Shown here: in pieces, positions 1 to 41,909 of the stretch
Numbering within the stretch: position 1 is the first letter of the stretch
Layout of the letters: each line of letters begins with the position of its first letter
NCBI GenBank assembly: GCA_028343845.1
Contig: JAOLZO010000022.1
Coordinates: 1-41,909 of the forward strand
Length of the DNA: 41,909 bases
From: Verrucomicrobiota bacterium
GTDB lineage: Bacteria; Verrucomicrobiota; Verrucomicrobiia; Opitutales; Seribacteraceae
Direction: 5' to 3'
The notes under the pieces: model-generated
What the model was told of the DNA's origin: nothing
The model's input: only the letters and a program-made list of their open reading frames with translations
The model's database searches: none
Program-made: the position numbers and the translations under genes

Positions 1-1762
1 TGGGGGTACGGTCCTTGTAGCGTCCCGTCCGGTCGCGCCCCCATTCGATCCGGTCAATGGTGGCGGATTCAGTTAGTTCGAGCTGAACCCATCCCTTGCC
101 CTTTTGGTGGGAAATCCAACTGCGGTCGTTTCCGTATTTTCCGTCGTTGAGGTGGACGAGTTTGTGTTTTGGGTTGTTGGCGTAGTTTCCAGAGGAGCTA
201 AGTTTGGCCCCAAGAGCCGCGTTGCGGGACTTCTCACCGATAGTCCATAACTCGATTTCATCGATACAAGGTTCGGAACCGTTGGTAGTGGCCTCGGTGG
301 TGAAACGGACGAAACGAACTTTCTTGGGAGAGAAGGACTCGAAATTGTGCTTAGAATTAACGGCAGGGCGAAGGGCGGGTGGACGGGTAGGGGCTTTCCC
401 TCCTTCGTCGGCTCTCAAGAGAATGACGTCTGCGGTGACCGCGCTGCCCGTGTTTCCTGCCCGAAGAACGATCCCTGACTCCGGTTCCAGGTCGTGAACC
501 CCCGCATTTTGAAAGCCGCTCCAAAGGGGCTTGCTGACCACCTTGCCCTCGCCTTTGGCAAACAATTGCTGGTTGATGGTGGCAATGGTCTTACGATCCT
601 TGTCCGTGGCGGGGTCGCCGTCGGCATCCAGTTGGTAAAGCGCGTCCTTGCCGTGCGAGCCCGATCCGCTTCCCCAGGAGAGCCAGATGCGAAAGCGTCC
701 CTTGACGCCGGGGCGGTAGACGGCGAGGTCGAGGCCTTGCTTGTTCTTCCACCAAGTGTAGGTTCCGCCACTTAGGTTGGGCGAGCGCTTGGCGTCACCT
801 GGATCGTTGAGGTAGCCGCGATCAGTGCCCTTGGGGTTGGTCCCTTTGCCGGCCGTTTTTTGGAGAAACTCCACTTGATCCGAGTTCTCATCGTCCAGCA
901 GAACGAAACTTGTGGTCGACTCGGGGATGAAGCGGCTGAGTTCTTTTTGCAAAAGGTTCTTTTCCGCACCAAGCTCATCAATCTCCTTCTTAACCTCGTC
1001 CCTGAGCGGTACGTTGCGCTCGCCATGGACGACGCCTTCGAAAACCGCCTGCATGGAATAGAAATCCTCTTGGGAAATGGGGTCGAACTTATGGTCGTGG
1101 CAGCGGGCGCACCCAACTGTCAAGCCAAGGAAAGCGGAACCGGTCACGCCCACCATGTCGGCCAATTCGTTGGCCCGTTGTTGCTTCCGGAGCAAAGGAT
1201 CTTTGCCACCCACGATATCCTTGGGGCCAGCCACGAGGAAGCCGGTGGCGGTCTCTGCCCCCACCGTATCCCCGGCCACTTGTTCAAAGACAAAGCGGTC
1301 GTAGGGCTTGTCCTCGTTGAAAGCCCGAATGACGTAGTCGCGGTAGTGGTAGGCATTGGGCCGCTCGTGGTTAGTCTCGAAGCCGGCGCTGTCGGCATAG
1401 CGTACGACATCCAACCAATGACGGGCCCAGCGTTCTCCGTAACTTGGGTTCTCAAGGACTTTCTCAAGGAGCTGTTCGTAGGCATCCTTTCTTTCGTCCC
1501 TGACGAAAGCTTCCACTTCTTCAGGCGTTGGTATCAAGCCCAACATGTCGAGGTACACCCGACGGATCAAGGTTCTCTTGGATGCCTCATCCGAATGCCT
1601 CAACCCCTTTTGCGACAGCTTCTTCTCAATGAATTCGTCAATGCTTTGGCACGAAGACCCGGTTTTTGGAAAAATTAATGACCAATGCATTTCCTTGGCA
1701 CTGCCTTGGAAGGCAAGGGCAAGAAGACTCAGGGCAATAAAAAATGGATGGGAACGATTCAA
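1..1762 (-). CDS. PSD1-type DUF1549/DUF1553 protein with discoidin-like insertion (3' end outside window)
   Basis: This is an exported protein of the DUF1549/DUF1553 family, whose biochemical role is not established. The frame is open from the left edge to a TTG at 1762, directly preceded by an in-frame TAG. The TTG is chosen because a Sec signal peptide follows at once (L-N-R-S-H-P, a hydrophobic stretch, then QGSA); the next ATG would remove it. The DUF1549 part covers about residues 40-250, with the typical [16 protein letters not shown] segment, a [18 protein letters not shown] motif and a C218-A-R-C221-H222 potential heme site. After it come a helical stretch, a beta-rich segment from about residue 280, and a discoidin (F5/8 type C)-like segment from about residue 515 to the edge (WISH...GWVQLEL...IDRIEWG). 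DUF1553 should follow beyond the edge. It lies 90 bp downstream of a DUF1501 gene on the same strand, so the two are probably co-transcribed. Family is sure; the discoidin call is moderately sure. Confidence 0.85.
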
Positions 1763-1852
1763 CTATTGTAAATTTTCACTCGAATGCACATTTCGAGCAA
1801 GTGGAATTCGAGCCTTGGTAAATCTTTTTATCGAGCGTTCCCGTACGGAGCT

Positions 1853-3280
1853 TCAGGAAGAATTGAGAACCTGACTCTTGAAGTGTCCTTCGTTGAGATC
1901 GACCCGTTCGGGTCGTCCCTTGTGCATGTAAACGACTTCGGTATGATCGAGACCGAGAAGGCCGAGGATGGTGGCATGGAAATCGTGCACGTGAACCTTG
2001 TCTTTGACCGCATGCAGGCCAAGCTCGTCCGTCTCCCCGATGACCTGACCTCCCTTGACGCCACCACCGGCCATCCACATGGTGAACCCGGTCGGGTTGT
2101 GGTCGCGCCCGTCTCCTTTTTCACTCATGGGTGTGCGCCCGAATTCACCTCCCCAAATGACGAGGGTTTCGTCGAGGAGGCCACGGGCCTTGAGGTCGGT
2201 AATGAGGCCGACGATGGGAAGGTCTACTTGCTTACAAAGCTTGGAATGGTTGTTCTCCATCTTGGTATGACTGTCCCATTTGCTACCGGCTCCGTGATAG
2301 AGTTGTACGAAGCGAACCCCTCTCTCCACCAGTCGGCGGGCGAGCAGGCACTGCTGGCCGAAGACCTTTGTGTCCCCTTGATCCAGGCCGTAGAGAGACT
2401 TGGTAGCCGCCGACTCCTTCTCAAGGTCGACCGATTCGGGGGCGTGCATCTGCATATTGGCGGCAAGCTCATAACTGCGGATGCGGGCTTCCAATTCCGA
2501 ATTGGATTCACGGCCCTGCAGATGGCGCTGGTTCAAACTCTGCAAAAAGGACAGCTTGAGGTCTTCGGTCTGTTTGATTTTCGATGCCTGTGGCTTGAGG
2601 TTGGCAATCGGTTCGGGGCCGTTTTCAAGAAGTACTCCTTGGTGGGATGCGGGCATGAACCCGTTGCCCCAGCATCTCGTTCCGTTGACCACCATGGCAC
2701 TGGTGTCCTTGATGACGACGAAGCCGGGCAGACTTTGGTTTTCGGTACCCAAGCCGTAGGATACCCAAGAACCGAGCGAGGGGCGTCCTCCGAAGACAGA
2801 TCCAGTGTTCATCTGGCAGACTCCACCGGCATGATTGATGCCGTCGGATACACAGGAGCGGATGACGCAGAGTTCATCGGCAATGCGACTGTGATTGGGC
2901 AACCAGTCGGAAATCCAAAGACCACTATCGCCATGTTGTTTCCACTGTCTCTTTGATTCGAGGAGCGGAGAATTCACTTCTCCCATGGCGGTCACCGGCC
3001 GATCAAAACTATCGGGCAGGGGTTTGCCGGCCAATTTGTTGAGGAGGGGCTTTGGATCAAAGAGATCGAGGTGACTGGGACCACCTTCCATGAAGAGAAA
3101 GATGACGTTCTTGGCTTTGCCCCAGCGGTGGGGAATCTTTGGAAGGGTGGGGTTGCTGGAGGTCCGTGCAAGCAGAGGTTCGTTGGTCAGCGCGGAAAGA
3201 GCGACTGCCCCGAATCCTGCTCCTGCAGTGGAAAGGAAGTCCCGGCGGTTGAAGGGGGTGTCGATTCGATTACAAGCCAT
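1853..3280 (-). CDS. DUF1501 family Tat-exported protein
   Basis: This 475-residue protein belongs to DUF1501, a family with the alkaline phosphatase/sulfatase-like fold and no firmly known reaction. It has a twin-arginine signal (N-R12-R13-D-F-L-S-T-A-G) near the N-terminus, so it should be exported folded. Visible family motifs are FLFMEGGPSHLDLFDPKP, a LARRLVERGVRFVQLYHG block, WGGEFGRTP, GDGRDHNP and MAGGGVKGG near the C-terminus; Asp, His and Glu in these blocks resemble metal ligands of the fold. Length is normal for the family. The start lies 2 bp downstream of the stop of the preceding PSD1-type gene (3283), and another PSD1-type gene follows after 90 bp, so it sits between two predicted partners. 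Function remains unknown; co-occurrence suggests an extracytoplasmic complex with its neighbours. Confidence 0.93.
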   Translation of the reverse strand: MACNRIDTPFNRRDFLSTAGAGFGAVALSALTNEPLLARTSSNPTLPKIPHRWGKAKNVIFLFMEGGPSHLDLFDPKPLLNKLAGKPLPDSFDRPVTAMGEVNSPLLESKRQWKQHGDSGLWISDWLPNHSRIADELCVIRSCVSDGINHAGGVCQMNTGSVFGGRPSLGSWVSYGLGTENQSLPGFVVIKDTSAMVVNGTRCWGNGFMPASHQGVLLENGPEPIANLKPQASKIKQTEDLKLSFLQSLNQRHLQGRESNSELEARIRSYELAANMQMHAPESVDLEKESAATKSLYGLDQGDTKVFGQQCLLARRLVERGVRFVQLYHGAGSKWDSHTKMENNHSKLCKQVDLPIVGLITDLKARGLLDETLVIWGGEFGRTPMSEKGDGRDHNPTGFTMWMAGGGVKGGQVIGETDELGLHAVKDKVHVHDFHATILGLLGLDHTEVVYMHKGRPERVDLNEGHFKSQVLNSS

Positions 3281-3282
3281 AC

Positions 3283-6144
3283 TCAGTGGAGGTAGAGGAA
3301 TTCATTGGAAGTGAGGACGGCATGGCAAAGCGCGGTCAAGGCTTCCAATCGAGGTGACGAAACGTCCTTCGCTCCGGAAGAGAGCAAGCGGAACCCCTTC
3401 TTCTCAAGGACTTGTTCCGGGTTGGAGGAGAAATTCAAATCGAGTTGGGCAGAAATTTTCTCTTCCTTACTGTCCGGCTCATTGAAGATCCGGGGTTCCT
3501 TGTCGATTGCGGGAGACGAGATGCGTAGGCGTTTGAGGGTTCCGTTCCAGAAGTGCTGGCCGTTCGAGCGCCCGCCGAGGAATTGTCCATCCTTTGGATC
3601 GGAAGACAGGGTTGCGACTTCATGCTCCACGTTGGCCTCCCGTAATTTGGATTGTGGGTCGTCCAGGTTCTTCCAGGCAAAGCGGGCCTTTGAATTTCCA
3701 TCCGTAGAAAGATGGATGCTGCAAGCAAGGTAAAGTTGAGTGTCCAAGGGAAGTTGCAGGTTGGAGTCGATCACCCGGTAGATGACGTCTCCCCCTACGT
3801 TCTCACCGGTGAGTTGCATGATGAAGTTGCGTGGTTCGTAAGCGGATTTGGCACTCGTGATCCCGAAGCTCCAGCCTTGCTTCTGGTGGCTCCATGCCGA
3901 TTGGCTGAGCAGAGTGTTGACGTGTGCGTTTGGATGAATGCTGTCGAGGCGGGCAATGGCTTCTATGGTCCAACTGCTTCCGAGATCCAAGTTGTCGCCT
4001 TTGAAAATCCGGATGGTTTTGCCTCCGGAAAGAGCCAAGCGTCTACGAATTTCCTCCATGTCCTTTGCGGGCTTGTCGTCTTTTGCTTGAATGATTGGCT
4101 TGGCCATCATCTGATCAAGGAAGCTTAGGGCAAGCTCTATCTCGGCCTGAGCGGGAGGGCGACCATAGGCGGCCTTGAAGATTCCCCCAATGGAGGATTC
4201 AAGGGTTCGGTGTGTCGAGAATTTCTTCGCCATGGCCCGAGCCCGGGCATGAGGCCACGGGTTGTTGCGCAAAAGAAGGGCCTGAGTCGAGGTGGTTGTA
4301 TTGAGCCTCTCCGAGGCAGATGAAAAACCAGAGGGGGCATCGAAGGCGGCGAGGATGGAGTCAGGTGAATTTCTCCTTTTCTTAAGGTAGACACTCCGGT
4401 GGGGGGAATTGTCGTCTACTGAGGACCCTCCCGATTTGGGCTTCAATTCACCGGAAGTGGCCAGCATGGCATCCCGGATTTGTTCAGCGGAGAGGCGTTG
4501 GGGCGGGAAGCGCCATAGAAGGTGGTTTTCGGGGTCTACTGTATTTTCTTTATCCGTGGGTTCCCGTTGGGCGGTCTGACCGTAGGTTTCGCTGAGCATG
4601 ATTGTGCGGTGAAGAGCTTTGAGTTTCCAACCGTCTTCGACGAAGGAGGTGGCCAACCAATCCAAGAGCTCCGGATGGGAGGGGTCTTCGCCCAAGAAAC
4701 CGAAGTCGTTGGCGCTTCCAACCAGGCCCTTGCCGAAGTGCTTCTGCCAAACGCGGTTGACGATGACCCGCGTGGAAAGAGGATTATCCGGAGAAGCGAT
4801 CCAATTGGCCAGAGCCAACCTTCGGCCCGTGGTGCCGTGCTGGGTGGGCTTGACTTTCGGGTTCGGCAAGCCGAGGAGGGTCAGAAAGGCGGGGGAGGTT
4901 TCCTTTCTTTTCTTGCCGGGTATGAAAGTTCGGGCCGGTTGATCGGAGAGGTCCGTGGTGATGAAGGCTTGGGGCAATGAGGGTTTGGTACCAAGGCTAT
5001 CGAGCTTGAGTTGGAGTTTCTCGTATTTGCTTTTGAGCTCCTCGTCTTTCTCGAATTTTTTGTCCCATTTCTTCCGTGTCTTTTGTGTGCGTATCTGGCG
5101 GTTGATCAGTTCCACGAGTTGTTGTTCGTAGGTCGAGCGGTCCTCCGCTTTCTTGTAGAACATATCTTTTACGTCCTGCGGGAACTGCTTGACCACGTTT
5201 TTGATATCTCCCTGAAAGACCTCGTCCTCCATCTTGCGGATTTCATCACGGACCTGAATAGTTTTCTTCTCCCATTCCCTGAGCTTGGCCATGTCGCTTG
5301 CCTTGCCTAGTTTTTCGTCCTCGGGCCACCAAACACTGGAGAGGAAACTCTGCAGGGAATAGTAGTCCTTCTGAAGGATGGGGTCGAACTTGTGGTCATG
5401 GCACTGTGCGCAGCCAATGCCCAGTCCGAGAAAGACTTCACCCGTGACGTTGGTCATCTCGTTGAGGATCAGTTCCCATTGCATACGGGCATTGCGCTGG
5501 TTCCATTCGTACACGCCATGTCGCAGGAAGCCCGTGGCGACCATGTGGTCGAAATCGTCCGGATTGATCTCGTCGCCCGCCAACTGTTCACGAACGAATT
5601 GGTCGTAGGGCTTGTCCTCGTTCAAGCTGCGCGCGACGTAGTCCCGGTAGAGGTGTGCGGAAGGACGAAAACCATCTGCCCGGTACCCGTCGGATTCGGA
5701 GAATCGGACGACGTCGAGCCAATGCGTTGCCCATCTCTCGCCGTACGCTCGGTCAGCAAGCAATCGATCGATAAGTTCCATCTTGGATGTAGCGGGATCT
5801 TTTTCCCATGACTGGACGAAGGCGTCGATTTCATCGGGGCCAGGAGGTAAACCCAGGAGATCGTAGTTGGCCCGCCGAATGAATTCGTAGGGTCCGGCCT
5901 CTTCGGCCAAGTTCAGGGTTTCGCCCTTGAGCTTTCTTTGGACGAAGAAATCGATTGGGTTGCCCGGGGCATCAACCTTTCCTGATCGAAGGGGTTGAAC
6001 GGCCCACCAATTCTTTTGCTCTTCGGAAAACTGATGGGAGTTGCTTTTCTCATCGGTTTCCATCGCCCGAACGGAATGAATTACAAAAGTTGAGATCAAG
6101 CCGGCCAAGCTGAACAGAAGGACTTTGCATGAATGAGTATGCAC
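3283..6144 (-). CDS. PSD1-type DUF1549/DUF1553 protein with LamG-like insertion
   Basis: This is an exported DUF1549/DUF1553 protein of about 953 residues. The open frame extends up to 6282, but I choose the GTG at 6144 because a clean Sec signal follows directly (H-T-H-S-C-K, a hydrophobic core, then HSVRA). The extra upstream residues would place a poorly fitting 46-residue tail before it. DUF1549 spans about residues 50-280 and holds a single C245-A-Q-C-H249 motif. There is no N-terminal PSCyt1 domain. A charged helical, probably coiled-coil, segment covers about residues 285-385. DUF1553 begins at about residue 430 (LALANWIASPDNPLSTR). A LamG/concanavalin-like domain at about 705-885 (WTIEAIARLDS ... 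FLGGR ... WNGTLKRLRISS) interrupts its C-terminal part, and the usual ending (CHAVLTSNEFLYLH) follows. It is the first gene of the cluster running down to the left edge. The enzymatic role is unknown. Confidence 0.9.
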   Translation of the reverse strand: MHTHSCKVLLFSLAGLISTFVIHSVRAMETDEKSNSHQFSEEQKNWWAVQPLRSGKVDAPGNPIDFFVQRKLKGETLNLAEEAGPYEFIRRANYDLLGLPPGPDEIDAFVQSWEKDPATSKMELIDRLLADRAYGERWATHWLDVVRFSESDGYRADGFRPSAHLYRDYVARSLNEDKPYDQFVREQLAGDEINPDDFDHMVATGFLRHGVYEWNQRNARMQWELILNEMTNVTGEVFLGLGIGCAQCHDHKFDPILQKDYYSLQSFLSSVWWPEDEKLGKASDMAKLREWEKKTIQVRDEIRKMEDEVFQGDIKNVVKQFPQDVKDMFYKKAEDRSTYEQQLVELINRQIRTQKTRKKWDKKFEKDEELKSKYEKLQLKLDSLGTKPSLPQAFITTDLSDQPARTFIPGKKRKETSPAFLTLLGLPNPKVKPTQHGTTGRRLALANWIASPDNPLSTRVIVNRVWQKHFGKGLVGSANDFGFLGEDPSHPELLDWLATSFVEDGWKLKALHRTIMLSETYGQTAQREPTDKENTVDPENHLLWRFPPQRLSAEQIRDAMLATSGELKPKSGGSSVDDNSPHRSVYLKKRRNSPDSILAAFDAPSGFSSASERLNTTTSTQALLLRNNPWPHARARAMAKKFSTHRTLESSIGGIFKAAYGRPPAQAEIELALSFLDQMMAKPIIQAKDDKPAKDMEEIRRRLALSGGKTIRIFKGDNLDLGSSWTIEAIARLDSIHPNAHVNTLLSQSAWSHQKQGWSFGITSAKSAYEPRNFIMQLTGENVGGDVIYRVIDSNLQLPLDTQLYLACSIHLSTDGNSKARFAWKNLDDPQSKLREANVEHEVATLSSDPKDGQFLGGRSNGQHFWNGTLKRLRISSPAIDKEPRIFNEPDSKEEKISAQLDLNFSSNPEQVLEKKGFRLLSSGAKDVSSPRLEALTALCHAVLTSNEFLYLH

Positions 6145-6340
6145 ATGACTAAGGTAATTAAAAAAAAAAACCGAGTGAAGTTTAAAAATCCTTGAGTAGC
6201 CAAACTTATTTTGAAGTCTTTCTCCCTTGAAAAGTAATTTCATCTTTGTCTTTTTCCGTAACAAGGCAAAGCTAGGCGACATTCCGTTACCAATGTTCTC
6301 CTTACTTTAATTTACTCTCACCTTCACTCATTCATTCCTT
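6145..6340. promoter_or_regulatory. Divergent intergenic region with A11 tract
   Basis: This 196-bp AT-rich stretch separates the divergent PSD1-type gene (minus) and FAD oxidoreductase gene (plus), so both promoters should lie here. It contains an uninterrupted run of 11 A on the plus strand (about 6160-6170), just upstream of the minus-strand GTG. I do not see a convincing -35/-10 pair for either gene, and neither start has a ribosome binding site. Confidence 0.4.
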
Positions 6341-7618
6341 ATGAAAGATAAAAAAAGTTCAACGGCCGACCGTAGGAATTTCCTGCAAAGCGGTATGTTC
6401 GGGGCCGCCGGTCTTGGTCTTGCCGTTTCAACAAGCTCATCCGTCGTGATGGCCGAAAGCGACAAGGCAACGATCAAGCGCGAGGTTACGAATGAAGTGG
6501 ATGTCCTCGTGGTTGGAGGAGGAACGGCAGGAGTAATCGCCGCGATCCAAGCGGGTAGGGCAGGTGCGAAAACTCTCCTCGTGGAGAGGAACTTTCAACT
6601 GGGCGGCGCGACGACGACGGGCGGGGTGGCTTTCCCAGGCTTGTTCGACGCCTGGGGTAAGCAGGTCATTGCTGGAATCGGTTGGGAACTGGTCAAAGAG
6701 AGTGTGGAGCTGGATGGTGGAAAGTTTCCCAACTTCGCCAAGGTTCCTCGATCTCACTGGATGAACCAAGTGCACGTCAATCAGTTCGTGTATGCCCTTT
6801 TGGCGGAGGAGAAATGCCGGGAGGCTGAGGTGGAGCTCGCCTACTACGAGTTTCCCGAAGCAGTCGTCAAGACGGATGCCGGTTGGCAGGTCGATTGTAT
6901 TGGGTTCGGGACGAGAAGACAGGTTAACTGCAAGCAGATCATTGACTGTACGGGCGGAGCCGAGGTTGTGGGCCTTCTTGGGTTCGAGCGCTTGCGGGAG
7001 GAGGAACGGCAACCGGGGTCCTACCTGTTCCAATTGGGTGGCTCTCATAATCCGGCGAGCAAGCAATTGCACCGCTTGTACGTTCACGGGGCGGACTCGA
7101 CCAATTCACGCACCGCGACTTTGGCCAACCTGACCGGTCGGAAGTCGATTCTGGCAAAAGTCCGCAAGGACAAGAAGCGCCTGATGCATTTGCAGCCCGA
7201 GACGGGGTTCCGGGAGAGCTATCGAATCAAGGGCGAAACTTTGATCACCGTGCAGGACTACACTTCGGGCAAGCTTTTTGACGATGCCGTTTCCCATGCT
7301 TTTTATCCTGTGGACCTGCACACCAAGACCGGGGTCCGACCCAAGCCGCTCAAGCGGGGAATCGTTCCGTCCATCCCCCTTGGAGCTTTGGTTCCGAAAG
7401 GGAGTCGCAACTTGATCGTGGCAGGGCGTTGCGTGAGCAGTGACCGCCTGGCCAATTCGGGTCTGCGGGTGCAGGCGTCCTGCATGGGCATGGGGCAGGC
7501 CGCCGCCGCGGCGGCCACCTTGGCGGTTCAAGGAAACACGACTCCTTCGGAAGTGCCCTTGGCGCAGATTCATGGGTTGTTGAAAAAGCACGGAGCGATC
7601 ATACCGGGCAAAGCCTGA
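6341..7618 (+). CDS. Tat-exported FAD-dependent oxidoreductase (FAD_oxidored type)
   Basis: This 425-residue flavoprotein is predicted to act outside the cytoplasm. A twin-arginine signal is visible (D-R11-R12-N-F-L-Q-S-G, then an Ala/Gly-rich hydrophobic stretch to about residue 37). The Rossmann FAD-binding motif follows: VDVLVVGGGTAGVIAAIQAG at about 53-72, ending with the acidic residue of LLVER. The GGATTTGG turn that follows is typical of the FAD_oxidored family (PF12831). The C-terminal part shows the second FAD-contact region (RNLIVAGRCVSSDRLANSG) and an Ala-rich helix (GQAAAAAATLA). The substrate cannot be read from sequence; relatives are often annotated as xanthan-lyase-like or carbohydrate-linked oxidoreductases. 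The next gene starts 8 bp downstream and encodes a membrane protein that could pass electrons. The start ATG at 6341 is fixed by the Tat signal. Confidence 0.9.
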   Translation: MKDKKSSTADRRNFLQSGMFGAAGLGLAVSTSSSVVMAESDKATIKREVTNEVDVLVVGGGTAGVIAAIQAGRAGAKTLLVERNFQLGGATTTGGVAFPGLFDAWGKQVIAGIGWELVKESVELDGGKFPNFAKVPRSHWMNQVHVNQFVYALLAEEKCREAEVELAYYEFPEAVVKTDAGWQVDCIGFGTRRQVNCKQIIDCTGGAEVVGLLGFERLREEERQPGSYLFQLGGSHNPASKQLHRLYVHGADSTNSRTATLANLTGRKSILAKVRKDKKRLMHLQPETGFRESYRIKGETLITVQDYTSGKLFDDAVSHAFYPVDLHTKTGVRPKPLKRGIVPSIPLGALVPKGSRNLIVAGRCVSSDRLANSGLRVQASCMGMGQAAAAAATLAVQGNTTPSEVPLAQIHGLLKKHGAIIPGKA

Positions 7619-7626
7619 TTCGTGGT

Positions 7627-8571
7627 GTGAAAAAACGCCGTTTCGTTTCCCTTTTCAATCTTCTGCTTTTTGCCGTGATGGCAGGGTCGGGGGTTTGGGC
7701 GTTCGCTCAACCTTTTTCTATTCAGGTGATCGGGTTGCACGCCTTGACCGGATTCATCTTCATTGCGGTGATCGGTTTGCATATCGCGAATAATTTCGCG
7801 CCCCTGAAGAAGTACTTGAAAAACCGGGTGGTGTGGTTGGTGTCGGGGCTTACGATTGCATTGGGGGCTCTTTTTTATATCCAGCCAAGCCCAATCAAAT
7901 CGATTCTTGGCTTGAGCGGTAATTTGGGCCCGGCTTTGGACCGTTTCGAGATGACCGAAGAGGGGATGAAGTACGATTTCGTTCCCTCGCCTTCCTACAA
8001 ATTGTCTTTGGATATCCGAACCGGTTCCACCTATTCTCTGGAAAATCCACCCCGTCTGGCGGTGTGGTTGGAGAATCAATCCTTTTATCACATCAAGACC
8101 CTTTACGCCTCCGAAACGACGGATGCGAAGGAAATGCTTCCTTACTGGGCGTTCAAGCTCAAGGGATGGGAAGAGGCGAAAAAGGAAGCGGAGAAAAAGG
8201 GGGTTGATCTGAACGAGACCGTGGATGCAGTTTCCGGAGCCACCGAGAACGGCTCCTTTGACCCGGCAGACTACATTGTTCCGGGAGAGACCAATTCATC
8301 CATGCCTTACCGGGTGATGATCGAGATCAACCAACCCGTTGACCCTACGGAAAAGTTGGAGGATCAGCCGTCCTTGATTTATCAGGTCGAAGTGGACAAC
8401 TTCGACCCGCGTACGTTTCAACTGCTCGAGTTGGTTGGATACCCAGTTCAGGAGAAGAACGAGGAGGGGAAGGAGGAATGGGCGATCTATTACGTCGACG
8501 AGCGTTTTGGATCAGCCATGGAATTGATAGACAGCGCCTTGCTATCGATCGAAAGGGTGACCGAGAAATGA
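7627..8571 (+). CDS. Membrane protein, DUF4405-like N-terminus with periplasmic DUF2271-like domain
   Basis: This 314-residue protein starts at a GTG 8 bp after the FAD oxidoreductase stop, so the two are probably one operon. About residues 8-90 form three hydrophobic segments (LLLFAVMAGSGVWAF; IGLHALTGFIFIAVIGLHIAN; VVWLVSGLTIALGALFYI). The second carries two His residues, as in small DUF4405 membrane proteins that bind heme b. The soluble remainder, presumably periplasmic, contains KLSLDIRTG, LAVWLENQ, IKTLYASE and VDAVSGATENGSFDPADY, which resemble DUF2271-type domains. I infer a role as membrane electron acceptor or donor for the upstream flavoprotein. Heme binding and the DUF2271 assignment are plausible but unproven from sequence alone. 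Confidence 0.8.
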   Translation: MKKRRFVSLFNLLLFAVMAGSGVWAFAQPFSIQVIGLHALTGFIFIAVIGLHIANNFAPLKKYLKNRVVWLVSGLTIALGALFYIQPSPIKSILGLSGNLGPALDRFEMTEEGMKYDFVPSPSYKLSLDIRTGSTYSLENPPRLAVWLENQSFYHIKTLYASETTDAKEMLPYWAFKLKGWEEAKKEAEKKGVDLNETVDAVSGATENGSFDPADYIVPGETNSSMPYRVMIEINQPVDPTEKLEDQPSLIYQVEVDNFDPRTFQLLELVGYPVQEKNEEGKEEWAIYYVDERFGSAMELIDSALLSIERVTEK

Positions 8572-8587
8572 AAAAGACTCTTTCCTA

Positions 8588-8603
8588 AAACGCTTGAGCG
8601 TTT
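8588..8603. terminator. Small convergent hairpin (possible bidirectional terminator)
   Basis: A perfect 6-bp inverted repeat, AAACGC / GCGTTT with a TTGA loop, lies between the stop of the DUF4405-like gene and the stop of the convergent flavodoxin gene, whose TAA (8604-8602) overlaps its right arm. The arms end in A/T runs on both sides, as expected for a bidirectional terminator. The stem is short, so this is only a candidate. Confidence 0.35.
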
Positions 8604-9063
8604 ATCCGGCAGCGAGAATTTCCTGAATCTTTGGGTAGAACTTGGTCTTCCACTCGGCAACCTCGTCGTCGTAGTAGGTGTCCAGTTCAAGACGGTCCAT
8701 GTAGCACTTGGCCCCTGCCTTTTGCAGATAGTCATCAATCTTCCGTCCGCACCCGCAAAATTCATCATAGCTAGTGTCTCCAAGCGCCACGATGGTGTAC
8801 TCGAGGTTGGGCAGGTCGCCTGCCTTTCCGTCTTCCAGATCGTAGTAGAAGTCCTCAACCATGGCAGGAGGCTCTCCGTCCCCCCACGTCGAAACGACGA
8901 TGAGGGCTTTCTCTACGGAAGAGAGATCGTCAACCGAATACTCGGAAAGATCGATCACTTCATTCTCTACGCCAAGATCAGTGAGTTCGTCTGCAATTTC
9001 CCGTGCGACGGTCTCGGAGTTACCGGTTTCAGTACCAAAAAATATGTCTAGTTTGTTAGCCAC
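8602..9063 (-). CDS. Flavodoxin-like FMN protein (MioC/sulfite-reductase-type)
   Basis: This is a 153-residue cytoplasmic flavodoxin-domain protein. The phosphate-binding loop for FMN is clear at about residues 10-16 (GTETGNSE), followed by the isoalloxazine-contacting loops STWGDGEPP (about 59-67) and ALGDTSYDEFCGCG (about 93-106). The TWGDGEPP and LGDTSYxxFC patterns are those of the flavodoxin domains of sulfite reductase/cytochrome P450 reductase and of MioC, rather than of classic short-chain flavodoxins. It is strongly acidic, as is usual for an electron carrier. The start is GTG at 9063; no alternative keeps the FMN loop better placed. It is transcribed alone and convergent with the redox pair 6341-8571. 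Its partner reductase is not in the window. Confidence 0.92.
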   Translation of the reverse strand: MANKLDIFFGTETGNSETVAREIADELTDLGVENEVIDLSEYSVDDLSSVEKALIVVSTWGDGEPPAMVEDFYYDLEDGKAGDLPNLEYTIVALGDTSYDEFCGCGRKIDDYLQKAGAKCYMDRLELDTYYDDEVAEWKTKFYPKIQEILAAG

Positions 9064-9329
9064 GATTATAAGTGATTGAAGTTTGGAATTTCAGCATAAA
9101 TCCTAATGATTTGATAATTTGTCAATTAGTAATTCTAATAAAAATCTTTGTCTTCGCAAACGAACCTCAAAAGATCTTTTGTTCAGGAGTTAAAATGCTG
9201 AGCGCGTTCTTCACGAAAACAAATTCTTTTTACTATAAGAGATCTTTTTCGGGATGCGGGGATTGGGCAATTTTGGGCGGAATTCATTCAGTCCCGAGGG
9301 TCAAGTAAACAAGCCTTGCTAACTGGGGG
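9064..9329. other. AT-rich intergenic region upstream of the flavodoxin gene
   Basis: This 266-bp AT-rich stretch holds no credible gene. A short plus-strand frame at 9072-9308 has no recognisable motif. On the minus strand a perfect TTGACA (9125-9120) lies upstream of the flavodoxin gene, but the best -10-like hexamer, TATGCT (9098-9093), is 21 bp away. A perfect TATAAT (9070-9065) sits only one base before the GTG, too close to serve that start. The promoter is likely somewhere here, but I cannot place it. Confidence 0.35.
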
Positions 9330-9761
9330 TCAGCGGGAAATGCGACGCAATTTGGGGTTGGCCCTTTTCAATTTGAACGACCTGTGGATCGTCATGCCTG
9401 CGTTTTTTTTGCGGCCCGTAAAATCCATCAATTGAAAACCGTTCTTGATCGTGAGCAATTTCAACTTGATTTCGTAATCTGAAAATTCAAACGATGCGAA
9501 AATTCCATCTTTGTCGAGCCCATCCCCAACAGACTCCTCTTTCCAGGTCCCTTCAACCGATTCGTCATAAAGTCCGGTCAGGCTTGCCTTCCCTCCGTCT
9601 ATCAGTTTCAGCGTAATCAGAACCGTTTCGTCCTCCATGGCCAAGCTTCCTTCGTAGGTTCCTTCCAATGCAGGATCGTTTCCACCACAGGAGATGCCAG
9701 CAACTGCAACTATAAGAACAAGTGCCCAAGAACGAAAAACCTGAATAATTGATTGATTCAT
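9330..9761 (-). CDS. Small predicted lipoprotein of unknown function
   Basis: This 143-residue protein is predicted to be lipid-anchored. I start it at the ATG at 9761 because a signal sequence follows directly (MNQSIIQVFRSWALVLIVAV), ending in a lipobox-like AGISC-GG. The frame stays open further upstream, but that part overlaps the end of the DUF1501 gene. The mature part is almost all short beta strands (GTYEGSLAM, VLITLKLIDG, ASLTGLYDES, VEGTWKEE, IFASFEFSDY, IKLKLLTIKNGFQL), consistent with a small beta-barrel or lipocalin-like domain, distantly reminiscent of NlpE-like domains. The lipobox is not canonical at position -3 (Gly). It starts 10 bp after the DUF1501 stop and is probably co-transcribed with it. 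I do not recognise a family. Confidence 0.7.
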   Translation of the reverse strand: MNQSIIQVFRSWALVLIVAVAGISCGGNDPALEGTYEGSLAMEDETVLITLKLIDGGKASLTGLYDESVEGTWKEESVGDGLDKDGIFASFEFSDYEIKLKLLTIKNGFQLMDFTGRKKNAGMTIHRSFKLKRANPKLRRISR

Positions 9762-9771
9762 ATCCCTATAA

Positions 9772-11208
9772 TCAGGTGACGGGAAGCAATTCGTCAATGG
9801 GTTTTCCGTAGGGCAGGATGGGCATGGGCCGGCCACTGTGGTCGAGAAAGCTCTGATGATAATCTACACCCAAGTGTTGGTATACGGTTGCCCAAAGGTC
9901 ATTCGGGGTGAGAGGTCGGTCGATGGGTTCCTCTCCTCTGCTGTTGGTTGAGCCGATTACCTGACCGGTTCGCATTCCGCCTCCCGATAACAGCATGCTC
10001 ATGGCCTTGGGCCAGTGGTCGCGTCCCGGTTGATCAACTTTTGTTTTGCTTCCCTTGCCGACTGAGATTTTGGGTGTCCTGCCAAATTCACCGGTCACCA
10101 CGAGAAGGACCTTGCGGTCGAGTCCACGCTCATAGAGATCTTCGATCATTGCAGTAATGACGTGATCGTAAATGGGAAGGCGTACTTTGGCGTCCTTGAA
10201 AATATGGGAATTTACCGCATGACTGTCCCAATTATACGTGCCTTCGTCGATCCATGGAACCCCAGTGCCTCCATAGGGGTTTTCCATGACAACGGTTACC
10301 CAGTTGGCTCCGGCTTCCACCAGTCTTCTGGCCAACAGGGCGCGTGTCCCCCAATTATGAGACCCAAAGCGTTCACGCGTCCTCTTGCTTTCCTTGCTCA
10401 GGTCGAATGCATCGCGTACTTGATTGGAAGTGAGCATGGAAAGAGCCCGCTCGTTAAAGCTGTCCAAAACGGAAAACTCTTCCTTGGCGAAAAGGGAATC
10501 CCTCAATGAATCGTATCCTTTGAGGAGGTTCATGCGGTCGCCCAATCGATCGGCGAAGCTAGCATCGACACCTAGGTTTTCAACTTTGAAATCCTTCTCG
10601 CTTGGGTCGGCGGATATGGCGAAGGGATGGGTTTCCGAACCGAGATAAGCGGAACCGAAACTGAAGGTGTCGACGTTGTTTACACGACCATTGCCGAGGG
10701 CTACGTATCCGGGCATGTCCCCAACCCTTCCCTGATCGGAAAGGTACTTGTGAGCCATGGAGCCAACGCAGGGGTAGTCGTTGACGAACCCGGTTGGTTG
10801 TTTGGGATCCCGTCCAGTTAGGAATCTCTTGTGTCCGCCTCCATGATCGGCAAAATCGTGGTGGACGGACCGCACGAGGCAATACTTGTCTGCGATCTTA
10901 GCGTGCATGGGCAAAAGTTCGCAAATCTCCATGCCGGTGACGTTAGTCTTGATCGGACGGAATTCACCCCGATGGGTGGAGGGGGCATCGGGTTTCATAT
11001 CGTAGGTCTCCATGTGGGGAGCGCCACCCGGTAACCAAACGAAAATGACAGCGGTGTCTTTTTCCTCGTCGCTTTTGGATTTGGCCTCAAGCAGACTGGA
11101 AAGCCCGAGCATGCCACAGGAGGCACCTCCTATTTGCAGGAAAGATCTCCTGGTCAAGGGCCCGGGACAGAGCCCGTTGCGCAAAGCACTGTCAGTCATG
11201 GATATCAT
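9772..11208 (-). CDS. DUF1501 family Tat-exported protein (no PSD1 partner)
   Basis: This 478-residue DUF1501 protein has a Tat signal (T-R20-R21-S-F-L-Q-I-G-G). Family motifs are present: FVWLPGGAPHMETYDMKP, HHDFADHGGGHKRFLTGRDP, RALLARRLVEAGANWVTV, VTGEFGRTPKIS, PGRDHWPKAMSMLLSGGGMRTGQ, and the usual C-terminal segment (PNDLWATVYQHLGVDYHQ). It belongs to a different DUF1501 subgroup from those at 1853 and 36661, which have WGGEFGRTP and MWMAGGG in the equivalent positions. Unlike them it has no DUF1549/DUF1553 neighbour; the gene after it is a small lipoprotein. An ATG three codons downstream (11199) is an equally possible start. Its function is unknown; the fold is that of alkaline phosphatases and sulfatases. 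Confidence 0.92.
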   Translation of the reverse strand: MISMTDSALRNGLCPGPLTRRSFLQIGGASCGMLGLSSLLEAKSKSDEEKDTAVIFVWLPGGAPHMETYDMKPDAPSTHRGEFRPIKTNVTGMEICELLPMHAKIADKYCLVRSVHHDFADHGGGHKRFLTGRDPKQPTGFVNDYPCVGSMAHKYLSDQGRVGDMPGYVALGNGRVNNVDTFSFGSAYLGSETHPFAISADPSEKDFKVENLGVDASFADRLGDRMNLLKGYDSLRDSLFAKEEFSVLDSFNERALSMLTSNQVRDAFDLSKESKRTRERFGSHNWGTRALLARRLVEAGANWVTVVMENPYGGTGVPWIDEGTYNWDSHAVNSHIFKDAKVRLPIYDHVITAMIEDLYERGLDRKVLLVVTGEFGRTPKISVGKGSKTKVDQPGRDHWPKAMSMLLSGGGMRTGQVIGSTNSRGEEPIDRPLTPNDLWATVYQHLGVDYHQSFLDHSGRPMPILPYGKPIDELLPVT

Positions 11209-11266
11209 CTTACGATAAGTGGCTGACGAAACAAATAAAAAATTACCCTAAGCTTTGTAAACTAAT

Positions 11267-11301
11267 GAGAAGGCGGATCGGCTGATTCCGTTCACCTTCT
11301 C
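11267..11301 (-). terminator. Hairpin directly after the propeller-SIS gene
   Basis: On the minus strand the stop codon of the gene ending at 11302 is followed at once by GAGAAGG (11301-11295), which pairs with CCTTCTC (11273-11267). An inner CGG-ATC / GAT-CCG stem with one bulged A closes on an AGCC loop. No clean U-tract follows, so this may be an imperfect intrinsic terminator or an mRNA-stabilising 3' hairpin. It marks the end of the four-gene operon and separates it from the DUF1501 gene. Confidence 0.45.
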
Positions 11302-13740
11302 TTATTTGCCGAGCAAACGCAAGACTTCCAAGTTGAGGGATTCGTAGGCTGCGGCCTTGACGATACCGCTCGGGGGAAACAAGGGGATGGGATAGCCTTC
11401 GATAGGGACACAGGCGTCGCCAAACGCGAGGCCCAAGTCGAGACGGTCGGAATAGTTCAAGTGTGAGGAGAATTCGGGTCGCGGGTTTTCTGCGGCCATG
11501 AGCAGGACCCGACTCTTCTTGGCCTTGAAAAGATCGTCCACCTTTGGACTGAGTCCGAAATATCCGAGGCGCAGAACAAGACCGCCTTGGGGGGCTTTGG
11601 TCTTGAAGTTGTTCAGCTGAGACTCCACGTTTTCGTGCACCTCGATGTTGTCGGCCCAGGCGGAGTCGGAATACTTGCCCACGTAATGCATGACCATGTG
11701 CCCGCTCGATGCCACAACGGTGCGCCGTCCAGCCTTGGTTTCCTTGGCAATGGAATTGGCGAAGTCGCGGAGCGTGGGCAACTGGGTGTTTTCCAAGGCC
11801 AGCAACTGGGATCGAATTCTATAAAGAAAGGCCTTGCCCAAGACCCCTTTGGGTATGGGGGCGACGGAATACTCCTTGTGGTATTTCACTTTTCTGAAGA
11901 ACCGGTCCGACCAGTCGCGCCCATCCTTCATGGCCCAACTTTTCCACATGGTGGGCATTCGTCCCTTGCGGGTGTGGGCGGCAATAGTTTCGGCCATCCA
12001 AACCCATCCTGAGATGGCTCCGACGACATGGTTCAACTTGCCGGGATCACTGTCCTTGGGCTCGGTGCCCAAGTCCACCCAGGCATCGCAGACCTTGGCA
12101 TGCTCGGCCAGGAGGGGGTTTCGCTTGGAGCCGAACCCGAGAATGAATTGCCCCGATTCCTTGAACTTTTGCAGTCGCTTCAAGTCGTTGGACTTGGGGT
12201 CGGCGTCCCAGGCTACCACTGCCATGTCGTGTGCCTTCTCGGCGTCGGTACGAAGCTTTTTGTCCTTCCATGGCCGGTCGAACCCGACGTGCATGAGGCC
12301 CCCGCTGCGTCCGATCAGTTCCTGTTCCAAGGTCGCTCCGAGCCAATGGAACCCGACCAAGCCTCCTCGCTCGTATTTCTCCGCGGTCTTTTCCCCCAGC
12401 TCGGTGAATTGGGGAAGATTCTTCTCGATGCGATCGATGTGCTGGTGAATGGAGCGCAGGTATTTCTTGGATGGGCTGGCAGCCTGGGGTTTGGTGCGGA
12501 AGGCATCGATCTTGAGCAAGGTGAAGGGATAGATAATGGTTGCGTAGAGGGTGTTGTCGCGGGTAGCGATCAGGGCCATGTGGTTGTGAAGGGGAGTCAT
12601 GGTGTCGTCGGGTAAGGTATGGTAGCCATGGCTCCAGGGTGGCTTCTTGCCGCTGGCCGGCTTGAAGTCGAAGAAGTCAGGGTTCTTGACCGCGAGCACA
12701 CCGAGGTCTTCGTGCCGGCCCTTTTTTGGATCGTAGCGACAGAGGTGATGCAACTTGCCTTTTCCGAAGCCGGTTTTGTTCTGCACGCTGATCAAGGTAT
12801 AAATCCTGCCGTCCGGAGCGATGGTCAGGGCGCTCCGTGAATCGGGTTTTTCGCCTTTCAGCATGAGCCCATGGTTGGTGCCCTTGACCTTCTTACCCTT
12901 GGATGAAAGGTCGATGGACAGAAGGTGGGCGTCGTTCATGAGAATGAGCCAGGCGGTGCGCCCGTCGGCGTCCAGGTTCCAAGTGGGGATGGCAGAGCGG
13001 CTTTCCCGCGTAAAGGTCTTGTCGCCGATCTCGATGGGGCGCTGGGTGACCTTCTTGGTCACCGGGTCGTAGGTCGCCAACTGAAAATCCTTGGTCAATG
13101 CGTGGGCCTTGCCGTCCCCATCCATCAAGGTTGTGGCGTAGGGCGTGAGCATGGGCCCGAGTTCGGTGAACTTCTTGGTCGCTGTGTCGTAGAGCATCCA
13201 GTGCTGGTCCTCGCAGGTCACGACGTAGATTAGTCCGCGCGACTCGTCCGCCACGACGTCGGCTATACCTTGCTTTTTGTAAGGCATGCCCAGGTTGCGG
13301 GCCGTGTCGTTGCGAGGATCGTAGGTGATCAGGTACCCCCCGGGGTATTCCGAATCATCCCCTTTCTTGGCATAGCCCTGCTTGGTGCCGACGTAGATCA
13401 CACCGCTGGGTCCGACGAAGTTGCGGGTATGGAACTTGGCTTGGGCCGCAAATCCTTTGGCATCCAAGTTGCAAAGCTTGTGGGCATCCACCACTATGCG
13501 TTGTTTTTCGGTGACCGGGTCGAACTCAACCAAATAGGCATTCTCACCATATTTGGCGGTTCCGACGTAAATGCGTCCGTCATTTCCTTCGCAAAGGGAA
13601 AAGTATCCGGATTCATCGGAGTGGGTTTCCGGTAAGATGTGATGGGCCGTTCCCCAGACATACTTAAATGGGGCCTTGGCCGCAGAAGAAATTGTGCCAA
13701 GAAGGAAAACAAAGGATAACAAAACAAAGTAAGGATTCAT
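11302..13740 (-). CDS. Secreted beta-propeller protein with two SIS-like domains
   Basis: This 812-residue protein begins with a Sec signal (MNPYFVLLSFVFLLG..., cleavage near residue 21). Residues about 25-415 form a beta-propeller of repeated strands (GRIYVGTAKYGENAYLVEFDP, GVIYVGTKQG, GLIYVVTCED, GRIYTLISVQ, TLYATIIYPF). After a short linker come two related alpha/beta halves. Half 1 (about 424-600) starts YLRSIHQHIDRIEKNLPQ and has GGLVGFHWLGATLEQELIGRSGG. Half 2 (about 632-812) starts FLYRIRSQLLALENTQLP and has AGRRTVVASSGHMVMHYVG. The helix-then-glycine-turn-then-strand pattern resembles sugar isomerase (SIS) domains that bind phosphosugars; here they would lie outside the cytoplasm, which is unusual. 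It is the last gene of the operon, 2 bp after the DUF4838 stop. The propeller call is strong, the SIS call moderate, and catalytic function unknown. Confidence 0.8.
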   Translation of the reverse strand: MNPYFVLLSFVFLLGTISSAAKAPFKYVWGTAHHILPETHSDESGYFSLCEGNDGRIYVGTAKYGENAYLVEFDPVTEKQRIVVDAHKLCNLDAKGFAAQAKFHTRNFVGPSGVIYVGTKQGYAKKGDDSEYPGGYLITYDPRNDTARNLGMPYKKQGIADVVADESRGLIYVVTCEDQHWMLYDTATKKFTELGPMLTPYATTLMDGDGKAHALTKDFQLATYDPVTKKVTQRPIEIGDKTFTRESRSAIPTWNLDADGRTAWLILMNDAHLLSIDLSSKGKKVKGTNHGLMLKGEKPDSRSALTIAPDGRIYTLISVQNKTGFGKGKLHHLCRYDPKKGRHEDLGVLAVKNPDFFDFKPASGKKPPWSHGYHTLPDDTMTPLHNHMALIATRDNTLYATIIYPFTLLKIDAFRTKPQAASPSKKYLRSIHQHIDRIEKNLPQFTELGEKTAEKYERGGLVGFHWLGATLEQELIGRSGGLMHVGFDRPWKDKKLRTDAEKAHDMAVVAWDADPKSNDLKRLQKFKESGQFILGFGSKRNPLLAEHAKVCDAWVDLGTEPKDSDPGKLNHVVGAISGWVWMAETIAAHTRKGRMPTMWKSWAMKDGRDWSDRFFRKVKYHKEYSVAPIPKGVLGKAFLYRIRSQLLALENTQLPTLRDFANSIAKETKAGRRTVVASSGHMVMHYVGKYSDSAWADNIEVHENVESQLNNFKTKAPQGGLVLRLGYFGLSPKVDDLFKAKKSRVLLMAAENPRPEFSSHLNYSDRLDLGLAFGDACVPIEGYPIPLFPPSGIVKAAAYESLNLEVLRLLGK

Positions 13741-13742
13741 GA

Positions 13743-16700
13743 TTATCGGATTTTCTTTTTAATGGCCTCGCGCCAGGCCTTGGGCAGGTCGGGTTTGGCG
13801 AGGGCGTTTTGGTAAGCGGCGCGGGCTGCGGGTTTGCGACCGGCGACGGTGAGGAGATCGCCTTGGATGGCGAAGGTGGTGGCACCCCAACTGCCGGTTT
13901 GCTTGGCGGCGTCGATGCGGGCGATAGTTTGGAGAGCCTCGTCGTGCTTGCCTTGACGGGATAGGATGCGGGCGGCTTGCTGAACGGAGCGGAATTCCTC
14001 GGAACCACCGATGCGTTCCTTGCCATCAAAGTTCAGGCGATAGGCGGCTAGGGCACCCTCGTCGTCCTTCAGGTTGGTTTCGAGGTTATGGCCAAGATTG
14101 ACGAGGATGCTGGTACGGAGGCGTTTGTCGGATGTAAGGGCAAGAGCGGCTTGCAGGTCGTCTTCGGCGGCCTTTCCATTCTTGCTTTGAAGATGCGCCC
14201 GGGCCCGGGCGAAGGCGGCTGGAGCGACGTGCGGGAAGGGCCACTTCGAGAAATCCTCTTTACCGAATTGCCGGAGCAACTCGGAGGCTTTGCGTTGGGC
14301 GAGAAGGTTTTCCATGCGGACGGTCGTGGCCACGGCAGGCAGGGAGATGCGTTCGGCCAGTTCCTCGGCCTTGGCGTAGTCTTCGAGATTGCGGGCGGCG
14401 GAAGCAGCCCCACGGAGTGCGGAGGACTGCTGCAGGTCGGTGGCGTTCTCGGTGGCGGCGAGGGCCACGTAGGCGGCGAGGGCTTCCTTGTTCTTGCGGC
14501 CGCGCAAGAGGGCATCGGCTGCTTTGCCGGCGACGAGGTAATCGACGTACTCGGGATCGAATTCGAACCGGGTGGAATGCCCGGCGTAAAATTGGGCGAA
14601 TTTGCGCGGGGCGTGGAAACCAGAGGTTCCGGTGGGGGAGAAGGCGGAGTACTCGGCACCATGCTCGCGAATGCGTTGGCGGCAGACGTTGAAGTGCCAC
14701 GGCAGGCTGACCGATGGCTTGCGGCCGACGACGAAGTTGAGCGGGTCGTTCTGGTCGGTGGTCACGGGGATGCGGATCTCGACCGTCCAGTGGTCCTTGG
14801 CGACCTGGGTGGCGACTTCGGCTTGGGATTCCCACCGATACCAGGAATGCTTGTTGGCGCCGCGGTCGATGTCCACGAGAGCGCCGGCGGGGTTGACGGC
14901 AATCTGGTAGTAGTTGTGGGAATCGGTCTCCAAGTGAATTTCCACGCAGTCCCCGTACCAAAGGGATTGATCTTCGCGTCGGGTGGTGGTGACGTTGAGC
15001 TTTTCGCCGGGGCGTTCGTCGCAGCGGATGGCGAAGTAGAGGTTTTGTCCGGAGCGGTCCCAAGCCGACATCACGGTTGTCCCGAAAACGGGCTGGGCCC
15101 CGGTCTGCAATTCGCGGAGCTTTCCAACAGACCAGTTACGGTGCCGTTCCCAATGCTGGTCATCGAGCTTGCCGTCGACGACGATGGGCTCCTTGGGTTC
15201 CCAGGAACCTACCGTGCGCATGTAGGGAACGGGTCCGCGCTTGCGGCCAAGCAGCTTGGACTTGCTGCGGAGGGTGTTGAGGAAAACGTCGATGAGACCG
15301 AGGCGCTTGGTGTAGACGGAATCGGGGGGCACAGCGGCCTTGGCACCGTCGAACAGGGCCAAGGCGCGGTCTACCTTCGCCTTGTCCTTTTCCATGGCCT
15401 GATAGTTCGGTTCGCAGTACTCGAAGAAGGCCTGCATCGGTTTTCCGGCGGGACCATAGAAGAGGCGGCAATACTCGGCCAACTCGGCCACCGGATCGTA
15501 GGCCTTGCCGCCCCAGTAGGCCCGGGCGGTAAAGTACACTTGGAAGTGGTTGAAGCCGATGTCGACCGTATCAAAGTTCTTCCCCATGCTCAACCAGATG
15601 TCTTCGCCGAGGGAAAAGCCCTTCAATGCGTTGATGCTATCGCCCTGCACCTTGGAGACGAAAGCGGGCAAATAGAAACCACGGGAAGAGAAAGGATAGT
15701 TCTCGAAGATCATGATCGGGTTGTCCGTTTTGGCCCGCCAGCCGGCCTGCAACTGGGCGATGGCTTCGCGTTGCTCGGGCAAGGTATTGCGGGGACGCCG
15801 GCCTCCCACGATCATGACCTGCACGTTGGGTCCCAGTTTGTCGATGTTGGTGGGCGGATTGGTGTTGGCCCCGTAGGCGCAGCAAAGAATTTTCTTTTGA
15901 GGATGCGTCTTGATGACTTCCTTGGCCACTTGGTTCGCGAAGTCCCAAACATGGTTGGAGAGCTTGCCGCGGGAACCCATCTCGTCGATTTGCTTGCCTT
16001 CGCAAAGTTTGCACTGGCAGATCGAGCCATAGGCGTCGGGCGGCATGATGGATACACTGTCGTAATCGTAGACGTCGAACTGAGCCCGGGCCCACTTGAC
16101 GGTGGCCTGGAAGAGTTCGGGGTTGGAGTAGCAGAGGTGATTGAGGCGCTCGCCGAGCTTGGTGGCGCGCTTGCCGCCGTAAAGGGCGAACCAGTCGGGG
16201 TGGTTCTTCAAGACGTGCTCGTTGTGGGTCATGGTGTGCATCCCGTGGGCCACCATCAGGCCGTAGGGGTTGCGGGTGCCCAAACGCATCATCCACATGG
16301 TGGTGGGATCGCTGGCTGTACCAAAGCGAACGCTGAACTGCCGCAACGGAAAATCCGGCTTCACGACCATATTCAATTTCGGGAGGGCGATGGTCTCGCG
16401 CTTGGGCACCACCTCGCCCAGTTCGCCAGGCAGGTACCAACGAACGCCCAACTGCTTGAGGAAACCGCACACTGCATTGAACGAACCGCGCTCGTCGAAG
16501 GTCCAGTAGCGCTCGTCCGGTTCGCGGGCCAACTCGACGGGCATGCGTTCGCTGTTCTTGTACATGCCGCCGTTGGGCACACCGAAGCGTGTCCCGGAAG
16601 CCTGCTCCCATTCCCGCTGGTACTTGCCGGAGACGCGGTCGGTATTCCGCTTGGCCCATGGTTCGGTTGGTACGAAGTCGGTATCATCCCCCAGAAAGGC

Positions 16701-17024
16701 CAACCAGTCCGAACCCGAAACCAGGCGGTAAGCCCCATGCTCCAGCCCCTTGGCAGAGAGCTTCAATTCCCGCGTGCCCGAGCTTTCACCGACGAACAAT
16801 TTCACCAAGCCTTTCCCGCTCGGCTTCGGCACCATCGCCAGCTTGGCTCCGGACATCTTTTCCAGATAAACCTGCAGGTCCCGGGCCGCAAAACGCGTCG
16901 AGCGCGGAGCGTCCTCAGTCAACACGATTTCGGCTTGGGCTTCCCCGTCCTTGACGATGAATGGAGCGGCGTTTGCGATTAAGGTAATCGGCAAAAATGC
17001 GAGGCAGGGATAAACAATTTTCAT
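13743..17024 (-). CDS. Secreted DUF4838 glycan-active protein with CBM9-like and TPR regions
   Basis: This protein of about 1093 residues starts at the ATG at 17024, where a Sec signal follows (MKIVYPCLAFLPITLIANAA). The open frame extends to 17285 but overlaps the sulfatase. Residues about 20-210 resemble the alpha-glucuronidase (GH67)/GH20-type N-terminal domain (STRFAARDLQVYLEKMSGA, VKLFVGES). DUF4838 follows at about 215-530, with YWTFDERGSFNAV just before it, HPDWFALYGGKR, SIMPPDAYGS and a C336-Q-C-K-L-C341 cluster typical of the family. A CBM9-like domain covers about 608-810 (PIVVDGKLDD..W, YFAIRCDE, WYGDCVEIHLET, FNVCRQR). The rest, to the end, is TPR-like Ala-rich helical repeats. 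It lies 13 bp after the sulfatase and 2 bp before the propeller-SIS gene. The likely role is glycan binding or hydrolysis, perhaps of a uronic-acid-containing polymer. It has much higher GC than the first gene of the operon. Confidence 0.88.
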   Translation of the reverse strand: MKIVYPCLAFLPITLIANAAPFIVKDGEAQAEIVLTEDAPRSTRFAARDLQVYLEKMSGAKLAMVPKPSGKGLVKLFVGESSGTRELKLSAKGLEHGAYRLVSGSDWLAFLGDDTDFVPTEPWAKRNTDRVSGKYQREWEQASGTRFGVPNGGMYKNSERMPVELAREPDERYWTFDERGSFNAVCGFLKQLGVRWYLPGELGEVVPKRETIALPKLNMVVKPDFPLRQFSVRFGTASDPTTMWMMRLGTRNPYGLMVAHGMHTMTHNEHVLKNHPDWFALYGGKRATKLGERLNHLCYSNPELFQATVKWARAQFDVYDYDSVSIMPPDAYGSICQCKLCEGKQIDEMGSRGKLSNHVWDFANQVAKEVIKTHPQKKILCCAYGANTNPPTNIDKLGPNVQVMIVGGRRPRNTLPEQREAIAQLQAGWRAKTDNPIMIFENYPFSSRGFYLPAFVSKVQGDSINALKGFSLGEDIWLSMGKNFDTVDIGFNHFQVYFTARAYWGGKAYDPVAELAEYCRLFYGPAGKPMQAFFEYCEPNYQAMEKDKAKVDRALALFDGAKAAVPPDSVYTKRLGLIDVFLNTLRSKSKLLGRKRGPVPYMRTVGSWEPKEPIVVDGKLDDQHWERHRNWSVGKLRELQTGAQPVFGTTVMSAWDRSGQNLYFAIRCDERPGEKLNVTTTRREDQSLWYGDCVEIHLETDSHNYYQIAVNPAGALVDIDRGANKHSWYRWESQAEVATQVAKDHWTVEIRIPVTTDQNDPLNFVVGRKPSVSLPWHFNVCRQRIREHGAEYSAFSPTGTSGFHAPRKFAQFYAGHSTRFEFDPEYVDYLVAGKAADALLRGRKNKEALAAYVALAATENATDLQQSSALRGAASAARNLEDYAKAEELAERISLPAVATTVRMENLLAQRKASELLRQFGKEDFSKWPFPHVAPAAFARARAHLQSKNGKAAEDDLQAALALTSDKRLRTSILVNLGHNLETNLKDDEGALAAYRLNFDGKERIGGSEEFRSVQQAARILSRQGKHDEALQTIARIDAAKQTGSWGATTFAIQGDLLTVAGRKPAARAAYQNALAKPDLPKAWREAIKKKIR

Positions 17025-17037
17025 GATCAGGCAGGGT

Positions 17038-18600
17038 CTAGCGGGCACCGACGCGTTGCCGCCAGGTTTCGTAGCGGGCGGCCATGTCCTTGACGCGTTC
17101 AGGATGACGCTTGGCCAAGGTAGCGGTTTCGCCGGGGTCGGATGAAAGATCATAGAGTTCCCAAGGTGATTTGTCCCCGGGGCGAACGATTTTCCAGTCG
17201 CCCATGATGAGGGCTCGACCGCGGGGGTTGGCCCAAGCCAAGGTCTCGTGACCGTCACGTTTCTCGCCACGCAGGATGGGGACAAGACTTTTGCCTTCCA
17301 TGGGAAGCGGTTTGCGGTTGCGGAATTCGCTGGGGTATTTCAGGTCGGCCAAGTCGAGGCAAGTGGCCATGACGTCGATGACGTGTCCGGGTTGCCGGGT
17401 GAGCCCGTTTCCTTTCTTGATGATCTTGGGCCAGTGCGCGATGAGCGGAGTCCGGATACCTCCTTCGTAGGACGACAACTTGGTGCTGCGCAGAGGGGTG
17501 TTGCTGGTGAGAGCCCAAGCCAATCCATAGCCGGCGAAAGTATCGTGCGACCCGGGCATGACTTTCGGACCACTGCCGGGACGAATGACCACCTTGTCCT
17601 TGCGCCAATTCTTTTTTGGAGAACTCGGACTGAATCCAAAACCACTGCCGCTTGGACCCAGCCCCCCGTCGGGAGCGGCTCCATTGTCGGAGAGAAAGAG
17701 AATGAGGGTGTCCTCGAGTTGGCCGGATTCATCAAGTACCTCGAGCATCCGTCCCACCCCGCGGTCGACGTTGGATATTTGGGCTGCATAGACCGCCATG
17801 CGCTCGGCCTGCCAGTCCTTATGCTTGTCCCTAGCCCAGTCCGGTATGTTTGCTGGATAGGGCGCGGGCTTGGCCCCATCCGGCAGGAGCCCCATCTTAC
17901 TCTGGCGCTCGAAGCGGGTCGCCCGCCAGTCGTTCCAACCTTGTTTGCGGTAGCGCTCGCGGTAGGGCGCTATGGTTTTTTCACGGGCGTGCAAGGGCCA
18001 GTGCGGGGCCACGTATCCGACGTACAGGAAGAAAGGCTTCTTGCCGGTGACAGCTTCCTCGAGAAAGGTTACGGCATGATCGTTAAAGGCATCGGTCATG
18101 AAAAAGTCGTCGGTGAATTTCCACGGCTTGTCATCGAGGTAGAAATCGTTTTGCGCGACGGGATGCCAATAGCTGATCATGCCTTGGCAGTTAGGACCGA
18201 AGAAACGGTTGAAGCCGCGCTTCACCGCGAGGTCTCGTCCTTGCCACTTGCCGACCATGGCGGTGTGGTATCCTCCTTCTTGCAGTAGTTCGGGGATGAG
18301 CACGCATTTCGAAAAATTCTTCGGATGGTTCCAACTGTTGCCCCGGTGACCGGTTTGCTGACAGTAAAGGCCGGACAGCAAAGAGGCCCGGGTAGGTCCG
18401 CATACGGAGTTGTTGTAAAAACGGGTGAAGCGCAAGCCGCCCGCTGCCAGCGAGTCGACGTTGGGCGTATCGATTTCACCGCCGTAGCAACCTAGGTCGG
18501 ACCAACCCATGTCGTCGACCATGACCAAGAGGATGTTGGGCCGTTTGTCGGCATGCAGCAAAGCGGCGAGGAAGAACAGCGGCAGGCGTAAGGTTTTCAT
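17038..18600 (-). CDS. Secreted type I sulfatase
   Basis: This 520-residue sulfatase hydrolyses a sulfate ester, probably on a polysaccharide, outside the cytoplasm. The start is the ATG at 18600, followed by a Sec signal (MKTLRLPLFFLAALLHA). Metal-binding D29-D30 lie in the VDDMGWSDLGCYGG motif, and the formylglycine signature is C67-G-P-T-R-A-S-L-L-S-G, where Cys67 must be converted by a formylglycine-generating enzyme not encoded here. GKWQGRD, YVAPHWPLHA and LFLSDNGA match further active-site blocks. The ending (DWKIVRPGDKSPWELYDLSSDPGET) is the usual sulfatase C-terminus. It is second in the operon, 28 bp after the deacetylase-dehydrogenase fusion and 13 bp before the DUF4838 gene, which ties it to the same substrate. 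The specificity is unknown. Confidence 0.95.
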   Translation of the reverse strand: MKTLRLPLFFLAALLHADKRPNILLVMVDDMGWSDLGCYGGEIDTPNVDSLAAGGLRFTRFYNNSVCGPTRASLLSGLYCQQTGHRGNSWNHPKNFSKCVLIPELLQEGGYHTAMVGKWQGRDLAVKRGFNRFFGPNCQGMISYWHPVAQNDFYLDDKPWKFTDDFFMTDAFNDHAVTFLEEAVTGKKPFFLYVGYVAPHWPLHAREKTIAPYRERYRKQGWNDWRATRFERQSKMGLLPDGAKPAPYPANIPDWARDKHKDWQAERMAVYAAQISNVDRGVGRMLEVLDESGQLEDTLILFLSDNGAAPDGGLGPSGSGFGFSPSSPKKNWRKDKVVIRPGSGPKVMPGSHDTFAGYGLAWALTSNTPLRSTKLSSYEGGIRTPLIAHWPKIIKKGNGLTRQPGHVIDVMATCLDLADLKYPSEFRNRKPLPMEGKSLVPILRGEKRDGHETLAWANPRGRALIMGDWKIVRPGDKSPWELYDLSSDPGETATLAKRHPERVKDMAARYETWRQRVGAR

Positions 18601-18628
18601 GAGTTTGAAGCGGGGGCTCCGAAGGTCG

Positions 18629-21600
18629 CTATCGGCTTGGGGATAGGTCAACGGTTTTTGAATTCGTCCAGTTTCTGCCGTTTTCGGGAGGTTCCGCATC
18701 TTGCGGGAGCAAGCGTACTTCCCTCAGGTCCATGAGAAACCCCGAATTCAACTTGTCGTCGATCCGGACAATGAGCCGGTGAATCCCTTTTTTGAGTTCG
18801 ATCTTTCCCATCTTTCCCCATTCGTACTTGTCCCAAGACCCTGTACCCGGAACGGGAGCGCTCAGTAGGTAAGTCGAAACCGTGAGGTTTAATCTGTCTC
18901 GCTTGCCTTTATCGGGAAGCGCCCAGTCAATCCAAACGTCATAAGCGCCTGCCTCTTCGATCTCAAAGGTCCATTCCGCCCGGTCCGCCTCACTGCGCCA
19001 AAAACCGAGGTTCTTGTATTTTTGCTCGAAGACAATGCTTGGGCCGTAGATCTCGGCAGACCCAGCGGGGAGTCTTACGATTCCTTTTTCCGATGCATAA
19101 AGAAGCGTTGGCTGATTGTTTTTAAATTCCTTTCTTTTTTCTCCGGCAACTTGCAGGTAGGCCAAAAGATCGGGCATCTGCTGGATGCTGATCACCGATT
19201 CGAGACCCTCCGGCATTAAGGACCGGCCGGTCGAAACAAGAGAGACGAGATCATTTTTCGGAATTTTTGTTCTTTCACCGGTAATGCCGGTTATGGTCAC
19301 GGAGGCACTGGTTTCTTCCGTGACCGATCCCATGAAGGTGAGATCTTTTTTTGTCTTTGCTATAAATTGGATCCAATCGCCATCCACTCCTTGGTTGGGA
19401 TCGAGAATTCCGTTGAGGTAGGTTTGAGGGGCCCGGTTGCTCAGGGCGGCCAGATCCGGCCCCAAGGCGGTGCCCGTTCCGTCCAGACGATGGCAACTCG
19501 AGCAGTGAGAGACAAAAAGAGCTTTTCCTTTCAGCTTGTCTCCCGGTTTGTTGATCGTCGGGCCGTACCGCTTGAGAACTTCCGCCCTCGCAGGCCTGGA
19601 ATTCTCCTGCAGACTCTCTTTTGCAAGCTTGCTTATTTCATCATCATTATGGGTCAGGAGCAGTTGCCTTCGGGTCAGATCAATGGAGCTTCTCAGTTCG
19701 TCGTTTTCCTTGGCCATTTTCAGAAAAAGCATCGTCAGGCTCTTTCGCCTTACCATTTCATCGATCATCACCTGACGCAACGCCGGGCTGTGATTTTTCC
19801 ATCCCTGCAGCATTTTCCCAGCAGCTTTTGCATCACCCTTTCTGAGCAGAGCTTTACAACTGCTTGCTTGCAAAGTTGCTGGCTGGCTTACGTTCAAAAG
19901 CTCGAAAAGAGCTTTTCTGTCCTTTTCACTTTCAATTCCCGTCAGTCCGATCAAATTCACCGAGGCAATTCTCACCTCAAGATCATGATCGGGGTCCGTC
20001 GCGATTTTCCATGTCGAATCGAGCACGCCCTTAAGTTCCCGGTTGGTACGTTCGTCTATTCCGGCCGTTTCCAGAATCATTGCCAGAGCTTTGATTCTCG
20101 AAGGGTCCTTGAGCTTTTCACCGGAGAATCTTGAAATTATTTTTGAAATCAGTTCTTTGGATTTACTGCCTGACAATTTGATCAGTTCATTGATGATGAC
20201 CGATTTCTCCGGGCTTTCTTGCAAATCCAAAACAGTAAGGAGGACTTCTTCAGGGAAGTTGCTTGCCGCCGTAAGGGCCGCCGTCCTGAGGTACGGGTCT
20301 TTCGGATGCGCGGCGATGAATTTCCCAAGCGCCCTGGCAACTTCCTTACTGCGATAATTTCCCAAGGCATAGGCGGCTTCCCTTCGAACCTGACTGTCTT
20401 TGTCTTCGAGCAGTCTTATCATTCCATTTGCCAATTGCGGATCTTGACTAAGGGATTGCGAGCCCACCCTTAGCGCGTTGCGCCTGACCCCGTGGTGTTG
20501 ATCCTTGAAGCCTGACAAAACGTCTTTTTTGGTGATCAAGCCAAGATCAGCCAGGGCGCTCAACGCCTGAACCCTTCCGGCGGCGCTCTTCCCAAGGGAA
20601 ACGGTTCTCCTGAGCGGAGCTTCCGCGCTCTTTCGTTCTTCTTCCCTTAACCAGGTGAGCATCATGTGCGCGGTGTCACGTTGCCATGCGTTTGGCGAGT
20701 CGATTGCCTCGGCCAGTTGCTCGGCGTTCATTCCGGAAAGTTTCCTGACCGGATGCAGTTTGCGCCCTTCGGGCCAAACCCTGTAAATTCTTCCCTTGTC
20801 ATGACCCGCCCGTAGTCTTCCGTCCTCGATCATTTCTTTCGTGAGCTGCTTGTCGATCCATTCGGGATGCTCGATTACGAGCCGGTACATGTCGGCGACG
20901 TAGAGAGCTCCGTCGGGCCCGTTCCTTATCGCCGTTGGCCTGAACCATGAGTCCTTGCTACGCAGGAATTCACTGTTTGATTCGTCTTTGGCTCTGGATG
21001 TTTTCATCCGGACGCCATTCCATTCGATGACCTCTCGGTGGATGCAGTTGTGCACGGGGCATGAGAAATAAATTGAGGGCTTGACGATTCCATCGAATAG
21101 CGAGCCCCTGTAAAAAGTATAGCCACAACCGGACGTCAGCTTCCCCGGTGAACCGGCAGGAGGGGGCCTGTATCCACTCCAATGGCTCAGGACCTGGCTG
21201 GCTGGATAAAGGTTGATCACGCCTGTGATGGGGTTTCTGGAGTTCGGTTGAGAGATCAAGGTGTTCTTACGGATATGGTGGTCTTCCAAAATGATATGCC
21301 AGGCGTTGGAGTTGTTTCCGGCGATCCAGTTTCCCCAGTCATCCCGATTCCGGCCATGCTGGGTTCTGCCGGTGGCTCTTTCAAGTTCCCCGGTATCGGG
21401 TCTGATCCTGAGATCTGATCCGCCAAGCACCAATTGTTGGCCTGTGATTTTGGATCTGATTGTTCCTCCGCTGTCTCCGTTGCCAACGTAGATCCAACCG
21501 TCCAGTCCCCAGGCAAGCCCGTTCACCCGGTGCTGTTCGTTCCCCCGCCCGAAGCCTTCGTAGAGAATTCTTTTTTCATCCGCAATGCCGTCACCGTTCT

Positions 21601-23785
21601 GGTCACGCATGAACCAAATGGTTGGAGGAGCGACAACCAAGGCCCCGTCCCGCCATGGAAGAACCGTATTGGCTGTTTCGAGACCTTGTGCAAAAACCAC
21701 TCTCTTGTCGTATTTCCCATCCCCGTCGCTATCCGATACGGTGGCGACGCGCCCTCCGGGCTTCCCTTTGTTGTCAATGCCAAGCGGATAGTCCGCCATC
21801 TCGGCAACCCACATTTTTCCGTCCGGTCCCCATGCAACGTCGACTGGATCCATGACGAGAGGCTCGGAGGCAACCAGATCGACTCTGAACCCAGGCCTCG
21901 TTTCAATCGATTGCAAGGAAGTTTGCGGGCTTTTCGGACGTTGAGCGTGATCGCCAAGGATATCGGAAAAGGATCTTTGGTCGATGTGATGCGGAAGGGT
22001 TTGACCGGTGTCTTCATTTTGCCAATAGAGATTCCCCCGCTTGATCCAGGCTCCGTTGTTCGTTCCGTCGCTCCTGACGATCGGGGGGAGAACCTTTCGT
22101 TCTCTGGGGTGGTTCTCGCCCGTTCCGGAATTCCCCCGTTTGCCTCCGATCCCTCGGAGGCTCCACCCATCCTTGAACGACTTGAAAAGCCAAGTTCCGT
22201 AGCTTTCGGAATTCGAGAAGATGACGTCCTCAAGACCGTCTTGATCGAGGTCTGCGAAACGAAGACCTGCGTCTTGCCCTTCGCCGGTGACGATTGAGGT
22301 GCCCTTGGGGAGAGAGAAGGGCAACAACTCCCATCCCTTTTCCTTTAGCTGGTATACTTCCGACCGGGCGGGACTTCCCACGATCAGTTCACAGGTTCCG
22401 TCCCGGTCAATGTCTCTGAACCTGACACCCGCATCCCTGCCATCGGAATGGGATGCAACGCGTTCAAGTCCCCTGGTGAGCGTATCTTCCTGAATCCAGA
22501 AATCTTTTTGGAAGGACCAGGCCTTGAGTTCTCCTTTCGCGTCAGCGCTGAAAGCAAACGTTTTGAATTTTTTATCATCAAAACCGAACCTAAGACCCGG
22601 ATGCATTCTTTCGGGGAATGGAATTTCCTTCCAGGAAGAATTGTCCGGTTTCCATATCCGGCACTTTCGGGCCTCGGAATTTGCGATCAGAACATCCATA
22701 TATCCGTCCTTGTCGATATCGAATATCCTGACGCCGTTATCCTTCCCGTCCTTATCTCTGAGGCTATGGCCGTCGAGCATGTTTTTTCTCATCAGGTCAT
22801 GCATCTCCAGCATAGTGAGAAATTTGATTTTTTTACCATGAGTCTTGTCGGCATAGTCAACGACTTCGACCATCTGTCCGCTGCGCATCCAGGATCCTGC
22901 ATGAAAGCATAGGGAGACTGCTCCTTTTTTAGCGACCGTCGCGTCGAGGGCCGCCTTGAAGTCATCAATGGTGATTTGGTTTCCTTTCCCGTGCAGGACT
23001 TGCCCGGTATAATCGTTTGGATATACGAAGGGAAGTTCCCAAATCTTGTTGCCCACCACGAAGGGGTAGGGATAATTTTCAACGTAATTGACAAACCCGT
23101 TCATCAGGTATTTCGAAAACCTTTTCGGGCCTCCGGATTCCTTTGGGAATAGTGATTGATCGAGTTGCTTGTCCTCGGGGGTAAAGACAACGCCAACGCT
23201 AGTGCTCATGGAGACGAAATTCCCCCCGGGGCTTTTCCCGTTCATGATTTCAGCATAGGCTCTCGGGCTTGGGGTGTTTTGCCCGTCCATGCAGGGGAAC
23301 CGAAACCCGATCGTCCGGCTGTTCGGGATTTTGGCAAGAAGATCGACACACCGGTGGAAATCACTCACCGCCCGCTCAAACGCTCCCTTTTGCAACAAAG
23401 GGCATGGGTGAGTCGTGGTGTGCGCCTCCAGCGAGACTCCCTGCTTAAGGAACCATTGCATGTTGGGGTGTTCGGGGTCCGGCCGGTTGCAGGTAATGCT
23501 CACCGGGCCACGGCCATCGATTTCCTGTAGTCTGGAAAGGATCGGGCTCAGGTAGCTGCGAAAGCGTTGACCGTCTCCGGACATATCGTCAATGGCCAGG
23601 ACGGCCACTGCCAATACCTCCTTTTCCCCGATCCATTGAGGAGTGATTAACTTGGGGGATTCCCGACTAAACTGCCACGGGTTGTTTGGCTCATCGAGAT
23701 GAACGATCCGATTTCCGTCCTTTGCATAGGACGTAGTAATCGCCAACAATACGCTTAGCGCGAGGATCTTCAGGGGTAAATGCAT
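18629..23785 (-). CDS. Giant fusion: polysaccharide deacetylase, VCBS repeats, PVC-type dehydrogenase, HEAT repeats, cytochrome c, CBM
   Basis: This 1718-residue secreted protein has a Sec signal (residues 1-21). At about 58-330 it has a NodB-like polysaccharide deacetylase domain: AIDD (D66, D67), H122-TTT-H126, R162-F-P and the closing SLCFH (H295). FG-GAP/VCBS repeats follow at about 350-530 (FDIDKDGYMDV, FRDIDRDGTCEL, FADLDQDGLEDV). A PVC-type membrane-bound dehydrogenase-like propeller starts at about 630 (RPGFRVDLVASEP, VAWGPDGKMWVAEMADYP) and extends to about 1000, followed by HEAT repeats to about 1400. A cytochrome c domain has C1428-S-S-C-H1432 and a candidate distal ligand M1524 (SLMPEG). 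A C-terminal carbohydrate-binding region (GFWRSEADRAEWTF, AGAYDVWIDWALPD) covers about 1565-1700. It is the first gene of the operon. Base composition is AT-richer than its downstream partners. I infer coupled deacetylation and oxidation of a glycan. The order of domains is sure; the catalytic activities are inferred. Confidence 0.93.
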   Translation of the reverse strand: MHLPLKILALSVLLAITTSYAKDGNRIVHLDEPNNPWQFSRESPKLITPQWIGEKEVLAVAVLAIDDMSGDGQRFRSYLSPILSRLQEIDGRGPVSITCNRPDPEHPNMQWFLKQGVSLEAHTTTHPCPLLQKGAFERAVSDFHRCVDLLAKIPNSRTIGFRFPCMDGQNTPSPRAYAEIMNGKSPGGNFVSMSTSVGVVFTPEDKQLDQSLFPKESGGPKRFSKYLMNGFVNYVENYPYPFVVGNKIWELPFVYPNDYTGQVLHGKGNQITIDDFKAALDATVAKKGAVSLCFHAGSWMRSGQMVEVVDYADKTHGKKIKFLTMLEMHDLMRKNMLDGHSLRDKDGKDNGVRIFDIDKDGYMDVLIANSEARKCRIWKPDNSSWKEIPFPERMHPGLRFGFDDKKFKTFAFSADAKGELKAWSFQKDFWIQEDTLTRGLERVASHSDGRDAGVRFRDIDRDGTCELIVGSPARSEVYQLKEKGWELLPFSLPKGTSIVTGEGQDAGLRFADLDQDGLEDVIFSNSESYGTWLFKSFKDGWSLRGIGGKRGNSGTGENHPRERKVLPPIVRSDGTNNGAWIKRGNLYWQNEDTGQTLPHHIDQRSFSDILGDHAQRPKSPQTSLQSIETRPGFRVDLVASEPLVMDPVDVAWGPDGKMWVAEMADYPLGIDNKGKPGGRVATVSDSDGDGKYDKRVVFAQGLETANTVLPWRDGALVVAPPTIWFMRDQNGDGIADEKRILYEGFGRGNEQHRVNGLAWGLDGWIYVGNGDSGGTIRSKITGQQLVLGGSDLRIRPDTGELERATGRTQHGRNRDDWGNWIAGNNSNAWHIILEDHHIRKNTLISQPNSRNPITGVINLYPASQVLSHWSGYRPPPAGSPGKLTSGCGYTFYRGSLFDGIVKPSIYFSCPVHNCIHREVIEWNGVRMKTSRAKDESNSEFLRSKDSWFRPTAIRNGPDGALYVADMYRLVIEHPEWIDKQLTKEMIEDGRLRAGHDKGRIYRVWPEGRKLHPVRKLSGMNAEQLAEAIDSPNAWQRDTAHMMLTWLREEERKSAEAPLRRTVSLGKSAAGRVQALSALADLGLITKKDVLSGFKDQHHGVRRNALRVGSQSLSQDPQLANGMIRLLEDKDSQVRREAAYALGNYRSKEVARALGKFIAAHPKDPYLRTAALTAASNFPEEVLLTVLDLQESPEKSVIINELIKLSGSKSKELISKIISRFSGEKLKDPSRIKALAMILETAGIDERTNRELKGVLDSTWKIATDPDHDLEVRIASVNLIGLTGIESEKDRKALFELLNVSQPATLQASSCKALLRKGDAKAAGKMLQGWKNHSPALRQVMIDEMVRRKSLTMLFLKMAKENDELRSSIDLTRRQLLLTHNDDEISKLAKESLQENSRPARAEVLKRYGPTINKPGDKLKGKALFVSHCSSCHRLDGTGTALGPDLAALSNRAPQTYLNGILDPNQGVDGDWIQFIAKTKKDLTFMGSVTEETSASVTITGITGERTKIPKNDLVSLVSTGRSLMPEGLESVISIQQMPDLLAYLQVAGEKRKEFKNNQPTLLYASEKGIVRLPAGSAEIYGPSIVFEQKYKNLGFWRSEADRAEWTFEIEEAGAYDVWIDWALPDKGKRDRLNLTVSTYLLSAPVPGTGSWDKYEWGKMGKIELKKGIHRLIVRIDDKLNSGFLMDLREVRLLPQDAEPPENGRNWTNSKTVDLSPSR

Positions 23786-23955
23786 GGGGTCTTGGAATTC
23801 ATTAAGATATTCGGGGTTCGAAAACTCAAGAAGCTAATCGCAGTCCCGGAATTTTTTGCGGTTGGCAGGCAAAGTCTTTCTTGCACATGATGCTTGCCTG
23901 AGTTCTCCTGAAATGCGAAACTTTCCCTTCTGTTCATCCCAAACTATTCAAACTT
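23786..23955. promoter_or_regulatory. Divergent intergenic region
   Basis: This 170-bp gap separates the divergent giant fusion gene (minus) and the ThuA-like gene (plus), so it should carry both promoters. I see no clear -35/-10 pair, operator or ribosome binding site in it; the sequence just before the plus-strand ATG (CAAACTATTCAAACTT) is AT-rich and purine-poor. Confidence 0.35.
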
Positions 23956-24714
23956 ATGAAACTACTGTTCATTGCCCTCGCTTTTGTCTTCCAACTTACG
24001 GTCTTTGCCGATCATCATGGAAAGAAACCACTCAAGGCACTGATGATAACCGGCGGTTGTTGTCACGATTACAAGAACCAAAAAAACATCATAAGCGAAG
24101 GGATAACCGAGCGCGTCAAGACCAAGTGGGATATCTTTTTCGAGATGGATCAGGCCAAGAGCAAGGCCCACTTGAGCAAGAAGGGTTGGTCGGATGGTTT
24201 TGATTACATCGTTTACAATCATTGCTTTGCCCACGAAAAGGATGCTTCCTTTGTAAAATCGATCACCGACATACACAAGGCTGGCAAGCCTGCCTTGGCT
24301 CTCCATTGCGCCATGCATTCCTATCATTGGAGCATTCCGGCCGAGGGCGACAACAAGAAGGCTTGGCCTGAAATGCTCGGAGCCAGTTCAAAGGGACATG
24401 GACCAAAGGCCGCCATTACGGTTAAAAAGGTAAAGAAGCATGCTGACCACCCGATCGTAAAGGATTTGCCCGATGGTTGGTTGACGCCCGAAGGCGAGCT
24501 TTACAACGTCCAGAAAGTTTATGAGGGAACGACCGTTCTTGCCCATGGTGAAAACGGAAAGGCCAAGGAACCCCAAGCCTGCGTATGGATCAATACCCAT
24601 GGCAAGGGCCGTATTTTCTCGACCACGCTTGGCCACCACAATTCCACCATGTCGACCAAGGAGTACCTTGATATGTTGGGCAATGCGGTCAAGTGGATCA
24701 CTGCGAAGAAATAG
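23956..24714 (+). CDS. ThuA-like domain protein, secreted
   Basis: This 252-residue protein is a ThuA-like (trehalose-utilisation/glutamine-amidotransferase-like fold) protein. A Sec signal of about 18 residues (MKLLFIALAFVFQLTVFA) is followed by a His-rich junction (DHHGKK). Family segments are KALMITGGCCHDY, YIVYNHCFAHE, GKPALALHCAMHSYHW (the position of the nucleophile elbow in the fold, with Cys preserved) and GKGRIFSTTLGHHNSTM, followed by a C-terminal helix with NAVKWI. Its length is normal for a single-domain secreted ThuA. Members of this family frequently accompany PVC-type dehydrogenases and sugar oxidoreductases. Here it precedes the pentaheme cytochrome gene by 51 bp. The enzymatic role is not established for secreted members. 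Confidence 0.92.
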   Translation: MKLLFIALAFVFQLTVFADHHGKKPLKALMITGGCCHDYKNQKNIISEGITERVKTKWDIFFEMDQAKSKAHLSKKGWSDGFDYIVYNHCFAHEKDASFVKSITDIHKAGKPALALHCAMHSYHWSIPAEGDNKKAWPEMLGASSKGHGPKAAITVKKVKKHADHPIVKDLPDGWLTPEGELYNVQKVYEGTTVLAHGENGKAKEPQACVWINTHGKGRIFSTTLGHHNSTMSTKEYLDMLGNAVKWITAKK

Positions 24715-24765
24715 TCCTTCTTATTTAGTTACGTCCTAAAAAAGGATTTCGCTGCGGGCACGCGA

Positions 24766-27057
24766 ATGAAGAGAGGAACTCTTCATTTAACGCTTTTCTT
24801 TCTTTGGTTTGCCTGCGGTTTGGATGCCCACCCCTTTGTCCCGGGCTTGGAGGGAAACCCCTCGCTCAGCTTGCAGGAGTCCGGGGATGTTCTGATCGGT
24901 GAGTTGCAGTGTTCGAATTGTCATGAAGGAGAGCGCGACGATCCTTTGGCAAGGAAGCGCGGTCCGAATTTGAGCGAGGTAGGACGGAGGCTCGCGCCAG
25001 GTTACCTGCTCGAGTTTCTTTCCAATCCGCTTGAAGCGCACGGGGGGACCAAGATGCCCGACTTGATGAGTTCGATGAATGCCGGTCAGCGCAAGGATTC
25101 GGCTGCGGCATTAAGCGCCTTCTTGCGCAGTCTGGGTGAGGAGAAGAGTTTTCCTCAATGGGAGGAGAAGGGAAACCCAAAGAGGGGAAAGATTCTTTTT
25201 GGGGAAGTGGGTTGCATGGCCTGCCACGCGACACCATCCGAGGAGGCCGTTGCGGAGAAGGAAGATCGGATCGGTTCTCTTGGTTACCTGTCGGGCAAGT
25301 ATCCGCGCCCTGCCTTGGCGGCGTTTCTACATGATCCTTTGCGGGTGCGGGAATCAGGGCGCATGCCGGACTTTCATCTTACGCGCTCGGAAGCTAATGA
25401 TTTGGCCGAGTACCTTGTCCGGGGAAGACCGGTTGATGCAACGGCATCGAAGCCTGTTGCCGAGCAAATAGAGGAGGGGAGGGGATTGTTCGTGAAACTC
25501 AATTGCGTGGCCTGCCATAGGCTAGAGGACATGCCCGTGGGCAAGCCTTCCTTGCCCATGACGAAGTTACGTCGGGACCGTGGTTGCCTATCTGCAAAAC
25601 CGCAGGGGGTGCCGGACTACGGGCTTTCCGCATTTCAGAGGAAAGCGATTGGCGAGGCCTTGGCGGGGCGCCCGGACCGACTTAAGTCCGGAGGATTGAT
25701 CAAGCGAGCGCTCAGCGCATTTAACTGCATCGCTTGTCATGAGCGGGATGATTATGGAGGTCCGTCTGCCAAGTTGAAGTTGTCTTTGAAAAGTTCACAG
25801 GAAGGGTTGGGAGATCATGGCAGGTTTCCCCCGTCCCTAAGCTTGGTCGGTGCGAAACTGAAGCCCGGCTGGATTAACAAGGTGATGTTCGACGGGGAGT
25901 CCGCCCGTCCTTACATGCATACGAGGATGCCTAGTTTTGGAGAGCGAAACTTGGGCTTTCTGCCCACCTTGTTTAGCCAAGCGGATCAACTTCCCGAGAT
26001 GAAATTCCCGGAGATCCCAAGAAAGAAAAGAGGTGAAATGAGGAGCGCCGGACACAAGTTGGTCGGGGACAAGGGGCTTAATTGCGTGGCTTGTCACGTA
26101 TTTAACGGAAAATCGGCCGGAGGATTTCAGGGACTCGATCTGCTCGCCACTTACGATCGGTTGACGCCAAATTGGTTTGCTTCCTTCATGCGTGACCCGG
26201 CTAAGTACCGCCCCGGTATCGTCATGCCAAGCTACTGGGCGGGAGGACAATCGGCTGACAAGGAAACCCTCGATGGCAATGCCTCCGCTCAGCTTCATGC
26301 CATCTGGCATTTTCTTTCCTATGGACAGGGAGCCCCGACTCCCTCCGGGATTGGAAACCCGGGGACGAACCTTGAGATTGCGGACAGAGCCCTCGTTTAT
26401 CGCGGGCGTAGCCGGGTAGCTGGTTATCGTGGGATCTCAGTGGGGTTTCCCGAAGGGATACATTATGCTTTCAATGCTGAGACGGGAGCCCTTTCGGCTC
26501 TATGGAGAGGTGAATTCGTGAGTGTCGGGTGGGGAGGTCAAGGCGCGGGAAACTTCAACCCCCGGTCCCGAGCCGTCCAGCTTTCCCAAGACCTTGCTTT
26601 TCAGCCCGTGAGTCAAAGGGGCAAGCCTTGGCCAACCCTGCCGAAGATGACCAAGGAGAACCCGGTCAATCCTGATCCGCTTTACCCGAAGAACTTGGGA
26701 TATAGGTTCCGTGGATATTCTCTCGATGATCATGGAGTCCCTACTTTTTCCTATGAGTTCGGGAAACTTGCGGTTGAGGATTTCTCGCGCCCCCGACCAC
26801 TTCCCGACGCTCATCTGCTTAGAAGAACGCTTCGGATAACGAGCCCTGCCCGGGAAGGCCTTCTTTTTCGGGCCTTGGTCGGGAAAATCGAAAGGGAGAA
26901 AGAAGGCGTATTCGTGACTCCTGAACTTCGCTTGAGCATTCTCGATGGGCAACCCCGTTTGAGAGATGGTTTGGATGGCAACCATGAGCTGATCATCGAG
27001 CTTTCCCTGAAAAAGGGGAAATCCGAATTCGTCTTAGACTATGAAGCCCTGCGCTAA
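24766..27057 (+). CDS. Pentaheme c-type cytochrome with unique C-terminal domain
   Basis: This 763-residue exported protein has five CxxCH heme-binding motifs: C49-S-N-C-H, C149-M-A-C-H, C246-V-A-C-H, C320-I-A-C-H and C439-V-A-C-H. A Sec signal lies at about residues 4-21. Between the motifs are Met-containing segments typical of class I cytochrome folds (KMPDLMSSMN, RMPDFHLTRSEANDLAEYL, RMPSFGERNLGFLP, VMPSYWAGG). Residues about 530-763 contain no heme motif and are beta-rich (YRGISVGFPEGIHYAFNAETGALSALW). This resembles the C-terminal extension found in similar PVC cytochromes and may be a carbohydrate- or propeller-interacting module. It overlaps the next gene by 17 bp, so they are translationally linked. 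I infer that it passes electrons from the downstream propeller protein to the respiratory chain; no redox partner is proven. Confidence 0.92.
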   Translation: MKRGTLHLTLFFLWFACGLDAHPFVPGLEGNPSLSLQESGDVLIGELQCSNCHEGERDDPLARKRGPNLSEVGRRLAPGYLLEFLSNPLEAHGGTKMPDLMSSMNAGQRKDSAAALSAFLRSLGEEKSFPQWEEKGNPKRGKILFGEVGCMACHATPSEEAVAEKEDRIGSLGYLSGKYPRPALAAFLHDPLRVRESGRMPDFHLTRSEANDLAEYLVRGRPVDATASKPVAEQIEEGRGLFVKLNCVACHRLEDMPVGKPSLPMTKLRRDRGCLSAKPQGVPDYGLSAFQRKAIGEALAGRPDRLKSGGLIKRALSAFNCIACHERDDYGGPSAKLKLSLKSSQEGLGDHGRFPPSLSLVGAKLKPGWINKVMFDGESARPYMHTRMPSFGERNLGFLPTLFSQADQLPEMKFPEIPRKKRGEMRSAGHKLVGDKGLNCVACHVFNGKSAGGFQGLDLLATYDRLTPNWFASFMRDPAKYRPGIVMPSYWAGGQSADKETLDGNASAQLHAIWHFLSYGQGAPTPSGIGNPGTNLEIADRALVYRGRSRVAGYRGISVGFPEGIHYAFNAETGALSALWRGEFVSVGWGGQGAGNFNPRSRAVQLSQDLAFQPVSQRGKPWPTLPKMTKENPVNPDPLYPKNLGYRFRGYSLDDHGVPTFSYEFGKLAVEDFSRPRPLPDAHLLRRTLRITSPAREGLLFRALVGKIEREKEGVFVTPELRLSILDGQPRLRDGLDGNHELIIELSLKKGKSEFVLDYEALR

Positions 27058-28525
27058 ACTTCTCTTGTTGCTCTTTCCTCTCCTTCCCCCTGCCTGGGGC
27101 GAGGAGGTTGGGGAGTGGTGGGGGACGGCCGAGCGTGAGCGAGCCTACTACCGTATAACCGAAATCCCCATTCCCAAGGGTTTGGTTATCGAATCGGGTG
27201 CCTTCGTTACCCTGCCTGAGGACAGGATCGCGATTGGCACTCGGAGAGGAGATATTTTTATTTCGTCGGGAATCGATCGGAGAAAGCCAATCCCTACATT
27301 CGAGCTTTTTGCGTCGGGACTGGATGAGATCTTCGGCTTGGCTTACAGGGATGACGCTTTTTACGTTACCCAGAGTTGCGAGCTTACCCGGGTGACGGAC
27401 CGCGATGGGGATGGTCGCGCTGACAAATTCGAGACGATCTCCGATGGCTGGGGGTATGGTAATTATCATGAGTATGCCTTCGGATCGAAATTCGATCCCA
27501 AGGGCAATCTTTACGTCGCTCTCGGTCTTTCCAATTCCTACCATTCCCGGGCTTTGTTCCGGGGGTGGGCCATGAAGATTACCCCCGAAGGAAAAACCAT
27601 CCCTATTGCCAGTGGGCTGAGGAGTCCGGGAGGGATCGGGCCAAACGAGCACGGGGCTCTTTTTTACATCGAAAGCCAGGGCCCGTGGAACTCCTCCTGC
27701 AGCCTCAAATTCTTGAAGGAGGGAGGATTCATGGGGCATCCGGTTAGCTTTAACTGGTACGAATATGCCAAGAATCTAGAGGGCCCGCCAAAGAATCCAG
27801 AGTCAGGAGGGCGCATCGTGACCGAGAAGAAGAAAGTGAAGGAACTGGTTCCTTATGCGGTGATCTTCCCTTATATCCGGATGGGACGCTCAATCAGTGG
27901 GTTCGTGGTTAACCGGACGAAGGGAAAGTTCGGCCCGTTCGAGGACCAGATCTTTATCGGTGACTATACCCAGTCGATCGTGATGCGGGCCACGACCGAA
28001 AAAATCAACGGTGTCTGGCAGGGTGCTTGTTACCCTTTCCGCGAAGGTTTCTCCACGGGCATTCTCAACCTCCAGTTCACTCAGGCCGGGAATCTTTTAT
28101 CCGGTGGAACCAATCGTGGTTGGCCGGTCCGGGGAAGGAAACCCTTTGCCTTGGAGAGAATCGACTGGACGGGCAAGATGCCTTTTGAAATCAAGCAAGT
28201 ATCGATCACCCCGGAAGGATTCTCCATAACCTTTACCAAACCCGTTCATCGAAGTTCGGGAATGGATCCTAAAAATTACCGTTTGTCGACCTTTACGCAT
28301 ATTTACCACGGTGGGTATGGCGGGCCGGAGGTCGATCAGACCGCACCGGTTGTCCAAAGCGTAAACTTGTCGAAGGACGGTATGGAAGCGCGGATCGAGG
28401 TTTCGGAAATTACCCCAGGTCACGTCTATGAGTTAGACTTGGGAACTTTGCGCGATGCCGGGAGTGAAGCGCTGCTTCATAGGCAGGCCTATTACACGGT
28501 TAACGAAATTCCAGTAAGCAAGTAA
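27041..28525 (+). CDS. Secreted beta-propeller protein (PVC sugar-dehydrogenase-like)
   Basis: This 494-residue protein has a Sec signal (MKPCAKLLLLLFPLLPPAWG) and then a beta-propeller resembling the soluble glucose/sorbosone dehydrogenase fold used by PVC-type dehydrogenases. Visible blades are PEDRIAIGTRRGDIFI, FGLAYRDDAFYVTQSCEL, a DRDGDGRADKFE calcium-binding-like loop, GNLYVALGLSN, GGIGPNEHGALFYIES, IFIGDYTQSIV and LLSGGTNRGWPVRGRKP. The last 120 residues form an Ig-like bacterial domain (SITPEGFSITFTKPV, DGMEARIEVSE). The start ATG lies inside the end of the upstream cytochrome gene (17-bp overlap), arguing for coupled translation. A quinone cofactor (PQQ) is possible but not shown by sequence. 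Function is inferred as oxidation of a sugar or alcohol, with the cytochrome as acceptor. Confidence 0.88.
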   Translation: MKPCAKLLLLLFPLLPPAWGEEVGEWWGTAERERAYYRITEIPIPKGLVIESGAFVTLPEDRIAIGTRRGDIFISSGIDRRKPIPTFELFASGLDEIFGLAYRDDAFYVTQSCELTRVTDRDGDGRADKFETISDGWGYGNYHEYAFGSKFDPKGNLYVALGLSNSYHSRALFRGWAMKITPEGKTIPIASGLRSPGGIGPNEHGALFYIESQGPWNSSCSLKFLKEGGFMGHPVSFNWYEYAKNLEGPPKNPESGGRIVTEKKKVKELVPYAVIFPYIRMGRSISGFVVNRTKGKFGPFEDQIFIGDYTQSIVMRATTEKINGVWQGACYPFREGFSTGILNLQFTQAGNLLSGGTNRGWPVRGRKPFALERIDWTGKMPFEIKQVSITPEGFSITFTKPVHRSSGMDPKNYRLSTFTHIYHGGYGGPEVDQTAPVVQSVNLSKDGMEARIEVSEITPGHVYELDLGTLRDAGSEALLHRQAYYTVNEIPVSK

Positions 28526-28542
28526 TCAGGGCGAGGAGTAAA

Positions 28543-28563
28543 AGGCAAACGCCTTGGTTGCCT
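28543..28563. terminator. Convergent hairpin between propeller and helicase genes
   Basis: AGGCAA (28543-28548) and TTGCCT (28558-28563) form a 6-bp stem between the two convergent stop codons. An alternative AAGGC / GCCTT stem shares part of the same bases. It overlaps the helicase stop. There is no U-tract in either direction, so it is a weak terminator candidate. Confidence 0.3.
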
Positions 28564-30403
28564 AGGTCCTGAATTTATCCGGGTTGTAGCCTTTTTTCCC
28601 ACCCTTGCGGTCCTTCCCGCCTTTCCCGAATTTTTTCCGCTTTTCGAATCCCCTGCCTTTGGAGAACTTGCCTCCCTTGTTGCCACCCGGGCGGGGACGA
28701 CCCTTGTCAACGGAGATATTCAACTGGTGGCCTTGAACCCAAACGGTCTTGAGGGCGTCAAGGATTTCTCGAGGCATATCCTTGGGCAGATCAATAAAGG
28801 TGTGATCCTTGAACATACGAATCTTGCCCATGTTTTTCGGGTCGAGCCCGACTTCATTTGCAATGGCTCCGACGATGTCTCCTTTTTGAGCCCCGTGGTA
28901 TTCCCCGACTTCAAGACGATAGCTCCGCAGATGATCATCTTTGGCAAACCGGCGGTCGTCCCTCTCTCCACGGTCCCGGCGGTCCCCTCGGTCATTGCGC
29001 CTTGAGGAACGGTCGGGCCTCTCATCGCGATCCCGCCTTTGTTTGCGTGGAGGGGTCGGCATATCCTCATAGCGCAACCCTTTCTTGCCTGCCTCAAGGA
29101 AGGCTAGGGCAGCCGCGACGTCCAGCGTATCTTGCCCGGATTCCTCGACCAGACGTTGCAGGGCTTTGCGGTAATCCCCTATGTCTCCCTTCATCCCGTC
29201 TTCTATCTTGGCGAAGAATTCTTCCTCCCGTCGCTCGTTCATTTCTTCCAGAGTTGGAAAGACATACTGGTCGCATGGGACCTTGAGAGTGCGCTCAATT
29301 GCATTGAGCATTCTCATTTCCTTGTTCGTGACGAAAATGATGGCATCCCCTTCACGGCCTGCTCTCCCCGTTCTTCCGATCCGGTGGGTATAGGATTCGA
29401 GGTCAAAGGGGGCGTCGAAGTTGAGAACGTGAGAAATCCGGTCGACGTCAAGCCCCCGGGCCGCGACGTCCGTTGCGACCAAAACGTTGATCTTGCCTCT
29501 TTTTAACCGGTCCACTGTCTTTTCACGAAGATTCTGAGGCATGTCGCCATTCAAGGGCTCAGCGGCATAGCCCCTCCCTTGAAGCCCTTCGGCGATTTCC
29601 ATGGTGGCATTCTTGGTCCGTGAGAAAATGAGCATGGCATCGAAACGTTCGATCTCGAGGAGCTTGATCAGCATGTTTCTTTTCTCATGCTGCCTGACCT
29701 TGATGAACCGTTGCCTGATGCTGGGTGAGTTTTCCGCCTTTACCTTAATCGTGATTTCGACCGGGTCACGCATGTGCTTTTCCGCCAACTTGCGGATTGG
29801 TTTGGGCATGGTGGCTGAAAAAAGCGCAGTTTGGCGTTCCTCAGGCGTGTGCTCGAGAATCCAGTTGATGTCGTCTATGAAGCCCATGCTAAGCATTTCG
29901 TCCGCTTCATCGAGTACGAGTGCCTGTAGGTTGTCGAGTTTCAGGTACCCTTTTTCGATGTGGTCCATGATCCGCCCCGGGGTCCCTACGACCACTTGGG
30001 CTCCCCGTTTGAACTCACGGATTTGCTCGCCGTAGCCAGTCCCTCCGTAAACCGGTACGACTCGTAGTTTGGGCAAGTTTTCCGCATAACCCTCGATGGC
30101 TTCGGCAACTTGCAAGGCGAGCTCGCGAGTCGGGGCGAGGCAGAGAATCTGGGCGCCTTTTACGGATTCATCGATTCTGGAGAGCAGGGGCAGGGCAAAG
30201 GCCGCGGTCTTTCCTGTTCCAGTTTGGGCAACCCCGAGCAAATCGGAACCTTCCAAGAGTGGAGGAATGGCTTTTTCCTGAATCGGTGAGGGTGTCTCGT
30301 AACCCGCCCGTTCAACGGCCTTTAGGATTGGAGGGGCGAGGGGTAGGTCAGAAAAGCGCATACGGGCATCCGTTTGCGCATGAATGGCATCTTCTTCGTT
30401 CAT
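28562..30403 (-). CDS. deaD: DEAD-box RNA helicase with DbpA-type RNA-binding domain
   Basis: This helicase of about 613 residues acts in the cytoplasm on structured RNA, in ribosome assembly or mRNA decay. All core motifs are present: Q motif (TPSPIQEKAI), AQTGTGKT (59-66), PTRELA, TPGR, D165-E-A-D168, SAT (196-198), ARGLD and HRIGRTGRAG. An Arg/Asp-rich linker with RDR and DRGDRR repeats follows. Then comes the DbpA-like RNA-binding domain (SYRLEVGEYHGAQKGDIVGAI ... FIDLPKDMP) and a Gly/Lys-rich basic tail. The overall layout and length match DeaD/CsdA. I take the ATG at 30403; the frame stays open to a GTG at 30490, but the added residues are unlike helicases. It is transcribed alone and is the only clear informational gene in the window. 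Confidence 0.95.
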   Translation of the reverse strand: MNEEDAIHAQTDARMRFSDLPLAPPILKAVERAGYETPSPIQEKAIPPLLEGSDLLGVAQTGTGKTAAFALPLLSRIDESVKGAQILCLAPTRELALQVAEAIEGYAENLPKLRVVPVYGGTGYGEQIREFKRGAQVVVGTPGRIMDHIEKGYLKLDNLQALVLDEADEMLSMGFIDDINWILEHTPEERQTALFSATMPKPIRKLAEKHMRDPVEITIKVKAENSPSIRQRFIKVRQHEKRNMLIKLLEIERFDAMLIFSRTKNATMEIAEGLQGRGYAAEPLNGDMPQNLREKTVDRLKRGKINVLVATDVAARGLDVDRISHVLNFDAPFDLESYTHRIGRTGRAGREGDAIIFVTNKEMRMLNAIERTLKVPCDQYVFPTLEEMNERREEEFFAKIEDGMKGDIGDYRKALQRLVEESGQDTLDVAAALAFLEAGKKGLRYEDMPTPPRKQRRDRDERPDRSSRRNDRGDRRDRGERDDRRFAKDDHLRSYRLEVGEYHGAQKGDIVGAIANEVGLDPKNMGKIRMFKDHTFIDLPKDMPREILDALKTVWVQGHQLNISVDKGRPRPGGNKGGKFSKGRGFEKRKKFGKGGKDRKGGKKGYNPDKFRT

Positions 30404-30715
30404 GGGACGTGTATCGTTCGACTTATTTGTTTGTTGGGCCTTGTCTTCGAACGATCGCTCACTATCACTCCGTGTCCATCCATTGACCACACGTGAGCCC
30501 TTGTCCTTTTACATGGCTAATAGACTGACCATATAGTATTTCCGAAAAAAGACGAGCAGTAAAACACCCGTTTCATTCCGTGAAAATCAGCCAGTCGCCC
30601 CTTCGCCTTTCTCGTCTTCTCCAAACTATATCGTGAGTTCCAAAGTCTTATTCTTGATTTCGCCCTGCTCCCTCCTATGTTTAGGTATTCTTTCCATTTA
30701 ACCCCACTACGTTTC
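30404..30715. promoter_or_regulatory. Divergent intergenic region between helicase and PhoD-like genes
   Basis: This 312-bp region lies between two divergent starts and contains no credible gene, apart from a possible N-terminal extension of the helicase frame up to 30490. An AT-rich core at about 30528-30540 (TACTATATGG on the minus strand) could be part of the helicase promoter. A second AT-rich core (AAACTATATCG at about 30624) could serve the plus-strand gene. No ribosome binding site is seen before either start. The long 5' leader of deaD could carry cold-regulation, but I see no recognisable element. Confidence 0.3.
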
Positions 30716-32566
30716 ATGATTCATTCCCCACTCATCAGGCTTTTCCTTCTCACGCTTTCCGTTTGGCTTCTTGCGGTACCTGCCTTTGGGCAGAAGAAGA
30801 AAAGGGTGGATCCTTTGGCCATTCCTGAAATCACCCGCGATCAAGTCATTTGCTTCGCGCTGTACACGGTTCACGCGAAGACCCTGAAATTGACGGCTCA
30901 ACTCTACCCGCTCAAGGAGGGCGAACCACGCAAGGCAACCTTGGAAGTCAAACGTGGTGGTAACTGGGAAAAAGTAGCTGAAGCCAAAGTGATCGAGAGA
31001 GGATGGACCGTTCCCTTCCGGGTAGAGAAGTGGGATGATTCGCAAGAGATTTCCTACCGGGTCAGGCATGGAGAAAAAGCGACCTATGAAGGGATCATAC
31101 GCAAGAACCCAATTGACAAGAAGGAATTCGTGGCCGTCGGTTTTACCGGCAACTCAATCAACCCCGGTCATGGAGGCGACATACCGAAGAAGGATTTGGT
31201 GGAGAATATCAAGAGGCTCCAGCCCGACCTCCTTTTCTTTTCCGGTGACCAAGTTTACGATCATCGCCGCCACTACGCAGCCTGGTTGAGGTTCGGCCGG
31301 GATTTCGGAGAGGTGATCAGGAATTTCCCGACCGTGAGCATTCCCGATGACCATGACGTGGGACAGCCCAACATCTGGGGCCACAATGGTAAGAAATCAA
31401 CCCTTGGGGGGGCTTCCGACGGTGGATATTCCATGCCCGTCGAATACGTCAAGGAGGTGGAGCGGGCTCAGACCAGTCATTTGCCTGATCCATACGACCC
31501 GACCCCCATCGAACGAGGTATCGGAACTTATTACACCCACCTGAACTGGGGGCGTATTAGCTTTGCCATTATCGAGGACCGCAAGTTCAAGACCGGTCCG
31601 GCCGGCATGATTCCCAAGCAGGGTCCCCGTCCCGATCACATTCGCAATCCTGATTACGATCCCAAGTCAGTGGACGTTCCTCAGGCCCGCCTTTTGGGAG
31701 AGCGTCAGCTCAAGTTTCTTGAGGAATGGGGAAAAGACTGGACCGATGCTGACATGAAAGTCGCTCTTTCCCAGACCATCTTTTGCGGTGGGGCTCATAT
31801 CCATGGGAGGGTCGGCGGACGTTTGCATGCCGATCTGGACTCCAATGGTTGGCCCCAGACCGGGCGTAACAAGGCTATCGCCGCTTTGCGCAAGGCCTAT
31901 GCCTTTCATTTTGCCGGAGATCAGCACCTGGCAACGGTTTTTCACCATGGAATCGACGAGTGGAGGGATTCGATCTATTCCTTCTGCGTTCCATCGATCG
32001 CCAATCTTTACTTGAGATGGTGGAAGCCACTTGAGGCAGGCAAGAACCGCAAGCCCGGACAGGACCCCATTCTCGGCGATCACGTCGACGGATTCGACAA
32101 CAAGCTCACCGCCATTGCGGTGGCCAACCCGACTCCCGAGAAGGGCGGAGACAGGCTGAGCACCCGGGCTGCCGGATTCGGTGTCGTGCGCATTGACAAG
32201 AAGACTCGTGACGTGACCTTCATATGCTGGCCCCGTAACATTGACGTTTCGGCCAAGGACGCCAAGCCTTACCCGGGCTGGCCTTATACCTTCAACCAGC
32301 TTGACAACTACGGGCGCAAGGCGGTGGCTCATTTGCCCACCCTCGAGATCAGCAAGCCCGATCAGGTGGTGCAGGTCATAGACGATAAAAGCGGTGCGGT
32401 CGTCTATACCTTGAGAATCAAGGGCAAGAGTTTCCAACCCAAGGTGTTCGCCCAGGGTGCCTACACAGTCAAGGTGGGCGAGGGGTCGAACCTCAAGACC
32501 TTCAAAGGCGTCAAGTCGCTGTCAGCGAAGGCAAGCAAGGGCAAGAAAATCCAAGTCAAACTGTAA
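30716..32566 (+). CDS. Secreted PhoD-like alkaline phosphatase family protein
   Basis: This 616-residue protein of the PhoD/metallophosphatase superfamily is exported. I use the ATG at 30716, after which a Sec signal is evident (HSPLIRLFLLTLSVWLLAVPAFG); an upstream ATG (30677) would add 13 residues before it. An N-terminal beta-sandwich of about 110 residues precedes the catalytic domain. Metal-binding-type motifs are SGDQVYDH, SIPDDHDVGQ and HFAGDQHLATVFHHG. In this family they coordinate Fe/Ca or two metals. The first classical motif (usually D-x-H or similar) is replaced by GFTGNSINPGH, so the metal site may differ from PhoD itself. A beta-rich C-terminal tail ends in a lysine-rich stretch. 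It precedes the sulfatase by 32 bp, probably in one operon. The substrate is a phosphate ester or something unrelated. Confidence 0.88.
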   Translation: MIHSPLIRLFLLTLSVWLLAVPAFGQKKKRVDPLAIPEITRDQVICFALYTVHAKTLKLTAQLYPLKEGEPRKATLEVKRGGNWEKVAEAKVIERGWTVPFRVEKWDDSQEISYRVRHGEKATYEGIIRKNPIDKKEFVAVGFTGNSINPGHGGDIPKKDLVENIKRLQPDLLFFSGDQVYDHRRHYAAWLRFGRDFGEVIRNFPTVSIPDDHDVGQPNIWGHNGKKSTLGGASDGGYSMPVEYVKEVERAQTSHLPDPYDPTPIERGIGTYYTHLNWGRISFAIIEDRKFKTGPAGMIPKQGPRPDHIRNPDYDPKSVDVPQARLLGERQLKFLEEWGKDWTDADMKVALSQTIFCGGAHIHGRVGGRLHADLDSNGWPQTGRNKAIAALRKAYAFHFAGDQHLATVFHHGIDEWRDSIYSFCVPSIANLYLRWWKPLEAGKNRKPGQDPILGDHVDGFDNKLTAIAVANPTPEKGGDRLSTRAAGFGVVRIDKKTRDVTFICWPRNIDVSAKDAKPYPGWPYTFNQLDNYGRKAVAHLPTLEISKPDQVVQVIDDKSGAVVYTLRIKGKSFQPKVFAQGAYTVKVGEGSNLKTFKGVKSLSAKASKGKKIQVKL

Positions 32567-32598
32567 GGGCGCAGGCTCGCTTGGCTGATTCCCATCCC

Positions 32599-34071
32599 AT
32601 GAAGAGATCGCTATCATTCGTCCTTTTTTTCTTAGCCTTTGCCAATTGGTCCGTCCGGGCCAAGACGAATGCCCTTCTGATCGCCATCGACGATCTGAAT
32701 GACTGGGTCGGTTGCATGAATGGCCATCCGCAAGCCCGTACGCCTCATATCGACCGGTTGGCTAAGCGGGGCATGCTCTTCACCAATGCGCATTGCCAAG
32801 GTCCCATCTGCGGACCCTCACGCGCTTCTTTGCTCTCGGGCTTTTACCCGCACCGGACCGGTATCTATCAACAACCCGGGGGCAAGGCCATGGAGAAGGA
32901 TAGCAAGTTCTTCCACGGCCGAATGATTCCCCAGTATTTTTCCAGTCACGGTTACCTGACTTGGGGTGTGGGGAAGATTGCTCATGGATATTCCGACAAG
33001 AAGCTTTTCGACGTCTACGGGAGCAAGTTCTCGGGATCCGGTCCCAAGCCGCCCAATGGCAAGCGGTTCAACTATTACCCCCCCGAGGTTCCGTGGACCG
33101 GGACGCAGACCGATTGGGGGGCATTCCCCGAGCGTGACGAGGACATGACTGATCACAAAGTGGCGGACTGGGCAGTCGAGCGATTGGGGAGCGAATCAGA
33201 CAAGCCCTTCTTTTTGGGGGTTGGCTTCGTGCGCCCCCATGTCCCTTTTTACGTTCCGCAAAAATGGTTCGATTTGTTTCCTCTGGATAAAATCAAGTTG
33301 CCACCCGTGCGCATGGACGATCTCTCGGACGTCCCTGAGACGAGCCGCCGGATGCATGAATTGCCCAAGTATCCCAATCTCGATTTCCTGCGCAAAAACG
33401 ATGACGAGCAGTTCCGCAAGTGCGTACGCGCCTATCTGGCCTGTATTGCATTTGTCGATCATCAGGTCGGTCGTGTCTTGGATGCCTTGGATCAAGGCCC
33501 CCATGCCGGGGACACCACGGTCATTTTATTTAGCGACCACGGATATCATATCGGCGAAAAGGACCGGGTGAGCAAACACAGCCTGTGGGAGGAGTCAACC
33601 CGCGTGCCTTTGGTCGTCGTTCCGGCCAAATCACAGACTGCTGATTTCGGGCAAAAAGGAGTGACCTGCTCCAAACCGGTTGGTTTGATCGATCTTTATC
33701 CAACGCTTCTCGAGATGTGCGGATTGCCTGCAAACAAGAAGAATGAAGGAATGAGCCTGGTGCCGCTTTTGCGCAACCCGTCCCAGGAATGGAGGTTTGC
33801 CGTTCTCACCACCTATGCCAGGGGAAATCATGCGTTGCGCTCGGAGCGCTACCGCTATCTGCGTATGGAGGACGGAACGGAGGAGTTTTACGATCACCAG
33901 ACGGATCCCAATGAGTGGACCAATCTCGCCGGTAAAAAGAAGCATGCTGGTGAAATCAAGAAGTTCCGCGCCACCCTGCCCAAGAACGACGCTCCTTATC
34001 ATCCATCCGTTCGTTCAGCCCCGACCAATGCCTGGTTCAAGGAACACTTGTCTCGCAACGGCCTGAAGTAG
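32599..34071 (+). CDS. Secreted type I sulfatase, iduronate-2-sulfatase-like
   Basis: This 490-residue sulfatase starts at the ATG at 32599; a TTG 18 bp earlier is in frame but sits before the signal peptide (MKRSLSFVLFFLAFANWSVRA). It has the IDDLNDWVGC metal motif characteristic of the iduronate-2-sulfatase-like group, and the formylglycine signature C71-G-P-S-R-A-S-L-L-S-G. GKIAHG, FVRPHVPFYVP, LFSDHGYHIGEKD and the C-terminal YRYLRMEDGTEEFYDHQTDPNEW complete the family pattern. The DLND motif and the HGYHxGEK block are shared with the sulfatase at 38092. It follows the PhoD-like gene by 32 bp; the next gene is separated by a likely terminator at 34096. The substrate is probably a sulfated uronic acid or fucose/rhamnose-type glycan, but this is inference. 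Confidence 0.95.
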   Translation: MKRSLSFVLFFLAFANWSVRAKTNALLIAIDDLNDWVGCMNGHPQARTPHIDRLAKRGMLFTNAHCQGPICGPSRASLLSGFYPHRTGIYQQPGGKAMEKDSKFFHGRMIPQYFSSHGYLTWGVGKIAHGYSDKKLFDVYGSKFSGSGPKPPNGKRFNYYPPEVPWTGTQTDWGAFPERDEDMTDHKVADWAVERLGSESDKPFFLGVGFVRPHVPFYVPQKWFDLFPLDKIKLPPVRMDDLSDVPETSRRMHELPKYPNLDFLRKNDDEQFRKCVRAYLACIAFVDHQVGRVLDALDQGPHAGDTTVILFSDHGYHIGEKDRVSKHSLWEESTRVPLVVVPAKSQTADFGQKGVTCSKPVGLIDLYPTLLEMCGLPANKKNEGMSLVPLLRNPSQEWRFAVLTTYARGNHALRSERYRYLRMEDGTEEFYDHQTDPNEWTNLAGKKKHAGEIKKFRATLPKNDAPYHPSVRSAPTNAWFKEHLSRNGLK

Positions 34072-34095
34072 GCTTGGCGCTCCTTTTTACGGAAG

Positions 34096-34130
34096 GGGAT
34101 TGGAATTTGGTGGTAATCCCGCGTTTTTTT
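34096..34130 (+). terminator. Intrinsic terminator candidate after the sulfatase gene
   Basis: GGGATT (34096-34101) pairs with AATCCC (34115-34120), leaving a 13-base loop, and is followed by GCG and seven T residues (34124-34130). The T run makes this the best intrinsic terminator candidate in the window. It lies 25 bp after the sulfatase stop and 31 bp before the next start. Confidence 0.55.
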
Positions 34131-34160
34131 CTAAAAATTCAGGGATAAGCACATTCGATC

Positions 34161-36659
34161 ATGCCTTCTCCACTCATTTCTAAACCATTGGCCATGGGGC
34201 TTCTTTGCCTTCTCCCTTTGGTAGCGGCGTTTGGGAAGGTGGATTTCAATGCGGAGGTTCGTCCCGTGCTCTCGAACAACTGCTTCTTCTGCCACGGCCC
34301 GGATGCTCATGAGCGCAAAGCCGACCTGCGTCTGGATACCCAGAAGGGAGCAACCCGTGACCTTGGAGGTTATGCCGCCTTGGTTCCGGGTAGCTTGGAA
34401 AAAAGCGAGATGTGGGCCCGCATTACGAGTTCGGACCCCGACGAACTGATGCCTCCCCCCGAAGCTCACAAGGTGATGAAACCCGGGGACCGCGAAATCA
34501 TCAAAAAGTGGATTCTAGAGGGTGCGAAGTACGACGAATATTGGGCCTATGAGCCGCCCCGAGCAAATCCCGTTCCTTCTTCGGGAACGGATTGGTCGGA
34601 TCATTGGATTGACCGTTTCGTATTTGCCAAGCTCAGCGAGAAGGGGATTAAACCTTCCTCCGACGCGGACCGCATCACTCTTGTTCGCCGCTTGCATTTC
34701 GACCTTACCGGCTTGCCCCCTCATCCCTATGAGGTTGAATCCTTCATTCAAGACAAGAGACCGCTTGACCAAGTGGTGACCGACCGGGTCGATGCCTTGT
34801 TGGCTAAGCCTGCCTTTGGCGAACGGATGGCCACCTACTGGCTGGATCTGGTCCGTTTTGCCAGCACCGTTGGATATCATGGTGATCAGGATCACCCCGC
34901 TGCGCCTTACCGCAATTACGTGATCGATTCCTTCAATCGCGATCTTTCCCTCGATCAATTCACCCGGGAGCAATTGGGTGGCGATTTGCTCGAAAAGCCA
35001 ACCAATGAACAACTCGTGGCCACCGGGTACAACCGGTTGTTGCAAACCTCCCACGAGGGCGGCATTCAGCGCAAGGAATACCTTGCCATTTATGCCGCCG
35101 ACCGGGTGCGCAACGTCTCGGCGGTATGGATGGGGGCAACCGTGGGATGCGCCCAGTGTCACGATCACAAGTACGACCCCTACACCATTGGCGATTTTTA
35201 CAAGTTGTCCGCCTTCTTTGCCGACATTCACGACGACGGCTTTGGCGGAAACAGCTTGCCCACCGTTCGCCCTCCTTACCTGAAGGCATTTCCGAAAAAG
35301 ATCCGGGATGAGATGAGTCTCCTTGACAAAAAGATTGCCGGTTTGCACCAAGCGTCCAACGGCAATGCCCTCAAGACATGGTCCGCCAAGCATGCCGGTT
35401 TGCGGGCAAAGTTCGCCAAGGAACGAAACAAGGAAAAGAAGGCGACCTTGCAAAAGGAACTCCAAGAGATGGAGAAATCGGGAGCCGAGGGAGTATCTGA
35501 ACAGGTGTTGTCCGGGTACCTTGAAAAACTAAAAAGACTCGAAATCCTCAGCAAGTCCGGCCAAAACACCATGATCACCAAGGCCAAGGCTCCCCGGGAA
35601 ATCCGTATTCTGCCCCGTGGTAACTGGCTGGATGACAGTGGCGAGGTCGTGCTTCCCTCCATTCCCGAATTCATGGGGGTGCGCAAACCGAGGAAAGCCG
35701 ACCGTCTGGACCGTCTGGATTTGGCGGATTGGCTGACCGATCCGGAAAACGGATCGGGTGGCTTGACCGCCCGGGTCTTCGCCAACCGTTTTTGGTATCT
35801 GTTCTTTGGGGAAGGCTTGTCACCTTCTTTGGAAGACTTCGGTGGTCAGGGGCAACCTCCCACCAACCGTCCTTTGCTCGACAACCTTTCCGTGGCCTTC
35901 ATCGAAAACGGCTGGAGCATTAAGAAGACCGTCCGTCTAATCGTGACCAGTCGGGCCTATCGGCAAAGCTCCCTTGTCTCTGCCGAACATGCCCGTCTCG
36001 ATTTCGAGAACAAGTGGTTTGGCCGACAGGCCCGGTACCGCCTGCCCGCCGAGATGATCCGGGACAATGCTCTTTTTGTCAGTGGCTTGCTTCAGGAAGG
36101 TGATGACTTTGCTTTTTCCAAGCCCTACCAACCCGCCGGATATTACCGTCATTTGAACTTTCCCAAGCGATCCTACCGCCATGACTCGAATGCGAACCAG
36201 TGGAGGCGCGGGGTCTACCTGCATTGGCAAAGACAGTTTCTGCATCCCATGATGAAGGCTATGGACGCTCCGTCCAGGGAGGAGTGCACCGCCAAGCGTC
36301 CCCGTTCCAACACCCCCAACGCGGCCCTTGCTCTTCTTAATGATCCTACCTTCGTTGAAGCGGCCCGTGCTTTCGCCGCCCGCATCATCAAGGAAAGGAA
36401 GGGCACCCCTGAGGAACGCGTTCAGTTTGCTTGGAAGACCGTTTTGTCCCGGGAGGCCAAGGCTGATGAAGTTGCCCTTTTAGTCGCCCTTTTCAAGGAA
36501 AGCGCGAAAGAATATGCCGAACATCCGGAGCAGGCCAAGAATCTCCTCCAAGTCGGCTTGTCACGAGGAGATGCCTCCCTTGATCCCTTGGAACTGGCTT
36601 CCTGGACGATTGTGTCCCGGGCCATACTCAACTTGGGTGAAACCACCATCCGAAACTGA
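34161..36659 (+). CDS. PSCyt1-DUF1549-DUF1553 exported protein
   Basis: This 832-residue protein has the complete PSD1 architecture. After a Sec signal (about residues 1-25) comes the planctomycete cytochrome C domain PSCyt1, with C41-F-F-C-H45 and the family signature HGPDAHERKADLRLDT and MPPPEAHKVM. DUF1549 follows at about 145-350 (RLHFDLTGLPPHPYEV) with a second motif, C330-A-Q-C-H334. A Lys-rich coiled-coil-like stretch spans about 405-470, and DUF1553 covers about 510-820 (LADWLTDPENGSGGLTARVFANRFW). It therefore carries two potential heme sites, unlike the PSD1-type proteins at the left end. The next gene, a DUF1501 member, starts one base after its stop codon, the tightest such pair here. 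The role is unknown; the pair is inferred to form a complex. Confidence 0.95.
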   Translation: MPSPLISKPLAMGLLCLLPLVAAFGKVDFNAEVRPVLSNNCFFCHGPDAHERKADLRLDTQKGATRDLGGYAALVPGSLEKSEMWARITSSDPDELMPPPEAHKVMKPGDREIIKKWILEGAKYDEYWAYEPPRANPVPSSGTDWSDHWIDRFVFAKLSEKGIKPSSDADRITLVRRLHFDLTGLPPHPYEVESFIQDKRPLDQVVTDRVDALLAKPAFGERMATYWLDLVRFASTVGYHGDQDHPAAPYRNYVIDSFNRDLSLDQFTREQLGGDLLEKPTNEQLVATGYNRLLQTSHEGGIQRKEYLAIYAADRVRNVSAVWMGATVGCAQCHDHKYDPYTIGDFYKLSAFFADIHDDGFGGNSLPTVRPPYLKAFPKKIRDEMSLLDKKIAGLHQASNGNALKTWSAKHAGLRAKFAKERNKEKKATLQKELQEMEKSGAEGVSEQVLSGYLEKLKRLEILSKSGQNTMITKAKAPREIRILPRGNWLDDSGEVVLPSIPEFMGVRKPRKADRLDRLDLADWLTDPENGSGGLTARVFANRFWYLFFGEGLSPSLEDFGGQGQPPTNRPLLDNLSVAFIENGWSIKKTVRLIVTSRAYRQSSLVSAEHARLDFENKWFGRQARYRLPAEMIRDNALFVSGLLQEGDDFAFSKPYQPAGYYRHLNFPKRSYRHDSNANQWRRGVYLHWQRQFLHPMMKAMDAPSREECTAKRPRSNTPNAALALLNDPTFVEAARAFAARIIKERKGTPEERVQFAWKTVLSREAKADEVALLVALFKESAKEYAEHPEQAKNLLQVGLSRGDASLDPLELASWTIVSRAILNLGETTIRN

Positions 36660-36660
36660 A

Positions 36661-38076
36661 ATGAATAAGCTGAACAACCCGACCGCTTTGAAGAGAAGGA
36701 CTTTTCTTAACCAGGCCGGTTTGGGCTTGGGGATGACTGCCTTTCATTCCTTGTTGTCCCGTGATCTTTCGGGCGCTTCTCTGGAGAAAAGTCTCTCTCC
36801 CATGTTGGCCAAGGCCAAACGGGTAATCTTTCTTTGCATGTCCGGCGGGCCGTCTCACCTCGAAACTTTCGACTACAAGCCCAAGCTCGACCAGATGGAC
36901 GGCAAACCGATGCCCGATTCCTTCACCAAGGGTCAACCCATCGCCCAGCTGCAAGGTCAGGCTCTCCGCGTCCTTGGGCATCAAACCAAGTTCCGCAAGT
37001 ACGGACTTTGCGGGCAGCGCGTGAGCGACTTTCTCCCGCATACGGCAAAGATGGTCGATGATATTGCGGTCATCCGTTCGATGGTCACCGAACAGATTAA
37101 CCACGACCCAGCCCACACCTTCATGAATACCGGGACCGTAATAAGCGGTCGGCCCTCGATGGGTTCCTGGGTCAATTACGGTTTGGGTTCTGAATCTCAG
37201 GATCTGCCCGGGTTCGTTGTCCTGACCAGCGTGGGCGGACGCAACCCGCAACCGATCGCCTCCCGTCAATGGTCCTCGGGCTTTTTGCCCAGCCGGTTTC
37301 AGGGAGTGGAATTCAATTCCGCAGGGGATCCGGTTCACTACGTAAGCAATCCGTCCGGGGTTTCTTTGAAAACCCAATCTTCTCTCGTTCGTACGATCAC
37401 TGCCTTGGATCGCAAGAAAAACGCGCTTTGGGCCAACCCCGAAGTCGATACCAAGATCTCGGCTTACGAGATGGCCTTCCGCATGCAGTCAAGCGTTCCC
37501 GGATTGATGGACGTTTCCGACGAACCCGCCTCTGCGCTTGAGCTCTACGGCGCCAAGCCGGGAGACGGCAGCTATGCATCCAATTGCCTTTTGGCCCGTC
37601 GCTTGGTCGAGCGGGGCGTTCGCTTCGTTCACTTGTACCACCGTGGGTGGGATCACCATGGCGGATTGGCCAACTACATGAAGATTTGTTGCGGCCTGAC
37701 CGACCGTCCCACTTGGGCTCTGCTGACCGACCTGAAGCAACGCGGCCTGCTCGAAGACACCTTGGTTATCTGGGGTGGCGAGTTCGGTCGTACCCCCATG
37801 TTCCAAGGCAAGGGCGGTGCCGGAAGGGACCATCACATCAAGGGCTTTTCCATGTGGATGGCGGGAGGTGGAATCAAGGGGGGCATCAGTCATGGGGCTA
37901 CGGACGAGCTTGGGTATCATGCCGAGAAAGACGTCGTCCACGTGCGCGATCTTCATGCGACCATGCTCCATCAGCTCGGGATCAATCACGAGAATTTCAG
38001 TTACCAGTACCAGGGTCTGGACATGCGCCTGACCGGGGTGGAAAAAGCAAAGGTGGTCAGACCGATTCTTGCGTAG
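36661..38076 (+). CDS. DUF1501 family Tat-exported protein
   Basis: This 471-residue DUF1501 protein starts one base after the PSD1 stop. The frame is open further upstream (to 36514) inside that gene, but the ATG at 36661 is directly followed by the Tat signal (L-K-R-R-T-F-L-N-Q-A-G). Family motifs are FLCMSGGPSHLETFDYKP, NHDPAHTFMNTGTVISGRPSMGSWVNYGLG, LARRLVERGVRFVHLYHRG, VIWGGEFGRTP, GAGRDHHIKGFSMWMAGGG, and the C-terminal DLHATMLHQLGINH. It is the same subgroup as the protein at 1853-3280, with the same GGEFGRTP, MWMAGGG and LARRLVERG blocks, and both neighbour PSD1-type genes. Function unknown; fold is alkaline-phosphatase-like. Confidence 0.94.
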   Translation: MNKLNNPTALKRRTFLNQAGLGLGMTAFHSLLSRDLSGASLEKSLSPMLAKAKRVIFLCMSGGPSHLETFDYKPKLDQMDGKPMPDSFTKGQPIAQLQGQALRVLGHQTKFRKYGLCGQRVSDFLPHTAKMVDDIAVIRSMVTEQINHDPAHTFMNTGTVISGRPSMGSWVNYGLGSESQDLPGFVVLTSVGGRNPQPIASRQWSSGFLPSRFQGVEFNSAGDPVHYVSNPSGVSLKTQSSLVRTITALDRKKNALWANPEVDTKISAYEMAFRMQSSVPGLMDVSDEPASALELYGAKPGDGSYASNCLLARRLVERGVRFVHLYHRGWDHHGGLANYMKICCGLTDRPTWALLTDLKQRGLLEDTLVIWGGEFGRTPMFQGKGGAGRDHHIKGFSMWMAGGGIKGGISHGATDELGYHAEKDVVHVRDLHATMLHQLGINHENFSYQYQGLDMRLTGVEKAKVVRPILA

Positions 38077-38091
38077 CGGGTTCGCCTGGCT

Positions 38092-39576
38092 CTATTTCTT
38101 CCAGCGGTAGGTCTCTCCTTCCAAGATCAAGTTGCGCTTGGCGCTACGCTTGGGGGAGGGTTCGGCAAATTTTTCGGGTCCTGCGGAAGCCAAGCCCTTC
38201 TTGATTTCGGTAAATTCAGCTTTTTGAGCCAGGTTGTTCCATTCGTTCGGATCCTTCCGGACGTCATACAGTTCCTCGCTTCCGTCTTGATAGCGAATGT
38301 ATCGCCAGTCACGGTTCATGATGGCATAGGACTCGGGAAACATATGGGGCAGGTAGACCTTTCGATCCTTGGCCTTCGATGGGTTGGCGAGAGTCTTTGC
38401 AATGGAAGAGCCCTCGAGTTTTTGAGGGGTTTTCGGAAGACCGCATAGCTCGACGAAGGTGGGGTACATGTCGATCAGGCTCACGGTGACGTCGGAATCG
38501 ACGCCCTTGGCCACGCCCGGCCCGGCCCAAATAAATGGAACGTTGGAGGTGCGCTCCCAAAGGGTATGCTTCCCCCAGTCTCCCTTTTCTCCGTGGTGAT
38601 AGCCATGGTCGGACCACAGGACCACGATGGTGTTCTTTGCATAGGGACTGGCGTCAAGGGCATCCAGCACCTGTCCGATGAGGGCGTCGGCGTAACTCAT
38701 GCAGGCGAGGTAGCCGTGAAGGGCTTCCTTGACCGCGCCGAGTTCGACCAAACGCTTGTGGATTCGCGAACGGTTGGTCTTGATGCGCCTGATGTTCTCA
38801 GGCAGATCGTCCAAATCGTCAGCCTTGTAGGGGGGGAGTTCGATCTTTTCGCGTTCGTATAGATCGAAGTACTTTTGCGGGCAATAATTCGGAAAGTGCG
38901 GGGCATACAGTCCCATCGCAAGGAAGAAGGGTTCGTCCCATTTCTTGCCCAGTTGATCGACTGTCCACTGGGCTCGGATGCTATCCGCCAACTCACCTGC
39001 GCGTTCATTCGGGATCGGTCCGAATTCCATGAACCCACTGTTGGTCTTGGGCGCACCCGGTACCCGTTGGTAGGTCCCGTACGGGCGAGGGTTGGGGAAG
39101 GGAACTTCGTCGGACCAGGAATCCATGGGGTATCCGGTCTCGCGCTGACGCTTGGAACGGACCCTGAATTCGTTCCAGCCACGCAGGTCGACAGCGCCGG
39201 CAGGGTGGTGGAAGAGCTTTCCCGTCCCCATGGTGCGGTAGCCCCCTTTCTGGAAACTCCCCTGGAGTGATAAGATTTCCGGATGGTCAACAAAGTAAAG
39301 GGCCGAGGTGTAGCATCCGGTGGTGGAAGCGAATTGGCCGGAGAAGATAGCTGCCCGGGACGGGGCGCAGAAGACTCCTGCGGTGTGGGCGTTGGTGAAG
39401 TTTACCCCCCGTTTGGCCAGACGGTCGATATTGGGGGTGATGGCGGAGGGGGTGGTGCCGTGGCAACCGATCCAGTCGTTCATGTCGTCCACCGCAAGGA
39501 ACAAGATATTCGGCGGGGCCGCGTTCAAAGAGGTTGCGGCGAGCAAGGCCGCGATTAAAAAGTAACTTGTTTTCAT
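38092..39576 (-). CDS. Secreted type I sulfatase
   Basis: This 494-residue sulfatase has a Sec signal ([20 protein letters not shown]) and then the [12 protein letters not shown] metal motif and the formylglycine signature C70[10 protein letters not shown]. [40 protein letters not shown] and [21 protein letters not shown] support full activity. It belongs to the same iduronate-2-sulfatase-like branch as 32599-34071. It overlaps the upstream sulfatase by four bases (ATGA), so the pair is translationally coupled, with this one second. It is convergent with the DUF1501 gene ending at 38076. The substrate is unknown; two sulfatases made at the same rate suggest a substrate with two sulfate positions. 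Confidence 0.95.
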
Positions 39577-40877
39577 TTGAAATTCAGTTTGTCGAGAGCT
39601 TGGGCCAACCGGACTTTGACTCTTTGAGCTTCGGTTTCTTCGGGTTTTTCAGGCAAAGCCTTCTTTTCCGCCGGATCATTCTTGAGATCGAACATTTTTC
39701 CGTTGGCGTAAAGTTTCCAACGCTGGTCGCGAACGAAGCCCTGCTTCCCGCGTGATTCTGAGAATGCATAGGCTCTGCGGGGACCTTCATTCCCACGAAA
39801 GCTGTTTGCGAAACTCTGTCCGTCCAAGGGCCGACCGGGGGCTAGCTTAGCTCCGGCCAATTCGGCCAGGGTGGGTAGCCAATCACTGAAGTCGACCAGG
39901 TCCGAGTTTACCGCCCCGGCCTTAACCGTTCCGGGCCAATTCACGATCAGGGGGACCCGGGTACCGGCGTCCCGCAAGGAACCTTTGCCTCCCGGAATGT
40001 TTTTTCCCTTTCGGGTGACGACCACTTTCTCGTATTCGTACTTGCCTCCTTTTTTACCGAGGTGTCTCAATTTGGAACGGGACGCAGTACCGTTGTCTCC
40101 GGTGAAGATGACAACCGTTTCCTCTCGAATTCCCAACCGGTCGAGGGTGGCCACGAGCTTGCCCACGGTTGAGTCCATCGAGGCGATCATTTCCCCGTAG
40201 TCCATCCAACGGTCCTTGCCCGGGACATAGGGCACCTGCCACTTCAGGTCATCAGTCACGTCGTGGGCCAGTGCCATAGGGAAATAAGCGAAAAAGGGCT
40301 TCCCTTGCTTGTGGGCGTTTTCCATGAAGGCGGAGAGAAAATCGGCGTAAAGGTCGGGTCCATAGCTTCCCTTTTCGGTGCGGGGAGGTTTGTCCCTGCG
40401 GTACAGGAAGGGATCATGGAAACGGGCCCCCTCGTGCCAACCGAAAAGAAGCCACTTGTCGAACCCTACGCGCCCCGGTTGTCCGGGGTCCTTCTTCAAC
40501 AAGGTCATTTGCCATTTGCCTGCCACGGCGGTCGCATAGCCTTCCTTCTGCATGACTCGACCGATGGACCGGTCCTCCTCCTCCTTGGGGAAGCCACCCC
40601 AGCCGGTCTTGAGGCGGAAGGGGTAGCGTCCCGTCATCAAGGCAAGCCTTGACGGGTGACATACCGGCATGCTGTAGCAATGCTCGAACCACATGCCCTT
40701 GCGGGCCAAGGCGTCCACTTGAGGGGTGTCGAAGGATTCCCCGCCATAGCATCCGATCGGCTCGAGCCCCACGTCGTCCGCCATGATGAGCAAGACGTTG
40801 GGCTTCCGTCCTGCAAGACACTGAACACTCAGGCCGATGGCCAACCAGGTGACGATTAAAGAAAGAAAGGGTTTCAT
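39573..40877 (-). CDS. Secreted type I sulfatase (short form)
   Basis: This 434-residue sulfatase is the shortest of the four here. It has a Sec signal ([20 protein letters not shown], then LAG) and the metal motif [15 protein letters not shown]. The formylglycine signature is C73[10 protein letters not shown]; a basic residue after the Cys is less common but compatible with modification. [29 protein letters not shown] and [21 protein letters not shown] match the family. Cys20 near the end of the signal could be a lipobox-like position (SVQC), but I would not call it a lipoprotein. It leads a two-gene operon with the ATGA-overlapping sulfatase at 38092. Confidence 0.95.
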
Positions 40878-41042
40878 AATTAAAGCTCATTCTTGTTTCC
40901 CGATCTTGCCGTGGGCAAGCCAAAGAGGGGTTTTTTGAATGGTTTTTCGGGTAATCCCTGCATTTATCGGATTATTGAAGAACTTTTTCTTTACAGAGCC
41001 TTTGATTTGATCCACTCCATTGTTTAACCCACCTTTGCCCAG
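40878..41042. promoter_or_regulatory. Divergent intergenic region before pntA
   Basis: This 165-bp AT-rich stretch should hold the promoters for the sulfatase pair (minus) and pntA (plus). Several T-runs occur (for example at 40930-40946 and 40982-40992). I see no convincing -35/-10 pair or ribosome binding site; the bases just before the pntA ATG are CACCTTTGCCCAG. Confidence 0.3.
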
Positions 41043-41909
41043 ATGAACGTCACCATACCTAAAGAAACAGACCCTTCGGAGAAACGCGTCGCGATTTCCC
41101 CGGATAACGTCGCTGCGTTCGCCAAGCTTGGTTATGAGGTGCGGGTGGAAGCCGGTGCCGGAGAGTCCGCAAATTTCCCCGATTCGACCTACGAGTCGGT
41201 CGGGGCAACCATCGTGTCCGACAGGGCCGAGATCTGGAGCCAGGCGGATTTGCTTCTCAAGCTAGACCCGCCGACCATGGAAGAAGCTTCCATGATCCGA
41301 GAGGGTGCGACCCTGATCAGTTTTGCCTACCCAGCCCGTAACGAGGATTTACTCAAGGCTCTTGGCGAGCGAAAAATCAATTTCCTTGGCATGGATTGCG
41401 TGCCGCGCATTTCACGGGCTCAGTCCATGGATGCGTTGAGTTCCATGGCCAACGTCGCGGGTTACCGCGCCGTGGTCGAGGCCTCTCATCGGTTCGGACG
41501 ATTTTTTACCGGCCAGATCACCGCCGCCGGAAAGGTTCCACCTGCCAAGATTCTCGTGATCGGGGCAGGGGTCGCCGGTTTGGCGGCCATCGGAGCGGCC
41601 CGTAACATGGGTGCCATCGTACGCGCTTTCGATACCCGTCCGGCAGTAAAGGAAGAAGTGAAGAGCTTGGGCGGCGAGTTTCTCGAACTTGATTTCGAGG
41701 AAGATGGAGCCGGATCCGGAGGTTACGCCAAAGTGATGAGCAAGGAGTTCATCGAGGCGGAGATGAAACTCTTTGCCGAACAGGCCGAAGAAGTGGACGT
41801 CATCATCACCACCGCCATGATTCCGGGTAAAAAATCTCCCGTCCTGATCACCGAGGACATGGTCAAGAGCATGAAGCGTGGATCGGTCATCGTCGACCTA
41901 GCGGCCGAA
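41043..41909 (+). CDS. pntA: NAD(P) transhydrogenase alpha subunit, N-terminal part (runs off window)
   Basis: This is the first 289 codons of the alpha subunit of the proton-translocating NAD(P)+ transhydrogenase, which uses the proton gradient to make NADPH from NADH at the inner membrane. The N-terminal signature is clear: VTIPKETDPSEKRVAISP. MDCVPRISRAQSMDALSSMANVAGYRAV is the conserved alanine dehydrogenase/PNT domain motif. The NAD-binding Rossmann motif follows (KILVIGAGVAGLAAIGAARNMGAIVRAFDTRP), with the acidic residue of FDTR. VDVIITTAMIPGKKSPVLIT and GSVIVDLAAE lead up to the edge. The frame is open to the last base. Whether the membrane segment is in the same chain or a separate PntAB-type subunit cannot be seen. 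It is a housekeeping gene marking the end of the accessory region. Confidence 0.96.
   Translation, partial: MNVTIPKETDPSEKRVAISPDNVAAFAKLGYEVRVEAGAGESANFPDSTYESVGATIVSDRAEIWSQADLLLKLDPPTMEEASMIREGATLISFAYPARNEDLLKALGERKINFLGMDCVPRISRAQSMDALSSMANVAGYRAVVEASHRFGRFFTGQITAAGKVPPAKILVIGAGVAGLAAIGAARNMGAIVRAFDTRPAVKEEVKSLGGEFLELDFEEDGAGSGGYAKVMSKEFIEAEMKLFAEQAEEVDVIITTAMIPGKKSPVLITEDMVKSMKRGSVIVDLAAE

Follow-up and report, generated by a model that had tools for sequence, protein, structure and literature searches.

A NodB-like domain fused to a DUF7133 haem protein of the PVC type recurs widely in Planctomycetota and occurs in Verrucomicrobiota

A single gene of a Verrucomicrobiota bacterium encodes a 1718-residue protein in which a NodB-like domain and FG-GAP repeats stand in front of a DUF7133 propeller, HEAT repeats, a cytochrome c domain and a C-terminal domain resembling carbohydrate-binding modules (CBM). 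This fusion is real and widespread. It is a variant of a known PVC haem protein type, and its anatomy is that read by a first-pass annotation of the 41,909-nt stretch of DNA that we analysed (hereafter the window). The features are listed below, with the evidence for each.

18629..23785, minus strand: whole fusion gene, 1718 aa; ATG at 23785, stop at 18629-18631; single ORF
23723..23785, minus strand: probable signal peptide, residues 1-21 (MHLPLKILALSVLLAITTSYA); read by eye from the sequence
22751..23722, minus strand: NodB-like domain, residues 22-345; Pfam, conservation, profile, Foldseek
21986..22765, minus strand: FG-GAP (VCBS) repeat region, residues 341-600, with DxDxDG loops at 356, 458 and 512; Pfam, motif, Foldseek
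20666..21970, minus strand: DUF7133/TIGR02604 propeller, residues 606-1040; Pfam, NCBIfam, beta strands in a low-confidence model
19586..20665, minus strand: HEAT-repeat region, residues 1041-1400; Pfam, low-confidence model, fold search
19136..19570, minus strand: TIGR02603 cytochrome c domain, residues 1406-1550, with CSSCH at 1428; Pfam, NCBIfam, motif
18632..19120, minus strand: CBM6/35-like C-terminal domain, residues 1556-1718; PDB profile search, CBM_6 in relatives
17038..18600, minus strand: sulfatase gene directly downstream; Met at 18600, 28 bases past the fusion stop if this Met is the start

Pfam identifies DUF7133 (residues 619-1005, 2.5e-135), HEAT_2 (3.8e-14), FG-GAP_3 (2.8e-9) and cytochrome c (1419-1468, 7.6e-8) in the fusion protein, together with two matches below the curated cut-offs, Polysacc_deac_1 (0.054) and CBM_6 (0.061). 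Two NCBIfam models score above their cut-offs, TIGR02604 at 632-1006 (259.6 vs 122.2 bits) and TIGR02603 at 1415-1545 (99.7 vs 68.15 bits), and the CSSCH at 1428 is the sole CxxCH in the protein. These matches and the motifs bear out the reading frame and domain order of the first-pass annotation, with the NodB and CBM_6 calls below cut-off. The repeats that it named VCBS are present under the current Pfam name FG-GAP_3, of which we take VCBS to be the older name. The start codon is consistent with an ungapped 1718-residue alignment to the protein of a related locus, L031. In the host assembly, a 2.5 Mb draft genome that is 64% complete, the N-terminal 613 residues are matched at one place only, and the DUF7133 part is matched elsewhere too. 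A fusion produced by chance or by assembly can be ruled out, because near-genome-long contigs (e.g. L104, L112-L114 and L118) hold the identical arrangement in the same order.

The N-terminal domain is classified here as NodB-like rather than as a CE4 member because, taken alone, it scores 17.5 bits against PF01522 (Polysacc_deac_1), under the curated cut-off of 23.1. The same model matches all eight members of set A3 at E<=1 (best 6e-6; window domain 0.0041), and the NodB domain of one relative, L115, lies above the cut-off with 24.4 bits. A PF01522 search of the window's own genome gives no match at 0.001, and therefore the family model itself misses this NodB-like domain. When a profile of 48 NodB domains (A4) was searched against the PDB, it found the deacetylases PdaC (6h8l, 7.5e-6) and PgdA (2c1g, 0.0071). 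Aligned to PdaC, the profile places five of the six proposed motif residues (D66, D67, H122, H126 and R162) on the Asp-Asp, His-x3-His and Arg of that enzyme.

All six residues, D66, D67, H122, H126, R162 and H295, are found where the first-pass annotation placed them, and are kept in 48/48 full-length NodB domains down to 41% identity to the window (two pieces of a broken locus, L038, were left out). Each of these domains thus has an Asp-Asp, a His-x3-His, an Arg and a final His, which we take to be CE4 motifs 1, 2, 3 and 5, respectively. For six specified residues, the probability of all lying at the 33 invariant positions of 324 is 7e-7, a figure that ignores both the relatedness of the sequences and the frequent conservation of such residues. 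Loss of the Asp/His triad in homologues, which would have counted against a NodB-type site, was looked for, and the triad is kept in all 48. A dead NodB site was likewise rejected, with no motif residue lost in any of these domains. The conservation supports the presence of a predicted NodB-type metal site under strong constraint. The flanks of the motifs are divergent. The canonical CE4 motif is TFDDG; here it reads AIDDM, and a Cys follows RxP. Two cysteines beside the metal motifs, Cys128 (after HP) and Cys165 (after RxP), are invariant in the 48 domains and may perhaps form a disulfide across the active site. We know of no such invariant pair in CE4 enzymes.

A model of the first half of the protein, built from an alignment of five sequences, is of low confidence (mean pLDDT 56.2, pTM 0.57). 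In a Foldseek search with this model, integrin alpha chains are the top matches among those listed and cover the FG-GAP part. NodB-fold chains account for 7 of the 50 matches listed, two of them at 0.001 or better. They include PuuE allantoinase (3cl6, TM by target 0.59) and PdaC (6h8n, TM by target up to 0.64). Further matches are 1z7a and 3rxz, whose titles call them probable or putative polysaccharide deacetylases. The structure prediction proposed as a check gives a weak indication of the NodB fold, from 7 of 50 listed matches to a model with a mean pLDDT of 56.2. PuuE allantoinases are purine-pathway enzymes. Because they are among the NodB-fold proteins, the substrate need not be a polysaccharide. 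PuuE is alike in fold and is absent from the sequence matches of the A4 profile.

The survey of genomes that the first-pass annotation had suggested shows that the architecture recurs widely in Planctomycetota. The NodB-like domain was found in 91/241 genomes of one family of that phylum (Pirellulaceae, the family of the genome carrying L034) at 97 places, 62 of them in frames of at least 1500 aa and 22 in frames of 600-700. Across the phylum of the genome carrying L033, it was found in 29/392 genomes at 31 places (26 in frames of at least 1500 aa, 2 in frames of 600-700), five of these genomes being common to the Pirellulaceae set. Places were counted by frame length alone, and some of them are two pieces of one frame. 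In the window's own order, 7/372 genomes were matched, own genome included; of the 23 genomes listed as its own or of the same genus, 3 were matched. An even draw over the window's phylum, queried with the N-terminal 613 residues, gave matches in 6/288 genomes, with the NodB part matched only in the own genome, and the GTDB contig collection yielded four loci related to the window fusion. A plasmid search returned 10 records. In none of them did a single place cover 80% of the query, and the five matches listed span at most residues 593-1196. A PHROGs search gave no match at 0.1.

Flanks were taken for 40 of the loci at these 97 and 31 places, half of them with short and half with long frames (20 each). 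Together with the previously collected loci, they supply the 48 full-length NodB domains. In total, 28 of the loci read carry NodB and DUF7133 in one frame, including the window and the reversed form described below. A CxxCH is present in 26/28 of these fused proteins, and the remaining two (L032 and L034) end at contig edges before the point where it would lie. DxDxDG-like loops number three in 19 of the fused proteins, two in 7, one in 1 and none in 1. A C-terminal CBM match was found in 18/28. L111 lacks a match to the window's CBM, yet its own sequence gives a clear CBM_6 match (1.5e-19). The same locus (genome G668, Pirellulaceae set) is the nearest relative outside the Opitutia loci, with 73% identity in NodB, and groups with the window at 100/100 on the tree, reflecting either transfer between phyla or a misbinned contig. 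Four relatives from the same family (L035, L036, L037 and L038) have an insert of ~190 residues between two FG-GAP parts and lack a CBM-like domain at the C-terminal end; the L035 insert gives no Pfam match above cut-off.

The two halves of the protein also occur apart. Of the 20 short-frame loci, 17 encode a stand-alone NodB+FG-GAP protein with a stop just before the expected start of DUF7133; two others reach a contig edge (L083 and L090), and in one (L086) the frames of a fused gene are broken. On a 48-row tree with 17 alone and 28 fused states (L086 counted as fused; L083, L090 and L115 uncounted), seven changes of state are seen, at least four of which are forced by well-supported branches, and shuffles gave values as low in 0-1 of 500. 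In L115, a 1683-aa frame (4989-10037) on an 8.4 Mb contig, the order is reversed, with DUF7133, a weak HEAT region and two cytochrome c domains followed by NodB and FG-GAP. In L119, one chain holds NodB, a ceramidase-like domain and then DUF7133. In L126, 4 kb separate a stand-alone NodB+FG-GAP gene from one that encodes ceramidase-like, DUF7133, haem and CBM parts, and genes for a dienelactone-hydrolase-like protein and a sigma-54 regulator lie between the two. Taken together, these findings show that the protein consists of two modules, NodB+FG-GAP and DUF7133+HEAT+haem+CBM, which can exist apart and have been brought together or split several times; when they share a chain, they therefore probably work on one and the same material.

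Co-occurrence was assessed in 20 genomes, 17 with a stand-alone NodB (two of them also with a fused one) and three with a fused one. DUF7133 of the NodB-fused type was found at E<=1e-60 in 16/20, at 60 places. Four of the 17 stand-alone-NodB genomes (G811, G812, G815 and G816), drafts that may be incomplete, have no DUF7133 match at 1e-60, which argues that the NodB module can work without a partner of this type and that the halves need not cooperate. G813 (1.3e-67) and G658 (4.7e-82) have one weak DUF7133 match each.

The DUF7133 part had been read as a sugar dehydrogenase, which our searches do not support. Up to E = 1, no quinoprotein is among the PDB matches of a DUF7133 profile, and GSDH matches only 2/28 of the DUF7133 proteins, weakly (best 0.024). 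A model of the second half is of low confidence (mean pLDDT 55.5) and shows beta strands in the DUF7133 part; the 50 Foldseek matches listed for it are, by title, alpha-solenoid proteins and are uninformative for DUF7133. PqqE scores above cut-off in 0/25 family-carrying genomes and in 0/14 controls, a count that lacks a positive control because no control genome is above cut-off, and below cut-off it matches 22/25 and 14/14, respectively. A gene on a Ketogulonicigenium plasmid, preceded by a c-type cytochrome gene and annotated 'dehydrogenase', is 27% identical over residues 619-1196. The C-terminal domain scores 16.4 bits against CBM_6 (cut-off 28.9), and for this reason is called only CBM6/35-like. 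CBM_6 matches 18/20 C-terminal domains of relatives at E<=1 (best 1.3e-6), which makes the C-terminal CBM call of the first-pass annotation stronger for the family than for the fusion protein itself. A profile of these domains finds AaBgIC (2.5e-13) and an exo-beta-D-glucosaminidase (3.6e-6) in the PDB, i.e. they resemble domains of glycan-active enzymes.

Other hydrolases are found on the same DUF7133 chassis. Fourteen of the 60 DUF7133 places lie in frames of at least 1379 aa other than the NodB fusion, and all 14 were read. The N-terminal modules in front of DUF7133-HEAT-cytochrome c were scanned in 13 of them (L126-L139, leaving out L135, which is cut by a contig edge) and are Ceramidase_alk in 10, ThuA in 2 and PF00144 in 1; these counts are not frequencies, because loci were chosen by frame length. 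Identity to the window's DUF7133 is 37-46% for the ceramidase-linked proteins and ~26% for those linked to ThuA and PF00144.

The 28-base spacing suggests that the downstream sulfatase is likely co-transcribed with the fusion gene. The next genes on the same strand are a DUF4838/CBM9 gene, an 812-aa gene with no Pfam match at 0.001 and a DUF1501 gene, and in L031 the fusion is followed by a sulfatase (92% identical) and by DUF4838, 812-aa and DUF1501 genes in the same order. Four sulfatase genes lie within the window, with which a sulfated polysaccharide as substrate would fit. Outside the window's genus, no neighbour family is common to most loci in the 49 stretches compared (the window and 48 loci, many with short flanks), and the commonest are PSCyt/PSD1-type (13), DUF1501 (13) and sulfatase (9). 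These families are frequent in PVC genomes, and gene neighbourhood was rejected as a guide to substrate on this ground. Between the window and L031, identity is 73% for the fusion, 95% for the DUF4838 gene, 82-92% for most other neighbours and 61% for a cytochrome gene (24715-27054), which is below the fusion. The low identity of the fusion would reflect either fast change or allele replacement. A divergent cluster at 23956-28525, kept in L031 and L032, encodes ThuA, a cytochrome c-rich protein and a short DUF7133-like protein, and ThuA is elsewhere fused to DUF7133.

What the protein does can be proposed from its parts. The reading that we prefer, tentatively and with a little less than even confidence, is that the fusion, a multi-domain haem protein, is secreted and processes polysaccharide outside the cell. 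With the help of a divalent metal, the NodB-like domain would hydrolyse an acetyl ester, an acetyl amide or a related C-N bond. The chain would be held on its substrate by the CBM-like domain and the FG-GAP propeller, and the DUF7133 part would perform or receive a redox step, with the electron leaving via the haem. Where joined, the two modules would act on the same material. A less likely alternative is that the domain is a NodB-fold hydrolase of a different kind, either PuuE-like or active on the amide of a peptide or lipid, and that the haem part is the electron-transfer partner of something else. The fold match to PuuE points this way, as do the ceramidase-like modules in 10 of the 13 N-terminal parts scanned, the L119 chain with both NodB and ceramidase-like domains, the two invariant cysteines, and the four stand-alone-form genomes without a DUF7133 match. 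It is opposed by the best sequence matches, PdaC and then PgdA, both of which are peptidoglycan deacetylases, by the likeness of the C-terminal domains to those of glycan-active enzymes, and by the four sulfatase genes in the window.

The scheme of the first-pass annotation, in which a sugar is first deacetylated and then oxidised with electrons passing to the attached haem, here with DUF7133 taken as a quinoprotein-type dehydrogenase, appears improbable to us. The absence of PDB quinoproteins from the DUF7133 matches, the faint GSDH similarity and the PqqE count (itself without a positive control) speak against it, and the domain order, the repeated joining of the two modules, the Ketogulonicigenium 'dehydrogenase' (by annotation only) and the dehydrogenase name that TIGR02604 presumably once bore speak for it. 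A further point in its favour is that fungal AA12 quinohaemoproteins combine a cytochrome and a PQQ dehydrogenase in one chain, according to PMC4332668. A role of the NodB-like domain as a mere binding module, with no catalysis, is very improbable, given six motif residues kept in 48/48 domains and one member above the PF01522 cut-off; the divergent flanks (AIDDM, RxPC) and the window's own score below cut-off are what such a module might present.

Comparison with known systems places the fusion next to the PVC-type heme-binding CxxCH protein (TIGR02604+TIGR02603), which is alike in its DUF7133 propeller, HEAT repeats and CxxCH haem domain; the window fusion adds NodB and FG-GAP in front and a CBM6/35-like domain behind. 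The nearest solved CE4/NodB deacetylases, PdaC and PgdA, share the Asp-Asp, HxxxHP, RxP and last His, and differ from the fusion protein in that the latter has AIDDM for TFDDG, a Cys after RxP, two invariant cysteines, a long stretch between R162 and H295, and the haem-protein fusion. The fungal AA12 pyranose dehydrogenase CcPDH, as described in PMC4332668, has a cytochrome and a redox enzyme in one chain. It differs in having haem b and a PQQ domain and no deacetylase, and no kinship to DUF7133 was detected (PDB profile, GSDH). The accessible part of PMC5615132 describes many haem proteins of unknown function in PVC genomes, often near sulfatases, and Planctomycete-specific cytochrome proteins (PSCyt), some with carbohydrate-binding modules and often near sulfatases. 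These have PSCyt/PSD domains instead of DUF7133/TIGR02603, and that part of the source makes no mention of NodB. In the open-licence literature searched, we found no account of the combination of deacetylase, FG-GAP, DUF7133, haem and CBM, and no description of an activity for the NodB+DUF7133 family. The first-pass statement that no described version was known thus stands for that literature, with the architecture itself being widespread in Planctomycetota.

In a broader scheme, DUF7133-HEAT-cytochrome c would be a general platform in Planctomycetota and some Verrucomicrobiota, coupling an exchangeable hydrolase (NodB-like, ceramidase-like, ThuA or PF00144) to electron transfer from the same substrate. 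We consider this unlikely on present evidence. If true, it would represent a class of hydrolase-redox enzymes, as yet undescribed, able to uncover extracellular material and also to oxidise it. That DUF7133 is repeatedly fused to a hydrolase that can be recognised, with the modules in either order and with a parted form besides, is a direct clue to its substrate, and the fusion offers a defined protein in which to ask whether the product of a hydrolase reduces the haem of the same chain.
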